This document shows positions 1 through 64,000 of a stretch of 64,000 nt of DNA, piece after piece. Position numbers and translations under genes: made by a program. The first letter of the stretch is position 1. Each line of letters starts with the position of its first letter. The notes beneath the pieces are model-generated. The model did no database searches. It had not been told where the DNA came from and was given only the letters and a program-made list of their open reading frames with translations. The DNA is from Corallococcus macrosporus (GTDB lineage Bacteria; Myxococcota; Myxococcia; Myxococcales; Myxococcaceae): NCBI RefSeq assembly GCF_017302985.1, contig NZ_JAFIMU010000009.1:1-64000 (forward strand), read 5' to 3'.

Positions 1-2352
1 GTGCGTCTCAACGGAAGGAAGTGGGTGGGGGTGGCGCTGGCGGGGCTCGTGCTGTTGGGCACGGGCCTGCTGGCGGCCTGGTGGGTGCCGCTGCCGGAGC
101 GGTTGGCGGCGCCCCCCTCGGTGGTGATGGCGTACCGGGACGGGGCGCCCGCGTACGTCTTCCTCGCCCCGGACGAGCGGTGGCGCATCCCCGCGCCGAA
201 GGACCGCATCGACCGGGCCTACGTCCGCGCCCTCCTGGCGCTGGAGGACAAGCGGTTCTTCCAGCACCCGGGCGTGGATCCGCTCGCGGCCCTGCGCGCC
301 GTGGGGCTCAACCTGAGCCGGGGGCGGCGGGTGTCGGGGGCGTCCACGCTGACGATGCAGTTGGTGCGCGTGCTGGAGCCCCGTCCGCGCACGTTCACCT
401 CGAAGGTGATTGAGTCCTTCCGCGCCGCCCAGTTGGAGGCGCGGTTGTCCAAGCAGGAGGTGCTGGAGGCGTATCTCCAGTTCGTGCCCTACGGGCGCAA
501 TGTGGAAGGCGTGGAGGCGGCGGCGCTCGCGTACTTCGGGCATACGGCCCAGCACCTGAGCCCGGCGGAGATCGCCACGCTGCTGGCGGTGCCTCAGAAC
601 CCGAACCGGCGCTTCCCGTCGCCGGAGAACCGGGACCGGCTGCTCTCGGCGCGGGATGACATTGCCCGGCGGCTCCTGGACTCCGGAGGGCTGGTGGTGG
701 ACGGCGTCGCGGCCGACACGGTGCTGGCGGAGGTGCGGGCGACGCGGGTGCCGGACCTGCTCACTCCGTTCCCCAGGGAGGCGCCGCACGCGGCGGCGTG
801 GCTCAAGGCGCAGCGGCCGGGGGTGACGTGGCTGGCGACGACGCTGGACGCGGGCACGCAGCGGTTCGTGGAGCGCACGCTGGGCGAGGCGGCGCGGCGG
901 CTGGAGCGGCAGGGCATCCACAACGGCGCGGTGGTGGTGGCGGACCGGGACACCGGCGAGCTTCGCGCGCTGGTGGGCAACTTCGACTTCTTCGATGAGA
1001 AGCACGGCGGGCAGATCATCGGCTTCGCCACGCCGCGCTCACCGGGCTCGGCGCTCAAGCCGCTGCTGTACGCGCTGGGGATCGATCAGGGGCTGGTGGG
1101 TCCGGAGACGCTCGTGCCGGACATCCCGGTGGCGTACGGCGGCTATCAGCCGCGCAACTTCGACGGGCGGTTCCTGGGGCTGGTGCGGATGGAGACCGCG
1201 CTGTCGCAGTCGCTCAACCTGCCGTTCGTGCGGCTTTTGGAGCGGGTGGGCGTGGAGGGCTTCCTCGGTTCACTGCGGCAGGCGGAGGTCACCAGCCTGG
1301 ATCCGCGGCCAGGGCACTACGGCCTGTCCGCGGCGGTGGGCGGGCTGGAGCTGACGCCGCTGGAGTTGACGGGCGTGTACCTGGCGCTGGCGGGGGATGG
1401 GCAGGTGAAGCCGCTGCGGGTGCTGGAGGAGGACTCGGCGCCGAAGCAGGCCCAGACGCTGGTGTCGCCGGGAGCGGCGTGGCTGACGCGGCAGGCGTTG
1501 GCGTTGAGGGACCGGCCGGACTTCCCGGAGCGGCGGCGGCTCACGGGGCTGCCCGCGCGGGTGCACTGGAAGACGGGGACGAGCTTCGGCAACCGGGACG
1601 CCTGGGCGGCGGGCTCCGGGCCGAAGCACACGGCGGTGGTGTGGCTGGGCAACTTCGACCACGCGTCGAGCGTGCACCTGGTGGGCGCGGAGAACGCGGC
1701 CCCGTTGCTGTTCGACATCCTGGAGGGCGTGGGGCCACGAGGCACGGCGCTGCAGGAGGAGGACGCCGCGCCGCCCAAGGACCTGGTGGGCGTGGAGGTG
1801 TGCTCATACTCGGGGCACCTGCCCACGGAGGCGTGCACGCAGCGCAAGCGCGTGGACGCGGTGCGCACGGCGGTACCGACGGCGCCGTGTCCGTACCACC
1901 ACCGGGTGGAGGTGGACGTGGCGTCGGGCCTGGCGGTGGGGCCGGGCTGCCGGGACGGGCGCAAGACGGAGTGGCGCGTGTACCTCACCTGGCCGTCCAG
2001 CCTGCGCCGCTGGCTCGCGGAGCAGCAGCGTCAGTTGCCCGAACCGCCGCCCCTGGCGCCCGGTTGCGTCGCGGGAGGGGAGCGGGACACGCCGAGCATC
2101 CTCTCGCCGCCGGAAGGGCAGGTGGCGCTGCTCATCCCGGGCATGAACACGGAGGAGCAGAAGATCCCGCTGGAAGCGGAGGCCGCGCACGACCGCGAGC
2201 TGACCTGGTTCGTGAACGGAGCCGTCCTGGGAACCGCGAGGGCCGCCGAGCGCCTGTGGTGGAAGCCCAGCGTGGGCACGCACGACATCCTCGTCACCGA
2301 CGACCACGGCCTCACCGCGCGCCGGACACTGGTGGTCCGCGAGCGGCAGTAG
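1..2352 (+). CDS. pbpC: Penicillin-binding protein 1C, bifunctional peptidoglycan synthase
   Basis: Inner-membrane enzyme that polymerises and cross-links periplasmic glycan strands. One membrane anchor (about residues 8-28) is followed by a GT51 transglycosylase domain with the E82-D83-K84 signature and the conserved G-A-S-T-L-T-M-Q-L segment. The transpeptidase domain has S350-x-x-K353 and K524-T-G-T. The C-terminus (about 690-780) matches the BiPBP_C domain that marks PBP1C. Its 783 residues are normal for the family. The GTG at base 1 gives a sensible short cytoplasmic tail before the anchor, so the gene is probably complete, although nothing upstream is visible to exclude an earlier start. 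It ends three bases before the convergent oxidoreductase gene. Confidence 0.93.
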   Translation: MRLNGRKWVGVALAGLVLLGTGLLAAWWVPLPERLAAPPSVVMAYRDGAPAYVFLAPDERWRIPAPKDRIDRAYVRALLALEDKRFFQHPGVDPLAALRAVGLNLSRGRRVSGASTLTMQLVRVLEPRPRTFTSKVIESFRAAQLEARLSKQEVLEAYLQFVPYGRNVEGVEAAALAYFGHTAQHLSPAEIATLLAVPQNPNRRFPSPENRDRLLSARDDIARRLLDSGGLVVDGVAADTVLAEVRATRVPDLLTPFPREAPHAAAWLKAQRPGVTWLATTLDAGTQRFVERTLGEAARRLERQGIHNGAVVVADRDTGELRALVGNFDFFDEKHGGQIIGFATPRSPGSALKPLLYALGIDQGLVGPETLVPDIPVAYGGYQPRNFDGRFLGLVRMETALSQSLNLPFVRLLERVGVEGFLGSLRQAEVTSLDPRPGHYGLSAAVGGLELTPLELTGVYLALAGDGQVKPLRVLEEDSAPKQAQTLVSPGAAWLTRQALALRDRPDFPERRRLTGLPARVHWKTGTSFGNRDAWAAGSGPKHTAVVWLGNFDHASSVHLVGAENAAPLLFDILEGVGPRGTALQEEDAAPPKDLVGVEVCSYSGHLPTEACTQRKRVDAVRTAVPTAPCPYHHRVEVDVASGLAVGPGCRDGRKTEWRVYLTWPSSLRRWLAEQQRQLPEPPPLAPGCVAGGERDTPSILSPPEGQVALLIPGMNTEEQKIPLEAEAAHDRELTWFVNGAVLGTARAAERLWWKPSVGTHDILVTDDHGLTARRTLVVRERQ

Positions 2353-2355
2353 GGC

Positions 2356-3378
2356 TCAGCGTTCGGCGATTCTCCGAGCCAGGGCAATACCACTCAGGAA
2401 CGCGCCCTCCACGCGAGGCCCCGCGCACCAGTCGCCACAGGCGCCCAGTCCAAATGCTGGGTCGAACAACGAGGACGTCTCCAGCGGCGGTGAAGGCATC
2501 GCGAAGCGCCACCGGTGCGCGACAGCCTCCACCGCGCGCACCTCCCGGCCCAGCGCCTTCCCGAACGCCTCCACGAGCTTCGGCGCCATCTCCTCCGCCG
2601 TCTCCTCCAGGTGCGACGCGCTGTACTCCGGCGACCCGTGAAGCACCCAGCGCTCACCCGGAGCCCGTCCCAGCTTGCTCGTGTCGCGCGCCACCCACGA
2701 CAGCGGCGAGTCCTCCACGAACGCGCCGTCCAGCTCCACCGCCACCGGCTCCTCGAACCGGGCCATGACGGCCCAGCACGGCGACAGCCGAGCGGTCTCC
2801 GCCTGTGCCGCCAGCGCGGGCGCACCCGCCAGCAACGGCACCGCCTGCGGCGCGGGCACGGCGGCCACCACCACCTCCGCCAGCCCCAGGTCCTCGCCCG
2901 TCTCCGACGTCAGGCGCCAACCCTGGCCCTCACGCGCCACCCGCGCCACCCGCACCCCGACGCGCACGTCCAACCCGTCCGCCAGTGCCTTCGCCACCGC
3001 GCTCATCCCCGGCACGCCCACGTACCGCACGGACTCCTTCGCGGGCGTCACCGTCCCACGCGTCAGCGTCCCGATGCGTCCGTGCCACTCCGCGACGACA
3101 CCCTCCGCCACCCACGCGTCCACCAGCTCCCGGAAGAGCGGATCCCTCGCCGTGAAGTACTGCGCGCCATGGTCGAAAGTGCCCCCATCCGCGCTCCTCC
3201 GCGTGGACAGCCGTCCTCCGGGCCCGCGCCCCTTGTCCAGCACGCGCACGCCGAAGCCGGCGCCCGTCAGCACCCTCGCGAGCGCCAGCCCGGACATGCC
3301 CGCGCCAATGACGACCACGCGGGGCAGGGGACCGGAGCGGCGCGGCAGCAGGTCATCCAGAACGCGAGAGGCGGGCAT
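2356..3378 (-). CDS. FAD/NAD(P)-dependent amine oxidase-like (renalase type) oxidoreductase
   Basis: A 340-residue flavoprotein. The N-terminus carries the dinucleotide-binding G-A-G-M-S-G-L motif, an acidic residue at the end of the second strand (V-L-D-K-G) and G-P-G-G-R-L-S-T-R-R, which is typical of renalase/YobN-type oxidases. The C-terminus has the second FAD contact (G-L-G-A-C-G-D-W-C) and a final helix. The internal ATG at 3378 was chosen over 3414 because the extra 12 residues lack family character. The substrate cannot be read from sequence. It is convergent with pbpC. Confidence 0.82.
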   Translation of the reverse strand: MPASRVLDDLLPRRSGPLPRVVVIGAGMSGLALARVLTGAGFGVRVLDKGRGPGGRLSTRRSADGGTFDHGAQYFTARDPLFRELVDAWVAEGVVAEWHGRIGTLTRGTVTPAKESVRYVGVPGMSAVAKALADGLDVRVGVRVARVAREGQGWRLTSETGEDLGLAEVVVAAVPAPQAVPLLAGAPALAAQAETARLSPCWAVMARFEEPVAVELDGAFVEDSPLSWVARDTSKLGRAPGERWVLHGSPEYSASHLEETAEEMAPKLVEAFGKALGREVRAVEAVAHRWRFAMPSPPLETSSLFDPAFGLGACGDWCAGPRVEGAFLSGIALARRIAER

Positions 3379-3446
3379 GGTCCAGGTGCTAACCCGTCCC
3401 AGCCCGCCCCGCACGTCTGCTCATCCCGCGGTGTCCGCGCGACGAC

Positions 3447-5279
3447 TCAGCGCACCTCCCAGCCCTCCTCGCCGCGGACGTAGGACTTGCCAGCGGGCAG
3501 CTCGCCGTAGAACAGCGCGTCCTTCACGCCCACCACCGTCTTGCCGTCGAACAGACCCACCTCGCCCTTGGCGGGGAAGGTGATGCCCAGCGAGCCGGCG
3601 GTGATGCGCACCTTCTGGCCCGGCGCCACCGTGATGTTGCCCAGCACCGCGCCCGTCGGCGCCTTCACGACGGTGGGCGCGTAGCTGCCTCCCGCCAGGC
3701 TGATCCGCAGGTTCGTGGTCAGCGTCATCCCCTGGAGCGACACCGGCTCCGAGCCGTGGTTGCCCACCTCCACCCAGCCCGCGCGAGGGTCGAACGCCTC
3801 CATCACCAGCGTGGACTGCTCTGCCTTCAGCCGCTTCACCTCTTTCATCACGAAGTCGCGGCGCACCTGCACGAAGCGCTTCATGTACGCCTTGCCCGCG
3901 GTGAACTTCGCGTAGTCCATGTACCGGTCGCCCTTCATGGACGCGTCAATCAGCGAGTGGAGCTGATCGATGTACGGGTTCATCACCTCCGGCGTGAAGA
4001 GCTCGTCCAGCGCCTTGTCCAGCCGCGCCTCCAGCCGGGCGCGCAGCACCGGGTTCATCACCACGCGCGTGCCCAGGTTGGAGAACACCGGCAGGTAGCC
4101 CGGGTAGCTGGTCTGCTCCTCCTTGCGCTGCTGGTACATCTTCTCCACCCAGCCATCCAGCAGCGTGAAGTTGAACAGCGGGTGCTTCATGTTGCTCGTG
4201 GAGGCGGACTGGTCGTCCACGCTGTTCGTGTACCACCAGCGCGCATCCACGTTGTTCAGGTCCCAGGGCACGTAGCGCCAGCGGCCGGTGATCTGGTCGT
4301 GGATGAAGTAGCTCTCCGAGTCCTCCACGAAGTTGTTGGACATCAGCGCGTCCAGCACCATGGAGCGCACGTAGGACTCGAGCTCCAGGTTCTTCTCCAG
4401 CGCGGTGACGAGCTGCGGCTCCGGCGTGTGGTTGATGACGTCCAGCACCTCCCACAGCGCGTCGTTGGGCTCCTTCTCGTTCGTCTTCTTCACCCAGTCG
4501 CCCTGGTAGGGCACCTTCCACGTCTTGAACTCCGTGTCCTTCCAGCCCGCCCGGTAGATGGACGCGTCGTCATCCGGGAACTGCTTGGCCTTGAGGAAGG
4601 CCTTGTTGACCTGCTCCACCTCCAGGAACACGCCCTCGTACTCGCCATTCACGGAGAGCCGCACGAACGTCGCCTTCGACGCGGGCACCCGCATCGCCGT
4701 CAGCAGGTCGTAGGAGATCTTCTCCGCGATCATCGTCGCGTCGGCGTACTCGGCGATGAGGTTGAGCGACGTGCGGCCCTCGAACTTGACCCCGTCCGGG
4801 AAGCTGACGTTCCAGCTCTTCTTGTCGAAGTAGCGCGCCGAGGCCCCGCGCAGCCGCACCTTCACCGGGAAGCTCTTGCCGTTCGCCACGAACGTCGCGT
4901 CCTGCTCCTCCGTCAGGGGCTTCGCCTTGAACAGCTCCAGCACCTCCGGGGGCATGACCAGCGCGTACTCCGGCAGCGTCGTCTGGACCTTCGGCAGCGT
5001 GAAGGGCCGCTGAACCTCCGGCACCGGCTGCGGATCCGTCCCGGCATCCGTGCTCCCTCCGTCCCCGGGGCCCGCGTCCCCGGAGCCGGCGTCGGCCACC
5101 CCCGAGTCCGGCGTGCCGGCGTCCGAGGAGCCCGCGTCGGGAACACCGGAGTCGGTCGTGCCTGGATCCGTGATGCCGGGATCCGTGATGCCGGGGTTGG
5201 AGTCATCGGGATTCGATGCACCACCGCCACATGCGGCCAGCAGCATCGAGAGGCTGATCAGCAGTCGTAGACGCATCAT
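3447..5279 (-). CDS. CotH-kinase domain lipoprotein with lamin-tail-like C-terminus
   Basis: Predicted secreted lipoprotein of about 610 residues. The signal peptide ends in the lipobox L-A-A-C. A long D/G/S/T/P-rich linker of near-repeats (about residues 25-85) leads into a CotH-type atypical protein-kinase-like domain, with fold-typical pieces such as the W-R-Y-V-P-W-D-L-N-N segment. The last ~110 residues look like a lamin-tail immunoglobulin-like domain. The start is one of two adjacent ATGs (5279 or 5276); upstream codons would spoil the signal peptide. CotH proteins phosphorylate spore-coat proteins in Bacillus; the target here is unknown. Confidence 0.8.
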   Translation of the reverse strand: MMRLRLLISLSMLLAACGGGASNPDDSNPGITDPGITDPGTTDSGVPDAGSSDAGTPDSGVADAGSGDAGPGDGGSTDAGTDPQPVPEVQRPFTLPKVQTTLPEYALVMPPEVLELFKAKPLTEEQDATFVANGKSFPVKVRLRGASARYFDKKSWNVSFPDGVKFEGRTSLNLIAEYADATMIAEKISYDLLTAMRVPASKATFVRLSVNGEYEGVFLEVEQVNKAFLKAKQFPDDDASIYRAGWKDTEFKTWKVPYQGDWVKKTNEKEPNDALWEVLDVINHTPEPQLVTALEKNLELESYVRSMVLDALMSNNFVEDSESYFIHDQITGRWRYVPWDLNNVDARWWYTNSVDDQSASTSNMKHPLFNFTLLDGWVEKMYQQRKEEQTSYPGYLPVFSNLGTRVVMNPVLRARLEARLDKALDELFTPEVMNPYIDQLHSLIDASMKGDRYMDYAKFTAGKAYMKRFVQVRRDFVMKEVKRLKAEQSTLVMEAFDPRAGWVEVGNHGSEPVSLQGMTLTTNLRISLAGGSYAPTVVKAPTGAVLGNITVAPGQKVRITAGSLGITFPAKGEVGLFDGKTVVGVKDALFYGELPAGKSYVRGEEGWEVR

Positions 5280-5551
5280 CGACCGGGGCCTGAGCAAGCC
5301 GCATGCCTCCCTGCCACGGCACCGGAAGCCACCCTCCCCGGCAGGGAAGGACGGCCGGAGGGGTGTCACGTGGGTGTGCGGACTCCCAGTGGGAGGAAAA
5401 CTCTTTCCCTCCCTGGAATGCTCGCCTGCCCTCATGCCTGTCCGCCTGCCCTCCTGGGAGGAGAGGCCGTCCTGTGCACGGACGCGACCGGCGGCCCTAG
5501 CTTCCTTAAGAGCAGGCTGGAGGACGGCCCGAGTCCGTCAAGGGAGTGATG

Positions 5552-6022
5552 ATGGAGTCCTGGAACCAGACCTCGACCGATGCCGTGCGCACCCACGCCC
5601 CCTCTACGGTGAACCGGCGCATCGACGCCCACGTGGAGTCGTGTGTCCGCTACATGGCGGAGCAGGGGGACCGCTCGGAGATGAGCCGGTACCTCGACAA
5701 GCTGGAGCACGAGTGGGACGTGCACCGGACCCTGGTCGTGAGCGTCTCCGCGGTCGCGCTGGGCGGCCTGCTGCTGGGCCGCAGGTCGGGCGGGGGCTTC
5801 CGGCTGCTCGGCGGCGTCACCATCGGCTTGCTCCTCCAGCACGGCCTCACCGGCTTCGGGCCGCTGTCGGCGCTGGTGCGCGCGCTGGGCGTGCGCAGCC
5901 GCCGGGAGATCGACCTGGAGAAGTTCGCCATCAAGGCCCTGCGCGGGGACTTCGAACGCATCCCCAACGACGGGGGGCCGCTGGCTCGCGCCAACGCCGC
6001 CCTCGTCGCCGCGCAGTCCTGA
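5552..6022 (+). CDS. Small two-helix membrane protein, function unknown
   Basis: A 156-residue protein. A soluble N-terminal part of about 60 residues precedes two predicted membrane helices (about residues 60-77 and 81-98, the second rich in Gly and Leu) and a short basic tail. The first helix ends in G-R-R-S-G-G-G, resembling the YgaP/DUF2892 membrane hairpin, but this is weak. A ribosome-binding site AGGGAG at 5541-5546 favours the ATG at 5552; ATG 5549 and GTG 5546 are in frame. A single gene between two - strand genes; role unknown. Confidence 0.7.
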   Translation: MESWNQTSTDAVRTHAPSTVNRRIDAHVESCVRYMAEQGDRSEMSRYLDKLEHEWDVHRTLVVSVSAVALGGLLLGRRSGGGFRLLGGVTIGLLLQHGLTGFGPLSALVRALGVRSRREIDLEKFAIKALRGDFERIPNDGGPLARANAALVAAQS

Positions 6023-6025
6023 CCC

Positions 6026-9000
6026 TCAGTGCAGGGGCGTCGTGTAGCCGCCGCCCAGCGCGGGCATCAGCGCCGGGCCCGGCGGGTTGGCCCCTGGCCT
6101 GCGGTCACCCTTGGTGTCGAAGAAGCCGTTGAGGCCGGCGACGCCAATGGAGAAGTTCGTCACCCAGCCTTCGTCGGGCTTGCCCTCGGCGGCCTTGATG
6201 TCGAACGGCCGCGCGAAGTGCAGGCGCAGCAGCAGGGGCCCCAGTGACAGGTTGAAGCCGATGACGGCGTTGAGCACGCGGTGGTCCCAGAGGTCCCTCG
6301 TGCCGTCGCCCACGCCGCCCGCGTCCACCGCGGCGATGGCCTCCAGGTCGCTGAGGAAGGCCACCCGGATGATGTCGTTGAGGGGCAGCTGCGCCTCCAG
6401 CGTGGAGTAGACGAAGTGCTGGCCCAGGAGCCACCGCTCGTCGCCAAAGTTCACGCCGCGCAGGGTGTCGAAGCTGGACAGGTAGTAGGAGCGCGCGTAG
6501 CGGCCGCCCACCGTGGTGCCCGCGCCCACGCGCGCGAAGAAGTTGGTGCGCCCGTAGATGGGGAAGTACCGCTCCGCGTCCAGGCGCAGGTTGCCGTACG
6601 CCTGCCCGTCGAAGGGCTGCACGCCGGCCGTGGCCTCCAGCAGCACGGAGCTGCCCGCGAGCGGCCCCGTCGCGTAGTGGTACTTGATGCTGTCGTAGCC
6701 GATGCGCCCGCTGAGCTCCGTCTGGAAGCGGATGTGCTGGTTGTCCGCGCGCCACGCGGACAGCAGCTCCGCGTTCGCCTCGTTGCGCTCCGGGAACGCC
6801 AGGTAGAACTCGTTGAAGTCATCCAGGAAGTACTTCGTGCCACCGAGGCTCAGGTCGCCCTGGAGGTAGAAGAACGTGCTCAGCGGGTAGCGCACGCTGC
6901 CCAGCACGCCGAAGTAGCGCTCCGACGAGATGAAGAACGGCCGCTGGTTCGCCGGCAGGTCGTCGAACGTCTTGTCGATGCGGAAGCGCAGCGACTGGAA
7001 CAGACCGCCGCCCCACGTCGCGCGCTTCTCGTCGTTGACGTAGAGCAGCAGGCCGTCCGTCAACTCGAAGGAGCCGTACACCGCCAGCGTGAGGACCATC
7101 TGGTGGTCGCGCAGCCGGTCCGACGCGGACGCGAACACCTGGCCCACGAAGCCGCCGCCGCCCGCGCCCGCGAAGCCGAAGATGGGCCCCAGCTCGATGT
7201 TCTCCCGGGTGAAGGGCTTGTAGTCCAGGGCGTCGGTGAGCGGCCGCAGCGCGAGCGGGGAGGGTGGATCCGCCAGCGGCTCCTTCGCGCTCTCCAGCGA
7301 CAGCATGCGCGGCGGGCGCAGCAGGGACGGCTTCCGCTCACCGCTCATGTGGAAGAGCATCCACAGGCCGCCGTCGGGGCCGGGGCCCGGCTCGAAGACG
7401 CCCGTGGTCAGGTCGGTGCGCCGCACGATGCGGCCGTCCGCCAGCCGCTCGTGCAGGTCGGAGCTGCTCTTGTTGTAGGCCACGAAGAACAGGCGGCCGT
7501 CGGGCAGCGCCAGCGGATCCGCCTCGTCGCGGTCCTCGCTGGTGAGTCGCTCGGCCTGGCCCGCCGGCGCGTCCGGCTTCACGCGGAAGAGGTTGTACTT
7601 GCGGTGCGACGTCGCGTCGGACGTGTAGATGATGCCCGACGGACCCCAGGTGACCTGGCGCTCGGCGAACACGTCGTCGGTGAGCTTGCGGATCTTCGCG
7701 TCCTCGCCCTGCGTCAGGTCCACCAGGTACACGTCGCGCAGGCCCGCGTCGTTGATGCCGATGAACGCGATGTAGCGGCCGTCCGGGGAGAAGGCCGGAG
7801 AGTAGATGGCCAGCACGCCCTGCTTGTCGACGCGGTAGCTGCGCCGGTCGCCCGTCTCCAGCTTCACGTTGAGGCCCACCTCCGTGCCGATGCCGGTGCG
7901 GACGGCCGAGCGCCTCACCAGCACGTCCGTGGCGCGCTTCTCGGAGATGTGCACATAGTCCTGCACGTACAGCACGTCGCGCCCGGTGCGCTCCGCCACG
8001 AACGCGAGCTTGTCCTTGGTCAGCGCGAAGTTGCGGCCGGACACCGGGTGCAGGGACTCCACGCCCGGCACGCCGTCGCCCGCCACCTTCACCGTCTTGC
8101 CCGGCGTGCGCGGATCCGTCAGGTACAGCCGGCTCTCACCGGTCTCCGGCACGATGGTGCGCAGGGCCAGCACGTTGCCGTCCGGTCCGCTGGCCATCGC
8201 GGTGACGATTCCCGGCGTCTCGCCCAGCGAGTCCAGCGCGGGCGCCGTCTGCGTGGACTCCAGGTACGTCTTGAACGACCGGCGCTTGAGCCAGTTCTCG
8301 AACCGCGCGGAGATGCGCTTCGGGTCATCCCCCGTCAGCCGCTCCAGCAGCTCCTCGAACTTGAGCGACGGCGAGTCGCGCGAGCCGCCCACCAGCCGGG
8401 GCGCCTCCTCCAGGAGCCGCTGCGTGATGCCCGCTCCGTACTCCTCCTCCAGGAACGCCACGCGCGCCTGGCCGACCTTGTAGATCCACAGGTAGCCGTA
8501 AGGCCCGGGGGAGAAGAAGTCGAGGAACGCGTAGCCCTTCATCAGGTCCGGGTTCACCAGCAGGTCCCGCACCATCATCTCCGCCTCGGGATCCAGCCCG
8601 CGCTTGGCGTAGAACTCCGCCAGGCCTTCGATGAACCACAGCGGATAGCCGCCCAGCGGATCCCCGAAGGTCTTCGCCTGCTCGGCCACGGTGCGCACCT
8701 TCTGGATGGTGAACTGGTGCGCCAGCTCGTGCGTGCTGACCTCCTCGAAGAGGTGGTGGTCACCCAGGTACGGCAGGGACAGCTTCAGGTCCTCCGTGGA
8801 GGTGACGCCCAGCGTGCCCTCGGAGACCGCGAACACGTTCGTCTGGAGGAACTCCGCGTAGCTGCTGTAGAGGATGTACGGGAACGTCTCCGTGGGGACG
8901 TACTTGAACTGATCCACCAGGTACCGGTACGCCTCCTCGATGATGGGGGCGGCCCGCTCGGCCACCTCGCGCTCGCGCTCGTAGAAGTAGAAGCGCACGC

Positions 9001-9607
9001 CGCCCGTCTTCGCGCCCAGGTCCTTCGCGTAGGTGTAGTTGAAGCCGCCGTCCGTTCCGCCCAGCAGCAGCGGCGCGCCGGAGAACACCGTGCCGCCGTC
9101 CCCGCGGGTCGCGCCCGCGAGCGTGCCCGCGTCGCCCGCCGTGCCGCCGTCCACCAGCGCCACGACGCCCGGGGGCGGGATGCCGCCGTCGGGCAGGCCC
9201 AGCGCCGTCGGAGGGCTGCCCGCGTCCGACGCGCCCGTGTCCAGCGCGATGCCGCCCGCCGCGGGCATCTGATCCCTCGGCGGCCCCGCCGGCACGTTGC
9301 CCGAAGGGGTGACCTCCGGACCGCCCGGCGGGGACTGTTTGTCACCCGTCTGCGGAGACGTGGTGGGCGCGCTCGGATTGGCGCCGCCCTGCGTGCCGGG
9401 CGGCTGATCATGCGCGGTGTGCTCGGTGGGCTTCGCGACGCCGGTCGCGGCGGGGCCCACGAGGATGTCGACGTGACGCCACTCGAATTCGTAGCTGTTC
9501 ACGGGCGTCTTCCCCGCGCGGCGGGGAACGACGAAGACCTGGGCCAGCGCGAGCTCCGGCAGGAGCAGGGCCAGCAGCACGGCGATGACGTGCGGACGGG
9601 GGTTCAA
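6026..9607 (-). CDS. Secreted peptidase-MA / TolB-like propeller / C-terminal barrel protein
   Basis: A large (about 1193-residue) exported protein. The TTG at 9607 is preferred: it directly precedes a good signal peptide ending A-L-A and has an AGG-rich site just upstream, whereas the ATG at 9682 would bury the signal. A G/P/D-rich linker (about 60-200) leads to a zincin-like domain with H293-E-L-A-H297 (peptidase MA family). WD40/TolB-type propeller repeats with S-P-D-G-R-Y-I-A-type motifs follow. The last ~350 residues have alternating strands and aromatic girdles like an outer-membrane barrel. It probably acts at the outer membrane; the substrate is unknown. Confidence 0.72.
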   Translation of the reverse strand: MNPRPHVIAVLLALLLPELALAQVFVVPRRAGKTPVNSYEFEWRHVDILVGPAATGVAKPTEHTAHDQPPGTQGGANPSAPTTSPQTGDKQSPPGGPEVTPSGNVPAGPPRDQMPAAGGIALDTGASDAGSPPTALGLPDGGIPPPGVVALVDGGTAGDAGTLAGATRGDGGTVFSGAPLLLGGTDGGFNYTYAKDLGAKTGGVRFYFYEREREVAERAAPIIEEAYRYLVDQFKYVPTETFPYILYSSYAEFLQTNVFAVSEGTLGVTSTEDLKLSLPYLGDHHLFEEVSTHELAHQFTIQKVRTVAEQAKTFGDPLGGYPLWFIEGLAEFYAKRGLDPEAEMMVRDLLVNPDLMKGYAFLDFFSPGPYGYLWIYKVGQARVAFLEEEYGAGITQRLLEEAPRLVGGSRDSPSLKFEELLERLTGDDPKRISARFENWLKRRSFKTYLESTQTAPALDSLGETPGIVTAMASGPDGNVLALRTIVPETGESRLYLTDPRTPGKTVKVAGDGVPGVESLHPVSGRNFALTKDKLAFVAERTGRDVLYVQDYVHISEKRATDVLVRRSAVRTGIGTEVGLNVKLETGDRRSYRVDKQGVLAIYSPAFSPDGRYIAFIGINDAGLRDVYLVDLTQGEDAKIRKLTDDVFAERQVTWGPSGIIYTSDATSHRKYNLFRVKPDAPAGQAERLTSEDRDEADPLALPDGRLFFVAYNKSSSDLHERLADGRIVRRTDLTTGVFEPGPGPDGGLWMLFHMSGERKPSLLRPPRMLSLESAKEPLADPPSPLALRPLTDALDYKPFTRENIELGPIFGFAGAGGGGFVGQVFASASDRLRDHQMVLTLAVYGSFELTDGLLLYVNDEKRATWGGGLFQSLRFRIDKTFDDLPANQRPFFISSERYFGVLGSVRYPLSTFFYLQGDLSLGGTKYFLDDFNEFYLAFPERNEANAELLSAWRADNQHIRFQTELSGRIGYDSIKYHYATGPLAGSSVLLEATAGVQPFDGQAYGNLRLDAERYFPIYGRTNFFARVGAGTTVGGRYARSYYLSSFDTLRGVNFGDERWLLGQHFVYSTLEAQLPLNDIIRVAFLSDLEAIAAVDAGGVGDGTRDLWDHRVLNAVIGFNLSLGPLLLRLHFARPFDIKAAEGKPDEGWVTNFSIGVAGLNGFFDTKGDRRPGANPPGPALMPALGGGYTTPLH

Positions 9608-9790
9608 AAAGCACCTCGGTACGGCGAGGAGACAGGCAATCAGGGGCCCGGCGGAAGGCTCCCTCTCCCACCGGAAACGCACAAGCGGTCGTTTTGTTTC
9701 TTTGCGTTGCGGTGGACGTCCCGGGTCATCCCCCTCTGCGCACGCCTGGGGACTTGGCGTCGGTCGGGATGGCCCGGTATGGAGGAGGGA

Positions 9791-11239
9791 ATGAATCGCT
9801 TCTCTCTCGTGGCCGCTACCGCGTTCCTCGCCTTCGGTTGTGGCAAGGACAGTTCAGACAACAAGGCCGAGTGTCAGGTTGAGGCCATCGACCTGACCGG
9901 ATGTGACAGGTCGACGTTGGCTGCCGTTCAGGCCGAAGGCATCTGGAACACCAACATCAACTTCGAGGACGGCTACACGGGGCCCTCCGCGATCCGCTTC
10001 TCGCCCGGGGATCCGCTGCTCATCGGCCTGGCGATGACGACGAAGCAGATCACCCCGGACACCTTCTACCTCGCCAGCGACGTGACCGGGTCGGACGGGT
10101 CGGCGGTGCGCTACGCGTTCTCGGGCTGCAAGGCCTCCGGCCCCGGCACGGTGCTGGGCGTGGCCCGCGTCTGCCGCAACGGGGAGACCGTGCGCCAGGG
10201 CACCTTCACCGCCACGCGCGTGACGCGCCGCAACGGCGAATCCGAGTCCGACCGCGTGTCGCTCCTGAGCCAGAGCGCGCTGCCCCGCGGCGTGCCCTCC
10301 AGCGTGGTGACGGCGGGCGGCTACGCCTACGTCACGGCCGGTGACCAGGGCCTGTTCGTCTTCGACGTGAAGGACCCCGCGCACCCCACGCTGGTGTCCG
10401 AGCAGAAGTACCCCTCGGAGACGTACGCCACGTCCTTCATCAACGGCACGACGCTCTACCTGGGCACCTCCGCCAAGGGCCTGCGCATCTGCGACCTGGC
10501 CGCGAACCCCATCGTCCCGACCTGCGACAAGACGTTCCTCGCGGACTCGGAGGTGCGGGTGGACTCGATGGCGAAGGACGGCAACCTGCTCTACGTCGCG
10601 TCGCCCCAGCCCAAGTCGGACGTCATCGTGCTGGACGTGACCCAGCCGGCCGCGCCGGTGCTCGTGGTGCGCTACACGGTGGAGGGCTCGTCCACCACCC
10701 TGGGCGAGTACCCCTACGCCCTGGCCGTGCAGGACGGCCGCCTGTACGTGAGCAACTGGAGCTACGGCGTGACGGTGACGGACCTCACGAACGTGGCGAC
10801 GACCAAGGCCCCCAAGCTGCTGGGCCGCTTCGGTGGTCCCGCCACCAGCGCGCTGGCGGTGGGCAAGCTGGGCGACGCCACCGTCGTCTACCAGGGGTCG
10901 GACGCCTGGGGCTCCTCGCTGCTCGCGCTGGACGCCACCCACCCGGAGGCCATCGTCCAGCGCGGGGAGCTGGCGCTGCGGCCGGAGGCCTCCCTGGGGG
11001 GCATGGTGCTGTCCGGAACGACGCTCTACGTGGCGAACTACCAGGACGGCCTGCGCGTCTATGACGTGTCCACGCTGGGCACGCCGAAGGCCGCCGGGTA
11101 CTTCAACACCTGGAACGAAACCGACGCGGGCCGCGGCCTGGGCTTCTTCGAGGGGCTCCAGGGCGTTCACGTCGCGGACGGGCTGGTGTATGGGTGGGAC
11201 ACGACGCGCGGACTGCTCATCTTCCGCCACACCCCGTGA
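9791..11239 (+). CDS. LVIVD-repeat lipoprotein (beta-propeller)
   Basis: A 482-residue predicted lipoprotein. The signal peptide ends L-A-F-G-C. The body consists of repeats of the LVIVD type, in which segments such as G-Y-A-Y-V-T-A-G-D-Q-G-L and L-Y-V-S-N-W-S-Y-G recur about every 45 residues, consistent with a six- or seven-bladed propeller. The ATG at 9791 follows a GGAGGAGGGA tract; the ATG at 9779 is in frame but would overlap that site. It is divergent from the peptidase/propeller gene and ends 15 bases before the EAL gene. No catalytic residues are evident; a binding or scaffold role is likely. Confidence 0.78.
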   Translation: MNRFSLVAATAFLAFGCGKDSSDNKAECQVEAIDLTGCDRSTLAAVQAEGIWNTNINFEDGYTGPSAIRFSPGDPLLIGLAMTTKQITPDTFYLASDVTGSDGSAVRYAFSGCKASGPGTVLGVARVCRNGETVRQGTFTATRVTRRNGESESDRVSLLSQSALPRGVPSSVVTAGGYAYVTAGDQGLFVFDVKDPAHPTLVSEQKYPSETYATSFINGTTLYLGTSAKGLRICDLAANPIVPTCDKTFLADSEVRVDSMAKDGNLLYVASPQPKSDVIVLDVTQPAAPVLVVRYTVEGSSTTLGEYPYALAVQDGRLYVSNWSYGVTVTDLTNVATTKAPKLLGRFGGPATSALAVGKLGDATVVYQGSDAWGSSLLALDATHPEAIVQRGELALRPEASLGGMVLSGTTLYVANYQDGLRVYDVSTLGTPKAAGYFNTWNETDAGRGLGFFEGLQGVHVADGLVYGWDTTRGLLIFRHTP

Positions 11240-11254
11240 CGCCAAGGCTGTTTC

Positions 11255-12343
11255 ATGACCCCGTTGAACGGATGTGGCCGCTGCCAGACCCTGCCCGAGA
11301 CGCCCGACACCCCGGGGCGCCTCTTCCTGTGGCCGCCGCTGGGGCACAGCCTGGGCAAGCTGGTGGCGCACCTGCGTGATTCGGGGGGCAGCTACCAGCT
11401 GCGCACCGACGCGCAATGCGTGGTGGTGGGGATGGCGGAGGGCGGCCTGCGGCGGTTGTCCTCGCAGCTGCCCAACGTGCTGACGGCGGAGGAGGTGCGG
11501 GGCACGCGCGCCCTCTTCGTCGCCGGCGACGGCGAGCCGGGCATGGCGGACTTCCCGCGCGTGGACTCGCTGCAGCGCCTCACCACGCTGCACCAGTCCG
11601 GGTGGCTGGTGGACATGCTGGCGGAGTCGCGGCTCACCACGTTCTTCCAGCCCATCGTCCACGCGCAGGACACCTCCCGCGTCTTCGCGCACGAGGGGCT
11701 CTTGCGAGGGCGTGACCGCGATGGCGCGCTGGTGCCGCCGAACCGGATGTTCGACACGGCGCGCGAGGCGGACCTGCTATTCCAGCTGGACCTGGCCGCG
11801 CGCACCACCGCCATCCGCGAGGCGGTGCGGCACCAGCTGCGCACGCACCTGTTCATCAACTTCACGCCCACGGCCATCTACGACCCGGCCTTCTGCCTGC
11901 GCTCCACGGTGGCGGCCATCCGCGAGTCGGGCATCCCGGAGTCACACGTCGTCTTCGAGATCATCGAATCCGACCGGGCCGCGAACGCCGCGCACCTGCG
12001 CTCCATCGTGGACTTCTACCGGGCGGCGGGCTTCAAGGTGGCGCTGGACGACCTGGGCGCGGGCTACTCGTCGCTGAACCTCATCCATCAGCTCCGGCCG
12101 GAGTTCATGAAGCTGGACATGGAGCTGGTGCGAGGCGTCCACGCGGACCCCTACAAGGCGTCCATCGTGGAGAAGCTGCTGGAGATCGCGAGGCAGCTCG
12201 GCATCCAGACCGTGGCCGAGGGCATCGAGACGCGCGAGGAGCTGTCCTGGGTGCGCCGGCATGGGGTGGACTTCGTGCAGGGCTACCTCATCGCGAAGCC
12301 CGCGGACGCACCGGCGAGCAGCACCCCGCGCATCACGGATTGA
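11255..12343 (+). CDS. EAL-domain cyclic di-GMP phosphodiesterase
   Basis: A cytoplasmic 362-residue protein. After about 120 residues of unrecognised N-terminus (with a C-G-R-C pair near the start) comes a complete EAL domain. The signature is E147-G-L with L-L-R following, then N in I-N-F-T-P, E in F-E-I-I-E-S, D265-D266 in D-D-L-G-A-G, K286 in M-K-L-D, A-E-G-I-E-T and V-Q-G-Y. All metal and catalytic positions known for active EAL enzymes appear present, so it probably hydrolyses c-di-GMP to pGpG. There is no GGDEF domain. Its last 11 bases overlap the end of the convergent gene at 12333. Confidence 0.9.
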   Translation: MTPLNGCGRCQTLPETPDTPGRLFLWPPLGHSLGKLVAHLRDSGGSYQLRTDAQCVVVGMAEGGLRRLSSQLPNVLTAEEVRGTRALFVAGDGEPGMADFPRVDSLQRLTTLHQSGWLVDMLAESRLTTFFQPIVHAQDTSRVFAHEGLLRGRDRDGALVPPNRMFDTAREADLLFQLDLAARTTAIREAVRHQLRTHLFINFTPTAIYDPAFCLRSTVAAIRESGIPESHVVFEIIESDRAANAAHLRSIVDFYRAAGFKVALDDLGAGYSSLNLIHQLRPEFMKLDMELVRGVHADPYKASIVEKLLEIARQLGIQTVAEGIETREELSWVRRHGVDFVQGYLIAKPADAPASSTPRITD

Positions 12344-13685
12344 GCAGGGTGTTGGACGTGCCGGAGCGCTCCAGGCTCGCGGCGCGCGCCAGTTGCAGCA
12401 TGTAGCCCGCGTTCTGCAGGGCGATGCGAGCGGCGTAGACGTCCCGGCGGCTGGCGGCATCCCGGGCGATGGCGATCTGCGCGCGGATGCGTTCGGACTG
12501 GACCACGACCGTGCCCTGCCCGTAGGTCGAGGCGCTCTGGCGCACGACGGAGAAGTCCTCGTCGGCGATGCTCAGGGCGTTGTCCACGCCCAGCTCGCCC
12601 TGTTCCAGCGCCTGATCCGCCGCGAGCATCCACTGTCCGCCGGACTGGATGCGTGCCAGCCGCTGCTGCCGTGCGCGCTCGGCCTCGTAGGCGCGCTGTT
12701 CGTGGGTGTCCACCTGGGACTGCACAGCCTGGGTGCGCTCGGTGGCCTGCGTGTCGCGGGCCTCCATCTCCTGTTCCAGGTCCGCGATGCGCTGGCGAAG
12801 GGCCTTGAGCTCCGCGTTCGCGGCCTCTTGTGTCTGGGGCTGGGCAGCCGGGGCCTGCGTCGTCTGCCCCGAAGGCGTCACCGCGGACGTCCCCCCCTGG
12901 ACCGGAGCCGTCGTTCCCGTCGAAGGCGCGGAGGTGGAGCCCGAAGGCGCCACGGCGCCCGTACCCGAGCCACCTGTCGCCGGAGCCGTGGTCCCTGTCG
13001 TACCCGCGGTCCCTGCGCCCCCAGTCGCGGTTCCGGCACTCCCTGCGCCACCGGTCGCGGTGCCCGGCTCCTGCACCGTCACGCGTGACGAATCCAGCGG
13101 GACCTCACCCGTGTTGCTCGATGCGACGTTGCCCTGAGCCGCCGAAGGGGCCGCGCCCGTGTCGAGCGTGCCACCGACACCCGCTGCATCCGAACGCGCA
13201 GGCCCAGAGGTCGGTGCAGTCCCCGCAGCGCCCGCACCAGTCTCGGACTGCCCCGCGGTGGTGCCTCCCACGGTCGAAGCCGTGCCCGCCGCGCCCGAGC
13301 CACCTGTGCCAGAGAGAGGCTGGGACTCTTCGGAGGTGGCCGGTTCGCCGGAGGAGGCCTGCTGCTGCTCGTAGACCGTGGGAACGGGAGGCGCCACGTA
13401 CGTCCGCGACTCCTGGACCGCGACTTCGCCAGAAGTGACGGGCGTGCTGCCATCGGGCAGCAACGGCGTCAGTGCGCGGTAGTTGCCCTGGGTTGGATCC
13501 ACCGGTTGGGCGACATAGCCCTGCGGAGGCCGAGCACCGTCCATGTCGTCCGCGGCCTGCTCATAGGCATCCTGGAGCGCGGCGGCGGCAGGGTCCCTCA
13601 CGGACGGATCTTCCGGAGGCAGCGGCTGCACGTCCTGCGTCTGTCCAAGGCTCAATCCCGCGACGATGGCGATCCAGAGGCGCAT
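12333..13685 (-). CDS. Secreted low-complexity protein with C-terminal coiled coil
   Basis: A 450-residue protein with a signal peptide (M-R-L-W-I-A-I-V-A-G), then about 250 residues dominated by G, T, A, S and P, then a strong coiled coil (about 300-350) and a helical tail. The longer upstream frame lacks signal-peptide logic, so the ATG at 13685 was chosen. Not assigned to any family. It could be a periplasmic or surface structural protein. Confidence 0.62.
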   Translation of the reverse strand: MRLWIAIVAGLSLGQTQDVQPLPPEDPSVRDPAAAALQDAYEQAADDMDGARPPQGYVAQPVDPTQGNYRALTPLLPDGSTPVTSGEVAVQESRTYVAPPVPTVYEQQQASSGEPATSEESQPLSGTGGSGAAGTASTVGGTTAGQSETGAGAAGTAPTSGPARSDAAGVGGTLDTGAAPSAAQGNVASSNTGEVPLDSSRVTVQEPGTATGGAGSAGTATGGAGTAGTTGTTAPATGGSGTGAVAPSGSTSAPSTGTTAPVQGGTSAVTPSGQTTQAPAAQPQTQEAANAELKALRQRIADLEQEMEARDTQATERTQAVQSQVDTHEQRAYEAERARQQRLARIQSGGQWMLAADQALEQGELGVDNALSIADEDFSVVRQSASTYGQGTVVVQSERIRAQIAIARDAASRRDVYAARIALQNAGYMLQLARAASLERSGTSNTLLNP

Positions 13686-13770
13686 GCCACGAAGGTGTCC
13701 ATGAGCGAACGCCTCCACATCGCGGCCACCGTCCCTCCGCCCGCTGGCCCGCCTGGAGGGCGAACAGGGC

Positions 13771-15093
13771 TCAAGCCTTCGAGCGCAAGGCCAGCAGCTC
13801 ATCCGCCGCGCGGCGGCCCGTCTCGAGCGCCCCATGCACGGTGCCCTCATCACCGCCCGCGTGCGTGGCCTCGCCAGCGAAGAAGAGCGTGCGGCCCACG
13901 GGCCTGGCGAGCGCTTCCACCGCGTCCATCGCGCCCGAGGGAATGACCGCATAGCCCCCGCGCGTGTACGGCTCCGCCTGCCAGTCCTGCACGTGCCACG
14001 CCTCCAGTTGCTCGTTCAGCTCCCGCACGGAGCGATGGAAGATCCCCGACAGCCCCTGGAGCGCGCGTCCCAAAACGGCCTTGTCGCTCAAGCGCGACAG
14101 CGCCGCGGCGGTGGGGCCGCCACTCCAGCCCACCAGGTGCCGCGTGCGGCGGTGGGGCGACAGCGTCCACCACGTGGAAAACGGGGAGGAGGGCGCATGG
14201 AAGAAGCCGAAGCGCGCGGTGGCCTCCTCCCGCCAGAACGCCGTGCGGAAGCGAAGGAGGATCTTCACCAGCGAGCCCATCGCCAACCGGTTCCAGGCGC
14301 GCTCCTGCGCCCGCACGCGTGGCACGAAGCGCACGGCCCCAGGGGAGGGCGGCTTCGCCTGCAACACGCCCACGGGCAGCGTCACCACCGCGTGCCCACC
14401 CTGGAACGTCCCGAGCGGAGTGCCCTGCCGCGTCCGGGCGCGCACCTGGACCGAGCCCGGTTTCCAGCGCACCTCCTCGGCCACGGCGTTGAGGAACAGC
14501 GTGTCCGGCTTCGCCAGCAGCTTCGCGGCCATCGCGTGCAGCACGCGGTCATATCCCTCCAGCACGCGGGAAGGCGTCGTGCCCCCGGAAGCCTCCGCGG
14601 TCCCCTCCATTCTGGAAATGGCCAGCGTGCTCGCGACCTCCGGATCCGCCGCGTAGAACCCCCGGACATACGAGCGCGCCATCGCGCTCACGACGGACGG
14701 CCACCGGTGGAGGCGTGCCTGCTGCGCCACCCACTCCGCCATGGGGCGGTCGGGCGCCTTCGCGGACATGAGCGGCTCCTGGAAAGCGAAGGCCTCCTCG
14801 CCGTCGTCCAGCCGCCCCCGCCACAGGAGCGCATGCGTGTCGTTGCAGGGACTCACCGTCAGCCCCGCGCGGCGGATGCGCCGCAGCAGCGCCGCGGGCT
14901 TTCCGTGGACGAACTCCGCCCCCAGCTCCAGCGGCACGTCCGCCACGGTGTCCCGGAGCGTCGCGACACGGCCGCCCACGCGGTCACGCGCCTCCAGCAC
15001 GATGATCCGCAGGCCCTTGCCCATCAACCGCTCGGCCGCGGCGAGCCCCGCGGCCCCCGCGCCCAGGATGACGACGTCGGCCTCGTGGTCCAT
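13771..15093 (-). CDS. Flavin-containing monoamine oxidase family protein
   Basis: A 440-residue FAD enzyme of the amine-oxidase fold. The N-terminus has G-A-G-A-A-G-L followed by an acidic residue in V-L-E-A-R-D-R-V-G-G-R, the classic amine-oxidase FAD signature. The C-terminus has L-F-F-A-G-E-A-T-H-A-G-G, the second flavin-binding motif. Length is normal. The ATG at 15093 fits the motif spacing better than that at 15129. Substrates in this family include polyamines, monoamines and aromatic amino acids; none can be chosen from sequence. Confidence 0.85.
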   Translation of the reverse strand: MDHEADVVILGAGAAGLAAAERLMGKGLRIIVLEARDRVGGRVATLRDTVADVPLELGAEFVHGKPAALLRRIRRAGLTVSPCNDTHALLWRGRLDDGEEAFAFQEPLMSAKAPDRPMAEWVAQQARLHRWPSVVSAMARSYVRGFYAADPEVASTLAISRMEGTAEASGGTTPSRVLEGYDRVLHAMAAKLLAKPDTLFLNAVAEEVRWKPGSVQVRARTRQGTPLGTFQGGHAVVTLPVGVLQAKPPSPGAVRFVPRVRAQERAWNRLAMGSLVKILLRFRTAFWREEATARFGFFHAPSSPFSTWWTLSPHRRTRHLVGWSGGPTAAALSRLSDKAVLGRALQGLSGIFHRSVRELNEQLEAWHVQDWQAEPYTRGGYAVIPSGAMDAVEALARPVGRTLFFAGEATHAGGDEGTVHGALETGRRAADELLALRSKA

Positions 15094-15161
15094 GCCGCTC
15101 CTGAATCGCGAGCCCGGTCCTCCGCCCACGAGGGCAGAGGACCGGGGAGGGGAGAAGCGGC

Positions 15162-15758
15162 CTAGTACGTCTTCGGCGAGCCGCTGGAGCCCGTGGTGCC
15201 GGAGCTGGTGTCCGGGTTCATCGTGGAGTCGTTGCCGCTGCCCATGTCCTGCTTGGGATCATCCATGCCCGAGCCGCCCGTGCCCTCGTTGATGGACGAG
15301 TCCGGCGACATCACGTCGGAGCCCGAACCGCCCGTGCCCTGGCTCGGCGAGATGCTGGTCGCCATGTTCTTCTCTTCCTTGACCTGGAAGCTGGCGCGGA
15401 TCTCCTGGCCCTCCTTCAGGCTCTTGGCGTTCTTCATGCTCGGGTCGGTGAACTGGGTGTTCTTGTCGATGTCGAGCGGCACCACCGCGCCGTTGCTGGC
15501 GCTGATGTAGACCTTCTTGCCCTCGCTCTTGACGACCTTGCCCGTCAGCTCGTTCGAGCCCGTCATGCTCGACGAGGAGGACGACCCCGAACCTCCCATG
15601 GCATCCGAGCTGCCCGTGCTGCTGCTACCGGACGAGCCTTGCATGCTGCCCGAGGACGTCGACGGCTGCTGCGAGCCCTGCGAAGTGCTGTCCTGGGCAA
15701 AGGCCACGCCCGAACCCAGCAGCGCCACGGACGCGAACACCCCAATGAGCTTCTTCAT
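15162..15758 (-). CDS. Secreted Ser/Gly-rich protein with small OB-like domain
   Basis: A 198-residue exported protein. A clear signal peptide (M-K-K-L-I-G-V-F-A, ending A-F-A) is followed by a Ser/Gly/Gln-rich stretch. A compact central domain of about 70 residues (near 75-140) resembles the DUF5666/OB-like fold of small periplasmic proteins. A second Ser/Gly/Asp-rich tail has G-T-G-G-S-G repeats. Role unknown. The 270 bases beyond its start, up to 16028, hold no gene I can support. Confidence 0.7.
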   Translation of the reverse strand: MKKLIGVFASVALLGSGVAFAQDSTSQGSQQPSTSSGSMQGSSGSSSTGSSDAMGGSGSSSSSSMTGSNELTGKVVKSEGKKVYISASNGAVVPLDIDKNTQFTDPSMKNAKSLKEGQEIRASFQVKEEKNMATSISPSQGTGGSGSDVMSPDSSINEGTGGSGMDDPKQDMGSGNDSTMNPDTSSGTTGSSGSPKTY

Positions 15759-16028
15759 GGAATCTCTCCCGGATGATGTGAGTGGGACGGGGCGGCACCC
15801 TCGTGCCCCCCCGCTGGGAAAAAGCTAGGGGTGGTGGGAGTGGGGGACAGGTCGGAGGGGGAAGACCGCGTGCGTGCCCGTCCGCTCTGCGGCCCGTGGG
15901 ACGTGGTCCGGACCCGGCAACCGGCACTCCAGCCGCCGGGTGGGGTGCTTGAAGCCGCTTCCGGATTCACCTAGCGTGCTGGACAAAGAGCGGGGGCTGG
16001 CCGCTGGCCTGCTCCCCGCCAGGAGACC

Positions 16029-16322
16029 GTGACCTCGATGCCCCCGCCCGCCAGGCCCTCCGCGCCGCAGCCCCAGCCCCAGGAACTGCCTGTCCCGTCC
16101 TATCCCGCCGTGGAGACCTTCATCGAGAAGGCCTCCGCCAGCGACGTCCAGGCGCTCTTCGCGCCCGTGAAGGAAGGCCTCGCCGGCCTCAAGGGCCCGC
16201 GCGCGGAAATCGGCAAGAAGGCCCAGGCTGCGATCGCGCGGTCCGAGGAGCTGCTGGCCCTGCTCGTGGACGTCCGCGAGAAGCTCGTCGCGGAATCGAA
16301 GCAGTCCAAGGGCCGGAAATGA
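16029..16322 (+). CDS. Small helical protein at the edge of the T3S locus
   Basis: A 97-residue protein with a Pro/Gln-rich N-terminus followed by two or three amphipathic helices. GTG at 16029 and ATG at 16038 are both possible; AGGAG at 16021-16025 suits either poorly or moderately. No family recognised. It lies about 40 bases before the sigma-28-like promoter of the 16465 gene, so it may belong to the secretion locus or be a neighbour. A small chaperone is one possibility, without direct support. Confidence 0.55.
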   Translation: MTSMPPPARPSAPQPQPQELPVPSYPAVETFIEKASASDVQALFAPVKEGLAGLKGPRAEIGKKAQAAIARSEELLALLVDVREKLVAESKQSKGRK

Positions 16323-16363
16323 CGGGCCTTTCGGGAGCCCTGACGATTTCTTGTCACCAGCAG

Positions 16364-16393
16364 GCAACCGGCGGCTGGCTCTCCCGATAATCC
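16364..16393 (+). promoter_or_regulatory. Candidate sigma-28-type promoter for the 16465 gene
   Basis: GCAACC begins at 16364 and CGATAATCC ends at 16393. The -10-like octamer C-C-C-G-A-T-A-A differs by one base from the FliA consensus GCCGATAA. The 8-11-8 spacing to the -35-like element equals that of FliA promoters. The same core (G[AC]AAC then ATAATCC 23-24 bases from its first base) recurs before the genes at 33204 and 34674-36189. Confidence 0.6.
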
Positions 16394-16464
16394 ATTCAAA
16401 GAGCCACGGGATGATCCCAGGCTCCCCTTCTTAAAGACTCGCTGGCACCAGCGCGGAGGCTGAA

Positions 16465-17028
16465 ATGAGCAAGATCGACAGCGGCATGATGGGTCCGAAC
16501 CTGCGCATGAACACCCAGATGACCACGGCTCGGCAGACGCCGAACACGAGCTTCGGTGCGCGCGTGCAGAACGGCCTGAACAGCACGGTCGGCGCGGTCG
16601 GCGCGGGTGTCGGCGCGGTCGCTGGCTTCGTCCCCGGCGCGGGCATCGTCTCCGCCGCCGTGTCCTCCGCGCAGACCTTCTCCGGCGCCTCCGGCTCCGG
16701 CATGGCGGGCGGCCCCTACGTCGGCGTGATGAACACCGGCTCCGGCGCGGTGCCCTCCACCAACCTGCCCGGTACGGGCACGGGCATGCCCTCCACGGGC
16801 GGCTCCGCCTCCACCATCGGCACCAGCGTCGGCTCCAGCGCGGGCGGCGGCAGCGTGGGCGACCAGCTCAACATGAACGGCTCGCTCAAGTCGATGATGG
16901 ACGACAACGTCAAGCTGCTGAACATGCAGTCCGCCATGCAGCACGAGTCGCAGCTCTTCACGGCTGTTTCCAACGTGATGAAGTCGCGGCACGATACGAC
17001 CAAGAACTCCATCGGCAACATCCGCTAG
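16465..17028 (+). CDS. Probable T3S substrate: Gly-rich protein with needle-like C-terminus
   Basis: A 187-residue protein. A polar Thr/Asn/Met-rich N-terminus leads to a hydrophobic glycine-zipper-like segment (about 40-75, many G-A-V-G repeats), a Gly/Ser/Thr linker, and a helical C-terminal ~55 residues. The last 19 residues (S-N-V-M-K ... D ... I-G-N-I-R) align without gaps to the last 19 of the 74-residue needle-like proteins at 34674-36189 (S-N-I-M-K ... D ... I-G-N-T-K). It has its own sigma-28-like promoter and sits upstream of a TPR chaperone gene, as T3S translocators often do. It could be an elongated needle, tip or translocator-like component; the exact role is unknown. Confidence 0.6.
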   Translation: MSKIDSGMMGPNLRMNTQMTTARQTPNTSFGARVQNGLNSTVGAVGAGVGAVAGFVPGAGIVSAAVSSAQTFSGASGSGMAGGPYVGVMNTGSGAVPSTNLPGTGTGMPSTGGSASTIGTSVGSSAGGGSVGDQLNMNGSLKSMMDDNVKLLNMQSAMQHESQLFTAVSNVMKSRHDTTKNSIGNIR

Positions 17029-17060
17029 TCTTCACGGACAGCGGAATCTGACCGGTGCAA

Positions 17061-17088
17061 GGAAGGCGGCCCTCGACGGCCGCCTTCC
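17061..17088 (+). terminator. Strong hairpin after the 16465 gene
   Basis: A perfect 11-bp stem (17061-17071 with 17078-17088) and a 6-base loop, 33 bases after the stop codon. There is no clear T-run, so it may be a terminator, a pause site or a transcript stabiliser limiting readthrough into the chaperone gene. Confidence 0.5.
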
Positions 17089-17123
17089 GTGCTTCCGGCG
17101 ACAGGAAAGGAAGCGCGACGTCC

Positions 17124-17558
17124 ATGGCGGAGACCCCTTCGGAGATTGCCAACAGCCTCGTGCCCCTGGCGCGCCAGCCGGCCATGGTCCTGCTGGAGTC
17201 CGGCTACCTGTGGCTGGACATGGGTCACTTCGACAAGGCCAAGGAGGTCTTCGTCGGTGCCGCCGCGCTCATGCCCAAGAGCGAGGTGCCCCAGATTGGC
17301 CTGGGCGCCGTGGAGTTCGCCCAGGGTAAGCACGACAAGGCCCTGGCGGCCTACCGGGTGGCCCAGCGGCTGGCGCCCCTCTCGTCGCTGCCCCGGGCAC
17401 ACGCCGGGGAGGCCCTGCTGTTCATGGGGAAGGTGCCGGAGGCCCTCAAGGAGCTGAAGGCCGCCATCGACCTGGAGCCGGAAAGCGACGGCGCGAAGCT
17501 GGCCCAGGCGCTCATCCAGGCGAAGGAAGCGGGGGCCCTGCCTCCGCCGAAGAAGTAG
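17124..17558 (+). CDS. TPR protein, T3S chaperone candidate
   Basis: A 144-residue, almost entirely helical protein with about three tetratricopeptide repeats (pattern such as G-Y-L-W-L-D-M-G-H-F-D-K-A). This size and architecture match the SycD/LcrH or YscG classes of T3S chaperones, which hold translocators or needle subunits before export. The ATG at 17124 follows a GGAAGG site; the frame opens at 17055 but that start lies inside the hairpin. It follows the Gly-rich candidate substrate, which may be its client (inference). Confidence 0.68.
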   Translation: MAETPSEIANSLVPLARQPAMVLLESGYLWLDMGHFDKAKEVFVGAAALMPKSEVPQIGLGAVEFAQGKHDKALAAYRVAQRLAPLSSLPRAHAGEALLFMGKVPEALKELKAAIDLEPESDGAKLAQALIQAKEAGALPPPKK

Positions 17559-17583
17559 CGGTCAGGAAGAAGGAGGTACGTCG

Positions 17584-17979
17584 ATGGCTGTCGGTGGAGT
17601 CGGACGTGGGGGTGGGAAGGGCCGCGCGGGCGGCGTGAAGGGGGCGTCCGGTCCGGCGGGTGCCGCAGGCGCGTCCTTTGGCGGCAAGGTGGACCGCACG
17701 GAATCGCTCGTCGGGCCCTCGGGTCTGGTAGGCTCCAGCAACGTCCAGGGCCCCCAGGCCACGGATCCGATCGCGGCGCAGGCGCTCGCCATCGCCAAGC
17801 GGCTGAAGAACGGGGGCTTCAAGAGCAAGGAGGAGGCGACGAAGGCCCTGGTCGCGGAAGTCCTCCAGGAGAAGTTGAACATGAAGTCCGCTGCCCTCAC
17901 GGGCCGCATCGCCGGGGCGCTGCAGGATGATCCCCGGCTGAACCAGGTTCTCGAGCGGCTGTGGTCCAAGGCCGAGTGA
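17584..17979 (+). CDS. Small protein before the sigma gene; FlgM-like anti-sigma candidate
   Basis: A 131-residue protein with a Gly/Ala/Lys-rich disordered N-terminus of about 55 residues and a helical C-terminus. Residues around 65-100 have the shape of a FlgM C-terminal helix (I-A-K-R-L-K-N-G-G-F, then acidic/basic residues, then L-V-A-E-V-L). It is immediately upstream of a FliA-like sigma factor in the same reading frame, with only 9 bases between stop and next start. FlgM is normally encoded near FliA targets, is exported through the T3S apparatus and binds FliA. The identity is inferred from size, shape and location, not from strong similarity. Confidence 0.45.
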   Translation: MAVGGVGRGGGKGRAGGVKGASGPAGAAGASFGGKVDRTESLVGPSGLVGSSNVQGPQATDPIAAQALAIAKRLKNGGFKSKEEATKALVAEVLQEKLNMKSAALTGRIAGALQDDPRLNQVLERLWSKAE

Positions 17980-17988
17980 GCGCGCCGC

Positions 17989-18825
17989 TTGCCTCTGGGT
18001 GAAGACAGGAAGGTCATCCTGGAGAAGTACGGCCCGTACGTGCGGTCGCTCGCGGCCACCGTGCGCAAGCAGTTCAATGCCCAGCTGGAGCTGGATGAAC
18101 TGCTGGCCTATGGGCAGATCGGCCTCCTGGAAGCCGCGGAGCGCTTCGATCCCAAGGTGGGTGCCAATTTCCTCACCTTTGCCCACTACCGCATCAAGGG
18201 CGCCATCTTCGACGGCCTGAGGAAGATGGGCGTCTTGCGCGGCGCGGACGCCCGCACGGCCTATCAAGGCGAGCGCGCGACGGCGTATCTGGGAAATCTG
18301 GCGGACCGCGAGCAGGGCGCAAGCAACCGCGGGGCGTCATTCGACGATGATATTGGAGACATCTCGGATGCCGTGGCGGGCCTCGCGGCGGTTTTCGCGG
18401 CGGGGGCGGAAGGGGCGGAGGCGGCGGGCTACGTGGATGAATCGCTCCCGGCGGATCAGCGCCTGGAGATGGAGCAGTTGAAGAACCGGGTGCGCTCGGC
18501 CATCGAGAAGCTTCCGGAGAAAGAGCGCAAGCTCCTGCAGGGCTATTACTTCCAGGGACGCACGCTGGAAGAGGCAGGGGCGGAGATCGGGCAGTCAAAG
18601 AGCTGGGCGTCGCGGCTTCACGCGCGCGCCATTGATCGGCTCAAGGAACTCTTGAACGAGGAGGAGGAACTCCCTCCCCCCTCGACGGATGCAAGGAGGG
18701 TGTCACATGGCGGCTCCGATGAGCGGCATCTCCGCGGGACAGGTAGCGCAGCAAAAGCTGCAGGACCAGGGCGCGCAGCAGACGCAGAAGACGGGCGCCT
18801 CGAAGTTCGACGGAGTTCTCGCTGA
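17989..18825 (+). CDS. FliA/WhiG-like (sigma-28 family) RNA polymerase sigma factor
   Basis: A 278-residue sigma factor. Region 2 is at about 10-85 (Y-G-P-Y-V-R-S-L-A, then L-L-A-Y-G-Q-I-G-L-L-E-A-A, then F-A-H-Y-R-I-K-G-A-I-F-D). A variable, acidic middle follows, then region 4 at about 165-220 (K-L-P-E-K-E-R-K-L-L, then helix-turn-helix T-L-E-E-A-G-A-E-I-G-Q-S). No region 1.1. The first possible start is TTG at 17989 (CTG at 17995 in frame). The ORF runs 119 bases into sctI, adding a ~40-residue basic tail. It probably reads the sigma-28-like promoters of this locus (inference). Confidence 0.85.
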   Translation: MPLGEDRKVILEKYGPYVRSLAATVRKQFNAQLELDELLAYGQIGLLEAAERFDPKVGANFLTFAHYRIKGAIFDGLRKMGVLRGADARTAYQGERATAYLGNLADREQGASNRGASFDDDIGDISDAVAGLAAVFAAGAEGAEAAGYVDESLPADQRLEMEQLKNRVRSAIEKLPEKERKLLQGYYFQGRTLEEAGAEIGQSKSWASRLHARAIDRLKELLNEEEELPPPSTDARRVSHGGSDERHLRGTGSAAKAAGPGRAADAEDGRLEVRRSSR

Positions 18826-19267
18826 CAAGGCGCAGGGCGCCGGCCAGGTGGACGCCGCCCAGAACGTGAACAAGGCCCAGGCCGCGCAGGCCACCCAGAA
18901 GGCGGACGCCGTCCGCCAGGTGGAGACCGTCAACAAGGCGGAGAAGGCCAACCTGAACAAGGTGAGCGGCGCGGCCCAGCAGCCCGCCACAGCCAAGGGC
19001 GCGGAGCCCGTGGACGCGAAGGCGGAAGCCTCGAAGACGACCAAGTCGGGCGGCATGGTCTCCGACCTCGTCTCCGGCCTTGAGAAGGGCCAGGTCAGCA
19101 TGGACAAGCTCATCAAGGAGGCCTCCTCCGGCAAGAACATGTCCAACGCGGAGCTGCTCGGTCTCCAGGCGTCCATGTACAAGTACTCGCAGGAGCTGGA
19201 CCTCACCTCGAAGGTCGTCGAGAAGGCCACCAGCGGTCTGAAGGACGTCGTCAAGACGCAGGTCTGA
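18707..19267 (+). CDS. sctI: T3S inner-rod protein (YscI/HrpB family)
   Basis: A 186-residue protein. The first ~110 residues are Ala/Gln/Lys-rich and low complexity. The last ~45 residues carry the inner-rod signature: N-A-E-L-L-G-L-Q, then Y-K-Y-S-Q-E-L-D-L, then S-K-V-V-E-K-A-T-S, ending K-T-Q-V. In injectisomes SctI forms the rod between export gate and needle. The ATG at 18707 has an ideal site (AAGGAGGG at 18693-18700). It overlaps the sigma gene by 119 bases in another frame and ends before a hairpin that separates it from sctJ. Confidence 0.8.
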   Translation: MAAPMSGISAGQVAQQKLQDQGAQQTQKTGASKFDGVLADKAQGAGQVDAAQNVNKAQAAQATQKADAVRQVETVNKAEKANLNKVSGAAQQPATAKGAEPVDAKAEASKTTKSGGMVSDLVSGLEKGQVSMDKLIKEASSGKNMSNAELLGLQASMYKYSQELDLTSKVVEKATSGLKDVVKTQV

Positions 19268-19299
19268 AGTCCCCACCCCGCCGGGCCATGGCGGCATGC

Positions 19300-19348
19300 G
19301 AAGGGCGGTCCCTCCCAGGGTCGGGAGGGGGCGCCCTTCCGCGTTTTG
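19300..19348 (+). terminator. Terminator-like hairpin between sctI and sctJ
   Basis: A long stem in which 19300-19307 (GAAGGGCG) pairs with 19332-19339 and an inner CCCTCCC pairs with GGGAGGG, followed within a few bases by a short T-run (TTTT). It may terminate or attenuate the sigma/sctI transcript before the structural operon starting at sctJ. Confidence 0.6.
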
Positions 19349-19376
19349 CAAGGGCCCTGTTAAGCTACGCGCGCCC

Positions 19377-20198
19377 ATGACTCGCCGAACGCCCGTCTTC
19401 GCCGCCCCGCTCCTCGCCCTGCTGTTCCTCACCGGCTGCTCCATCGAGCTGCAGCACGAGCTGACGGAGGCGGACGCGAATGAAATCTACGTCCTGCTCA
19501 GCAAGAACGGCATCAACGCCAAGAAGGAGAAGGCGGAGGGCGGCAACGAAGTGCGCTTCACCATCGTCGTCCCCAAGGGCGACGCCGCGCAGGCCGCGGA
19601 GCTGCTGAAGCGCAACTCGCTGCCGCGCCCGGTGGAGAAGGGCCTGTCCCACTTCGCCAAGGGCAGCATGGTGCCCACCGCCACGGAGGAGCGCGCCATG
19701 CTCCTCAAGGCCATGGCGGGTGAGGTCTCCAACGCGCTCAACCAGATTGACGGCGTGCTGGAAGCGCGCGCCATCGTGATGGTGCCGGAGAACAACGACC
19801 TGTCGCAGCCGGAGAGCCGGCCCATGCCGTCGGCCTCCGTGTTCATCAAGTACCGCACCGTGGAGGGCGGCAAGCCCCCCGTCACTGCGGACGCGGTGAA
19901 GCAGTTCGTCGCCAGCTCCGTGTCGGAGCTCAAGCCGGAGGCCGTCACCGTGCTGATGACGGAGGCCATGGCCCCCACGGCGGAGACCACGGAGACCAAC
20001 CGCCTGCAGGACGTGCTCGGCGTGCGCATGACGGCCGCCAGCGCGAGCACGTTCAAGATGATCCTCGGCGGCGCGTTCGCGCTCATCCTGGCGATGATGG
20101 GCGTCACCGCGTGGACCTTCATGCGCGGCGGCTCCGGTGGCGGCGCTCCCGCCGCGGCGGCGCGCCCTGCCCGTGCGCGCGGCGGTCGCACCGAGTAG
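19377..20198 (+). CDS. sctJ: T3S inner-membrane ring lipoprotein (YscJ/FliF family)
   Basis: A 273-residue lipoprotein: signal peptide with lipobox L-T-G-C (Cys21), two ring-building motifs (one from about residue 35 with Y-V-L-L-S-K-N-G-I-N-A, the second near 100-200), and a C-terminal membrane helix (about 220-242) followed by a short Ala/Arg tail. SctJ forms the inner ring of the basal body. The ATG at 19377 places the lipobox correctly. It begins the main structural gene run. Confidence 0.92.
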   Translation: MTRRTPVFAAPLLALLFLTGCSIELQHELTEADANEIYVLLSKNGINAKKEKAEGGNEVRFTIVVPKGDAAQAAELLKRNSLPRPVEKGLSHFAKGSMVPTATEERAMLLKAMAGEVSNALNQIDGVLEARAIVMVPENNDLSQPESRPMPSASVFIKYRTVEGGKPPVTADAVKQFVASSVSELKPEAVTVLMTEAMAPTAETTETNRLQDVLGVRMTAASASTFKMILGGAFALILAMMGVTAWTFMRGGSGGGAPAAAARPARARGGRTE

Positions 20199-20311
20199 TC
20201 CTGCACGTCGCTTCCCGCGGCCCTCCTGGGGCGGACCGCGGGACGTGTCCTCCAGGCCGGGGACACGTCTTCTATCTTCAGCGGGCCACCTGGGGGCCCG
20301 CGAGGTGACCG

Positions 20312-22360
20312 TTGGATTCCTTCTTCACCTCGCTCAGCAAGCGCCAGACGATGATGCTGCTCACCGCGGTCACCTTCGGGGGCCAGGAGAGCACGGCGGC
20401 GCTGGAGCACCTGCCGGACGAGGAGAGTGCGCTCTTGCGCCACCGCGCGCAGGAGATCCTCCAGATTCCGCGTGAGAAGCGCCTGCCCGCGGTGGTGCAG
20501 GAGCTCAAGCGCCTGATGAAGGACCGCCGCGGCCAGCTGTGGACCGCGGATCCGGAGCGGCTGGCGGCGCTGCTCCAGCGCGAGCGCGGGGCCCTGGTGG
20601 AGCTCACCCTGCGCGCCCTGCCCGGCAACATGGCGGAGGCCGTGCGCGGCCACCTGCCGCCCTCGCGCGTGAAGCTCACCCGCGAGGTGCGGCCCCAGGT
20701 CCTGGACATCATCCGCTGGAAGCTGGAGGAGGCGCTGGCGCGCGAGGTCGCCGGCCAGTCCGCGGGCTTCAAGTTCGCGGACGTGCTCAACCTCCAGACG
20801 CGCGAGCTGCTCACGGTGAGTGATCGCCTGGGCGCGCGCGTGCTGGGCCCGGCGCTGGCGGGGCTCCCCGAGGAGGAACTGAACGGCCTCATGGAGTCGC
20901 TGCCTCCGGACCTGCTCCAGCTCGCGAGCAAGTCCGTGGCGGCCAATGCGCCGCGCAAGCTCCCGGAAGAGGACGCGCGCGCGCAGATCAACCTGCACGA
21001 GGGCTTCACCCGGCTGGCCGGCGCCATCCGCAGCGCGGGCGTGCAGCGGCTGTCGCGCGCGTGCGTGGCGCAATCCCCGGAGTTCGCCGCGCGCATGCTG
21101 GAGAAGCACCGTGGCGAGTTCGGCCACCTGCTGGCGAAGTGGGTGCGCGAGGAGCGCTCGAGGCCGACGGCCCGGGGCGATGGTGGCCGCACCGACATCG
21201 TCATGGACCTGGAGCGGCTGGCCGTGCGCGGCCTCATCGAGCGGCCCGTCCGCCTGACGGCGCCGCCGCCGCGCCCCTCCGCCGTGCTGCCTCCACCTCC
21301 GGGCGCGCGCAAGCCCGCCCCGGCGGCGGGAGCCCGGCCCCCCACCGCGGCGGCCCCGGCTCCGCGCGAGGGGCAGCGCGCCGCTTCCGCGGATCCGTCG
21401 CGTGCGCCCGCGCTCCGGCCTCCCAGGCCGATGCGGGGAGGCGCCGCGGCCGACGACGCCGCGGGAGATGCCGCGAAGCGCGACTTCATGGCGGAGCGCG
21501 CCGCCCGTCGCGCCGGTGCGGCCTCCAGCCGTGACGGGGGCCCGGGCGCCGCGGCCCCTGGCGGACGTCCTCGCCCGCCGCCGGGAGAGGAGCGGGGCTC
21601 GTCCGTGGGGCCCGCCCCCCGTGCGTCCGCGGCCTCGCCGGAAGGGGACGCGAACGGTTCTCGGATGCGCCGGATGCCGGTGGAGCGCGAGCGCGGCCCC
21701 GCGCCCCGCCCGTCCATGGCGCCGCCGGAAGGAGAGGCGGGAGGCTCGCAGATCCGCCGGATGCCCGTGGATCGCGGCCCCGCGCCCCGCCCGTCCATGG
21801 CGGCGCCGGAAGGGGAGGCGGGAGGCTCGCAGATCCGCCGGATGCCCGTGGAGCGGGGCTCGTCCGTGGGGCCCGCGCCCCGCGCGTCGACCGGGGCCGT
21901 TCCCAGCCGCCGTGATCCAGACGCCCCCCGTCCCTCACGCCCCGCGCGGCCGGATCCGGAAGGCGCCCGCATTGGCCCGCCGCCCTCGCGGCTGGGGGCA
22001 CGCGGTGCGTCACGCCCCCCGGAGCCGGACTCGCCCGAGGGCCGCTCCGTCCGGGTCGAGCGCCCCTCGCGGCCCCCTGCCGACGCGGAGGAGCGCGCTC
22101 CCCGGCGCCCGGAACCCGCCGGGGAGTCCGCCGACGGGGCCCGGGTGCTGCGCTCGCGCACCGGCGCCCGCCCCGCGGTGCGTCCCGAAGGGGGGGATGC
22201 TCCGGAGCGTCCCCCGCGCGTGCTCTCCAGCCAGGCGTCCTCGTCCCGGTCCTCGGAGGGAACCCAGGTGGGCCGCAGGCGCCCCCCTCCCAGCGACCGG
22301 CCGGGCCCGGATGACGCGGGCGGTCCGGGAGGGCGTGGACCGCGCGGCGGAACGCGCTAG
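20312..22360 (+). CDS. SctK/FliG-position T3S protein with long disordered tail
   Basis: A 682-residue protein between sctJ and sctL, the place of SctK or FliG in other systems. The first ~310 residues are helical with FliG-like stretches (A-L-E-H-L-P-D-E-E-S, L-R-A-L-P-G-N-M-A-E-A-V). The remaining ~370 are Pro/Arg/Gly/Ser-rich and probably disordered, with tandem 27-residue repeats. Normal SctK or FliG proteins are 200-340 residues, so the tail is unusual. Start TTG at 20312 follows GAGGTGAC. Assignment to SctK or FliG is positional and tentative. Confidence 0.55.
   Translation: MDSFFTSLSKRQTMMLLTAVTFGGQESTAALEHLPDEESALLRHRAQEILQIPREKRLPAVVQELKRLMKDRRGQLWTADPERLAALLQRERGALVELTLRALPGNMAEAVRGHLPPSRVKLTREVRPQVLDIIRWKLEEALAREVAGQSAGFKFADVLNLQTRELLTVSDRLGARVLGPALAGLPEEELNGLMESLPPDLLQLASKSVAANAPRKLPEEDARAQINLHEGFTRLAGAIRSAGVQRLSRACVAQSPEFAARMLEKHRGEFGHLLAKWVREERSRPTARGDGGRTDIVMDLERLAVRGLIERPVRLTAPPPRPSAVLPPPPGARKPAPAAGARPPTAAAPAPREGQRAASADPSRAPALRPPRPMRGGAAADDAAGDAAKRDFMAERAARRAGAASSRDGGPGAAAPGGRPRPPPGEERGSSVGPAPRASAASPEGDANGSRMRRMPVERERGPAPRPSMAPPEGEAGGSQIRRMPVDRGPAPRPSMAAPEGEAGGSQIRRMPVERGSSVGPAPRASTGAVPSRRDPDAPRPSRPARPDPEGARIGPPPSRLGARGASRPPEPDSPEGRSVRVERPSRPPADAEERAPRRPEPAGESADGARVLRSRTGARPAVRPEGGDAPERPPRVLSSQASSSRSSEGTQVGRRRPPPSDRPGPDDAGGPGGRGPRGGTR
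21692..21853 (+). repeat. Two tandem 81-bp repeats inside the SctK/FliG-position gene
   Basis: The 81-bp unit starting at 21692 recurs at 21773 with few changes. It encodes a 27-residue Pro/Gly/Arg-rich motif beginning R-G-P-A-P-R-P-S-M-A and ending R-R-M-P-V. A degenerate copy precedes it. In-frame repeats like this lengthen or shorten easily. Confidence 0.85.
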
Positions 22361-22384
22361 CATCCGGTCTCCAAGGAGTGGCCC

Positions 22385-23062
22385 ATGGCGATCGGCAAGG
22401 TAATCAAGGGGGACGGGTTGGCGGAGTCGGTGGTCGTCGCCTCGTCCGAGCGACCGGCGCTGCGTCCGCCGCGCGCGGGCGTGATGAACGCCGAGGTCTT
22501 CGAGGCGCGCCAGGGCGCCCAGGGCATCATCGAGGAGGCCCAGCGCGAGCGTGAGCGCATCCTCGCCGAGGCCCAGCGCGAGAAGGAGGAGCTCTTCGCC
22601 AAGGCCAAGGACCTGGGCCGCCAGGAAGGCATCGCCCAGGCCACGGAGCTGCTCCTGCGCGCGAAGATGCAGGCCGGCGAGATGCTCCAGTCCCAGGAGC
22701 AGGACATCATCGCGCTGGCGCTGAAGATGGCGGAGAAAATCCTCGGCCGCGACCTGGAGCGCGAGCCGGAGCTGCTCGTGGACATGTGCGCCGCGGCCAT
22801 CGACAACCTGCGCAACGCGCGCGCCATGGTGCTCCGCGTGCACCCGAAGACGGCCGCGGTGCTGCGCGCCAAGCGCCCGGTGCTGATGGAGCTCATCGGC
22901 CGCACGGTGGACCTGGCCATCAAGGAGGACCCGGAGGTCGCTCCCGTCGGCTGCATCGTGCAGACGGAGTACGGCACCGTGGACGCGCAGCTGCCCACGC
23001 AGCTGGAGATGCTCCAGAACCTCCTGCAGCCGGACACCGCGCGCAAGCCCGGCCCTCCCTGA
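22385..23062 (+). CDS. sctL: T3S stator protein (YscL/FliH family)
   Basis: A 225-residue cytoplasmic protein. A basic N-terminus leads to a long charged helix rich in A-Q-R-E repeats (about 45-85) and then the FliH/HrpE C-terminal domain (about 100-215), with I-A-L-A-L-K-M-A-E-K-I-L and a GCIVQTEYGTVDAQL-like strand pair. SctL links the ATPase to the SctQ cytoplasmic ring and regulates ATPase activity. It is 16 bases before sctN. Confidence 0.92.
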   Translation: MAIGKVIKGDGLAESVVVASSERPALRPPRAGVMNAEVFEARQGAQGIIEEAQRERERILAEAQREKEELFAKAKDLGRQEGIAQATELLLRAKMQAGEMLQSQEQDIIALALKMAEKILGRDLEREPELLVDMCAAAIDNLRNARAMVLRVHPKTAAVLRAKRPVLMELIGRTVDLAIKEDPEVAPVGCIVQTEYGTVDAQLPTQLEMLQNLLQPDTARKPGPP

Positions 23063-23078
23063 GCCTTCCGGATCCGCC

Positions 23079-24392
23079 ATGGCCATCGACCTTTCGCGCT
23101 ACTACGAACTCATCAAGGAAGCGTCCCTCGTCCGGGTGCGCGGCCGCGTCACGGAGCTGACGGGCCTCGTCATCAAGGCGAGCGTGCCCAACGTGCGCAT
23201 CGGCGAGCTGGTGTACGTCAAGAACCGCCAGCGCGGCCTGATGAAGTCGGAGGTCGTGGGCTTCGTGGGCGACGAGGTGATGCTCATGCCCCTGGGCGAG
23301 CTGTACGGCATCGGTCCGGACAGCGAGTGCATCCCCACGGGGCGTCCGCTCACCATCAAGTGCGGCGACGGGCTCCTGGGCCGCGTGCTCAACGGCATCG
23401 GCGAGCCCATGGACGGCATGCCCCTGGAGGGGGAGAACCTGGTCGACTGGCCCGTGGACCGCGACTGCCCGGACCCCTTCACCCGCCAGCGCATCGAGCG
23501 GCCGCTGCCCCTGGGCGTCCGCTGCATCGACGGGCTGCTCACCGTGGGCGAGGGCCAGCGCGTGGGCCTCTTCGCGGGCTCCGGCGTCGGCAAGTCCACG
23601 CTGATGGGCCAGATTGCCCGCAACACGCAAGCGGACCTGAGCGTCGTGGCGCTCATCGGTGAGCGTGGTCGTGAGGTTCGCGAGTTCATCGAGGACGCCA
23701 TGGGCGAGGAGGGCATGAAGCGCGCCGTGCTGGTGTGCGCCACGTCCGACCAGCCCGCCCTCGTGCGTCTGCGCGCCGCGTACGTCGCCACGGCCATCGC
23801 GGAGTACTTCCGTGAGCGCGGCGGCAACGTGCTGTTCATGCTCGACACGGTGACGCGTCTGGCGCGCTCCCAGCGCGACATCGGCCTCGCCATCGGCGAG
23901 CCCCCGGCGCGTCAGGGCTACCCGCCGAGCGTCTTCTCCATGCTGCCGCGCATCCTGGAGCGCACGGGCAACTCGGCGAAGGGCAAGTGCACCGCCATCT
24001 ACACCTGCCTCGTGGCCGGCGGTGACATGGAAGACCCCATCGCCGACGAGGTCCGAGGTATTCTCGACGGCCACTTCATCCTCAACCGTGAGCTGGGCGC
24101 GCGAAACCAGTGGCCCGCCATGGACGTGCTCCAGAGCCTCAGCCGTGTGATGAGCGGCATCGTCACCAAGGAGCACAAGAAGGCCGCGGGCAAGCTGCGT
24201 GAGACGCTCGCCACCTACGAGAAGCAGCGCGACCTCATCCTGCTGGGCGCCTACCAGGCCGGCGCGGACCCCCGGACCGACTACGCCATCGAGAAGTACG
24301 ACGCCATCATCGACTTCCTCAAGCAGGACACCCACTCCAACTCTCCCTACGAGGAGACCGTGGAGCAGCTCATCAACCTGTTCGCCGACTGA
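23079..24392 (+). CDS. sctN: T3S ATPase (YscN/FliI family)
   Basis: A 437-residue hexameric ATPase that unfolds and delivers substrates to the export gate. The Walker A motif is G-S-G-V-G-K172-S-T. The glutamate/arginine element V-A-L-I-G-E-R-G-R-E-V-R-E-F follows. The Walker B strand is L-F-M-L-D-T-V-T-R. The C-terminal chaperone-binding region is complete and length is normal. By far the clearest member of the locus. Confidence 0.97.
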   Translation: MAIDLSRYYELIKEASLVRVRGRVTELTGLVIKASVPNVRIGELVYVKNRQRGLMKSEVVGFVGDEVMLMPLGELYGIGPDSECIPTGRPLTIKCGDGLLGRVLNGIGEPMDGMPLEGENLVDWPVDRDCPDPFTRQRIERPLPLGVRCIDGLLTVGEGQRVGLFAGSGVGKSTLMGQIARNTQADLSVVALIGERGREVREFIEDAMGEEGMKRAVLVCATSDQPALVRLRAAYVATAIAEYFRERGGNVLFMLDTVTRLARSQRDIGLAIGEPPARQGYPPSVFSMLPRILERTGNSAKGKCTAIYTCLVAGGDMEDPIADEVRGILDGHFILNRELGARNQWPAMDVLQSLSRVMSGIVTKEHKKAAGKLRETLATYEKQRDLILLGAYQAGADPRTDYAIEKYDAIIDFLKQDTHSNSPYEETVEQLINLFAD

Positions 24393-24452
24393 CCCGGGCC
24401 GCCCCCCGGCACACATACGGACCGGACGGTTTTTGGGTAGGATGCCCCCACC

Positions 24453-24941
24453 ATGCCCCCGTACCGGTTGCAGTCGTTGCTGGACATGCGTGAGAAGGCG
24501 AAGGAGGAGGCCGAGCAGGCTTTCTCCGACGCCGTCAAGGCGCTGGCGAAGGAAGAGCAGGAACAGCAGCGCCTGGAGGCGGAGCTGGAGCGCCGCCGCA
24601 AGGAGCGCAAGGCCAAGGTCGCCGAGTACTTCCAGCAGATCATGGCCAAGGGCGCCGGCATCAACGGCATGAACATGATGGGCCGCTTCGAGGAGCGTCT
24701 GAAGGACGACGAAGCCCAGGTCGCCCTCCAGATCGAGCACCAGAAGGAGGTCGTCCGGACGGCCGGCCGCCTGGTGGAGCAGCGCCGCATGCTGATGGCC
24801 GAGGCCGCCAAGGAGCTCAAGGCCATCGAGAAGAACAAGGAGAAGTTCGTCAAGCAGGTCAAGAAGGAACGCCAGGACCGGGAGGAGCTGCAGCAGGAGG
24901 AGATCGGCAGCGCCTTGTTCCTGGCCCGCCAGCGCAAGTAA
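24453..24941 (+). CDS. sctO: T3S central stalk protein (YscO/FliJ family)
   Basis: A 162-residue, almost entirely coiled-coil protein. The N-terminal Y-R-L-Q-S-L-L-D-M-R-E-K-A-K-E-E-A is typical of FliJ. SctO sits in the ATPase hexamer and contacts SctV. A TAGGAT hexamer at 24438-24443, only 9 bases before the ATG, might act as a -10 of a nearly leaderless internal transcript. Position directly after sctN supports the call. Confidence 0.85.
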   Translation: MPPYRLQSLLDMREKAKEEAEQAFSDAVKALAKEEQEQQRLEAELERRRKERKAKVAEYFQQIMAKGAGINGMNMMGRFEERLKDDEAQVALQIEHQKEVVRTAGRLVEQRRMLMAEAAKELKAIEKNKEKFVKQVKKERQDREELQQEEIGSALFLARQRK

Positions 24942-24977
24942 CCTCCCGCCGCCTTCCGTTGAGCCTGGAGAGACGCC

Positions 24978-25895
24978 ATGAGCCGAGTTGATGACGATCG
25001 CGATGCCGCGCGCTTGGCGGAGCGGATGATCCAGGAGCGCAAGCTCGCGGAGGCGAAGACCCAGAAGCGCCTGCAGGGCGACTCCGTCTTCTCCAAGCTG
25101 GTCCAGCAGGGCCAGGCCGAGCAGGCCCAGCCCAAGCAGCTGCAGGAGCAGAAGCAGCCCCTGGGCAAGCAGGTGCTGGCGCGCCTCGCGCAGCAGGGAC
25201 AGGGCAAGACCTTCGACGAGAAGCTGGCCCAGAAGGAGACCGCCACCCCCTTCGCCAAGCCCGGTGAGTCCACCCAGGGCGCCCAGCAGTCCCAGCGCAA
25301 CACCGAGACGCAGCAGATGTCCCGGGGCGGCGAGGCCCGCAAGTCCGAGGTCGTGGAGGAGAAGCGCTCCACGGACGTGCGCGAGAGCGACATGTCCAAG
25401 GCCGAGGGACAGGCCGGCCGGCTGAGCCAGGAGAAGGGCGAGCTGAAGATCGACGTCAACGCCGGTGGCGGCAAGGGCGCGGGCGGCGGGGCCGGCAAGG
25501 AGAAGGACGACAAGGGCGGGCAGATGGCCGCCGCGGCGGGCTTCCGCTTCAACCCCGCGCTGATGGCGCCGGTGCCCGTGGCCAAGCCCAAGGACACCGC
25601 GGGCTCCGAGCGGCTGCGCGCCATGGCGAACGAGATCGCCCAGAAGATCGTCGAGCGCGTGCGCGTGGGCACCAACGCCGCGGGCAACGCGGAGTTCCAG
25701 ATCGACCTGCGCGGTGACGTGCTCAACGGCCTGTCCATCAAGGTCAGCGCGAAGAACGGGAAGATCTCCGCCGTCTTCAGCGGCAACGACCGCGACACGC
25801 TGAAGATGCTCGAAGAGCAGAGCGAAGGCCTGCGCAGCGCCCTGGGTGGCCGGGGGCTGGCGCTTGAAAATCTGAGGTTCGAGGCGAAGACATGA
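24978..25895 (+). CDS. sctP: T3S needle-length/substrate-switch protein (YscP/FliK-like)
   Basis: A 305-residue protein. The first ~200 residues are Gln/Lys/Glu/Gly-rich and low complexity, with many K-L-A-Q, Q-Q-G-Q and Q-K-E type pieces. The C-terminal ~90 residues have the T3S4/FliK pattern: I-D-L-R-G-D-V-L-N-G-L-S-I-K-V, then I-S-A-V-F-S-G, then L-R-S-A-L-G-G-R-G-L-A-L-E. Such proteins act as molecular rulers and, by touching SctU, switch the system from early to late substrates. A ruler implies that something needle- or hook-like is measured. The last 4 bases overlap sctQ (ATGA). Confidence 0.78.
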   Translation: MSRVDDDRDAARLAERMIQERKLAEAKTQKRLQGDSVFSKLVQQGQAEQAQPKQLQEQKQPLGKQVLARLAQQGQGKTFDEKLAQKETATPFAKPGESTQGAQQSQRNTETQQMSRGGEARKSEVVEEKRSTDVRESDMSKAEGQAGRLSQEKGELKIDVNAGGGKGAGGGAGKEKDDKGGQMAAAAGFRFNPALMAPVPVAKPKDTAGSERLRAMANEIAQKIVERVRVGTNAAGNAEFQIDLRGDVLNGLSIKVSAKNGKISAVFSGNDRDTLKMLEEQSEGLRSALGGRGLALENLRFEAKT

Positions 25896-27253
25896 GCCTG
25901 GAGCCGGACGACGAGCCCGGAGTCTTCGAGCGCACCATGTTGGTCGACACCCGGAAGCTGGGACCGCCCCCGAAGCCCGCGCAGGCGCCGGCCGCCGCCC
26001 CGGTCATGCCGTGGCGGCCGTTCGCCTTCCCGCACCTGGAGAAGGTGTCCCGCTCACAGAGCCAGCTGGCGGAGCGGCTGCGCTGGCTCACGCCCAACGC
26101 GGGCACGCTGGAGACCGTCTGCGCGCGCCTCAAGGCCCTCTTCGACGTGGACGTGCGCCTGTCGGTGGAGTCCGCCCAGGCGCGCCCCATGACGGAGCTG
26201 CGCCGCTTCCTGGGCGACCCGTCCTTCCTCGCGGTGCTGGCCCCCGGCGCGCTCAAGGGCCGCGCCATCCTCGAAATCGAGCTGTCGCTGGCGCACTCGG
26301 CGGTGGACCTGCTGCTGGGCGGCGCCGGTGAGACGGTGGGCCTGCGGCCGCTGACGGACATCGAGGAGGGCGTGATGGGCTACGTCGTCCTGGAGGCCCT
26401 GAAGGAGCTGGTGCCCGGGCTGCAGCCCGGCGTCCCCCGGCCGCGGCTGGATGGCGTGGCGCGCGGCGTGGACGAGGTCTCCGCGCGCCTGGGCGAGGAC
26501 GGCCCGATGCTGGCCGTGCACCTGAACGCGGTGCTGGGCCCGCACCGCGGCATCGTGCGGCTGGTGGTGCCGTCGGCGGTGCTGGAGGCGGCCGAGCCCG
26601 CGGTGGAGAGCGCCCAGCGGCGCGACCATCGCCGGCAGGACATGAAGGCCAACGGGCGGCGCCTGTCCGCGCTGCGCGACTGGCTGCGCGCGGAGATTGG
26701 CGTGGCGGAGCTGTCCGCCCAGGACCTGGCGTCGTTGCGCGTCAAGGACGTGCTGCTGCTGGACATGCTGTCGGCACGGCCGGACAAGGGCGAGGACGGC
26801 ACGGCGCAGCTGCGGCTGGGGCTGGGCCGCACCGGCCACTTCGCGGTGGACGTGTTCCTGGAGAACGACCGCTACCGCGCGCGCATCACGGACATCGTCC
26901 CCGGGGAGCCGGGCAACCCCCAGGGTGGGGAGTCCGGCGGGCCGGAAGAGAACGAGGACTTCACCAACCCGGAGCTGGGCGTTCCTCCGGAACTCGAAGG
27001 GGCGGCATTGGACGACAACAACCGGGACGGAAGCGATCTGCTCAGCGACCTGCCCCTGCAGGTGGCGGTGGAGCTGGCGCGCGTGCCCATCACGGCCGAA
27101 CAGGTGGTGGGCTTGCGCACAGGCCAGGTCATCGACCTGCGCCGTGGGGCGGGGGAGCCCGTGGACCTGTCGGTGAATGGCAAGGTCGTGGCCCGGGGCG
27201 AGCTCGTGGAGCTGGAGGGACAGCTCGGCGTTCGCATCATCCACCTGAGCTGA
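25892..27253 (+). CDS. sctQ: T3S cytoplasmic ring protein (YscQ/FliM-FliN family, SpoA domain)
   Basis: A 453-residue protein of the sorting platform. The central region has FliM/HrcQ-like strands, and the final ~65 residues are a SpoA domain (L-P-L-Q-V-A-V-E-L, G-Q-V-I-D-L, V-D-L-S-V-N-G-K-V-V-A-R-G-E-L-V). It is translationally coupled to sctP by the ATGA overlap. I see no internal start clearly marked for a separate C-terminal SctQ product, although some systems use one. Confidence 0.9.
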   Translation: MSLEPDDEPGVFERTMLVDTRKLGPPPKPAQAPAAAPVMPWRPFAFPHLEKVSRSQSQLAERLRWLTPNAGTLETVCARLKALFDVDVRLSVESAQARPMTELRRFLGDPSFLAVLAPGALKGRAILEIELSLAHSAVDLLLGGAGETVGLRPLTDIEEGVMGYVVLEALKELVPGLQPGVPRPRLDGVARGVDEVSARLGEDGPMLAVHLNAVLGPHRGIVRLVVPSAVLEAAEPAVESAQRRDHRRQDMKANGRRLSALRDWLRAEIGVAELSAQDLASLRVKDVLLLDMLSARPDKGEDGTAQLRLGLGRTGHFAVDVFLENDRYRARITDIVPGEPGNPQGGESGGPEENEDFTNPELGVPPELEGAALDDNNRDGSDLLSDLPLQVAVELARVPITAEQVVGLRTGQVIDLRRGAGEPVDLSVNGKVVARGELVELEGQLGVRIIHLS

Positions 27254-27355
27254 AGCGCGTGTGCCCGTGCGTCACAGGGCAGGCGGGCAGGGGGGCGTGC
27301 TCGTGCCCGGGCCCGTGGCGGTTCTGACTCGGGTGCACTAGGCTCGCGCGCATCC

Positions 27356-28015
27356 ATGGCGGTCCTCGGTCTTTCCTCCTCGCGCCTGCTGCTCGGCGCA
27401 GCGCTCCTCCTCGCGTCGCCCGCCGTCCTGGCGCAGGCGCCCGTGGCCTCCACGCCGGATGCCACCGTCGCGGCGCCGGCCCCGGAGGCCGCCGAGCCCC
27501 AGGCCGTGAAGCCCGCGGCTCCCTCGGCTCCCGCGCTGGCCCCCGCCACCGGTGATGGCGCGGCCCGCGCGAAGCGCCACGCGGATGAGCTGGACCGCGA
27601 GCTGGGCATCGAGCCGGAAGCCGACGCGGCGCAGGAGAGTCTGGGCTGGGTGGTGGTGCGCACGGTGGCGCTGTTGGGCGCGGTGCTCGCGGCCATCTAT
27701 CTCACGCTCAACGTGGGCCTGCGCAGGTTGATGGGGCTGCAGGGCGTGCCCGTGGGCAAGGCGTCGGTCGTGTCGGTGATGGAGCGCATCCCGTTGGATC
27801 AACGGCGCACGCTCTTCGTCCTGAAGGCCGCGGACGAGTACCTGCTGGTGGGTGGCGGCGAGGGTGGCGTGCAACTGGTTTCGAAGCTGGACCGCGACGC
27901 CGTGGAGCGCATCCGCTCCGCGCGTCCGCCGTCTTCGCCGGTGTCCCTGAGTCCTTTCCTCCAGAAGCTCCTCTCCCGCCGGACCGGTGGCACCACGCCG
28001 CCGCCGGGCGTCTGA
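27356..28015 (+). CDS. FliO-like flagellar-type export-gate assembly protein
   Basis: A 219-residue protein: signal-peptide-like N-terminus (ending L-A-Q-A), an Ala/Pro-rich periplasmic linker, one membrane helix (about 98-120), and a cytoplasmic domain with the FliO pattern (S-V-V-S-V-M-E-R-I-P-L-D-Q-R-R-T-L-F-V-L, then Y-L-L-V-G-G). FliO helps FliP/SctR assemble. It lies directly upstream of sctR, as fliO-fliP do in flagellar operons. FliO is normally absent from injectisomes. A TAGGCT hexamer at 27339-27344 may be an internal -10. Confidence 0.78.
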   Translation: MAVLGLSSSRLLLGAALLLASPAVLAQAPVASTPDATVAAPAPEAAEPQAVKPAAPSAPALAPATGDGAARAKRHADELDRELGIEPEADAAQESLGWVVVRTVALLGAVLAAIYLTLNVGLRRLMGLQGVPVGKASVVSVMERIPLDQRRTLFVLKAADEYLLVGGGEGGVQLVSKLDRDAVERIRSARPPSSPVSLSPFLQKLLSRRTGGTTPPPGV

Positions 28016-28025
28016 AGGCCGTCCC

Positions 28026-28853
28026 GTGAACCGTTCGTCTCCCGCCGCCCGTCCGCTGCTGTTCCGCGCCCCGCCATGGCTCTTCGCGGCCCTCGTGTCG
28101 CTGCACCCCTTCGTCGCGTCCGCGGCGAAGAAGGGCGGGGACGGGCTGCCGGATGAACTGGTGAAGGAGGCGGTGAACACCGACTCGTTCACCTCCCGTC
28201 CGCTCATCCTCATCCTCGCGCTCGCGGCCATGTCGCTGGTCCCGTTCGCGCTGATGATGGTGACCAGCTTCGTCAAGATCTCGGTGGTGCTCTCCATCGT
28301 CCGCTCGGCGCTGGGCACCCAGCAGATCCCCCCCACCCAGGTCATCACCGGCCTGGCCATCATCCTCACCGTCTACATCATGGCCCCCGTGGGCCAGGAG
28401 ATGTACCGGGCGGGCGGCATCGACATCTGGTCCCGGGGAACGTCGGTGTTCTCCTCGGAGACCGTGGGCACGATGCTGGGAGCCGCGGACAAGTCCAAGG
28501 AACCGCTGCGCGAGTTCCTGATGAAGAAGGTCACCAACAAGGACCGCACGCTCTTCTACAGCCTGGCGAAGAAGATGCGGAAGGAGGAGGACCGCAAGGA
28601 CATCGGCCCGAACGACTTCATGGTCATCGTGCCGGCCTTCGTCGTGTCCGAGCTGAAGGAGGCCTTCCAGATTGGCTTCCTCCTGTTCGTGCCCTTCATC
28701 GTCATCGACATGGTGGTCGCCAACATCCTGCTGGCGCTGGGCATGCACATGCTGTCGCCCACGACCATCTCCATGCCCTTCAAGCTGCTGTTGTTCGTGC
28801 TCGTGGACGGCTGGTACCTCATCGCCAAGGGCCTGGTCATCGGCTACCTGTAA
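28026..28853 (+). CDS. sctR: T3S export-gate protein (FliP/YscR family)
   Basis: A 275-residue membrane protein. Like FliP and unlike most SctR it has an N-terminal signal peptide (about residues 1-34, ending V-A-S-A-A). The core has the family pieces M-M-V-T-S-F-V-K-I-S-V-V-L, Q-I-P-P-T-Q-V-I-T-G-L, and F-V-V-S-E-L-K-E-A-F-Q-I-G-F, with four membrane helices. GTG at 28026 follows the FliO-like stop by 10 bases and gives the signal peptide. Forms the export gate with SctS and SctT. Confidence 0.95.
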   Translation: MNRSSPAARPLLFRAPPWLFAALVSLHPFVASAAKKGGDGLPDELVKEAVNTDSFTSRPLILILALAAMSLVPFALMMVTSFVKISVVLSIVRSALGTQQIPPTQVITGLAIILTVYIMAPVGQEMYRAGGIDIWSRGTSVFSSETVGTMLGAADKSKEPLREFLMKKVTNKDRTLFYSLAKKMRKEEDRKDIGPNDFMVIVPAFVVSELKEAFQIGFLLFVPFIVIDMVVANILLALGMHMLSPTTISMPFKLLLFVLVDGWYLIAKGLVIGYL

Positions 28854-28869
28854 GGAGCCCCGTACTCCC

Positions 28870-29136
28870 ATGAATCAGCTCACGTTCATCACCCAGGAGG
28901 CGCTGTTCCTGGTGCTCGTGGTCTCCGCGCCGCCGGTGCTCATGAGCCTCCTGGTGGGCTTCATCATCGCCCTGTTCCAGGCCACGACCCAGATCCAGGA
29001 GCAGACGCTCACGTTCGCGCCCAAGGTCGTCCTCGTCTTCGGCGTGCTGGCCATGACGGGCCCCTGGATTGGCGGACAGTTGTTGCGCTTCACCTTCCAC
29101 GTCTTCGACCGCTTCCCGGCGCTCATCGGCAGATGA
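28870..29136 (+). CDS. sctS: T3S export-gate protein (FliQ/YscS family)
   Basis: An 88-residue protein with two membrane helices in a hairpin. The family segment A-L-F-Q-A-T-T-Q-I-Q-E-Q-T-L-T-F-A-P-K is intact. The ATG at 28870 was chosen because the frame extends upstream into sctR without a start in context. Its last 4 bases overlap sctT (ATGA), which suggests coupled translation. Confidence 0.95.
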   Translation: MNQLTFITQEALFLVLVVSAPPVLMSLLVGFIIALFQATTQIQEQTLTFAPKVVLVFGVLAMTGPWIGGQLLRFTFHVFDRFPALIGR

Positions 29137-29951
29137 ACATCGGCGAAGCCATGGCCGAGCTGGGCGCTCGGGTGAACCTGTCGGTCACCATCTTCACGGT
29201 GGCACTCATCATGTGCCGCGTGATGCCCATCCTCATCTTCAGCCCCTTCCTGGGCGGCGAGGTCGTTCCCTCGGAGATGAAGCTGGGCCTGGGCCTGATG
29301 GTGTCCGTGGTGCTGTTCCCGTCCGTCGCGGACCGGATGGACAAGATTCCCCTGAGCGCGCTCCCGTACATCGGGCTGCTGCTCAAGGAGATCTTCATCG
29401 GGTTGTCGCTGTCGTACATCGTCAACATCGTCTTCGACGCGGCCCGGGTCGCGGGCAACCTGATGGACACGATGGCGGGCAGCAACAACGCCCAGCTCTA
29501 CGTGCCGCAGCTGGGGCAGCAGGTGTCGCTCTTCTCCAGCCTCAAGGTGCAGCTGTGCGTGGTGCTGTTCCTGTCGCTGGACGGCCACCACGTCATCATC
29601 CGGGCGCTCGCGGAGAGCCTGGCGGTGGTGCCGCTGGAGGGCTTCCCGCACTTCAGCCGGGGCGTGTGGCCCTTCTTCGACCTGATGATCCGCTCCTTCG
29701 CGGACCTGCTGAAGATCAGCCTGGCGCTGGCGGGGCCCGGCATGGTGGCCGCCTTCGCCACCGACCTGGCCATGGGCGCCATCAACCGCGTGGCCCCGCA
29801 GATCCAGGTCTTCTTCATCGCGATGTCGCTCAAACCGCTGATGAGCGTGCTCATCATCTTCGTCTCCATCCACGTCATCATCGGCCGCATGCAGGGCGAA
29901 ATGGGCGCCATGCTCCGCATGGTGCGGCAGGCCATCCAGCTGCTGGGTTGA
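29133..29951 (+). CDS. sctT: T3S export-gate protein (FliR/YscT family)
   Basis: A 272-residue integral membrane protein with six to eight predicted helices and family segments such as L-L-L-K-E-I-F-I-G-L-S-L-S-Y-I-V and D-L-A-M-G-A-I-N-R-V-A-P-Q-I-Q-V-F. SctT caps the SctR5-SctS4 export gate. Length is normal. Follows sctS with a 4-base overlap and precedes sctU by 19 bases. Confidence 0.95.
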   Translation: MNIGEAMAELGARVNLSVTIFTVALIMCRVMPILIFSPFLGGEVVPSEMKLGLGLMVSVVLFPSVADRMDKIPLSALPYIGLLLKEIFIGLSLSYIVNIVFDAARVAGNLMDTMAGSNNAQLYVPQLGQQVSLFSSLKVQLCVVLFLSLDGHHVIIRALAESLAVVPLEGFPHFSRGVWPFFDLMIRSFADLLKISLALAGPGMVAAFATDLAMGAINRVAPQIQVFFIAMSLKPLMSVLIIFVSIHVIIGRMQGEMGAMLRMVRQAIQLLG

Positions 29952-29970
29952 GGGCTCCCGGGACCGCACC

Positions 29971-31053
29971 ATGTCGGACGAGAGTGGCGACAAAACAGAG
30001 GAACCGTCGCAGAAGAAGCTCGACGATTCCCGCAAGAAGGGGCAGGTCTGGAAGAGCAAGGACCTGACGGGCGTCGCCGTGCTCGTGGCCGGCCTGGGCA
30101 TCGCCCGGGGGACCTGGAGCACGGTGGAGTCGGAGGTCTCCGCGCTCTTCCTCTTCACCTTCGACGTCATCGCCCATCCGGACCGCCTGGACCTGGCGAT
30201 GTCGCAGATCCTCTACATGGCGCTGAAGACGCTGGCCGTCCTCACGCTCCCGGTGGCGGCGGGGGCCGCGGCCATGGGCGGGCTGATGGAGTTCCTGCAG
30301 GTCGGGTCGCTGTTCACCATGGACCCGATCATGCCCAAGTTCGACAAGCTCAACCCCATCTCGGGCTTGAAGAACATGTTCACGAAGAAGGCCTTCGTCG
30401 AACTGCTCAAGAACCTCATCAAGATTTCCGTCGCCGCGTACGTCGTCTACGGCGTGGTGCGCGACTCCATGCCCCTGGTCATCGAAACGGTGCGGCAGGA
30501 CACGCACGGCATCATGGCCATCCTGGGGGAGATCATCTACCGGGTGGGCGCGCGCATCATCCTGCTCTTCGTCATCTTCGGCGTGTTCGACGTGTGGTGG
30601 CAGCGCAAGTCGTACATGAAGGACATGATGATGACGAAGGAGGAGGTCAAGAAGGAGTACAAGCAGAGCGAAGGCGACCCGCACCACAAGGCCAAGCGCA
30701 AGGAACTCCACCACGAAATCATGGAGGGAGCCCAGATGGAGGCGGTGAAGGACGCGAGCGTCATCGTCACCAACCCGGACCACGTGGCCGTCGCGTTGAT
30801 GTACGACCAGAACAAGGACGGGGCCCCCCGCGTGCTGGTGAAGGGCATGGACGCCAAGGCGGAGCGCATCAAGGCGCTGGCGAGGGAGGCCGACGTGCCC
30901 CTGCTGCGCAACGTGCCGCTGGCGCACGCGTTGTTGCGCGTGGAGGTGGGCGAGGAGGTCCCCGAGGAGCTCTACGACGCCGTCGCCGAGGTCCTCAACT
31001 TCGTCTACGGGCTGAAGCAGCAGCAGAACGCGGCGCCGCCTGCGCGCGCCTGA
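29971..31053 (+). CDS. sctU: T3S autoprotease/substrate switch (FlhB/YscU family)
   Basis: A 360-residue protein with the FlhB opening (G-D-K-T-E-E-P-S-Q-K-K), four membrane helices and a cytoplasmic domain. Self-cleavage would occur at N268-P269-D270-H271, where most family members have N-P-T-H. The cleaving Asn-Pro is kept; Thr to Asp is a conservative family variant to my knowledge but should alter the switch surface. It is followed 10 bases later by a stand-alone copy of its own C-terminal domain. Confidence 0.95.
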   Translation: MSDESGDKTEEPSQKKLDDSRKKGQVWKSKDLTGVAVLVAGLGIARGTWSTVESEVSALFLFTFDVIAHPDRLDLAMSQILYMALKTLAVLTLPVAAGAAAMGGLMEFLQVGSLFTMDPIMPKFDKLNPISGLKNMFTKKAFVELLKNLIKISVAAYVVYGVVRDSMPLVIETVRQDTHGIMAILGEIIYRVGARIILLFVIFGVFDVWWQRKSYMKDMMMTKEEVKKEYKQSEGDPHHKAKRKELHHEIMEGAQMEAVKDASVIVTNPDHVAVALMYDQNKDGAPRVLVKGMDAKAERIKALAREADVPLLRNVPLAHALLRVEVGEEVPEELYDAVAEVLNFVYGLKQQQNAAPPARA

Positions 31054-31063
31054 GGAGAAGGCC

Positions 31064-31348
31064 ATGGCCAGCGACCAAGAGGCGGACATCGCCATCGCCA
31101 TCAAGTACGACAACAAGGCGGACGGCGCCCCGCGCGTGGTGGCCAAGGGGATGCGCCTCAAGGCGGAGAAGATCCGGGAGATCGCCAAGCAGTACGGCAT
31201 CCCGGTGATGCGCAACGTCTCCCTGGCGCACGCCCTGTACCGGGTGGACGTGGGCCAGGAGGTCCCCGAGGAGCTCTACGACGCGGTGGCGGAGGTCTTG
31301 AACTTCGTCTACGCGCTCCAGCGCGAGCAGCAGGCGGGCGGGCGCTGA
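31064..31348 (+). CDS. FhlB-like stand-alone copy of the SctU C-terminal domain
   Basis: A 94-residue protein that aligns with the part of SctU after the N-P-D-H site: both share D-G-A-P-R-V, V-K-G-M/A-K-G-M, L-R-N-V or M-R-N-V, L-A-H-A-L, and a near-identical P-E-E-L-Y-D-A-V-A-E-V-L-N-F-V-Y. It lacks the membrane domain and the cleavage motif. In flagellar systems FhlB/YlqH proteins of this kind can substitute for or modulate cleaved FlhB. Probably arose by duplication from sctU; GAGGAGAAGG precedes the ATG. Confidence 0.88.
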   Translation: MASDQEADIAIAIKYDNKADGAPRVVAKGMRLKAEKIREIAKQYGIPVMRNVSLAHALYRVDVGQEVPEELYDAVAEVLNFVYALQREQQAGGR

Positions 31349-31394
31349 AGGGGGCTGGACGCGGGCCCCCCTCCTGTATTGAAGTCGGCCCACC

Positions 31395-31877
31395 ATGGCC
31401 AGAATCAACAATCAGCCCCCCAGCACCGCGCTTTGGCCCTGGGGCGGCCCCCGGAGTGTCCGCGAGCGGCTGGTGGATCCCGCCCAGCTCGAGCGGGCGA
31501 AGAAGGCGCGCAAGGCCGGCAACATCAAGAACCCGTCGATGCCGTCGGCGGCGCTCCTTGATTTCATCGGGCCGGCGCACTCCTCGGAGGAGCTCCGGCT
31601 GCCGCTGCCGCCGCACCCGGGCGGTCACGACGCGGACCTGGAGGGCTTCAGTGACCGGCCGCACCTGGCCAGCGTCGCGGGCCGTGGGGATGACGGGCAG
31701 CGCCGCATGCTGGAGCGCGGGCTGGCCAAGGTGAACGCGCCGCCGGAGCGCCTGGAGCGCCTCAAGGCCCTGCTGCAGCGCGAGTCCGCCATGCTGGGCC
31801 TGGTGGACCAGGTGAGCGCGGAGTCGCAGGAGATCATCCGCCGCATGTGGGAAGAGCAGAAGGACGAGGGCTACTGA
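31395..31877 (+). CDS. Unknown T3S-locus protein with C-terminal helices
   Basis: A 160-residue protein. The N-terminus is polar with two W residues (A-L-W-P-W-G-G-P) and a basic stretch (A-K-K-A-R-K-A-G). The C-terminal ~65 residues are amphipathic helices rich in L, E and R. No family recognised. It is 3 bases before the SycD-type chaperone gene, so client or regulator are both possible. Confidence 0.62.
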   Translation: MARINNQPPSTALWPWGGPRSVRERLVDPAQLERAKKARKAGNIKNPSMPSAALLDFIGPAHSSEELRLPLPPHPGGHDADLEGFSDRPHLASVAGRGDDGQRRMLERGLAKVNAPPERLERLKALLQRESAMLGLVDQVSAESQEIIRRMWEEQKDEGY

Positions 31878-31880
31878 CCC

Positions 31881-32357
31881 ATGGCGGCGCTGGACCCCGA
31901 AGACCCGCAGGACGAGGCGAAGCTCACCGCGCTCCTGCAGCGCTGGGCGGAAGGCAAGGCCACGCTCCGCGAGGTGCGCGGCTATTCCAACGACGAGCTC
32001 TACGCCATCGCCAAGACGGCCTACTTCTTCTTCTACCAGGGCCGGGTGGCGGAGGCGCGCACGCTCTTCCAGGGGCTCTACGCCGTCAACCCCACGGACG
32101 TGTACTTCGCCAAGGCGCTGGGCGTGGTGGAGATGGCCGCGGGCAACGGGCAGGGGGCGCTCGCCGCCTTCGACGTGGCCGCGAAGCTGGCCCCGCAGGA
32201 CCCGGCCGTCTACGTGGGCCGCGCCGAGGTGAAGCTGGCCATGGGCCAGAAGCCGCAGGCGCTGGAGGACCTCCGCCGCGCCGCGGCGATGACGCCGGTG
32301 GATGATCCGGTGGTGCGCAAGGCCGGAGCCATGGTCAACGCGCTCACCCGCCGTTAG
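31881..32357 (+). CDS. SycD/LcrH-type T3S chaperone (TPR)
   Basis: A 158-residue TPR protein with the SycD pattern: an N-terminal helix, then L-Y-A-I-A-K-T-A-Y-F-F-F-Y-Q-G-R-V-A-E-A-R, then F-A-K-A-L-G-V-V-E-M-A-A-G-N-G, then a third TPR near 105-140. This arrangement is the class II chaperone fold that holds hydrophobic translocators. Such a chaperone suggests that this system exports translocator-like proteins, although no classic SctE or SctB was recognised. Confidence 0.82.
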   Translation: MAALDPEDPQDEAKLTALLQRWAEGKATLREVRGYSNDELYAIAKTAYFFFYQGRVAEARTLFQGLYAVNPTDVYFAKALGVVEMAAGNGQGALAAFDVAAKLAPQDPAVYVGRAEVKLAMGQKPQALEDLRRAAAMTPVDDPVVRKAGAMVNALTRR

Positions 32358-32409
32358 CAGGCGCGCTCCACGGCTCGGGATTCCGGGGCTTGAGGGGCTT
32401 CAGGTGTTT

Positions 32410-32437
32410 TTGGGCACCCTGGATCTTCTGCTAGGGT
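32410..32437 (+). promoter_or_regulatory. Candidate promoter, TTGGGC-N16-TAGGGT
   Basis: TTGGGC (32410-32415) and TAGGGT (32432-32437) lie 43 bases before the 32480 start. A similar pair, TTGGGC-N18-TAGGAT, precedes sctV. Both resemble vegetative myxobacterial -35/-10 elements and differ from the sigma-28-like element. Confidence 0.4.
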
Positions 32438-32479
32438 GTTTCATGTCATCCATTTCTCTCCTACCCAAAGGACAGCGCA

Positions 32480-33082
32480 ATGACGACCCCGAACCCTGAT
32501 CCGCGAGTCCCCGCCACGATGCCGCCGGCGGCGCCTGAAGAGGTGACCAAGAAGCGCGACGGCCTCATCTCGGGTCTGGACGCGGCCGCGAAGTCCGCGA
32601 CGGGGACCCTGCAGGCGGTGCTCCGGAAGATGTCCGAGCTGCTCGCGAACACGAAGGATGGCGCGCAGCTGAACATGAACCTCTACGAGGACGTGAAGAC
32701 GGCCTTCAACCGTCACCTCAAGGAGGCGGAGAAGAACCCCAAGCTGGCGGCGGACATGCCCGCCGTGCTCATCAACGCCGTCGAGTGGATGCAGGAGTAC
32801 ATCTCGTCGCGCGGCTTTGATCCCGCGCCCGCCGCCGCCGCCGCGCCGGCCGCCACGGCTCCTGCCGCCGCCGCCGCTCCGGGCCAGGCCAAGGTGAAGG
32901 ACGCCTTCGAGAGCTCCAGCGCCGCGAAGAAGCGCGCCGTCCTCACCGGCGACGTGCCGCCGCCGCCCTCGGTTGCCGCCACCCCCGCCGCCAAGCCCGC
33001 GGACGCGCAGGAAGTGCAGAAGGACCTGGAGTCCTTCAAGGCGTGGATGAAGAACCCGGCCCTGGGCAAGCTCAAGGGCTAG
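32480..33082 (+). CDS. Unknown helical Ala/Pro-rich T3S-locus protein
   Basis: A 200-residue protein. A helical domain (about 20-115) containing L-L-A-N-T-K-D-G-A-Q-L-N-M-N-L-Y-E-D-V is followed by an Ala/Pro-rich linker, a helical piece and a closing helix (F-K-A-W-M-K-N-P-A-L-G-K-L-K-G). No signal peptide or membrane helix. It has its own vegetative-type promoter. Not assignable to a family; an exported or accessory protein is possible. Confidence 0.65.
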   Translation: MTTPNPDPRVPATMPPAAPEEVTKKRDGLISGLDAAAKSATGTLQAVLRKMSELLANTKDGAQLNMNLYEDVKTAFNRHLKEAEKNPKLAADMPAVLINAVEWMQEYISSRGFDPAPAAAAAPAATAPAAAAAPGQAKVKDAFESSSAAKKRAVLTGDVPPPPSVAATPAAKPADAQEVQKDLESFKAWMKNPALGKLKG

Positions 33083-33137
33083 CAGGACTTCCTCGACGGG
33101 GGGCTCCCTTTCTCGGGCTGCCCCCTGTTCCGGAGAC

Positions 33138-33167
33138 GCAACTTCTCGCCCCGTCGGCGGATAATCC
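33138..33167 (+). promoter_or_regulatory. Candidate sigma-28-type promoter for the 33204 gene
   Basis: GCAAC begins at 33138 and ATAATCC ends at 33167, exactly 23 bases from first G to first A of ATAATCC, as before the 16465 gene. The -10 octamer G-C-G-G-A-T-A-A has one mismatch to GCCGATAA. The start codon is 37 bases downstream. Confidence 0.62.
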
Positions 33168-33203
33168 CCACAAGATTCAACTTCCTTCCTACGGAGTTCC
33201 CCC

Positions 33204-33578
33204 ATGGCTGGTGGAGTGAATGGTGTCGGCGCGGGCAGCGGCGCGCAGCGCAAGCAGTCGACCAACACGGAAGCCCAGAAGCAGCAGGCCGTCCAGGACG
33301 CCATCAACGCGTCCGTTGCCCGCATGAAGGAGGACGAGGGCAAGACGAGCTACCTGGGCGAGGGCCGCATCGACAAGGTGAAGGAGAAGGTCGCCGAGGA
33401 GATGGAGACCTTCATGAAGGAGAACCCCAACGCCACGCCCGAGGAGATCAAGGCGAAGGCGGAGGAGAGCGCCTCCAAGAACGAGACCAATGCCGGCTTC
33501 GAGAAGATGCGCGACGACAACTTCTTCAAGAAGCTGATGTCCCGCCGCAAGGAGCTCATCCGGGACATGTGGGGCTGA
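33204..33578 (+). CDS. Small Lys/Glu-rich protein under a sigma-28-like promoter
   Basis: A 124-residue protein with a Gly/Ser N-terminus (A-G-G-V-N-G-V-G-A-G-S-G), like the opening of the FlgM-like candidate at 17584. The rest is charged and helical, ending R-R-K-E-L-I-R-D-M-W-G. The flexible N-terminus and the promoter shared with the needle-like genes suggest a late T3S substrate or its partner. Function unknown. Confidence 0.62.
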   Translation: MAGGVNGVGAGSGAQRKQSTNTEAQKQQAVQDAINASVARMKEDEGKTSYLGEGRIDKVKEKVAEEMETFMKENPNATPEEIKAKAEESASKNETNAGFEKMRDDNFFKKLMSRRKELIRDMWG

Positions 33579-33794
33579 GTCGTCCCCTGTAAGTGCCGTC
33601 ACCCGCGCTGCCGTCCGGTCCACCCAGGGGTGGCGGGCGGCAGTCGTGCTTTGCGGGACAGGCATCCGAGCAGGCGCTGGCCCCTGGCTTGAAAGGGGGA
33701 CTGGCGCCCCCGGTTCTCCGGTAGAACCTAGTCGGGGCGACCGGCTCTTCAGGGACTGGCGCCGGAACGGAGCGGAAACCCAAGGAGGACGCGG

Positions 33795-34586
33795 ATGCGC
33801 TGGACGCGAAACGCAGTGGCCTGGAGCCTGGTGGGGTTGATGGGTGTGGTGGGGGGCTGCAGCAAGGAGAACGGCGGCAAGGACGACGGTGGGGGAGGGA
33901 CGCCGCAGACGGGCTATCTCACCGGCAAGGTGGTGGACACGCAGGGGCAGCCGCTCGCGGGGGCGATCATCACCGCGGACAACACCCAGTTCTATGACTC
34001 CAATGTCCAGGCGACGTCGGGGTCGGACGGGACGTACCGCGTGGACACGAGCCGTCCGACCGGCACCTGGCACGCCAGCGCCGTCGTGAAGCGGCAGTAC
34101 AACGGGAAGGAGTACACCTTCGACCTGGATCCGAACGACGACAACGTCTTCGCCGGAAACGAAGGGGCGGTGCGCAACTTCACCTGGAAGCTCACGGGAA
34201 AGCGCCCGGATGATCTGGGCTTCTACGGTGGGCGGGTGACGGTGTACGTGGATCAGTTCACGGATCCGGCGGACCCGGGCGCGCCCATCACCAACGAGGA
34301 CATCGAGCTGACGCTGGCCCCCAGCGGAAAGCTGGTGGACGGCACCGACGGGCAGACCATTACCCAGAAGCTGGTGCGCACGGCGGACGGGGACTCGGTG
34401 ACGGACGTGCCGGTGGGCCGCTACACGGTGTCCGCGCGCTACGTGCAGGCCGGGAAGTCGCCGCGTCCAATGCAGGTGCGGATCCGGGACACCGGCCAGT
34501 ACGCCAACTCGGTGACGGCGGACTTCGACAGCATCAACATCGGCCGGCACTTCATCGAGCTGAACGCCGAGCTGCCCAAGCCCTGA
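33795..34586 (+). CDS. Lipoprotein with carboxypeptidase-regulatory-like domain
   Basis: A 263-residue lipoprotein: lipobox V-G-G-C, a Gly/Asp linker, then a beta-sandwich domain of the carboxypeptidase regulatory-like type (T-G-K-V-V-D-T-Q-G-Q-P-L-A-G-A) and a second strand-rich part. AAGGAGG upstream of ATG 33795. It sits inside the T3S locus but is not a known T3S part; it may be an unrelated passenger. The ~215 bases upstream contain a weak hairpin (33608-33643) and no gene. Confidence 0.72.
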   Translation: MRWTRNAVAWSLVGLMGVVGGCSKENGGKDDGGGGTPQTGYLTGKVVDTQGQPLAGAIITADNTQFYDSNVQATSGSDGTYRVDTSRPTGTWHASAVVKRQYNGKEYTFDLDPNDDNVFAGNEGAVRNFTWKLTGKRPDDLGFYGGRVTVYVDQFTDPADPGAPITNEDIELTLAPSGKLVDGTDGQTITQKLVRTADGDSVTDVPVGRYTVSARYVQAGKSPRPMQVRIRDTGQYANSVTADFDSINIGRHFIELNAELPKP

Positions 34587-34615
34587 GGTCCGCGGTCCGC
34601 GGCCCGCAAAAGCGA

Positions 34616-34648
34616 AGAGCCGGCCTCCCGCGAAGGAGGACCGGCTCT
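34616..34648 (-). terminator. Hairpin terminator of needle-like copy 1
   Basis: AGAGCCGG (34616-34623) pairs with CCGGCTCT (34641-34648), with inner CCTCC/GGAGG and a short loop. On the - strand it is followed by TCGCTTTTG. The same hairpin ends every repeat unit. Confidence 0.75.
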
Positions 34649-34673
34649 CGTACGCCCAGGGAAAGCGGCGGAA

Positions 34674-34898
34674 TTACTTGGTGTTGCCGATGATCGACAT
34701 GGCGATGTCGCTCAGCTTCTTCATGATGTTGGAGGCGAACGCGGCGGCCTCCTGCTGCTTCTGGAGCATGAGCTGCGCCTTGGCGCGGGTCAGGTCGTCA
34801 CCCTTGAGGCCCTTCAGGGTGGCGGACTCCGTCTCGTTCAGCTCCTGGGAGGCGTTGAAAGCGGTGCGGACTGCAGAGCCAGCGACGTCAGCGTTCAT
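34674..34898 (-). CDS. Needle-like small T3S protein, copy 1 (SctF candidate)
   Basis: A 74-residue helical protein; all four copies encode the same protein. Size matches YscF/EscF/PrgI needles (about 73-87). No signal peptide. Two helices around a G-L-K-G-D-D turn; the second ends S-N-I-M-K-K-L-S-D-I-A-M-S-I-I-G-N. The S...K...D....I.N spacing is that of needle C-termini as I know them. A GGAG site lies 6 bases before the ATG. Copy 1 differs from the others by one silent base (34881). Could instead be a pilin-like or secreted filament protein; needle identity is an inference from size, pattern and location. Confidence 0.6.
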   Translation of the reverse strand: MNADVAGSAVRTAFNASQELNETESATLKGLKGDDLTRAKAQLMLQKQQEAAAFASNIMKKLSDIAMSIIGNTK

Positions 34899-34949
34899 GG
34901 GAGTCTCCGAAGGTTGAGGCGGGTAGTACCGCGAAGCTGCTTACAAAGA

Positions 34950-34979
34950 GGATTATCCGAGGCCGCGCCGAAGAGTTTC
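34950..34979 (-). promoter_or_regulatory. Candidate sigma-28-type promoter, needle-like copy 1
   Basis: On the - strand GAAACT begins at 34979 and ATAATCC ends at 34950, 23 bases from first G to first A of ATAATCC. The spacer differs from copies 2 and 3 while both blocks are kept. About 51 bases before the ATG. Confidence 0.62.
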
Positions 34980-35048
34980 CTCCCCCCTATTTTCTCCCGA
35001 ATTTTCCCGGGGATCCAGGGGGGCCCCCGAGAAGGCCCGCAAAAGCGA

Positions 35049-35081
35049 AGAGCCGGCCTCCCGCGAAGGAGGACCGGCTCT
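35049..35081 (-). terminator. Hairpin terminator of needle-like copy 2
   Basis: Same hairpin as at 34616, offset by 433 bases. Confidence 0.75.
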
Positions 35082-35106
35082 CGTACGCCCAGGGAAAGCG
35101 GCGGAA

Positions 35107-35331
35107 TTACTTGGTGTTGCCGATGATCGACATGGCGATGTCGCTCAGCTTCTTCATGATGTTGGAGGCGAACGCGGCGGCCTCCTGCTGCTTCTGGAGC
35201 ATGAGCTGCGCCTTGGCGCGGGTCAGGTCGTCACCCTTGAGGCCCTTCAGGGTGGCGGACTCCGTCTCGTTCAGCTCCTGGGAGGCGTTGAAAGCGGTGC
35301 GGACTGCAGAGCCGGCGACGTCAGCGTTCAT
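35107..35331 (-). CDS. Needle-like small T3S protein, copy 2 (SctF candidate)
   Basis: Same 74-residue protein as copy 1, with the same leader apart from small changes just before the ATG. It differs from copy 1 by a silent base at the position equivalent to 34881. A full unit with promoter and terminator, so it should be transcribed on its own. Confidence 0.6.
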   Translation of the reverse strand: MNADVAGSAVRTAFNASQELNETESATLKGLKGDDLTRAKAQLMLQKQQEAAAFASNIMKKLSDIAMSIIGNTK

Positions 35332-35384
35332 GGGGTGACTCCGAAGGTTGGAAGCGGGTGGGTACCGCGAAGCTGCTTACAAAA

Positions 35385-35414
35385 GGATTATCCGGGCGAG
35401 CTTTCCGGAGTTTC
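35385..35414 (-). promoter_or_regulatory. Candidate sigma-28-type promoter, needle-like copy 2
   Basis: GAAACT at 35414 and ATAATCC ending at 35385 on the - strand, 23-base spacing as in copy 1. The -10 octamer is C-C-G-G-A-T-A-A. Confidence 0.62.
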
Positions 35415-35477
35415 CTCCGGCCTTTTCTTTCTGATTTTCCCCCGCCGCCGCCGGGGCGCGCGAGCCCGCAAAAGCGA

Positions 35478-35510
35478 AGAGCCGGCCTCCCGTGAAGGAG
35501 GACCGGCTCT
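35478..35510 (-). terminator. Hairpin terminator of needle-like copy 3
   Basis: Same hairpin, with one loop base changed (CGTGAA instead of CGCGAA). Confidence 0.75.
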
Positions 35511-35535
35511 CGTACGCCCAGGGAAAGCGGCGGAA

Positions 35536-35760
35536 TTACTTGGTGTTGCCGATGATCGACATGGCGATGTCGCTCAGCTTCTTCATGATGTTGGAGGCGA
35601 ACGCGGCGGCCTCCTGCTGCTTCTGGAGCATCAGCTGCGCCTTGGCGCGGGTCAGGTCGTCACCCTTGAGGCCCTTCAGGGTGGCGGACTCCGTCTCGTT
35701 CAGCTCCTGGGAGGCGTTGAAAGCGGTGCGGACTGCAGAGCCGGCGACGTCAGCGTTCAT
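35536..35760 (-). CDS. Needle-like small T3S protein, copy 3 (SctF candidate)
   Basis: Same 74-residue protein. One silent change (35632, Leu codon) separates it from copies 2 and 4. Upstream region is identical to that of copy 2, so this pair is the most recent duplication or was homogenised by gene conversion. Confidence 0.6.
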   Translation of the reverse strand: MNADVAGSAVRTAFNASQELNETESATLKGLKGDDLTRAKAQLMLQKQQEAAAFASNIMKKLSDIAMSIIGNTK

Positions 35761-35813
35761 GGGGTGACTCCGAAGGTTGGAAGCGGGTGGGTACCGCGAA
35801 GCTGCTTACAAAA

Positions 35814-35843
35814 GGATTATCCGGGCGAGCTTTCCGGAGTTTC
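35814..35843 (-). promoter_or_regulatory. Candidate sigma-28-type promoter, needle-like copy 3
   Basis: GAAACT at 35843 and ATAATCC ending at 35814 on the - strand; identical to the copy 2 promoter. Confidence 0.62.
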
Positions 35844-35906
35844 CTCCGGCCTTTTCTTTCTGATTTTCCCCCGCCGCCGCCGGGGCGCGCGAGCCCGCAA
35901 AAGCGA

Positions 35907-35939
35907 AGAGCCGGCCTCCCGCGAAGGAGGACCGGCTCT
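35907..35939 (-). terminator. Hairpin terminator of needle-like copy 4
   Basis: Same hairpin, offset by 429 bases from that of copy 3. Confidence 0.75.
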
Positions 35940-35964
35940 CGTACGCCCAGGGAAAGCGGCGGAA

Positions 35965-36189
35965 TTACTTGGTGTTGCCGATGATCGACATGGCGATGTC
36001 GCTCAGCTTCTTCATGATGTTGGAGGCGAACGCGGCGGCCTCCTGCTGCTTCTGGAGCATGAGCTGCGCCTTGGCGCGGGTCAGGTCGTCACCCTTGAGG
36101 CCCTTCAGGGTGGCGGACTCCGTCTCGTTCAGCTCCTGGGAGGCGTTGAAAGCGGTGCGGACTGCAGAGCCGGCGACGTCAGCGTTCAT
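35965..36189 (-). CDS. Needle-like small T3S protein, copy 4 (SctF candidate)
   Basis: Same 74-residue protein and the first copy read from the distal promoter region. Its upstream sequence beyond about 36247 has diverged from the other units but keeps the promoter blocks and the leader (TTTTGTAAGCAGCTTCGCGG on the - strand). It is divergent from the TPR gene at 36464 across 273 bases that hold only these promoters. Confidence 0.6.
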   Translation of the reverse strand: MNADVAGSAVRTAFNASQELNETESATLKGLKGDDLTRAKAQLMLQKQQEAAAFASNIMKKLSDIAMSIIGNTK

Positions 36190-36240
36190 GGGTGACTCCG
36201 AAGGTTGATGCGGGTGGGTGCCGCGAAGCTGCTTACAAAA

Positions 36241-36271
36241 GGATTATGGCGGATCAGGGGCCGGAAGTTTC
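36241..36271 (-). promoter_or_regulatory. Candidate sigma-28-type promoter, needle-like copy 4
   Basis: On the - strand GAAACT begins at 36271 and ATAATCC ends at 36241. The spacing is one base longer than in the other five instances, and the bases before ATAATCC are CGCC rather than CGG. Spacer sequence is unrelated to the other copies, so the two blocks appear to be under selection. Confidence 0.55.
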
Positions 36272-36463
36272 GTCCCCATTTTCCGATCATTTTCCGACCC
36301 GCGAGCAGGGCGCCAGATCCGACCGTGGGCGTGGAGGGACGCACCCTCTTTGAAGGTTGCGCCGATAACAGCTTAAAGTGTCCGCGCCCGGCACCCCTCC
36401 CGTCCCTCAAGAGGCGGTTTTCCGGGCACGACTTCCTGTCCTCCCTCTGAGGGACCCGCGCTG

Positions 36464-36931
36464 ATGACGACCGAATCCAAGGCTCCGGTGTCGAACGACA
36501 ACACCCGGCCGCTCTCCGGCCCGGAGATGCTCGAGCGCGCCACTGAAGGCTTCAACCTGTTCCAGGACGGCCGCTTCAGCGAGTCCCTGCCCATCTTCGA
36601 GAAGCTCTCGGCCATGGACCCCCGGGAGGCCTACTTCCAGACCGCCCTGGGCGCCTGTCACCTGGCGCTGGAGGACCTGGACACCGCGGTGGAGTGCTTC
36701 AACCGCGCCATCGAGCTGGACCCCAGCGACATCACCCCCTTCGTCAACCGGGGCGAGGCGTTCCTCCGTCAGGGCCGCACGATGGAGGCGGCCCGCGACT
36801 TCCAGCATGCCGTGTCGCTGGACCCCGAGGACAAGGACCCCTTGAGCCGCCGGGCGCGCATGCTCGCCGCCGCGGCCCTGGAGAGCTCGGACGAGGCTTC
36901 GGAATCCGAAGCCCCCGAGGACCGCTCTTAG
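36464..36931 (+). CDS. TPR protein, third T3S chaperone candidate
   Basis: A 155-residue protein with about three TPRs (F-Q-D-G-R-F-S-E-S-L-P-I-F, A-L-G-A-C-H-L-A-L, A-I-E-L-D-P-S-D-I) and an acidic Ser/Glu tail. Lies between the needle-like array and sctV. It could be a SycD-class or YscG-type (needle) chaperone. A perfect FliA -10 octamer GCCGATAA is at 36361-36368, but without a matching -35. Confidence 0.66.
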   Translation: MTTESKAPVSNDNTRPLSGPEMLERATEGFNLFQDGRFSESLPIFEKLSAMDPREAYFQTALGACHLALEDLDTAVECFNRAIELDPSDITPFVNRGEAFLRQGRTMEAARDFQHAVSLDPEDKDPLSRRARMLAAAALESSDEASESEAPEDRS

Positions 36932-36977
36932 GCTGACCGCAGGCTCCCTCTCCGGACAGGGGAGGGATGGCCCCCCC

Positions 36978-37007
36978 TTGGGCTCGGGGGCGGGCACGGA
37001 TTAGGAT
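36978..37007 (+). promoter_or_regulatory. Candidate promoter of sctV, TTGGGC-N18-TAGGAT
   Basis: TTGGGC (36978-36983) and TAGGAT (37002-37007). If TAGGAT is the -10, transcription would start near 37013-37014, which favours the ATG at 37018 over the ATG at 37006 that overlaps the hexamer. Confidence 0.4.
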
Positions 37008-37017
37008 GGCCGCGCCG

Positions 37018-39144
37018 ATGGCCAACGCCGATCCGAACAGCTTCCTGAACAAGTACTCCGACATCGTCCTGGCCGTGGTCGTCGTGGCCATCGTGGCGAT
37101 GATGATCGTCCCGCTGCCGACGATCATCCTGGACGTGTTGCTGACGCTGAACATCAGCATCTCGGTGGTACTGCTCCTCATCTCCCTCTACGTGCCCAGC
37201 GCGCTGTACCTGTCGTCGTTCCCGACGATCCTGCTGATCACGACGATGTTCCGCCTGTCGCTGACCATCTCCACCACGCGACTCATCCTGCTCACCGGTG
37301 ACCCGGGCGAAGTGGTGGTGGCGTTCGGTAACTTCGTGGTGCAGGGCAACTTCGTCGTCGGCGCCATCCTCTTCCTCATCCTGGTGGTGGTGAACTTCAT
37401 CGTCATCTCCAAGGGCTCGGAGCGCGTCGCGGAAGTGGCCGCGCGCTTCACCCTGGACGCGATGCCCGGCAAGCAGATGTCCATCGACGCGGACCTGCGC
37501 GCCGGCGTCATCGATCAGGATCAGATGAAGAAGAAGCGCCGCGACCTGGAGCGTGAGAGCCAGCTCTTCGGCGCCATGGACGGCGCCATGAAGTTCGTGA
37601 AGGGCGACGCCATCGCGTCCATCATCATCACGGTCATCAACATCGTGGGCGGCCTCATCATCGGCGTGACCCAGAAGGGGATGGCCGCCGGTGACGCCGC
37701 GCAGAAGTACACGCTGCTCACCATCGGTGACGGTCTGGTCGGCATGATCCCCGCCATCCTCATCTCCACGTGCGCCGGTATCCTGGTGACCCGCGTGGGC
37801 GGCGAGGAAGAGGGCGCGCACCTGGGCAAGGACGTGGGCTCGCAGCTCACCGCCTTCCCGAAGGCCATCGCCATCGCGGCGGCCATGCTCGTGGGCCTGG
37901 GCCTCATCCCCGGCCTCCCCAAGATTCCCTTCTTCCTGCTGGGCGCGGGCGCGGGCTTCGGCGCGTACACGATGATGCGCAAGCGCGATGAGGCGATGGC
38001 CGCCGAGGAGGCGGGCCCCGCGACGGAGTCCAGCTTCGGCACGCCCGTGTCCTCCGAGCCTCCACCCAAGGCGGAGCTCAACCCGGACTCGGAGCTGTTC
38101 ATCCCCGTCGTCACGCCCATCGTGCTGGAGGTGTCCGACGCGCTGGTGCCCTTCGTGGACTCGCGGCAGGACGGCGGCAAGTTCCTCTTCGAGCTCATCC
38201 CGTTCATGCGCGACGGCCTCTTCGTGGAGCTGGGCGTGCGCTTCCCCGGCGTGCGCGCGCGCGGCAACGGCGGCCTGCCGCCCGGGGCCTACCAGATTCA
38301 GATCAACGAAGTGCCCGTCGTCACCGGCCAGGCCACCCTGGGCCACATCCTGGTGAACGACACGGTGGAGCGCCTCAAGCTGATGAACATCCCCGGCTTC
38401 GAGGCCATCAACCCCGCGACGCGCCAGCCGGCCGCGTGGGTGCCCGAGCAGTTCCGGGAGACGCTCGAGTCCGCGGGCCTCACCACCTGGGACGTGCCCG
38501 GCTACATCATCCTGCACACCGCCGCCGTGCTCCGGAAGAACGCCCGCGAGTTCGTGGGCGTGCAGGAGACGCAGACGATGCTGGAGCAGCTGGAGAAGGC
38601 GTTCCCGGCCATCGTGAAGGAAGTCGTCCCGAAGATCGTCAACGTGCTGAAGCTGACGGACATCCTCGGACGCCTGGTGGAGGAGGAGATCTCCATCCGC
38701 GACCTGCGCGGCATCCTCCAGGCACTGTCGGAGTACGGGCAGGTGGAGGCGGACAACGTCATGCTCACCGAGCATGTCCGCGCCTCGCTGCGCCGCTACA
38801 TCTCCCACAAGTACGCGCGCGGCACCGGCACGCTGGTGGTGTACCTGCTCGACCCGAACATCGAGGAGGCCATCCGCAGCTCCATCAAGCGCACCTCCGC
38901 GGGCGCCCACCTGGCGCTGGAGCCGGAGATTGCCCAGGAGATCGTCGGCGCGGTGCGTTCGGAGTGCGGCCACCTGCCGCCCAGCGCCCAGCGCCCCGTC
39001 ATCCTCACGGCCATGGACATCCGCCGCTACGTGCGCAAGCTGCTGGAGTACGAGTTCAACCCCTCGTTCTCCATCCTCAGCTACCAGGAGCTGTCCCCCG
39101 AGCTGAACATCCAGCCGGTGGCGCGCATCTCCTCCGGCCGGTAG
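37018..39144 (+). CDS. sctV: T3S major export-gate protein (FlhA/YscV family)
   Basis: A 708-residue protein. The N-terminal half has about eight membrane helices with the FlhA/LcrD segments F-P-T-I-L-L-I-T-T-M-F-R-L-S-L and A-G-V-I-D-Q-D-Q, plus A-R-F-T-L-D-A-M-P-G-K-Q-M-S. The large cytoplasmic C-terminal domain forms the nonameric ring that receives chaperone-substrate complexes. Length is normal. ATG 37006 is in frame but is less consistent with the promoter. Ends before a strong bidirectional terminator. Confidence 0.96.
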   Translation: MANADPNSFLNKYSDIVLAVVVVAIVAMMIVPLPTIILDVLLTLNISISVVLLLISLYVPSALYLSSFPTILLITTMFRLSLTISTTRLILLTGDPGEVVVAFGNFVVQGNFVVGAILFLILVVVNFIVISKGSERVAEVAARFTLDAMPGKQMSIDADLRAGVIDQDQMKKKRRDLERESQLFGAMDGAMKFVKGDAIASIIITVINIVGGLIIGVTQKGMAAGDAAQKYTLLTIGDGLVGMIPAILISTCAGILVTRVGGEEEGAHLGKDVGSQLTAFPKAIAIAAAMLVGLGLIPGLPKIPFFLLGAGAGFGAYTMMRKRDEAMAAEEAGPATESSFGTPVSSEPPPKAELNPDSELFIPVVTPIVLEVSDALVPFVDSRQDGGKFLFELIPFMRDGLFVELGVRFPGVRARGNGGLPPGAYQIQINEVPVVTGQATLGHILVNDTVERLKLMNIPGFEAINPATRQPAAWVPEQFRETLESAGLTTWDVPGYIILHTAAVLRKNAREFVGVQETQTMLEQLEKAFPAIVKEVVPKIVNVLKLTDILGRLVEEEISIRDLRGILQALSEYGQVEADNVMLTEHVRASLRRYISHKYARGTGTLVVYLLDPNIEEAIRSSIKRTSAGAHLALEPEIAQEIVGAVRSECGHLPPSAQRPVILTAMDIRRYVRKLLEYEFNPSFSILSYQELSPELNIQPVARISSGR

Positions 39145-39167
39145 TCCGTCCCGCGCCGCAAATGCGA

Positions 39168-39201
39168 AGGCCCCCGTCGCGAGACGGGGGCCTTTGTCGT
39201 T
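39168..39201. terminator. Bidirectional terminator between sctV and the FHA gene
   Basis: A perfect 11-bp stem (39168-39178 with 39183-39193) and GCGA loop, followed by TTGTCGTTT. It closes the T3S locus and also serves the convergent FHA gene. Confidence 0.85.
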
Positions 39202-39225
39202 TCAGGAGGCGGCCGGCGGGTGGGC

Positions 39226-40284
39226 TCAGGCGCCCGCGAGCACGGCGATCATCAACACCAGGAAGCTCAGCCCCACCACGCCCATCACGATGAGCGGGAC
39301 GAGCTTCTTCTTGTCCGCGAGCGCGGACACCGGCGCGGGTTCGGGCTCCGGCTCGGGCATGGACTCGCCCATCCCGGCGTCGGGCTGCGGCTCCTCGGAG
39401 GAACCGTCGGGCTGCGGCTCCTCGGACGCGGCGGGCTCCTCCGGCGGCGCGGGGGCGGGCTCGGGCTCCGGTTCGGGCTCCGGCGGGGGCGGCTCCTCGC
39501 GCTTGGGCGGGGAGGGGCGCGGCGGGGAGGGGGCCGGGACGACGGCGGAGCTCTCCGAGGAGAGGCTCACGGCGGGCTCGTCCGGCGGCTCGGCGGGGTC
39601 CACGTAGACGAAACGGGTGGCGCCAATCTCCAGCTCGTCGCCGTCCTTGAGCGCCTTGCGGTTCACCCGCTTCTTGTTGACCTTGATGCCGTTGCGGCTG
39701 CCCAGGTCCTCCACGTGCGTGCCGGACCAGTCGCGGCGCACCTTGGCGTGCTTGCGGGAGACGAGGTCGTCCTTGAGGATGACGTCGGCTTCCTTCTCGT
39801 CGCGGCCGAAGATGTGCTCCTGGGCCTCGGAGATTTCGATGCGCTGGCCCTCGCGGGGGCCGTTCATGTAGCGCAGGAAGCGCTCCTCGCCACCGGACAG
39901 GCCGCGCATCGCGTCCTTCAAGGCTCCGCGCGCGAGGAAGGACGTCTTGTCGCTGACGTCCGGGGCGATCTCCACGACCTTGTCGAAGCGGACGTCGTAC
40001 TGCGCGATGGCGATGACGTCGCCGTTGCGCAGGAGCTCCTTCTCCCCCTTGGGGAGCGCCTTGCCGTTGATCTTCGTGCCGTAGGCGCTGCCCAGGTCCT
40101 CCAGGAAGTAGAGGGTGCCCTCCTGGATGATGCGCGCATGGTTGCGCGACACCGCCTGCTGCGGGAGCACCACCTGGCAGGTCTTGTCCCGCCCCAGGGT
40201 GATGACGGAGTCGTCGAGGACGACCTCTTTGCCCGAGGCGCCGCCGGCCTCGCTGCGCTGTGTGACGGTCAGACGGACGCTCAT
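39226..40284 (-). CDS. Tail-anchored protein with two FHA domains
   Basis: A 352-residue protein. Two FHA (phosphothreonine-binding) domains: one near 20-85 (I-T-L-G-R-D-K-T-C, S-R-N-H-A) and one near 150-215 (H-I-F-G-R-D, S-R-K-H-A-K-V, N-G-I-K-V-N). A long Pro/Glu-rich linker leads to one C-terminal membrane helix and almost nothing after it. It might bind phosphorylated proteins of Ser/Thr kinases, which are numerous in myxobacteria. SctD of injectisomes has an FHA domain too, but with a large periplasmic part that is missing here. Confidence 0.85.
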   Translation of the reverse strand: MSVRLTVTQRSEAGGASGKEVVLDDSVITLGRDKTCQVVLPQQAVSRNHARIIQEGTLYFLEDLGSAYGTKINGKALPKGEKELLRNGDVIAIAQYDVRFDKVVEIAPDVSDKTSFLARGALKDAMRGLSGGEERFLRYMNGPREGQRIEISEAQEHIFGRDEKEADVILKDDLVSRKHAKVRRDWSGTHVEDLGSRNGIKVNKKRVNRKALKDGDELEIGATRFVYVDPAEPPDEPAVSLSSESSAVVPAPSPPRPSPPKREEPPPPEPEPEPEPAPAPPEEPAASEEPQPDGSSEEPQPDAGMGESMPEPEPEPAPVSALADKKKLVPLIVMGVVGLSFLVLMIAVLAGA

Positions 40285-40311
40285 CGCGTGTGTCGCTACC
40301 CGAAGGGACGG

Positions 40312-41370
40312 CTAGAACGAGTCGTTGGCGAGGAATCTCTCACACGTCGTGTACTCGGTGGGGAATTCCTCGGAGGTTCCAAACTTCATGAAGTTCTTGC
40401 ACGCCGTCTGCGCGTGGGTCTGCTTGTGGGCCTCGTTGAAGATCTGGAACAGGCCGAAGTGGCAGGGCGCGAACTTGGCGTCCAGCTTCACGCACTTGCG
40501 GTAGGCGGCCTCCTCCTCGGTGAGCAGGCCCTTCTCCCGGTACTGGCGCGCGAGCAGGTACATGGCCGGGGCGCTGTTCTCCGCCGTCTGGGTGTCCTTC
40601 AGCTCCTTGAGGGCGGAGTCGGTGAGGGCCACCTTGCGCTGGGCGACGGCCAGGTTGTTGAGGCAACTGGAGTTCTTCTCGTCCAGGCGGGCGCAGTTGC
40701 CGAAGGCCTCGCGGGCCTCCGCGAAGCGGCTCTGCTCCAGCAGCACCGTGCCCAGGTCGTGCCACACCTCCGCGGAGTCCGGGGTGAGCTGGGCGGCCTG
40801 GGAGATGTGCTCGAAGGCCGTCTCCAGGTCCTTGTCCTCGTAGGCCATGATGCCGAGGTTGTGGTGGGCGTTGGCCACGTTGGGGTTGACCGCGAGCAGC
40901 GTGTCGAACTCCTTCCGGGCCTCCTTCTTCTTGCCCATCTTCATGTAGGTGAGGCCCAGGTCGTAGCGCGACTCCAGGTTGTCCGGGTTCACCTGCAGGG
41001 CGCGCTTGAAGTTGTCGTGGGCCTTTCCGTAGGCGCCTTCGTCCAGGTAGAGGACGCCCAGGTTCTGGTAGGCCTGCAGGTGCTCCTGGTTGAAGCGCAG
41101 GGCCTTGATGAAGAACTCCTTCGCCTTGCCCTTGTTGCCCGAGTACATGGCGATGAGGCCCTTGTTGGCCCACAGGTCCGCGTACTGGGGGGAGAACTCC
41201 AGGCCCAGGTTGCAGTAGGTCTCCGCCTTCTGCAGGTCCCCGTTGGCCATCTCCTGCGCGCACAGCTCGTTGTTGATGAGCGCCCGCTCGTGCGGAGGCG
41301 GCGTGCTGAGGCAGGCGGTGGTGGTGAGGGAGGCGGCGGCGGTCAGCGTGAGGAAGAGGCGAAGACGCAT
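40312..41370 (-). CDS. TPR lipoprotein
   Basis: A 352-residue lipoprotein: signal peptide ending T-T-T-A-C, then about eight TPRs (Y-C-N-L-G-L-E-F-S-P-Q-Y, A-Y-Q-N-L-G-V-L-Y-L-D-E-G-A-Y, A-H-H-N-L-G-I-M-A-Y). The ATG at 41370 gives the signal peptide; 41409 does not. TPR lipoproteins of this type act in pilotin-like or outer-membrane assembly roles (Tgl and PilF are examples), but the target is unknown. 27 bases upstream of the FHA gene in the same direction, so possibly co-transcribed. Confidence 0.82.
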   Translation of the reverse strand: MRLRLFLTLTAAASLTTTACLSTPPPHERALINNELCAQEMANGDLQKAETYCNLGLEFSPQYADLWANKGLIAMYSGNKGKAKEFFIKALRFNQEHLQAYQNLGVLYLDEGAYGKAHDNFKRALQVNPDNLESRYDLGLTYMKMGKKKEARKEFDTLLAVNPNVANAHHNLGIMAYEDKDLETAFEHISQAAQLTPDSAEVWHDLGTVLLEQSRFAEAREAFGNCARLDEKNSSCLNNLAVAQRKVALTDSALKELKDTQTAENSAPAMYLLARQYREKGLLTEEEAAYRKCVKLDAKFAPCHFGLFQIFNEAHKQTHAQTACKNFMKFGTSEEFPTEYTTCERFLANDSF

Positions 41371-41473
41371 GGCCGCGCGAGTGTAGGAGAGCGCCACCCC
41401 ATGAGGCAACGCCGGCCTTCCGCTGAATCAGCGCTGTTTTCCAGGGGTTAGGGGGGCTGTAGAGTGCGCCGCC

Positions 41474-41992
41474 ATGCGTACCTACCTTTGTGCTTTCGGC
41501 CTGCTTGCTGCCCTGCTGGGCGCGGCTCCTGCTCACGCGCAGTTCTCCAACCGCAGCCTGGGGCTGTCGCTGGGCTACATGGACTTCAAGCGCACCGCGG
41601 GACTCGCGGGCACGCCGTTCATCGGCCTGGAGGGCAGCCTCTACATCGAGAACGGCTTCGAGGTCGTCTCGCTGTCGAAGCTGATGTTCCCGACGGACAC
41701 CTTCTCCAACCCGGAGAAGCGCGTGGTGGGCCTGGCGCCGTCCCTGGGCATCCGCTACCTGCTGCTGGAGGAGACCATCCGCCCCTACATCGGCACGGAC
41801 GTGAGCTACCTCATCGTCTTCAAGGAGAGCATCAGCAACTTCGTGGGCATCGGGCCCAACGCGGGCGTGGACTTCTTCCTGAGCGACTCGGTGAGCCTGG
41901 GCGTGCGCGCGCAGTACAACTTCTACATCGCGCTCAACGAGGATACGCAGACGTCGTTGACGGGCTCCGTGGGCCTGGCGACGTACTTCTAG
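41474..41992 (+). CDS. Small outer-membrane beta-barrel protein
   Basis: A 172-residue protein with a signal peptide ending A-H-A and eight predicted strands (Y-L-L-L-E-E-T-I-R-P-Y-I-G-T-D-V-S-Y and similar), ending in an aromatic residue (T-Y-F), as barrel proteins do. Small-barrel family of the OmpA/OmpW shape. A TAGAGT hexamer just before the start may be the -10. The RDD gene on the other strand overlaps its last 59 bases. Confidence 0.8.
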   Translation: MRTYLCAFGLLAALLGAAPAHAQFSNRSLGLSLGYMDFKRTAGLAGTPFIGLEGSLYIENGFEVVSLSKLMFPTDTFSNPEKRVVGLAPSLGIRYLLLEETIRPYIGTDVSYLIVFKESISNFVGIGPNAGVDFFLSDSVSLGVRAQYNFYIALNEDTQTSLTGSVGLATYF

Positions 41993-42782
41993 GGCCGGAC
42001 GCAGGACGCCCCGGACGTGCTCCCGGGGCGGGCAGCAGGGCGGCGGCGACGAGCAGCGTCCACTTCTCATCCGAGAGGTGGGCGGGCTTCTCCATGGCGA
42101 GCGAGTCCTGGAGCCGGGCGCCCAGCGCGGAGAACAGCGTGAGCCGGGCCTCCAGCCGCAGCTCCTCGCGGCGCAGGGCGGCGGACAGCACCAGCTCCCG
42201 CTCCTCGGTGGACAGCCGCTTCACGCGCGAGACGAACAGCGGATCCGCCAGCAGGCCCTCCTCGCCCCGGGTCTCCAGGGCGGAGGGCATCTTCAGGCGC
42301 CGCTCGCGCACGACGATGGTGCCGGCGAGCAGGTCCCCCAGCCGCTGGTGGGAGCGCGACACGAGCGCCACCGAGCCGCCCACGAGGTAGAGCAGCGGCA
42401 GCCGGTCCACCACGCGCGCCAGGTTGCGCAGGGCCGCGTGGTAGAAGCCGATGCGCACGCCGCTCTCCTGGATGACCCGGAGGGACATCACGCGCTTGCC
42501 CACCGTCTGGCCCGCCCACGCGGTCTCCAGCGAGATGCCGTAGCCCCAGTCCACCAGGAAGTAGACGACGATGCCCAGCGCGCTGGCGAAGCCCGGGAAC
42601 GCGGCCATGGCCACCTGGAACACCAGCAGCACCACCATGGTGGCGAAGCCGACGATGAGCGCGTCAATGAGCCACGCGATGAAGCGCGAGTACACCCCCG
42701 CCAGCGTGAAGCGGAACTCCACGTACTCCGGGGTCAGCACCGTGTGGGTGCCGTCGAGCAGGGTGTCGGGGGTGGGCGTCAC
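41934..42782 (-). CDS. RDD-family membrane protein
   Basis: A 282-residue protein with an RDD domain: R-F-I-A-W-L-I-D-A-L near residue 35, two more membrane helices, then V-G-K-R-V-M-S-L-R-V and G-D-L-L-A-G-T-I-V-V. A poorly conserved, Pro/Ser-rich tail overlaps the barrel gene. GTG at 42782 was chosen because the longer frame adds 17 residues without a membrane signal. RDD proteins often accompany SpoIIM and MoxR-DUF58 genes, which lie downstream in this window. Confidence 0.82.
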   Translation of the reverse strand: MTPTPDTLLDGTHTVLTPEYVEFRFTLAGVYSRFIAWLIDALIVGFATMVVLLVFQVAMAAFPGFASALGIVVYFLVDWGYGISLETAWAGQTVGKRVMSLRVIQESGVRIGFYHAALRNLARVVDRLPLLYLVGGSVALVSRSHQRLGDLLAGTIVVRERRLKMPSALETRGEEGLLADPLFVSRVKRLSTEERELVLSAALRREELRLEARLTLFSALGARLQDSLAMEKPAHLSDEKWTLLVAAALLPAPGARPGRPASGPRSTSPGPRSPSTTSAYPR

Positions 42783-42870
42783 GGCGCCGGAGTGTACGCT
42801 ACGCGGGCCCGCGGGGAGCAGCCAGGCAGCCATCCCCAGCCGGGGGGTAGATGCGGGCAGGACTTGAAGA

Positions 42871-45800
42871 GTGTTATTCGTGAATAGCGGGCTCCCACGT
42901 TATCCTGTCCGCATTCCCGCGCCCGTGGCCTCTTCCGAAACCTCATCCTGGAACCGCCGCGTCCTGCCGGCGGGAGCGTTCCAGTTCGCGCTCATCGCTG
43001 GGGTGACGCAGCTCAAGACGTCCGCGAACGCGCTGGTGCTGTCGCGCTTCGAGTCCCAGGCGCTGCCGTACCTCTACCTCCTGGGTGCGCTGATGACGGC
43101 GTCGCTGACGCTGCTGCCGCGCGGCCGCCCGGACGGGCCCACCGAGTCCCCGGGCATCCTCACCGGGGTGGGCGGGGTGCTGGCGCTGGGGCTGGCGGCG
43201 GCGCTGTCCGCGGGGCAGCGCATGCCGGCGCTGGCGCTGTACCTGTTCGCGGACTGCTTCAGCACGTTCGTGTCGTTCCGCTTCTGGGGCCGCATGGCCT
43301 CCGCGTTCGACGCGCGCGAGGCGCGCCGGGCGTTCACGGTGCTCAATGGCTTCGGCATGGGCGGCGGCATCGCGGGCGGCCTGCTGGTGCAGGCGCTGGC
43401 GGTGCGGCTGGGCACGCCCGTGGTGGTGGTGAGCGGCGCGGTGAGCCTCCTGGCCGCGGGCGCCATCTTCCACCACCTGCACAAGGCGGAGCCCGCGCCG
43501 CCCACGCGCACGCGCTCGTTGCAGGCGTGGTTCCCGGCGTGGAGCTACCTGGGCGAGAGCCCGTACGCGCAGGTGCTGGCGGCGCTGGGCATCGCGTTCG
43601 CCGTCCTGTCGTCCTTCGTGGACTACCTCTTCCGCCTGCGCGTGGAGGGCACGCTCAGCGAGGACGGGCTGGCGGCGCTGTTCGGTTCGCTCCAGCTATG
43701 GATTGGCCTGTTCTGCGTGGCCTTCCAGCTGCTCGTGGCGGAGCGGCTGCTCAAGCGCATGGGCCTGCTGATGTACCTGGCGCTGGTGCCGCTGGTGCTC
43801 GCGCCGCTGGCGGGTGCCACGCTGGCCACCGGGCAGCTGTGGCCGGTGCACCTCTTGCGGCTGGTGGAGACGGCGGTGAGCTACTCCATCCTGCCGGTGG
43901 GCATCCAGCTGCTCTACGCGGCGGTGCCGGACGAGCAGCGCGAGGGCTTGCGAAGCGCGGTGGACGGCCTGCTACGCAAGGGCGGCGTGGTGCTGGCGGG
44001 CCTGCTGCTCATTGGCGCGGGCCGGGGCGCCAACGGCATCACCATGGCGGTGGCGGTGGTGGGGCTGTGTGCCGCGCTGGGCCTCTTGCTCGTGCGCCTC
44101 AAGCCCGCGTACCTCACGGCGCTGGGCGAGCAGGTCGGCGCGCACGAGGAGGAAGAGGTCGAGCTGGACAGCGAGGAGCAGAAGCTGCTGGTGGAGGCGC
44201 TGGGCGCGCCGACGCCGGAGCGCGTGCTTCGCGCGGTGGACATGCTGGTGCAGGCGGAGGCCGCGCCCCTGCGGCAGCACCTGGCCGCGCTCCTCAGCCA
44301 CCCCCACGAGCGCGTGCAGGAGCGCGGCGTGACGCTGGCCCTGTCCATGGAGGCGCGCGAGCTGGCGCCCATGCTGGAGCGGCTGGTGGAGGAGGGCCCG
44401 CGGCGGCCTCGTGATCAGGCCGTGTGGGCCCTGGCGCGGCTGTCCCCGGAGCGCGCGGAGCGGCTGTTGCCGCCGCTGCTCACCAGTCCCGACGTGGGCC
44501 TGCGCTGCGCGGCCATTGGCGCGCTGATGCGCACGCAGGGCAACTCCGCGGCGCTCGAGTCCCTGCGCGAGCTGCTGGCGAAGGGGGACCACGCGCCGGT
44601 GGCCGAGCGGCGCGAGGTGGCGCGGCTGTTGGGCCGGCTGAAGGACCCCCGGTTCGCGGGACAGCTGTCGCTTTACCTGGAGGACATGGACATCTCCGTG
44701 CGGCGCGTGGCGCTGGTGGCGGTGGGGGAGGGCGGCTACGTGGAGCTGGCGCCGCGCCTCTTGCCGTTCCTCACCTGGCGCGAGGAGCGTCCGGCCGCGC
44801 GTGAGTCGCTGGTGCAACTGGGCGACACGGTGACGCCGCTGCTGGAGTTGCAGCTCAACAACAAGGCCGCGCCGCTGGCCATGCGGATGCAACTGCCCCG
44901 CGTGCTGCGTGGCATCGGTTCGTCCGCGGCGCTCAACGCGCTGCTGTTCTCCAACGTGCGCGACGACGCGGCCTTGCACTTCCGCATCGGCGCGCAGCTG
45001 TCGCGCCTGCGCGAGGAGCAGCCGGACCACCCGGTGGACGTGGACCGCATCCACGAGGCGCTGGGCCGCCGCCGTGACACGTACCGCCAGCTCGTCGGGG
45101 CCTTCCGCGACGTGCAGGCGGCGCTGGGGCCCCAGTCGCTGCTCACGCGCGCGGTGGGCGACCGGTTGGATCAGGCGCTGGAGCTGTCGTTCTTCCTGCT
45201 GGGCCTCTTGCACCCGCCGCAGGCCATGCGCCGCATCCACCAGCACCTGGTGGGCAGGGATTCCCGGCGCCGGGCCTATGCGCTGGAGCTGCTGGAGAAC
45301 CTGGTGGCGCCGGCGGAGCGCGAGCTGGTGATGGAGCAGGTGGAGGCCCACCACCGCGAGCTTCCGCCCGGTGCGCCGGGCCGGCTGTGGCGGCGGCTCG
45401 CGAACCTCGTGCAGAGTGAGGACCTGGTGCTGCGCGCGTGCGCCCGCCACGTGGCGCGGGTGAACGGCCTGGACGTGCTCCCGCAGGAGGGTGACATGAG
45501 CGATACCATCGTCCAACGGATGTTCGCCCTGGAGGGCGTGAGCGTCTTCTCGCAGAGCGACGTGGACGACATCGCCGCCATCGCGGAGGTGGCTCGCGAG
45601 GCTTCCTACAAGACGGGCGAGCGGCTCTACAGCCAGGGGGACCCGGGCGACGCGCTCTACGTCATCGTCGAGGGCGCGGTGGACGCGTTCCGCAACGGCG
45701 AGCACGTGCTGCGCTTCCAGGCGAAGGAGGCCATCGGCGAGGTGAGCCTGCTGGATGGCGCGCCCCGCCCCACGGACATGGTGGCCGCGGTGGACTCGCG

Positions 45801-46029
45801 CGTGCTCGTCATCGACCGGCGCGACTTCCTGGACCTGCTCGCGGACCGGCCGGAGCTGCTCACGGGGTTCTTCCGCTCCGTGAGCCAGCAGCTCCAGAGC
45901 GTCATCGACCTGCCGGCCCGCCGCGAGGAGGGCCAGCGCCTGGAGCTGGGCGCCCCCCAGCAGCCTCCCGCGCCGCTGGAGGGCATTGGCGGCCTGCCCC
46001 CCGAGGGCAACGCGCCCTCCGACGTCTGA
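42871..46029 (+). CDS. Transporter-like / HEAT repeat / cyclic nucleotide-binding fusion
   Basis: A 1052-residue protein. The first ~420 residues have 10-12 membrane helices resembling the MFS or ATP/ADP-translocase (NTT-like) fold. Then come HEAT/armadillo-type helical repeats (about 430-760). Near the C-terminus (about 885-1000) is a cyclic nucleotide-binding domain with G-E-V-S-L-L-D-G-A-P-R-P-T, the phosphate-binding pattern. GTG at 42871, 42880 and 42925 are all possible. An imperfect palindrome (TATTC-GT-GAATA) lies near 42874-42885. Probably a membrane protein regulated by cAMP or a similar nucleotide; the substrate is unknown. Confidence 0.78.
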   Translation: MLFVNSGLPRYPVRIPAPVASSETSSWNRRVLPAGAFQFALIAGVTQLKTSANALVLSRFESQALPYLYLLGALMTASLTLLPRGRPDGPTESPGILTGVGGVLALGLAAALSAGQRMPALALYLFADCFSTFVSFRFWGRMASAFDAREARRAFTVLNGFGMGGGIAGGLLVQALAVRLGTPVVVVSGAVSLLAAGAIFHHLHKAEPAPPTRTRSLQAWFPAWSYLGESPYAQVLAALGIAFAVLSSFVDYLFRLRVEGTLSEDGLAALFGSLQLWIGLFCVAFQLLVAERLLKRMGLLMYLALVPLVLAPLAGATLATGQLWPVHLLRLVETAVSYSILPVGIQLLYAAVPDEQREGLRSAVDGLLRKGGVVLAGLLLIGAGRGANGITMAVAVVGLCAALGLLLVRLKPAYLTALGEQVGAHEEEEVELDSEEQKLLVEALGAPTPERVLRAVDMLVQAEAAPLRQHLAALLSHPHERVQERGVTLALSMEARELAPMLERLVEEGPRRPRDQAVWALARLSPERAERLLPPLLTSPDVGLRCAAIGALMRTQGNSAALESLRELLAKGDHAPVAERREVARLLGRLKDPRFAGQLSLYLEDMDISVRRVALVAVGEGGYVELAPRLLPFLTWREERPAARESLVQLGDTVTPLLELQLNNKAAPLAMRMQLPRVLRGIGSSAALNALLFSNVRDDAALHFRIGAQLSRLREEQPDHPVDVDRIHEALGRRRDTYRQLVGAFRDVQAALGPQSLLTRAVGDRLDQALELSFFLLGLLHPPQAMRRIHQHLVGRDSRRRAYALELLENLVAPAERELVMEQVEAHHRELPPGAPGRLWRRLANLVQSEDLVLRACARHVARVNGLDVLPQEGDMSDTIVQRMFALEGVSVFSQSDVDDIAAIAEVAREASYKTGERLYSQGDPGDALYVIVEGAVDAFRNGEHVLRFQAKEAIGEVSLLDGAPRPTDMVAAVDSRVLVIDRRDFLDLLADRPELLTGFFRSVSQQLQSVIDLPARREEGQRLELGAPQQPPAPLEGIGGLPPEGNAPSDV

Positions 46030-46030
46030 G

Positions 46031-47539
46031 TCAGTCCCCCGCGTCGTGCGGCGGCGGTGACTCGCCGCCCTTGAGCGCGGGCGGCTGCTCGGGGTCCATG
46101 CCGATGAGGTGCGCGGACGCCACCGGGATGAACGGCCGCGTGAAGCAGCGGAACGGCGGGAGGCTGCCCACGAAGCGCGTGAACGCGAGCCCCGCGAAGA
46201 CCCACGGCTGACGCTCCACGGTGGCGATGGGCGCGGCCACGGCTTCCGAGCGCCGCGCGAGGCCCGTCATCATCCAGCGCAGGCCTCCATGGACCGGCAG
46301 CAGGCTCCAGGCGCGCACGAACCAGGGCGGCCGCGTGACAGGGGCCATCCAGGCGCGGTCGCTCTTGGCTGCGGTGAAGACGAGCAGCCACCAGAAGCCC
46401 CAGAGGCTGCTGAGAAGGGTGAACGACTTCGGAAACCAGAACAGGGGGATGCACAGCAGCACCAGCGCGGGGAACCCCGACACGAACAGCAGGAAGGCCC
46501 TCCAGCGGCGCTGGAGCTTGGCGCGCATCCAGGGGACGTTGAGGCGCACGCTCGGGTGGATTTCGGGGTCCTCGGGCGGCACGCCGGTGGCGAGGCTGGC
46601 CTCGCGGGAGATGACCGTGTGGTAGTCGCGGGACAGCGCGACGACGATCCACTGCACCGCGCTCAGCGAGCCGAAGAACAGCGCCCAGAACTCCCAGCTG
46701 CCCAGGAAGAAGGTGCCGTTGCGCACCTTGGGCGCGTCGACGTTGAACCCCTTCTCCTGGGGCTCCTTCTGGATGCGCGGCCCCTTCCTGTGCGCCTTCT
46801 GGACGTCCCGGAGGGACTGCCCCACCTCCGCCCGGATGATGGCGGAGATCTCCTCTCCGAGGGAGTCCTCCGCGTCCTCGGCGTCGCTCGCGTTCTCGTC
46901 GGCCTTCGCGGCCGCCTCCTTTGCCTCCCTGTCGGCGGCAGTGGCCTCATCCGCTGCGTCCTCGGCGACCGCCGCGGCTTCCTCCCGCGAGAGGTCGCCG
47001 GCCTTCACGGCATTGACGGTCTCTTCGATGAGCGCGCCGAGCGCCTGCTTCATGGCGGCCGAATCGCCCCTGCTCTTCGCGGCCTCCAGCTCCATCGCCC
47101 GCTGCTCGATGCGGGCCTTCAATTGCTCGCGCGCGGCCCGCTCCTCGGGCGTCTCCTTCCGCGGCGCCTGCTGCGCCTCCTCTTCTTCCTGCGCCTCCAG
47201 TTCGTGGCCGTTGAACTGGTTGAGCGCCCAGGCCGCGGCGATGGCCAGCAGGAACGCGGTCTGCAGCGCGGTCACCTTCACGTAGATGGCGCGCACCACG
47301 GGGTTCGCGAGCGTGACGCGGGCGATGTGGAAGGGCAGGGCCGCGCCGTAGAAGAACTGGCGGATGCGGCCCCTGGGCAGCTGGCCCTTCGTGGACTGGA
47401 AGTGCTCGGCGCCGCCCCGGACCTCACCCCACAGCTCGGAGGCAAAATTCCGGCCTCGGGAGCCTCCCTGGCCGCTGGGAGTCCCGCCGTCCCTTTCCTC
47501 CTGTAAAGGCTTGAAATCCTTGCCTTTCATGCCCGTCAT
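46031..47539 (-). CDS. Membrane protein with Glu/Ala-rich coiled coil, unknown
   Basis: A 502-residue protein: a short soluble N-terminus, a first membrane helix near 95-110, a long Ala/Glu/Asp-rich coiled-coil (about 118-240), then three or four hydrophobic helices (about 275-400) and a soluble tail with W-rich segments. No family recognised. An in-frame ATG is also at 47530. Divergent from the 5'-nucleotidase-like gene, 42 bases apart, so both may share one promoter zone. Confidence 0.65.
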   Translation of the reverse strand: MTGMKGKDFKPLQEERDGGTPSGQGGSRGRNFASELWGEVRGGAEHFQSTKGQLPRGRIRQFFYGAALPFHIARVTLANPVVRAIYVKVTALQTAFLLAIAAAWALNQFNGHELEAQEEEEAQQAPRKETPEERAAREQLKARIEQRAMELEAAKSRGDSAAMKQALGALIEETVNAVKAGDLSREEAAAVAEDAADEATAADREAKEAAAKADENASDAEDAEDSLGEEISAIIRAEVGQSLRDVQKAHRKGPRIQKEPQEKGFNVDAPKVRNGTFFLGSWEFWALFFGSLSAVQWIVVALSRDYHTVISREASLATGVPPEDPEIHPSVRLNVPWMRAKLQRRWRAFLLFVSGFPALVLLCIPLFWFPKSFTLLSSLWGFWWLLVFTAAKSDRAWMAPVTRPPWFVRAWSLLPVHGGLRWMMTGLARRSEAVAAPIATVERQPWVFAGLAFTRFVGSLPPFRCFTRPFIPVASAHLIGMDPEQPPALKGGESPPPHDAGD

Positions 47540-47581
47540 TGGGTCACGCTACCACGTCGGGGATGTGCTAAAGGCCCGGCC

Positions 47582-49156
47582 GTGAACCCGAACCCTCTCT
47601 CGCTGCGTCCCTTCCGTCGTCCTTCCCGCCAGCTCACGCTGTCGTCCGGCGCGCTGGTCCTCGCCTTGGGAGCCCTCGCGGGTTGTGAGAAGACTCCCCC
47701 GCCGGCCCCGGCCACGCCCCCTGCGGAGGCGGCGGCCCCCGCGAAGCCCACGGTTCCCCCGGAGGTGACGTTGCTCGTCACCGGCAGCGCCCGTGGCCAG
47801 CTCCTGCCCGTCGAGGGCAAGGGCGGGGCCGCGGAGCTGATGGGCCGCTGGGTGACCGATGAAAAGCACTGTGCCGGTCCGCTGAAGGACGGCCAGGCGA
47901 CCTGTCCGGATGCCGGCACGCTGGCCCTGGCGACGGGCGACCTGTGGACGGGCCCGGCCATCTCCTCCTTCTTCCTGGGGGCTCCGACGGCCGAGGTGAT
48001 GGGGCACATGGGCTATGCGGCCTCCGCGCTGGGCAACCACGAGCTGTCGTACGCCAAGGATTCCTTCCTGAAGAACCGCGCGGCCGGGGGCTTCCCGTTC
48101 CTGGCGGCGAACCTGAAGGTGACGGATGCGTCGCTCGCCAAGGACCTGTCCATGCCCGCGTTCCAGGTCTACGAACGCCGGGGCCTGAAGATTGCGGTGG
48201 TGGGCCTCACGTCCCAGAAGACGGTGCGCACGGCGATGTCCGGCCGCGCGGAGGGCCTGGAAGTCACCCCCAACGAGGACGCGCTGAACACCGCGGTGCC
48301 CGAGGCGCGCAAGGCGGGCGCGGACGTCGTCGTCATCGTCGCGGACCAGTGCCCCACGGACCTGCAGCCGGTGCTGGCGAAGCACGCGGACTGGAAGGTG
48401 TCGCTGGTGGCCGGCGGCCGCTGCGGCACGGACGCTCCGGGCGTGAAGACGGAAGGTGACACCACCTACGCGTCGCTGGGCCGCGGCTTCGAGTCGTACC
48501 TGCGCGCGCAGTTCAAGTTCGACCCGGCGAAGCCCGCGGGCCAGAAGGTGACCGGCGTGGACACGAAGGTCGTCCAGGTGTCCGGTGGCACGCCGGACGC
48601 GGAGACGGCCAAGCGCATCGCGGAGTGGCAGGCGAAGGTGGACCAGGCGCTGGGCCGGAAGATCGGCTTCACCAAGGCGGGCATCCCGCAGGACTCGCCG
48701 CTGATGGCGAAGTGGGTGGCGGGCGCGGTGCGCTCGCAGCTCAACACCGACGCGGCCATCCTCAACAAGGGCGGCATCCGCAACGGCCTGACCAAGGGTG
48801 ACGTGACGCTGGGCAGCGTGTACTCGGCGATGCCGTTCGAGAACTCGCTGCTCACCGTGAAGCTCAAGGGCGAGGACCTGGCGAAGCAGCTGGCGAATCC
48901 GGACGCGCTCGTGGCCGGCTTCACCCAGGCCGGCAAGGGCAAGTTCAAGGACGCGCAGGGCAAGCCGCTGGATCCGAAGAAGGAGTACACGGTGGCCACC
49001 GTGGAGTACCTGTACTTCGGCGGTGACGGCTTCGACTTCGAGAAGCTGGACAACGATCCGGCGGAGACGGGCATGGCGTGGCAGACGCCCGTCGTCGAGT
49101 GGACCGAGGCCCAGGCCTCCACCGAGGCCAAGCCGCTCGAGAAGCTCATCAAGTAG
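47582..49156 (+). CDS. 5'-nucleotidase/UshA-like lipoprotein with degenerate metal site
   Basis: A 524-residue lipoprotein (lipobox L-A-G-C, Cys35). An N-terminal metallophosphoesterase-like domain is followed by a C-terminal 5'-nucleotidase domain (L-N-K-G-G-I-R-N-G, S-A-M-P-F-E-N-S-L). The first metal motif, normally D-x-H-G, reads S69-A-R71-G. The later His-rich motif (G-G-H-x-H) reads G-G-R-C-G-T. G-D120-L-W-T-G and G-N152-H153-E remain. It may be a non-enzymatic binding protein or use fewer metals. Confidence 0.8.
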   Translation: MNPNPLSLRPFRRPSRQLTLSSGALVLALGALAGCEKTPPPAPATPPAEAAAPAKPTVPPEVTLLVTGSARGQLLPVEGKGGAAELMGRWVTDEKHCAGPLKDGQATCPDAGTLALATGDLWTGPAISSFFLGAPTAEVMGHMGYAASALGNHELSYAKDSFLKNRAAGGFPFLAANLKVTDASLAKDLSMPAFQVYERRGLKIAVVGLTSQKTVRTAMSGRAEGLEVTPNEDALNTAVPEARKAGADVVVIVADQCPTDLQPVLAKHADWKVSLVAGGRCGTDAPGVKTEGDTTYASLGRGFESYLRAQFKFDPAKPAGQKVTGVDTKVVQVSGGTPDAETAKRIAEWQAKVDQALGRKIGFTKAGIPQDSPLMAKWVAGAVRSQLNTDAAILNKGGIRNGLTKGDVTLGSVYSAMPFENSLLTVKLKGEDLAKQLANPDALVAGFTQAGKGKFKDAQGKPLDPKKEYTVATVEYLYFGGDGFDFEKLDNDPAETGMAWQTPVVEWTEAQASTEAKPLEKLIK

Positions 49157-49258
49157 CGCGTCGCGTTCCTGAAGCACCCGGGGCGCCGGAAGTCCTCCCT
49201 CGAGACGGGGAGGGCGGCCGGCGCCTCGTCGTTTCCCGCGCTCGGCTAGAGTGGCCCC

Positions 49259-50275
49259 ATGGAGATGGCGGAGTTCATCGAGACGCGGCGTCCTCGCTGG
49301 CAGCAGTTGGAGTCGCTGCTGGACAAGTCCGAGGGCGAGGGGCTGCGCAAGCTGAGCCTGGACGAGGCCCGCTCGCTGGGGAAGCTGTACCGCGCCGTCT
49401 CCAGCGACCTGTTGTGGGTGCGCGCGCGCAGCGGCTCCGCGGATGTGAGCGCGTACCTCAACGACCTGGTGGGCCGCGCGTACGCGCTGACGTACCCGGG
49501 CCGCCGGCCCCGCTTCGCGGATGTGTGGGCCTTCGTCGCGCGCGGCTTCCCGGCGCTCCTGCACCACGAGTGGCGCATGTACGTGGCGTCGGTGCTGCTG
49601 TTCCTGGCGGGCGCGGGCTTCGGCTACGTGGGCATGGTGGTGGATCCGGATGCGGCGCACTACCTGGTGCCCGAGCAGCACCTGAGCATGGACCCCGTGA
49701 AGCGCGCCGCCGACGAGGCCGCGGGCAAGGGCATGTCCGTGGAGGAGCAGGCGCAGTTCACGACGTTCCTCTTCACGCACAACATCCAGGTGGCCTTCCT
49801 GGCGTTCGCGCTGGGCATCACGCTGGGGCTGGGCACGGCGGTGATGCTGTTCGTCAACGGCCTGTTCCTGGGGGCGCTCGCGCAGGTGTACGCGGCGAAG
49901 GGGATGGCCGGGTGGTTCTGGGCGTGGATCCTCCCGCACGGCATCCCGGAGATTACGGCCATCTGCATCGCGGGCGCGGCGGGGCTCGTCATCGCGCGGG
50001 GCATGGTGGCGCCCGGGGGACTGTCGCGCGGACAGGCGCTGCGCAAGGAGGCGGTGACGGCGGTGAAGCTGCTGTTCGGCACGCTGGTGCTCTTCGTGCT
50101 CGCGGGCTTCATCGAGGGCACCGTGTCGCAGATCCACCCGCCGAAGCTGTCGGTGGCCTTCAAGGTCACCTTCGCGCTGACGGTGGGGGCGGGCGTCTAC
50201 GCGTACCTGCTGTCGGACTGGCTGCGCGGCCGCAGGGACCGGGCGCGTGCGACGGCGGCGGAGCTGGCGGCATGA
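49259..50275 (+). CDS. SpoIIM/DUF95-family membrane protein
   Basis: A 338-residue protein. A soluble N-terminal ~100 residues (R-R-P-R-W-Q-Q-L-E-S-L-L) is followed by the stage II sporulation M fold with about six membrane helices and the family motif L-F-T-H-N-I-Q-V-A-F-L-A-F-A-L-G-I, then P-H-G-I-P-E. In spore formers SpoIIM works in peptidoglycan remodelling; in other bacteria the family is linked to MoxR/DUF58 genes. Its stop overlaps the start of the pyrophosphatase gene (ATGA). Confidence 0.9.
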   Translation: MEMAEFIETRRPRWQQLESLLDKSEGEGLRKLSLDEARSLGKLYRAVSSDLLWVRARSGSADVSAYLNDLVGRAYALTYPGRRPRFADVWAFVARGFPALLHHEWRMYVASVLLFLAGAGFGYVGMVVDPDAAHYLVPEQHLSMDPVKRAADEAAGKGMSVEEQAQFTTFLFTHNIQVAFLAFALGITLGLGTAVMLFVNGLFLGALAQVYAAKGMAGWFWAWILPHGIPEITAICIAGAAGLVIARGMVAPGGLSRGQALRKEAVTAVKLLFGTLVLFVLAGFIEGTVSQIHPPKLSVAFKVTFALTVGAGVYAYLLSDWLRGRRDRARATAAELAA

Positions 50276-50715
50276 GCGGGCCGGACCTGGCCGTGCCTCC
50301 GCTGCCGCGCGAGCCGGAGGTGCTGATTGAGTGCCCGCGCTTCTCCATGGTGAAGCGGCGCGCGGATGGCTCCGTGGACTTCGTGTCGCCGCTGCCGTGC
50401 CCGTACAACTACGGCTCCATCCCCGGGCTGCTGTCGGACGACGGCGACCCGCTGGACGCGGTGGTGCTGGGGCCGCGCCTGGCACAGGGGCAGCGCGTGC
50501 GCGTGCCGGTGGTGGCCGTGCTGGGCTTCATCGACGCGGGGAAGGGCGACCCGAAGGTGGTGTGCGGGACGCACCCGATGACGCCCGCCGAGCGTGCGGG
50601 CCTGGAGCGCTTCTTCCGCGTCTACGCCCTGTTCAAGCGCGGCCTGCACCGCGTGCGCGGCGCCGTGCCCGACACGCGCTTCGTGGGCTGGCTGCGCGAG
50701 GGGCCCGAGGCCTAA
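50272..50715 (+). CDS. Family I inorganic pyrophosphatase, short form
   Basis: A 147-residue cytoplasmic protein, shorter than the usual ~175. The magnesium-site core is kept: P-Y-N-Y-G-S-I-P-G, D-D-G-D-P-L-D and a later D-A-G-K-G-D-P-K (Asp, Asp, Lys). Residues that align with E. coli Glu31 and Arg43 are not evident. Translation is probably coupled to spoIIM. It would hydrolyse pyrophosphate, but activity should be tested because of the changes. Confidence 0.82.
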   Translation: MSGPDLAVPPLPREPEVLIECPRFSMVKRRADGSVDFVSPLPCPYNYGSIPGLLSDDGDPLDAVVLGPRLAQGQRVRVPVVAVLGFIDAGKGDPKVVCGTHPMTPAERAGLERFFRVYALFKRGLHRVRGAVPDTRFVGWLREGPEA

Positions 50716-51236
50716 ACAAGGGCCCGGCTCATCTTCAGGACCCGGTGCCGCCGGAGCCCCAGCTCGATGGGGCCCACCCATTGCTCCGGCTGGAAGCCCA
50801 TGCGCTCCCAGAAGCGGCGCCCGGCCGGGTTGTGCTCCAGCACCGCGATGCGCAGCAGCCGGCCGCCGTTCTCGCGCAGGTGGGCTTCGTAGGTCCGCAC
50901 CACGGCCTCGCCCCGGCCCTGGCCTCGGGCCTCCGGCGCGAAGAGCAGGAGGCCGATGTACCACTCGCCCCGGGCCGGGTAGTCGCGCAGCGCATCCAGC
51001 ACTCCCACGAGGGCGCCTTGTGCGTCGCGGAGCGCGAACACGTGGCCCTGGCCGGGGGCGAGCCCCGGAGGCCGTTCGGTGTGGAGGTTCCGGGCCTGCT
51101 CAGGCAGGGCGGGGCGGCCTTCGGCGAGCTGGTAATAGTCCTCGCAGCGCTCCAGCAGCGGCTGCAGGACGTGCGTCTCGCTGTCGTCCACGGCTTCCGC
51201 CGTGAGGTCCGCCGTCTGGAATACCGCCCGGGCCAT
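50712..51236 (-). CDS. GNAT-family N-acetyltransferase
   Basis: A 174-residue protein with the GNAT core: strand Y-I-G-L-L-L-F-A-P, then the acetyl-CoA loop A-R-G-Q-G-R-G-E-A, and N-P-A-G-R-R-F-W-E-R-M-G-F in the final part. Substrate unknown. The stop codons of this gene and the pyrophosphatase gene overlap. Start ATG at 51236; the longer frame to 52532 is a shadow of the DUF58 gene. Confidence 0.88.
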   Translation of the reverse strand: MARAVFQTADLTAEAVDDSETHVLQPLLERCEDYYQLAEGRPALPEQARNLHTERPPGLAPGQGHVFALRDAQGALVGVLDALRDYPARGEWYIGLLLFAPEARGQGRGEAVVRTYEAHLRENGGRLLRIAVLEHNPAGRRFWERMGFQPEQWVGPIELGLRRHRVLKMSRALV

Positions 51237-51244
51237 GCTGCCTC

Positions 51245-52552
51245 CTAGAGGACGCCGCGTGCCTTGATGTCGAGGTACCGGTTCACCGCCGCGAGGCTCA
51301 GCTCGTCCGGCGCCACGTCCAGCATCTGCACGCCGCCCCGGCTCACGCGGGCCTTGAGCACCTCGCGGTCCGTGAGCAGCTCCGACGCCACCGCGTGCTG
51401 GAAGGCTTCCTCCGGTCCCGACGGCGGCGTGCGCAGCAGCTTCTGGAGCGCCGTGTCCTTCACGGACAGGCACAGCGGCACGTGGCGGCGCGCCAGCCGG
51501 TGCAGTGGGGCCACCAGCGTGCCGGCCTGCTCCTCGTCGAGGAAGTCCGTGAAGACGCACAGCAGGCTGCGCCGGTTGAGGCGGACGTTCAGTTCCTTGA
51601 AGAGCGCCAGGTAGTCCACGTACGTGAGGCTGGGCGTCGCGGAGTAGAGCGTGTCCACCAGCTTGCGGTACTGGCCCCTGCCCGCGGCGGGCGGCAGGTA
51701 GGCCTTCACGCCGTCCGCGAAGAGGGCCAGGCCCACGCGGTCCCCGTTGCGGATGGCCACGAAGGCGAGGAACAGCGCCGCGTTCACCGCGTGGTCCAGC
51801 TTGGTGAGGCCGTCCACCTGCGCCGCCATGGAGCGGCCCGCGTCCACGCAGATGAGCAGCGCCTGTGAGCGCTCCGACTCCAGCACGCGCGTCACCGGCC
51901 GGCCCCGGCGCGCGGTGGCCTTCCAGTCCACGTCGCGCACGCTGTCGCCCTGGGCGTAGTCGCGCAGGCGCGCGAACTCGCTGCCCTGGCCGTCGCGCCG
52001 CAACTGCCGCAGGCCCAGGTTCACCAGGTCCAGCGCCGCGCCCGACAGGAGCAGCCTCCGCGCGCCTCGCAGGTCCGGGTACACCGACACCGAGCGCTCG
52101 GCCGGGAAGGTGCGCTCGTGTGACATGAGCCCCAGCGGGCCGCGCACGCGCACGTGCACCGCGCCGAAGCTGAACTTGCCGCGCTTCGCCGGCGTGGCCC
52201 GGTACACCCACTGCGTCTGGCTGTCCGGCGTGAGGCGCAGCGAGGCCTCCGAGGGCTCCGTGGCGAAGGATGGGGGCGCGTCGTCCTTCACGCGCACCTC
52301 CACCGTGCCGCCGCCCCGGTGCACCAGCCGCAGCTCGACGCGGTTCGCGACGCCGACGTTGAGGCGCTCCGGCAGCGTGCGCGTCACCTCCAGGCGCACG
52401 CGGCGGGCCTGGAGGAAGTCGAACGCGGCCAGGGCCACGGCCAGCGCGTCCAGCGCCAGCACCGCGCCGCCCAGGCCCGGGAAGAAGCCCGCCAGCGCCA
52501 TGGGCAGCGCGAGCAGGGCGAGCAGCCCCCACAGGCGCTCGGAGGGAATCAC
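51245..52552 (-). CDS. DUF58-domain protein
   Basis: A 435-residue protein with two N-terminal membrane helices, a beta-sandwich region and a DUF58/VWA-like domain (G-Q-G-S-E-F-A-R-L-R-D-Y-A-Q-G-D-S-V-R-D-V-D-W-K-A-T-A-R, the family signature). GTG at 52552 overlaps the stop of the MoxR gene (4 bases). Usually partners with a MoxR ATPase in metal-dependent or stress functions not well understood. Confidence 0.93.
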   Translation of the reverse strand: MIPSERLWGLLALLALPMALAGFFPGLGGAVLALDALAVALAAFDFLQARRVRLEVTRTLPERLNVGVANRVELRLVHRGGGTVEVRVKDDAPPSFATEPSEASLRLTPDSQTQWVYRATPAKRGKFSFGAVHVRVRGPLGLMSHERTFPAERSVSVYPDLRGARRLLLSGAALDLVNLGLRQLRRDGQGSEFARLRDYAQGDSVRDVDWKATARRGRPVTRVLESERSQALLICVDAGRSMAAQVDGLTKLDHAVNAALFLAFVAIRNGDRVGLALFADGVKAYLPPAAGRGQYRKLVDTLYSATPSLTYVDYLALFKELNVRLNRRSLLCVFTDFLDEEQAGTLVAPLHRLARRHVPLCLSVKDTALQKLLRTPPSGPEEAFQHAVASELLTDREVLKARVSRGGVQMLDVAPDELSLAAVNRYLDIKARGVL

Positions 52553-53550
52553 CGGGGGACCTCGACGCCCTGGACCACCTCGCGCAGCACGTCCGCGGGC
52601 GTGGCCCCGTCCAGCTCCGCGTCCGGCGACAGCAGCAGCCGGTGGCGCAGCACCGGGCCCACGAGGAAGCGCACGTCGTCCGGGGTCACGAAGTCGCGGC
52701 CTCGCAGCGCCGCCAGCGCCTTCGACGCGAGCAGCAGGTGCACGCCCGCGCGCGGTCCCGCGCCCAGACGGATGTTGGGCGACCCGCGCGTCGCCGCCAC
52801 CAGCTTGCGGATGTAACTGAGTACCGGCTGCTCCACGTTGACGGTGCTGAGCGCCGCGCGCGCCTGGAGCAGGCCCTCCTTCGTCACCGCCGCGTTCACG
52901 CCCGCGCGGGCCAGGTCGCCCGAGTCGAAGCCCCGGTGGACGGACTCGAGGATGGCGTCCTCCTCCTCCGGCGCGGGGTAGCCCACGTCGATCTTCAGGA
53001 GGAAGCGGTCGAGCTGCGCCTCGGGGAGCGGGTACGTGCCTTCCGACTCCACCGGGTTCTGCGTGGCGAACACCGTGAACATGGGCGACAGCTGGAGGTT
53101 CTTGCCCTCCAGCGACACGGCGCGCTCCTGCATCGCCTCCAGCAGCGCGGACTGCGTCTTCGCCGGGGCGCGGTTGATTTCATCCGCCAGCAGCAGGTCC
53201 GTGAAGATGGGGCCTCGCGCGAGCACGAAGGCCTGCGACTTCAGGTCGAAGACGCTGGTGCCCAGGATGTCCGCGGGCATCAGGTCCGGCGTGAACTGGA
53301 TGCGCTTGAAGTCCGCGCCCACGCTGCGCGACAGCGCCTTGGCCATCAGCGTCTTGGCCACTCCGGGCACGCCCTCCAGGAGGATGTGCCCGCCGGCCAC
53401 GAGCCCGCAGAGCATCAGCTCCAGCGGCTCGTCCTGCCCGACCACGGCCTTGCGCACCTCCGCGAGGACGCCCTCGCGGATGGCGTTCGCGGACCGCACG
53501 GCGTTGCCACTGTCCGGGAGGGGAGGAGGGGAGAAGGGCGGGGCGTTCAT
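52549..53550 (-). CDS. MoxR-family AAA+ ATPase
   Basis: A 333-residue ATPase: Walker A in G-V-P-G-V-A-K-T, Walker B in L-L-L-A-D-E-I-N-R-A-P, and sensor features such as F-A-T-Q-N-P-V-E. MoxR proteins act as chaperones for VWA-domain partners, here probably the DUF58 protein. Start ATG at 53550 overlaps the DUF4350 stop (ATGA), showing coupled translation across the operon. Confidence 0.95.
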   Translation of the reverse strand: MNAPPFSPPPLPDSGNAVRSANAIREGVLAEVRKAVVGQDEPLELMLCGLVAGGHILLEGVPGVAKTLMAKALSRSVGADFKRIQFTPDLMPADILGTSVFDLKSQAFVLARGPIFTDLLLADEINRAPAKTQSALLEAMQERAVSLEGKNLQLSPMFTVFATQNPVESEGTYPLPEAQLDRFLLKIDVGYPAPEEEDAILESVHRGFDSGDLARAGVNAAVTKEGLLQARAALSTVNVEQPVLSYIRKLVAATRGSPNIRLGAGPRAGVHLLLASKALAALRGRDFVTPDDVRFLVGPVLRHRLLLSPDAELDGATPADVLREVVQGVEVPR

Positions 53551-54824
53551 GGGGTTCCGGGTCGAGGCCGGCCGGTGCCGGCGGGGTGGATGCGCTCGCG
53601 CAGGTGCGCGGCGGAAGTGGCGAGGGCCTGGAGGTCCGCGTCCTTCAGGACGGCGGTGGCCTGGTGGTTCACTTCGAGCAGCCCGTTGGCCAGGTCCTGA
53701 CGGCCTCGCGAGCGGAGCCCTTCCGCGACGGCGTCGGCGGTGGAGTGCGAGGGCAGGCCCGCGAGCGGCGCCAGTTGCTGCGTGAGGCCGCGCGAGATGA
53801 GGCTCGCGGCGAAGGCGTGGTGCTGGCCCTCGCGGTACAGGCGGCTCATGGCGAAGAGGGCGTCCGTGGCGCCCACGCGCATGGACTCGGCGGGGGGCTG
53901 GGGACGGCCGAAGCGCTTCAGCGCGCCCGCCCACAGCACGACGCCCAGCAGGAGCTGCGCGACGGCGAAGTGCAGGCCGTAGCGGCGCGCGAAGTCCACG
54001 AGCGAGCGCTCGTTGGTGAAGCCGTGGTGGAACTCGTCGAAGGCGAAGGGGCCGGGGCCCATGGCGCCCAGCGCGCTCAGCCAGAACTGCGCGTTGTCCG
54101 CGCGTGCGAGCGCCGGGTTCATCGCAAGCTCGGGAGCACCCACCACCAGCACCCGCCCCGCGCCCTCGGAAATCACCGCCGCGACGGGGAAGCCCAGCCG
54201 CTCGTCCTCCAGCACGGTGACCGCGCCCTCCGGAAGCCGGAGGTAGGCCTGGACCTTCGCCTCCACGCGCTCGACGCCCAGCGTGTACGGCGTGGGCAGC
54301 GGGGGCACCAGCGTGCGCATGGGCAGCGTCACGTCCGCCTTGTCCAGCTTCACGCCCAGCGCGTCCAGGAGCGCGTTCTCACGCGAGCCCCAGGGCACGT
54401 ACACGAGCGACGCTCCGGCCCGGACGTGGGCCAGCACGCGCTCCACCTCGTCGTCGTCCAGTTGCTGCGCCCTGAGCGCGTTGAAGCCCTGGTGCGGGGC
54501 CTCCTCGTCGTCGACGCCCGCGTCCGGATCCGAGGCGAGCCGCGTCTGATCCGGATCCTCCTCGTGCGAGTCCTGGACCTCCACGGCGAGCAGCACCAGC
54601 GCGTCCTTGCCGGAGAGCAGGCGCAGGTCCGCCATGTTGCGCGTCACCGGCAGGCCGCTCTCCTGCGCGAGCAGGTACAGGGCGCGCGCGCCGTCCGGCT
54701 CCGCGCGGAAGGTGGACAGCGGATCCGCGAAGCCGCCGCGCTGGGCGCCGCGCACCAGGAACGTCCCCAGCACGCCCGCGAGCAGCAGGCTCCCCAGCAC
54801 GAGCAGCGGGAAACGGTCACGCAC
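53547..54824 (-). CDS. DUF4350-domain membrane protein
   Basis: A 425-residue protein: one N-terminal membrane helix (starting L-L-V-L-G-S-L-L-L-A-G), a soluble domain of the DUF4350 type (about 45-290, with A-F-D-E-F-H-H-G), a second membrane helix and a C-terminal helical region. GTG at 54824 was preferred over upstream codons because it opens directly on the anchor and overlaps the DUF4129 stop by 8 bases. Typical neighbour of MoxR/DUF58. Confidence 0.82.
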   Translation of the reverse strand: MRDRFPLLVLGSLLLAGVLGTFLVRGAQRGGFADPLSTFRAEPDGARALYLLAQESGLPVTRNMADLRLLSGKDALVLLAVEVQDSHEEDPDQTRLASDPDAGVDDEEAPHQGFNALRAQQLDDDEVERVLAHVRAGASLVYVPWGSRENALLDALGVKLDKADVTLPMRTLVPPLPTPYTLGVERVEAKVQAYLRLPEGAVTVLEDERLGFPVAAVISEGAGRVLVVGAPELAMNPALARADNAQFWLSALGAMGPGPFAFDEFHHGFTNERSLVDFARRYGLHFAVAQLLLGVVLWAGALKRFGRPQPPAESMRVGATDALFAMSRLYREGQHHAFAASLISRGLTQQLAPLAGLPSHSTADAVAEGLRSRGRQDLANGLLEVNHQATAVLKDADLQALATSAAHLRERIHPAGTGRPRPGTP

Positions 54825-56706
54825 CGGCGGCCTCCTGCGCGGGCGGCGCGGCGAGCAGCGGGGCGGTGAGGGCGCGGAACTCGGTGTAGCCGTCAGCACT
54901 CACGGGCACGTTGCCGTACCACGCGAAGTCGAAGCGGCGCGTCAGCTCGCGGAACGGGGTCTTCACCTCGGGGCGGCCCCGGAACGCGCGCAGGTAGTCC
55001 CAGTTGGAGAGGGTCTCGTCGTAGTGGATGGCGCCGTCGCGGTGCAGGCGCGACAGCAGCGCGAGGTAGAGGTTGCGCACCGCCTCGCGGTACTCGCCCT
55101 TCGCGGCCAGCGCATCGGCCAGGTGCGCCCAGCCTTCGGGGGGACGAGACAGCGCGTGGTCCGGGTTGTCCGCGAGCGCCGCCGCGTCCACGGTGCGCAC
55201 ATCCAGCGCCGGGCCCGCTTCCCCGCGCTTGCGCCGCAGGACGCTGACGAGCACCACGCCCAGCACCGCCAGCGTCAGCGCCACCAGGATGACGACGAGG
55301 ACGTCGGCCGCCGCGCCGCCGCTCAGGGGCAGGGCCGTCTCCCGTGACCGGGGCTGCGGGTTGTTGCGCTTGAAGAAGTCCTTCAGCCACGCGCCCAGCT
55401 TGTCCATGAGGCGGCGCCACCAGCTCGCCTCCGGAGGGACCTCCTCCTCCTTGGGCTCGGACAGGGCCTTCTCCGGGCGGTCCTGGAACTCCGGCCGCGC
55501 GAGGATGGCCCGCGCCCGGTCCGTCGCCGCACGGGCGTCCGCGCGCGCCTGGGCCTCGGCGGTGGCCGTCACCTGCGCGAGCCCTTCCTCCAGCGTCACC
55601 GCCGCGCCCTCGCAGTCCTCGTTGTCGAAGGCCTCCTGCTCCAGGCGGCGCACGAAGCGCTCCAGCTTGGCCGTCTCGCGCGCGTCCAGCGCATCGAAGT
55701 CGCGGAGCGCCGTGCCCTCCACCTGCTCAGGCAGCTCACATTCCGTCGCGACCTTCACCAGCCGCGCGCGCACGGCCTTGCGGTCCACGGGGGCTGATTC
55801 CGGAGCCGCTTCGGCCGGAGCGGGCACCGCGAGCAGCAGGCCCGTGGCGAGGAGCAGCGCGGCGGCGGCGCCCTTCGATGCCAGCGCACCCCCGCGCTTC
55901 GTGCTCCGCTCCGGCAGTTGCTGCACGGCGGCCAGCAGGTCCAGGCCCTCCTGCCGCACGCGCCCGTCCACCAGGAGCAGCGTGGCGGTCGCCGCGCGCA
56001 GGGGCTCGAAGAGGGCGAACGTCGTGGCCGCGAGGAACACGAGCCACGGCGGGTTGTCCAGCGACGCGAACCGCTCCGCGAACGTCAGGTCGATGCCCAC
56101 GAGCTGCCGCCCGAGGTACAGCAGGAAGTTGAAGCCCACGTGCAGGTTGAAGAACACCAGCACCTGGATGCTCATCAGCCAGCGCACCGCGGTGGCCGTC
56201 CCGCGCGCCGGGCCCAGCAGCCGCGAACCCAGGGTGTACAGCTTCAGGGGGCTGCCGCGCCCCTGCATCGTCGCCGCGTAGCCCACGCCCTGCGCGGAGA
56301 GCAGCATCGTCGCGATGCCCAGGGAGAACATCAGCGTCAGCACGTTGAAGAACGCCAGGTACGCCACGGCGATGAACAGGCTGGGCAGCCGCGCCAGCGC
56401 CGCGCGCAGGGACTGCCGCACGGAGGGCTCCGCCTTCGCGCCCAGCAGCACCTCCTGCACGTAGTGGCACGCCGCGCCCTGACCCACGCCGCGCAGGAAC
56501 CACGCGAGCGTGACGTACAGCGCGGGCAGGGTGGGGGAGCGCCCATGGTCCACGGCGTCCACCAGGTGCAGCAGCGCGGCCACCACCGCCGCGCCCCCCG
56601 GCAGCGTGAGCGCCCAGACGCCCGCGTCGCGCGCGCACAGCCGCAGCGCCGCGTCCATCAAGGCCACCGGACCCCGGGGGCGCAGTTCCAGTGCGGAGAC
56701 GGCCAT
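54817..56706 (-). CDS. DUF4129-type membrane protein
   Basis: A 629-residue protein. The N-terminal ~320 residues have about six membrane helices. A soluble linker, then another membrane helix (about 455-480), then a DUF4129-like domain (L-Y-L-A-L-L-S-R-L-H-R-D-G-A-I, L-T-R-R-F-D-F-A-W-Y-G). The domain is linked to transglutaminase-like systems and MoxR operons. Function unknown. Confidence 0.82.
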   Translation of the reverse strand: MAVSALELRPRGPVALMDAALRLCARDAGVWALTLPGGAAVVAALLHLVDAVDHGRSPTLPALYVTLAWFLRGVGQGAACHYVQEVLLGAKAEPSVRQSLRAALARLPSLFIAVAYLAFFNVLTLMFSLGIATMLLSAQGVGYAATMQGRGSPLKLYTLGSRLLGPARGTATAVRWLMSIQVLVFFNLHVGFNFLLYLGRQLVGIDLTFAERFASLDNPPWLVFLAATTFALFEPLRAATATLLLVDGRVRQEGLDLLAAVQQLPERSTKRGGALASKGAAAALLLATGLLLAVPAPAEAAPESAPVDRKAVRARLVKVATECELPEQVEGTALRDFDALDARETAKLERFVRRLEQEAFDNEDCEGAAVTLEEGLAQVTATAEAQARADARAATDRARAILARPEFQDRPEKALSEPKEEEVPPEASWWRRLMDKLGAWLKDFFKRNNPQPRSRETALPLSGGAAADVLVVILVALTLAVLGVVLVSVLRRKRGEAGPALDVRTVDAAALADNPDHALSRPPEGWAHLADALAAKGEYREAVRNLYLALLSRLHRDGAIHYDETLSNWDYLRAFRGRPEVKTPFRELTRRFDFAWYGNVPVSADGYTEFRALTAPLLAAPPAQEAAGA

Positions 56707-56710
56707 CGCG

Positions 56711-56977
56711 CTAGCCCACCGCGTGCGCGGCCAGGAGCACGCCGCCCCAGACGAGCACGACGCCCACGAGCGCCAGCACCACGTGCGTCACGCTCCACTC
56801 GCGCCGGGGCGGCGGCCCCTCCAGCGCCTTGCGGCGCGTGTCGAGGCAGCTGGCGCAGCGGTTGATGCCCTCGAACTGCGTGGTGCACTCGCGGCAGATG
56901 ACGCGCCGGCACTCCACGCAGACGCCCAGGCCCGCGCGGTCCGGGTGGTAGTGGCAGCGGCCCGAGCCCTGAATCAT
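56711..56977 (-). CDS. Small B-box-like zinc-finger membrane protein
   Basis: An 88-residue protein with an N-terminal B-box/GATA-like zinc-binding array (C-H-Y-H, C-V-E-C-R-R-V-I-C-R-E-C, C-A-S-C) and one C-terminal membrane helix. Bacterial proteins of this type occur next to rhomboid or MoxR genes. It is 4 bases upstream of the DUF4129 gene and is probably the first gene of the operon ending at 51245. Confidence 0.85.
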   Translation of the reverse strand: MIQGSGRCHYHPDRAGLGVCVECRRVICRECTTQFEGINRCASCLDTRRKALEGPPPRREWSVTHVVLALVGVVLVWGGVLLAAHAVG

Positions 56978-57038
56978 GCGCTCACCTTACGCAATCCAGG
57001 GCTCGCCACACCACCCCCGCGCGGGCGGGAATCCGGGC

Positions 57039-58649
57039 CTACAACTCGTCGAAGAACTCGTCGTTGTAGGTGTAGCGGCCCAGCCGTTTGACGAGCGCCT
57101 CCATGGCCTCCACCGGCTTCACGGAGAAGAGCATCTGCCGCAGCTTCTTCACCTTCTCGTACTCGCGCAGGGTGAAGAGCTTCTCCTCCTTGCGCGTGCC
57201 GGACTGGGCGATGTTGATGGCCGGGAAGACGCGCTTCTCCGCGAGGAGGCGGTCCAGGGTGACCTCGGAGTTACCCGTGCCCTTGAACTCCTCGAAAATC
57301 ACCTCGTCCATGCGGCTGCCGGTGTCGATGAGCGCCGTGCCGATGATGGTGAGCGAGCCCGCCTCCTCCGTCGCGCGCGCGGCGCCGAAGATGCGCTTGG
57401 GGCGCTCCAGGGCGCGGCTGTCCACGCCGCCCGTCATGGTGCGGCCGGAGCTGTCGACCTCCTTGTTGTAGGCGCGCGCCAGGCGGGTGATGGAGTCCAG
57501 GAGGATGACGACGTCCTTGCCGGACTCCACCAGCCGGCGGGCGCGCTCCAGCGCGAGCTCCGCGACCTTGAGGTGGTCGCCCGTGGGCCGGTCGGAGCTG
57601 GAGGCGATGACCTCCGCCTTGATGCTCCGGCGCATGTCCGTCACTTCTTCCGGGCGCTCGTCGATGAGCACCACCATGACGTGGCACTCCGGGTGGTTCT
57701 GGATGATGGCCTGCGCGATGCGCTGGAGCATGATCGTCTTGCCCGTCTTGGGCGGGGCGACGATGAGCGCGCGCTGACCCTTGCCGATGGGCGCGATGAG
57801 GTCCAGCACGCGCGTGACCATCTCCTTGTGGCCGTTCTCCAGCTTCAGCCGCTCGGTGGGGTCCACGGAGGTGAGGTCCGCGAAGTGGGGCAGCCGGGGC
57901 GCGCCGTCCAGCGGGCGGCCGTCCACCGTGTCCACCTTCTGGATGACGCCCTTGTGGCCGCGCATCTGCGCGAACGCGGTGAGGTACTGGCCCTGCCGCA
58001 GGCGCAGCTTCTGCACCAGGTTCTTGGGCAGCTCCGGGTCGTCCGGCGACGCCAGCAGGTTGCGCTTCACCTGACGCAGGAACGCGTTGGGGCCCTTGGC
58101 CTCCGTGTCCAGCACGCCCTCCACGGGCGCCAGGTTCTGCTGCTGCTGTCCGCCCTGCTGGTGCCCGCCGCCGCGCTGCTGCTGCTGGTGGCGCGGGTGC
58201 TCGTGGCGCTGCTGCTGCGGCTGACCGCCGTCCTGCTGGGGACGGGCCTCCTGGCCCTGCGGCTGGCCGCCGCCCTGGGGCTGCTGCTGTTGCTGCTGCG
58301 CCTGGCGCTGCTTGTACTGCTCCAGCTCCTGGGGCGTCAGGAACACCTGCACCTGTTGCCCGTCCGGGCCGGGCTGCATGCGGTAGGCCTGGCCCTCCGG
58401 GGTGAAGTGCACCTGCGCGCCACGACGGCGGCGGCGGCGGCGGCGGCGGCGTCCACCCTGGCCCGCGGGGCCTCCGGGCGCGCCGTTCTGCGCGGCGCCT
58501 CCCGCGGAGGCTTCACCCTCGTCAGGGCCCTCGTCGTCTCCGCCGTCATCGCCGCCGTCGTCATCCGCCTCGGGGGGCGGAGGGGGACGGGCGGCCGCGG
58601 GCGGGGGCGGCGGGTTGCGGGTCTCGGGGTTGTCGGAATTCTCGCTCAT
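57039..58649 (-). CDS. rho: Transcription termination factor Rho with low-complexity N-terminus
   Basis: A 536-residue Rho. Walker A is P-P-K-T-G-K304-T. The helicase core, RNA-binding cold-shock-like domain (around 170-230) and the R-loop region (V-D-S-R-A-L-E-R-P) are present. The N-terminal ~140 residues are Pro/Asp/Gly-, Arg- and Gln-rich, including a run of ten Arg and Gln/Gly tracts; the usual N-terminal helical subdomain is not recognised. ATG at 58649. The 261 bases upstream (58650-58910) hold no gene and probably carry its promoter and leader. Confidence 0.95.
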   Translation of the reverse strand: MSENSDNPETRNPPPPPAAARPPPPPEADDDGGDDGGDDEGPDEGEASAGGAAQNGAPGGPAGQGGRRRRRRRRRRGAQVHFTPEGQAYRMQPGPDGQQVQVFLTPQELEQYKQRQAQQQQQQPQGGGQPQGQEARPQQDGGQPQQQRHEHPRHQQQQRGGGHQQGGQQQQNLAPVEGVLDTEAKGPNAFLRQVKRNLLASPDDPELPKNLVQKLRLRQGQYLTAFAQMRGHKGVIQKVDTVDGRPLDGAPRLPHFADLTSVDPTERLKLENGHKEMVTRVLDLIAPIGKGQRALIVAPPKTGKTIMLQRIAQAIIQNHPECHVMVVLIDERPEEVTDMRRSIKAEVIASSSDRPTGDHLKVAELALERARRLVESGKDVVILLDSITRLARAYNKEVDSSGRTMTGGVDSRALERPKRIFGAARATEEAGSLTIIGTALIDTGSRMDEVIFEEFKGTGNSEVTLDRLLAEKRVFPAINIAQSGTRKEEKLFTLREYEKVKKLRQMLFSVKPVEAMEALVKRLGRYTYNDEFFDEL

Positions 58650-58910
58650 GGGGCTCCACGCGTGACGGCCCTTGAGGGCGACGGCCACAGGGGGCCGCCG
58701 GGGACGTCAGGAAGCAGGTTTTGGGACAGGAAGCCGGACGCGGGGCCTGCGAGAAGGCCGAAACCGCCGGTTCCTGAAACCCCCCGACGGCCCTAGCGCC
58801 GGCCGGGAGGCACTCACCACCCTAACAGAGCGCCCGGATGGGGCGCCCGCAATTTCGCCGTCCGTGTGCGTGGGCTGTCCACCCGGTGACCTCCCCGGGC
58901 TCGGAGCCCC

Positions 58911-61397
58911 TCAGCGGATGCGCACGCGGAAGGGCATCATGGCCTTCAGCCCGGGGCGCAGGAGCTCGGGCGACCCCAGCCCCACCTCCCGGGCGAGCAC
59001 GGACAGTGCCTCCGGCGGGTGCTCCGGTAGCGCGGGCAGCAGCAGCCCCGCCAGCGCGTGCACGCCCGGCTCACCGCCCAGACCGGAGAGGAAGCCGCGC
59101 GCGTCCCCCATGACGTCCAGCTCCAGGTCCTCCGCGGGGGGCACCTTCGCGCGCTTGCGAGCCGACGCGACGGCCTCCGGCAGGCCACCCAGCCCGTCCA
59201 CCAGCCCCCGGGCCAGCGCGTCCGTGCCGCTCCACACGCGGCCGCGCGCCACGGCGTCCACCTTCGCCTTGTCCATCTTCCGGTTGCGGGCGACCTCCGT
59301 GATGAACGTGTCGTAGGAGTCGTCCACCCAGGTCTGCACCGCGGCCTGCTGCTCGGGCGTCCACGGCTTCCACCACTCCAGGAGGTCCGCCAGCTCACCG
59401 CGCTTGAGCGTCTCCTGGTTCACCCCCAGCTTCATGCCCAGGCCCTCCAGCGCGGGCTTCGGGTAGAAGACGCCGATGCTGCCCGTGAGCGTGGTGGGCT
59501 CCGCCAGCACCTCGTCCGCGGCCACCGCCGCGTAGTAGCCGCCGGACGCCGCCGCGTCGCCCATGGAGGCGACGACGGGCTTGTGCTTCTTCGCCTCCAG
59601 CACCGCGCGGTACATCAGGTCGGACGCCAGCACGTCGCCGCCGCCGGAGTCCACGCGCAGCACGATGGCCACCACGGACGGGTCCTCCTGCGCCGTCTGC
59701 AGCGCGCGCACCACCGTCTCCGCGCCCGCCAGTTGCGCGAAGCCCAGCGGATCCTCGCGGCTGCGGCCCCCGGTGATGTCGCCCAGCACCGGCACCACCG
59801 CGATGCGGCGGCGAAGGCCCCAGCGGTTCTCGCGTTCGTCGCGCGGCGAGTACGCCGGGTGGAAGCGCAGGCCGGGGAACCACTCCTTCACGCGCGCGTC
59901 CAGCTCCGTGGCGGACACCACGCCGTCCAGCAGGCCCGCCGCCTGCGCCCGCTTCGAGGACAGGATGCCCTGCGCCCATGCGGCGCGCAGCTTCTCCGGG
60001 GGCAGCTTGCGCCCCGCCTCCACGGCCTTCTCGTAGTGCGACACCTGGGCGTCCAGGTACGCGTCCAGCGTCTCGCGCTCCGCGGGGCTCATGTCGGAGC
60101 GGGTGAACTGCTCCATCGCCGTCTTGTACTCACCCACGCGCGCCACGTCCCAGTGCACGCCCAGCTTCTCCATGGTGCCGCCCAGCGACGTCACCGTGGC
60201 GGCCAGGCCGTTGATGGGCAGCGCCGCCTCCGTGAGCGCGTAGACGCTGTCCGCCGCGGACGCCACCAGGTAGCTGCGGTCGTCCCCGGACAGCATCACC
60301 ACCACGACCTTCTTGCCCGCCTCGCGCAGCGTGAGCAGCGCGCGGCGCAGCTCCTCCGCCGTGCCCCAGCCCACGCCGGGCAGGCCCTCCATCTTCAGCA
60401 CCACGCCCTTGAGCCGCTCGTCGCGCGTGGCCAGGTCCAGGAACTTCATCAGGCGCAGGTACGGGTCCTCCTCGCTCACGCCCAGCAGCGCCAGCGCGGG
60501 GCTCACGCCGCCGGACAGCATGTCGTCCAGGTCCACGAGCGCCACCACGCCGCCGCCGCCGTGCACGGAGCGGTAGCGCTCCGAAGACAGGCGCAGCGCC
60601 AGCACGTGGTCCAGGCCGTCCCCGGCGCCGCCCGCCGCGTACGTCAGGCCCGCGTGGCCCAGGTCCACCGTGGCCGCGAACTGGAGCGCCAGCGGGATGC
60701 CACTGACGAAGCCGTGGGACAGGCCGCCGCCCAGCCGCAGGCCGGGCACCACCTCCGCCTGGAGCGTGTACGTCGCCTGGCCCTCCCGGAAGCCGCCTTC
60801 GGCGAAGAGCCAGTCCACGCCCAGCGTGTAGCGCTCGTCCAGCGGGCGGATGCCCACGCCGAAGTTGTAGCGGCGCGGCAGCTTGAGGCCGTCCTGCTCC
60901 GGCGCGTTCACGTCCTTGGCCACCGCGGCCAGCGACAGGGCGCGGAAGGGGCGGGCGGTGAGGCCCACGTCCCAACTGGTCAGGTCGCCGATGCGGCGGT
61001 CATCCGAGCTGCTGAAGTCGTGCAGGGCGGCGCCCAGCTGCAGCGTGCGGGGGCCCAGCGACAGGCCGAAGGACGTCTTGCGGTAGTCCGGCGCGTTCTC
61101 CCCGCGGATCCACTCCAGGGAGAAGCCCGCGCCCATTCCCAGGAGGCGCGTGCCCAGGAACACCGCGTCACCGACGGAGTCGGACTCGAGGTTGCGCTCG
61201 TGGAGGTAGAAGAGCTGCCCCGCGTCCTGGAAACCCAGGCCGGCGGGGTTGAGCGACAGGGCGGGCGCCTCGTCGATGAGCGCCGCGTTGGTGGGCGGCA
61301 GCGTGACGCCCCGGGGCGGGGCGGGGGCGCGGTCGACGGCGCCCGTCTGGGCGAGCGCGAGGCCGGGGAGGAGGGCGAGCAGCGGCAGGTGGCGCAT
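58911..61397 (-). CDS. sppA: SppA-like signal peptide peptidase fused to an N-terminal barrel-like domain
   Basis: An 828-residue exported protein. After a signal peptide (ending A-L-A) come about 270 residues with repeated S-L-N-P-A-G-type and strand-rich segments resembling small outer-membrane barrels. Then follows a duplicated SppA protease: catalytic Lys425 in G-E-Y-K-T-A-M and Ser618 in A-S-G-G-Y-Y. The Lys-Ser distance (193) is close to that of E. coli SppA (200). Cytoplasmic-membrane SppA normally has no barrel part, so localisation may differ. Confidence 0.87.
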   Translation of the reverse strand: MRHLPLLALLPGLALAQTGAVDRAPAPPRGVTLPPTNAALIDEAPALSLNPAGLGFQDAGQLFYLHERNLESDSVGDAVFLGTRLLGMGAGFSLEWIRGENAPDYRKTSFGLSLGPRTLQLGAALHDFSSSDDRRIGDLTSWDVGLTARPFRALSLAAVAKDVNAPEQDGLKLPRRYNFGVGIRPLDERYTLGVDWLFAEGGFREGQATYTLQAEVVPGLRLGGGLSHGFVSGIPLALQFAATVDLGHAGLTYAAGGAGDGLDHVLALRLSSERYRSVHGGGGVVALVDLDDMLSGGVSPALALLGVSEEDPYLRLMKFLDLATRDERLKGVVLKMEGLPGVGWGTAEELRRALLTLREAGKKVVVVMLSGDDRSYLVASAADSVYALTEAALPINGLAATVTSLGGTMEKLGVHWDVARVGEYKTAMEQFTRSDMSPAERETLDAYLDAQVSHYEKAVEAGRKLPPEKLRAAWAQGILSSKRAQAAGLLDGVVSATELDARVKEWFPGLRFHPAYSPRDERENRWGLRRRIAVVPVLGDITGGRSREDPLGFAQLAGAETVVRALQTAQEDPSVVAIVLRVDSGGGDVLASDLMYRAVLEAKKHKPVVASMGDAAASGGYYAAVAADEVLAEPTTLTGSIGVFYPKPALEGLGMKLGVNQETLKRGELADLLEWWKPWTPEQQAAVQTWVDDSYDTFITEVARNRKMDKAKVDAVARGRVWSGTDALARGLVDGLGGLPEAVASARKRAKVPPAEDLELDVMGDARGFLSGLGGEPGVHALAGLLLPALPEHPPEALSVLAREVGLGSPELLRPGLKAMMPFRVRIR

Positions 61398-61445
61398 ACG
61401 GCCCGGGACTCTAGAGGTGAGCCGTCCCGGGACAAGCGCCGCGTG

Positions 61446-62654
61446 CTACCAGTCCTCGGTACCCGACACGTTATCCAACGGATCATCCCCGGAGTGCTTC
61501 TTGACGGACTGTCGGCTGTTGCCGCCCCGGTCCTCCGAACCCCAGTCCTCCGCGCCGTTGCGGTTGTCCAGGGGGTCGCGCTTCTTCACGACCTGTTCGC
61601 CCTCGCTGTTGATGAGCTGGTTGACCACCCGCTCCATCTCCGACTTGAGCTGACCGTACTCGTCGCCCTGGAGCACCAGCCTGCGCGAACCCAGCCGCTT
61701 GCCGCTCTTGATGTCGAAGAAGCCCACCGACAGCTCCGTGCCGCGCTCCGGGATGACGCGCACGGTGCCCACCATGGCGCGGTCCAGGCTCAGCGACTTG
61801 CCCAGCGAGGCGACGGCGTTGGCCGGCTTGTCGCTGCCGCGCGACACGTCCGGCACCACCTTGTCCAGCTGCGCGTCATAGGCCTTGTAGGTGGCCGTCG
61901 GCGACAGCGCGGTGGTGACCTCCACGTCGTCCGGGGTGACTTCGGCGATCTGTCCGAACTGGCGGAAGCCCGGCCGCTCCATGCGCACCAGGTGCTTGCC
62001 CACCGGCAGCGTGGGCAGCGTCACCGGGGTGTAGCCCACCGGCTCGCCGTCCACGTAGACGCGGGCACCCGCGGGACGGGACTTGAAGGTGGCGCTGCCG
62101 CGCAGCTGCGAGGTGCGGCTTGTCGCCACCTGCACGCGCAGGCTCATGAAGTCCCGGCTGAAGCGCTTGGGGTTCAGCTCGAAGGTGGGGTTGAGCGCCA
62201 TCAGGTCGATGAGCAGCAGCTTCGCCTCCTCCACGTCCCCGCGCAGTTGGAGGATGGCGCCGTGCAGCGCCAGCGCGTCGCACAGCGGGAAGCAGGAGGT
62301 CATCGCCGCGACGGAGCCCTCCACTTCCTTGAGGGTGGCGCGCACCTTGCGCTCCGCGTCCTCGTAGTCGCGCGCTTCGAAGGCCTTGAGGCTCTCCTCG
62401 TAGCCCTTCTTCGCGCGCTGGAAGGACGCCTGCGCGGCGGGGTCGTCCGGCAGGCCGAACAGGTCGCGCGGCTTTCGCACCGAGTAGCTGGCGAAGTTGC
62501 CGAGCGCGTCGTTCATGTAGCTCTCCATCTGCACCCCGGAGGACTCGGACGACGGGTCCATGGGGATGAGCAGCGCGGAGATGCGGCCCGGTGAAGGGGA
62601 GGCTGACAGCGCCAGGGCGGGCAGCAGCACGAGCGCGAGCGGAAGGGCTTTCAT
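61446..62654 (-). CDS. Secreted PEGA-domain protein, unknown
   Basis: A 402-residue exported protein (signal peptide ending A-L-S-A). A helical region (about 50-175) is followed by a PEGA domain (S-R-P-A-G-A-R-V-Y-V-D-G-E-P-V-G-Y-T-P) and a closing strand-rich part. The C-terminal ~45 residues are Asp/Arg/Asn-rich with two D-P-L-D-N repeats. Ends in W. PEGA domains bind surface sugars or proteins in some families; the role here is unknown. Together with the next gene it forms a pair. Confidence 0.76.
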   Translation of the reverse strand: MKALPLALVLLPALALSASPSPGRISALLIPMDPSSESSGVQMESYMNDALGNFASYSVRKPRDLFGLPDDPAAQASFQRAKKGYEESLKAFEARDYEDAERKVRATLKEVEGSVAAMTSCFPLCDALALHGAILQLRGDVEEAKLLLIDLMALNPTFELNPKRFSRDFMSLRVQVATSRTSQLRGSATFKSRPAGARVYVDGEPVGYTPVTLPTLPVGKHLVRMERPGFRQFGQIAEVTPDDVEVTTALSPTATYKAYDAQLDKVVPDVSRGSDKPANAVASLGKSLSLDRAMVGTVRVIPERGTELSVGFFDIKSGKRLGSRRLVLQGDEYGQLKSEMERVVNQLINSEGEQVVKKRDPLDNRNGAEDWGSEDRGGNSRQSVKKHSGDDPLDNVSGTEDW

Positions 62655-62682
62655 GAGGAGTCCTGTGCGCTTGACGCCCGGC

Positions 62683-64000
62683 CTAGAAGGAAATTCCACC
62701 GGGGAAGCCATTGACCGGGTTGTAGCCGCCGCCGCGGTCCGTCGTGGCCACGTACACCACGCCCGCCGTCACTGCCGCCACTCCCGCCGCCGCCGCCCAG
62801 AACCAGGGCTTGCGCAGCACGGAGTCGCTGGAGGACACGGAGTCCTTCTGCTCCTTGCGGTTCTGGGGCAGGGCGGCGCCCGCGAGGAAGGTGTGCAGCT
62901 GGTCCGCGGCCGCGTCCGCGCTGCCCTTGCCGTCGCGCTTGCCGAAGTCCACCTCCACGCCGCGCAGGCGGTTCTTCGTGCGCAGGTCCCACGCCTGCAC
63001 CTCACCGTGCAGCCGGCCCTTCTTGTCCTGGAAGGACGCCGCCAGCACCACGTAGCGGGCGTTGAGCCGCTCGCCGATGGCGCCCACTTCCGGGGGCACG
63101 CCGTCCGCGTCGAACGCGGCTTCCGTGCCGGCCTTCGCCGCCGCGTCACGCAGCGCGGACAGGCCCGGCGCGGAGGCCAGCTTCGTCTTCAGCTCCGTGG
63201 GGGCGGAGGGCTTCACCTCCGTGTACGCCGCGAACGGGGCGTAGCCCGGCAGCACCACCTGCACGGGGTAGTGGCCCGGGGCCAGCTTCGCGCCGGCCAG
63301 CGGCGTCACGCCCACCTCGCGGCCGCGCACCAGCACGCGCGCGCCCTGGGGCTGGGAGTTCACCACCAGCGTGCCCTGCGGCTGCGCGTTCAGCTCCGTC
63401 TGCGCCTCCGCGAACACCCGCTGCACGTCCTGGCCGAACAGGCCCGCGTCCGGGCGCAGCGACGGCTCCGCCAGCAGCGCGTTCGTGAAGGCCGCCTTCG
63501 CGCCGGCCACGTCGCCGTTGAGCAACTGCGACGCGCCCTGGAAGAGGTACGTCTCACCCAGCTTCTCCGGGCGCAGGTCGCCGGGGCGCTGCACGTAGGC
63601 GTCCGCGGCCGCCTTGAACTTCACCGCCGCGGTGTCCGGGTCCAGGTTGTCGTACGCCGCGCGGCCCTCGTCGAAGAGGGCGTCCCCCTTGGGGTTGCCC
63701 TGCGGCTCCGGCGGCGGGAAGGCGGTGGCCAGGTCCACGAACTGGATGTCGCCCGCGGTGCCCAGCTTCCGGGTGAGCGTGTCCTCCAGCTTCGCCGCGG
63801 AGTCCGTCGCGGCCGGCTGGCGGGCCACGCCGAAGATGGCGACGGCGTTGGAGGGCGCCGCGCGCACCACCGCGGCCGGCACGTCCGCCATCTTCGGGAG
63901 GTTGGGCTTGGCCGGAGCGGCCGGGGCCGGGGCCGGGGCGGCCGCCTTGGGCGCCACGGGCGCGTCCGACACGGGAGCCACTTCATCCGGTGGGGTGAAG
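62683..64000 (-). CDS. PEGA-domain protein with C-terminal membrane helix, 5'-truncated
   Basis: At least 432 residues, open to the window edge. The visible part has an Ala/Pro-rich segment, helical TPR-like region (about 120-200), a PEGA domain (V-V-N-S-Q-P-Q-G-A-R-V-L-V-R-G-R-E-V-G-V-T), a soluble domain and a membrane helix near the C-terminus (W-F-W-A-A-A-A-G-V-A-A-V-T-A-G-V). GTG at 63981 has no signal peptide before it, so the true start is probably beyond base 64000. It shares style with its downstream PEGA neighbour. Confidence 0.72.
   Translation of the reverse strand, partial: FTPPDEVAPVSDAPVAPKAAAPAPAPAAPAKPNLPKMADVPAAVVRAAPSNAVAIFGVARQPAATDSAAKLEDTLTRKLGTAGDIQFVDLATAFPPPEPQGNPKGDALFDEGRAAYDNLDPDTAAVKFKAAADAYVQRPGDLRPEKLGETYLFQGASQLLNGDVAGAKAAFTNALLAEPSLRPDAGLFGQDVQRVFAEAQTELNAQPQGTLVVNSQPQGARVLVRGREVGVTPLAGAKLAPGHYPVQVVLPGYAPFAAYTEVKPSAPTELKTKLASAPGLSALRDAAAKAGTEAAFDADGVPPEVGAIGERLNARYVVLAASFQDKKGRLHGEVQAWDLRTKNRLRGVEVDFGKRDGKGSADAAADQLHTFLAGAALPQNRKEQKDSVSSSDSVLRKPWFWAAAAGVAAVTAGVVYVATTDRGGGYNPVNGFPGGISF

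Follow-up and report, generated by a model that had tools for sequence, protein, structure and literature searches.

The question raised by this locus is whether a type III secretion (T3S) system described as needleless has a needle gene of its own. The window, which is the whole stretch of 64,000 nucleotides that was analysed, comes from a predatory soil bacterium and contains a T3S locus, within which an array of four small genes is located. The gene content and gene order of this locus match those of the T3SS* locus of Myxococcus xanthus (MXAN_2434-2464). In this comparison, contig L048 of AM003 represents the sctU side, and loci L063/L064 of G116 represent the whole locus with the same needle protein. 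The available text of three papers (PMC3459982, PMC12075869, PMC10433427) describes the M. xanthus T3SS* as needleless and lists no needle, in agreement with the original prediction that myxobacterial T3S systems are reported to be so. According to the models in the available text, Kil tips take the place of the needle, or SctF has been lost in the Myxo lineage. The locus as read here differs from these descriptions in four recognised elements: a shared motif, a FliA-like sigma factor, a needle family and a further needle-like gene. The features are listed in Table 1.

Table 1. Features of the T3S locus and of the four-gene array (positions in the window)
Feature	Position	Strand	Evidence or remark
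Motif upstream of 187-aa gene	16363..16392	+	2 mismatches
Second needle-like protein P0002, 187 aa	16465..17028	+	Gly/Ser/Ala-rich N part, C-terminal needle-like domain
LcrH-like TPR proteins	17055-17558, 36464-36931		below cut-off
131-aa protein directly before sigma gene, candidate FlgM-like anti-sigma	17584..17979	+	inference only
FliA/WhiG-like sigma factor within T3S operon	17989..18825	+	genome's best FliA match, below family cut-off
SctI-like inner rod	18689..19267	+	PF17001 E 0.008, NF038054 E 0.0065, both below cut-off
T3S core: SctJ, FliG-like, SctL, SctN, SctO, SctP/FliK-like, SctQ, FliO-like, SctR, SctS, SctT, SctU	19296..31053	+	
LcrH/SycD-type chaperone	31881..32357	+	above cut-off
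Motif upstream of 124-aa ORF	33137..33166	+	2 mismatches
124-aa signal-less protein, candidate substrate	33204..33578	+	
Strong terminator-like hairpin past stop, short T run	34602..34680; repeats 35035-35113, 35464-35542, 35893-35971	-	
Needle-like gene, copy 4	34674..34898	-	ORF, copy comparison; one silent change at 34881
Sigma-28-like motif, copy 4	34951..34980	-	spacer 17
Needle-like gene, copy 3	35107..35331	-	ORF
Sigma-28-like motif, copy 3	35386..35415	-	spacer 17
Needle-like gene, copy 2	35536..35760	-	ORF, copy comparison; one silent change at 35632
Sigma-28-like motif, copy 2	35815..35844	-	spacer 17
Needle-like (SctF-type) gene, copy 1 (numbered in the direction of transcription)	35965..36189	-	ORF, PF09392, family profiles
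Sigma-28-like motif, copy 1	36242..36272	-	spacer 18
SctV export gate	36967..39144	+	TIGR01399 above cut-off
FHA / YscD-cytoplasmic-domain protein, SctD-like	39226..40284	-	

The array spans 34674-36189 on the minus strand and consists of four genes of 74 codons, the products of which are identical. The repeat finder detects four 300-nt copies with 99-100% identity at spacings of 433, 429 and 429, and TRF reports a period of 429 with 3.8 copies and 95% matches. The coding regions differ only at CDS offsets 17 and 128 (34881 and 35632 of the window), and both changes are silent because the encoded proteins are identical. The ORFs and both repeat analyses thus bear out the four tandem copies that were originally predicted. 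It is practically negligible as a possibility that these ORFs are not genes but chance frames of a tandem repeat, or that the gene is on the plus strand, where an ORF of 286 aa overlaps the array. The codon-position composition of the four ORFs (GC3 0.91-0.92, GC2 0.40) favours the minus-strand frames and speaks against chance frames. Likewise, the 74-aa protein has family members outside its genus, with identities such as 66, 58, 51 and 49%, a motif and a Shine-Dalgarno-like sequence precede the array copies, and dN/dS is 0.06-0.31 among the three closest species. Between distant pairs, the dN/dS of the needle gene reaches 0.59-0.82, which is counted against the explanation favoured here.

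The 74-aa protein (P0001) falls within the size range of needle subunits, about 70-90 aa. Its N-terminal hydropathy is 1.02 as compared with 2.05-2.57 for three signal-peptide controls, indicating that it has no signal peptide; the fourth control, SctJ, gives only 0.45, and its start is probably misplaced. The sole Pfam match of P0001 is the needle family PF09392, with an E value of 0.018 and a score of 15.7 bits, below the 29.4-bit cut-off, and an NCBIfam scan of this protein gives no match. Profile A4, composed of 18 family members of which none was found via PF09392, was searched against 177,635 PDB sequences. The top row is a T3SS needle chain with an E value of 6e-5, and the next row is at 0.8. 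Profile A3, composed of 23 divergent members, gives 12 PDB rows, seven of which are needles, including ranks 1-5 (best E value 2.5e-6); the best needle chain is PF09392 itself (E 8e-17). The MxiH and PrgI rows of the A3 search are absent when the divergent members are omitted, as in A4. The top rows of both searches are needle chains. The conserved C-terminal half is present, as the A3 profile can be aligned with the MxiH C-terminus at each residue. Of the 23 members, 11 match PF09392 at E <=1; a few members had themselves been found with this family. A 233-aa relative (L077) scores above the Pfam cut-off of PF09392, the M. xanthus-type needle protein alone matches no Pfam family, and some relatives (L068, L070) give only weak matches to unrelated families.

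The genomic position points in the same direction. The array lies between the SctU and SctV blocks, i.e. among the T3S machinery, and in the order, 33 PF09392 matches stand on a contig for which a FHIPEP (sctV/flhA) gene is also listed, every one of them within 21.8 kb of that gene. The family is usually represented by 2-7 near-identical copies beside sctV, with two copies in M. xanthus, so that the orthologues proposed for inspection next to sctV in other myxobacteria do recur there as multi-copy arrays. The array family shares with the SctF needles (MxiH, PrgI, YscF, EscF; PF09392, TIGR02105) the size, the lack of a signal peptide, the location in a T3S locus and the C-terminal half ...SN.mK...d...sII.N.r. 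It differs from them in that its members mostly score below the Pfam and NCBIfam cut-offs singly, that several near-identical copies per genome are usual, each with a promoter-like motif, and that the array locus has a FliA-like sigma factor nearby and no secretin. The SctF-like size, signal-less N-terminus and C-terminal pattern that had been predicted are thus confirmed, and the reading of the 74-aa protein as a relative of T3SS needle subunits is well supported by these profile matches and gene positions. The predicted helix-turn-helix shape fares less clearly. It is compatible with the AlphaFold model (helices 4-17, 22-28 and 33-73), but the pLDDT is 77 and the structure searches do not place needles above unrelated helical proteins. 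Foldseek with the predicted structure finds no PDB match at E <=0.001. VIA-align gives T3SS-related or flagellar chains at Z 6.2-6.5 amid unrelated helical proteins and not above them; 8fvu_U (a needle/NAIP/NLRC4 entry) and 7agx_2F (a T3SS export-apparatus entry), both at Z 6.2, are tied with such proteins.

Rod and needle proteins are alike, and this likeness counts for the explanation that the array supplies additional subunits of the inner rod (SctI-like) instead of needles, as does a match of A3 to the apparent SctI of a second T3S locus (E 3e-7). This explanation is very improbable, because an SctI-like gene is already present in the locus, A3 and the product of that gene are not aligned by hhalign (0.3% probability), the 22 families matched by the 23 members do not include PF17001, whereas 11 members match PF09392, and the PDB profile matches are needles. 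The second needle-like protein, P0002, matches PF09392 (E 0.033) and TIGR02105 SctF (E 0.021) below the cut-offs, and hhalign against the needle family gives 93.8%. Larger proteins also end in a needle-like part (P0002, L134, L172), so that this domain may serve as a module for export or docking. The array protein might then be a small T3S substrate of another role, such as a tip, an effector or a secreted regulator, with only its ending needle-like; motif-bearing solo paralogues outside the T3S locus would agree with such a role. A substrate of this kind is nevertheless unlikely, because the high copy number, the near identity of the copies and their recurrence by sctV fit a bulk structural subunit.

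A search of the genome for the secretin family PF00263 finds it only at C2:343574, C15:5576 and C9:90103, and none within the T3S locus. The locus is therefore not classed as a canonical secretin-containing NF-T3SS injectisome. A tip or translocon is not recognised either, and these absences count against the explanation favoured here. It is possible, though somewhat doubtful, that the needle-family subunit forms no more than a short rod or conduit in the periplasm, which does not cross the outer membrane, and that the Kil/Tad pilus or its secretin completes the path. The location of the three secretins elsewhere in the genome favours this possibility. According to the available text of PMC12075869, T3SS* and Kil are recruited together at prey contacts, and in that of PMC3459982, Abby and Rocha consider that an ancestral system lacking a secretin could have had a needle-like structure in the periplasm. 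The array family, however, has multiple copies, nearly all with a promoter-like motif, which suggests a large subunit demand, beyond the need of a short rod.

Each array copy carries upstream a conserved bipartite motif, GGAAACT-N17/18-ATAATC, which resembles a FliA/sigma-28 promoter in sequence. Its -10 part, (G)CCGATAA(TC), resembles the FliA -10 element, and its -35 part, GGAAACT, differs from the FliA TAAAGTTT. A sigma-70 promoter scan of the array finds no site. The promoter predicted for each unit may thus be represented by this motif, but not by a sigma-70-type site. The terminator predicted for each unit is supported only in part. A strong hairpin follows each stop codon (-38 kcal/mol, z -2.7 to -3.8), but it has a short T run and is not among the calls of the terminator scan, which consist of two plus-strand sites only and are not above shuffles. 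The sigma factor within the locus has TIGR02479 as its top family, with a score of 113.8 bits against a cut-off of 189.6 bits, and is called no more than FliA-like because it is below this curated cut-off. In the genome-wide ranking of FliA-type matches, it scores 113.6 bits, and another sigma match is only slightly behind at 109.6 bits. The co-location of gene and array and the shape of the motif lead us to infer that this FliA/WhiG-like sigma factor reads GGAAACT-N17/18-ATAATC. No FlgM is found, and the 131-aa protein is a speculative candidate for a FlgM-like anti-sigma factor.

The exact motif occurs at five sites in the 9.8-Mb genome, upstream of the four needle copies and of one gene for a LysM/VgrG3-type lysozyme, and the reversed control gives none. 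The lysozyme has no signal peptide and contains PF21277 (E 3e-53), the domain of the T6SS VgrG3-type lysozyme effector, together with LysM. Unlike in T6SS VgrG3, this domain is free of VgrG and stands behind a T3S-associated motif. Across 96 genomes, 213 motif sites are found versus two control hits. In 17 loci, the strict motif is present at 54 of the 60 needle copies and absent at six, and 54 of the 57 motif sites in these loci are at needles. At <=3 mismatches, the motif is upstream of all four P0002 orthologues and of all 18 DUF1521 genes, but is absent from all 133 upstream regions tested for nine other types of gene in the T3S locus; it is upstream of only 6 of the 16 members of the 124-aa ORF family (x124). 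In relaxed form, the motif also lies ahead of more genes for cell-wall hydrolases, in which wall-acting domains are identified, and solo paralogues outside the T3S locus carry the motif as well. The motif is therefore common to needle, second needle-like, DUF1521, hydrolase and other signal-less genes, and not to the tested core genes. The DUF1521 gene, known from NopE with its metal-ion-inducible autocleavage, is found next to the needle copies or between them in relatives such as Myxococcus and Pyxidicoccus, and DUF1521 proteins are T3-secreted elsewhere according to the available text of PMC6506597. A DUF1521 search of the genome of the window gives no match, with the controls silent too, so that absence is not established.

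The position of the motif relative to ORF starts was compared with random positions. Among the 24 relaxed sites outside the T3S locus, 20 are followed by an ORF start at 35-77 nt, compared with 833 of 4000 random positions, and 16 of 24 have an ATG with a ribosome-binding-like sequence (110 of 4000); an earlier control with an ill-chosen extra condition gave 2/17 real against 28/3000 random positions. The genome of the window has 22 relaxed sites, namely three needle copies, 33137 (the 124-aa ORF), 34186, C11:40259 (L117) and 16 others, 12 of which are followed by an ORF start at a distance of 35-77 nt. The other four look like chance (L220-L223; ORF start at 244, 124, 5 and 5 nt), and 34186 is inside a gene and is also taken as chance. 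All seven relaxed sites of G116 have an ORF start 37-49 nt downstream. In the examined stretches, an ORF begins no more than 101 nt from 32 of 43 motif sites, and the other 11 were set aside. Of these, sites with a spacer of 21 (L127, L161, L162) were taken as chance. The others are those at stretch ends (L128, L155, one L164 site), those with the nearest start >360 nt away (L143, L144, L145, L154), and L147 with a start 270 nt away. L142 is ambiguous. The site-by-site check covered sites other than those of G059 and G069. The protein at a strict site of L132 begins in a signal-peptide-like manner, which counts against a signal-less regulon.

These results make it likely that the array encodes the SctF of the Myxococcaceae T3SS* and that a sigma-28-like regulon produces the needle together with candidate late substrates, with export and polymerisation as proposed further steps. 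The arrangement is like that of flagellar class III genes under sigma-28 (FliA) in that a filament subunit and late genes share a promoter which the tested core machine genes lack, except that the filament gene here is an SctF-type needle, not flagellin. By analogy, the basal machine would be built first, and sigma activity would then cause a burst of needle subunit and late substrates. The subunits would exit via SctRSTUV and, with the SctI rod as their base, polymerise to form either a needle or a conduit across the periplasm, through which lytic enzymes may reach the prey. The Kil/Tad pilus secretin is perhaps used for outer passage, a proposal made because the T3S locus has none. Carrying several copies would raise the dosage of the subunit, and the similarity of the copies would be maintained by gene conversion. 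The 131-aa partner may itself be exported, so that needle and effector genes would be switched on once the base is complete; the scattered signal-less effectors would include lysozyme-like, SLT, GH19, protease and perhaps lipase-like proteins. As a whole, the view of T3SS* as a contact-dependent injectisome with its own multi-copy needle, in which a FliA-like sigma factor, perhaps held by a FlgM-like partner, drives needle and effectors that dissolve the walls of bacterial prey, is proposed tentatively, with nearly even confidence.

The open-licence papers searched name no needle, no effector and no sigma regulon for T3SS*; the available text of a review (PMC10433427) calls its effectors unknown, and in that of PMC8460266, T3SS appears only in one reference entry. 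The shared upstream motif, the FliA/WhiG-like sigma factor in the locus and the candidate regulon are new here. The needle family, which is seen mainly by family profile, would overturn the needleless premise. As judged from the common motif, the needle array and genes for wall-dissolving enzymes appear to be activated jointly, and this motif yields a concrete list of candidate T3SS* effectors, several of which are peptidoglycan hydrolases. Such hydrolases as candidate effectors would explain the requirement of T3SS* in prey lysis.

The four needle-like ORFs of the array (window GC content, 70%; genome size, 9.8 Mb) are repeated at spacings of 433, 429 and 429 bases. Their translations are all the same, and the sole coding differences among the copies, at 34881 and 35632, are both silent, in agreement with the original prediction. 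The further claim that each copy has its own promoter and terminator holds in part: a conserved motif is present 5' and a strong hairpin 3' of every copy, but the T run of the hairpins is short and the terminator scan of the array does not call them.

Features of the needle-like array, the surrounding T3S locus and associated genes (window coordinates unless a locus is named)
Feature	Position	Strand	Remark
Needle-like ORF	34674-34898	minus	74 codons
Needle-like ORF	35107-35331	minus	74 codons
Needle-like ORF	35536-35760	minus	74 codons
Needle-like ORF	35965-36189	minus	74 codons
Second needle-like ORF	16465-17028		187 aa; C-terminal needle-like domain
Sigma factor	17989		278 aa; best family FliA/WhiG, E 9.7e-33, under curated cut-off
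SctI-like	18689		
SctJ	19296		
SctL	22385		
SctN	23079		
SctO	24453		
FliK-like	24978		
SctQ	25892		
FliO-like	27356		
SctR	27987		
SctS	28672-29136		ORF
SctT	29133		
SctU	29971		
FlhB-C-like ORF	31064-31348		separate, 94 aa; directly 3' of sctU
SctV	36967		
FHA/SctD-like	39226		
LcrH-type chaperones	within T3S locus		
LysM + VgrG3-type lysozyme-domain protein	L117:2609-4201 (contig C11)		531 aa, without signal peptide; only non-needle exact-motif gene in own genome
DUF1521 gene near needle copies	L063 ~7600-8900; L045-L053, L067-L078		relatives

The only Pfam match of the 74-residue protein is the needle family (PF09392), under the cut-off (E 0.018), and its only phmmer match in PDB is chain 7y6c_F (E 0.19), which bears a co-chaperone name, yet the matched fragment is PF09392 at 8e-17. 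The same chain is matched by the profile A1, built from 16 relatives that this protein retrieved (E 0.0028), and by A4, a profile of 18 members of which none was obtained through PF09392 (E 6e-5; next row, 0.8); MxiH and PrgI are absent from the PDB matches of A4. The A3 profile, built from 23 members that diverge further, includes no known needle and is partly dependent on PF09392 (L082 entered via the PF09392 search and L077 was chosen after both searches). Among 177,635 PDB sequences it gives 12 rows at E <=10, seven of them needle proteins, including ranks 1-5, with E values of 2.5e-6 for 7y6c_F, 0.26-0.45 for MxiH and 0.82-0.98 for PrgI. PF09392 is matched at E <=1 by 11 of the 23 A3 members, and the runner-up family by three. 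A 233-aa tandem relative in genome G085 exceeds the Pfam needle cut-off and, in the ORF set examined, is matched by A1 (E 3e-19). Because the link runs through a chain of similarity, the family could escape searches with one sequence; the M. xanthus-type protein alone matches no Pfam family. The C-terminal half of the family is conserved and the N-terminal half variable. The one AlphaFold model is of moderate confidence, and fold searches do not single out a needle.

The genes around the array, identified with Pfam and NCBIfam, match T3SS* in content and synteny, and we infer from this that the locus is T3SS*; excerpts of PMC10196010 place T3SS* of M. xanthus at MXAN_2434-2464 and T3SS(2) at MXAN_5643-5654. 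Myxobacterial T3S has indeed been described as needleless, as the original prediction stated: the consulted part of Abby and Rocha 2012 (PMC3459982) reports that SctF and the secretin are missing from Myxo systems and would have been detected if present, and 'needleless' or the lack of a needle homologue is restated in passages of PMC12075869, PMC10433427, PMC10849154 and PMC12288465. No secretin is found in the T3S locus, the three secretins of the genome all being elsewhere. Because of this, the array, characterised by sequence analysis, is classed as a variant of the SctF type outside the canonical injectisomes. The separate 94-aa FlhB/SctU C-terminal-domain gene is also kept in relatives. 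A 682-aa protein between sctJ and sctL (20312-22360) weakly matches FliG_C (E 0.00085, under the cut-off); Myxo T3S systems are reported to be without FliG.

The array copies might be rods rather than needles, and A3 does match the apparent SctI of a second T3S locus (E 3e-7); however, the SctI-like protein of the array's own locus gives no alignment with A3 in hhalign (0.3%), which argues against rods. The 187-aa protein matches A3 (genome search, E 3.7e-10; hhalign, 93.8%), PF09392 (E 0.033) and TIGR02105 (E 0.021), the latter two under the cut-off. The match at L171 (C2:478292 of the own genome) is in a SctI-like protein with a SctJ-like gene after it, and this is probably the second T3S locus, a short one. 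Larger proteins with a needle-like C-terminal domain (L172, C2:245125 of the own genome, 561-aa frame; L134, 140 aa) are perhaps 'evolved' needle or tip subunits.

PF09392 is matched at E <=0.1 in 51 of 145 genomes of the order (two over the cut-off) versus one of 14 control genomes. For 33 of the 64 rows, a FHIPEP gene (sctV/flhA) is listed on the same contig, in every case within 21.8 kb and never farther, even though several of these contigs represent whole chromosomes; for the remaining 31 rows, the contig has no FHIPEP among the matches listed. Among 64 chosen rows of the 74-residue family, 38 are <=30 kb from a listed FHIPEP, 21 have none listed on their contig, and five, solo paralogues, are far. 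At E <=0.001 A3 is matched in 95 of 96 Myxococcaceae genomes, a count that takes in 187-aa-type, solo and possibly rod proteins. Several genomes have solo paralogues off the T3S locus (L121-L125, L151, L157, L158, L165), which in several cases keep the motif.

The copy survey, which counts the window among its 17 loci, covers 60 needle copies; the named loci belong to Corallococcus, Pyxidicoccus, Myxococcus, Hyalangium and two further Myxococcaceae assemblies. Fifteen loci have 2-7 copies, and L078 and L079 one each; no T3S gene is seen in L079. It had been proposed to check whether orthologues flank sctV in other myxobacteria: wherever T3S genes are present (16 loci), the copies adjoin SctV, most often in the interval from the SctU block to the SctV block; in eight loci they are on the opposite strand to SctV and in eight on the same strand. 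M. xanthus AM003 (L048) has two copies, one truncated by the contig end, either side of a DUF1521 gene, and genome G116 (L063) has the same protein in two whole copies. In many relatives a gene for a DUF1521 protein of the autocleaving NopE type is among or adjoining the copies, in many cases accompanied by an LcrH-like TPR gene; DUF1521 gives no match in the window's genome, where the search controls are likewise silent. The mean coding identity within arrays is 98-100% in 13 of 15 loci, the exceptions having more divergent members (L072, 0.87; L081, 0.96). Because the coding DNA is near-identical while identity at 121-300 nt upstream is 35-71%, the coding units seem to be homogenised, presumably through gene conversion. 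Among the three closest species dN/dS is 0.06-0.31; it is 0.40 for G062/G071 and 0.59-0.82 for the other species pairs (dS <=0.45).

The motif 5' of the copies is GGAAACT-N17/18-ATAATC. The strict pattern GAAACTN{15,21}ATAATC occurs at five sites in the own genome, versus none for the reversed control: the needle copies account for four of these, and the fifth is 5' of the 531-aa LysM + VgrG3-type lysozyme gene (L117), whose product is a candidate T3SS* effector. In 96 Myxococcaceae genomes, 213 strict sites are found in 67 genomes versus two control matches. The strict motif is located 49-174 nt upstream of 54 of the 60 needle copies, and the 57 strict sites in the 17 loci comprise these 54 and three at DUF1521 genes. 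With <=3 mismatches of 13, in a test whose rows are related species and not independent, the motif is present 5' of all four orthologues of the 187-aa protein, 18 of 18 DUF1521 genes and six of 16 genes labelled x124, and in no upstream region of 21 x200, 12 CarbReg, 28 TPR3, four sigma, 14 SctV, 17 FHA, four SctI, four x131 and 29 TPR2 genes. In genomes other than the window's, strict sites are also 5' of SLT and CHAP genes, additional LysM genes and solo paralogues of the needle; one such product (L132) starts like a signal peptide. Elsewhere in the genus, motif-linked proteins like that of L117 are encoded at L138, L159 and L160.

A relaxed motif gives 22 sites versus one control in the own genome, 17 versus two in G059, 16 versus one in G069 and seven versus two in G116. 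Outside the window, 24 relaxed sites (17 own genome, seven G116) were examined. An ORF starts 35-77 nt downstream of 20 of them versus 833 of 4000 random positions in the same stretches, and does so with ATG and a ribosome-binding-like sequence at 16 versus 110 of 4000; the four sites without a suitable ORF start look like chance sites. Seventeen motif-linked genes (L203-L219; 12 own genome, five G116) were scanned with Pfam. Five encode cell-wall-acting or -binding domains (SLT, LysM, GH19, PG_binding; L206, L208, L210, L212, L219), L216 encodes a subtilase that has a P-domain, the products of L207 and L217 weakly resemble a metallopeptidase and a hydrolase, respectively, and the other nine have no credible Pfam match. 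None of 18 motif-linked proteins (these and L117) has a signal-peptide-like N-terminus by a simple hydropathy measure, not a predictor (maximum 1.57 versus 2.05-2.57 for three signal-peptide controls; a fourth, SctJ, gives 0.45, its start probably being misplaced). PG-binding/C39-type proteins are among the motif-linked proteins, and L205/L215 and L213/L218 are apparent orthologue pairs that G116 shares with the genus of the window. Two small, Gly-rich, hydrophobic motif-linked proteins without Pfam match (L203:142-534, 131 aa; L209:154-567, 138 aa) are possibly of pore or translocon type.

Beyond the demonstrated homology, location, conservation of the copies and sharing of the motif, the FliA-like sigma factor of the locus, which is narrowly the top FliA/WhiG match of the genome (113.6 versus 109.6 bits), would read the motif. 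The idea that a FliA-type factor controls T3S components has some precedent: flagellum-like sigma-28 release via T3S is speculated on for Chlamydia in the text seen of PMC10597470. A 131-aa protein with a Gly-rich start, immediately 5' of the sigma gene (17584-17979), is a possible anti-sigma factor. T3SS* would export the needle subunits and the signal-less hydrolases, and the needle would polymerise on the rod. Because T3SS* is recruited by the Kil/Tad pilus system (excerpts of PMC12075869), the Kil secretin or pilus may, no secretin being encoded in the locus, carry substrates across the predator outer membrane. The exported hydrolases would lyse prey, and this mechanism fits the published phenotypes, in which T3SS* gathers at prey contacts and is required for prey lysis (parts of PMC10433427, PMC12075869 and PMC10849154).
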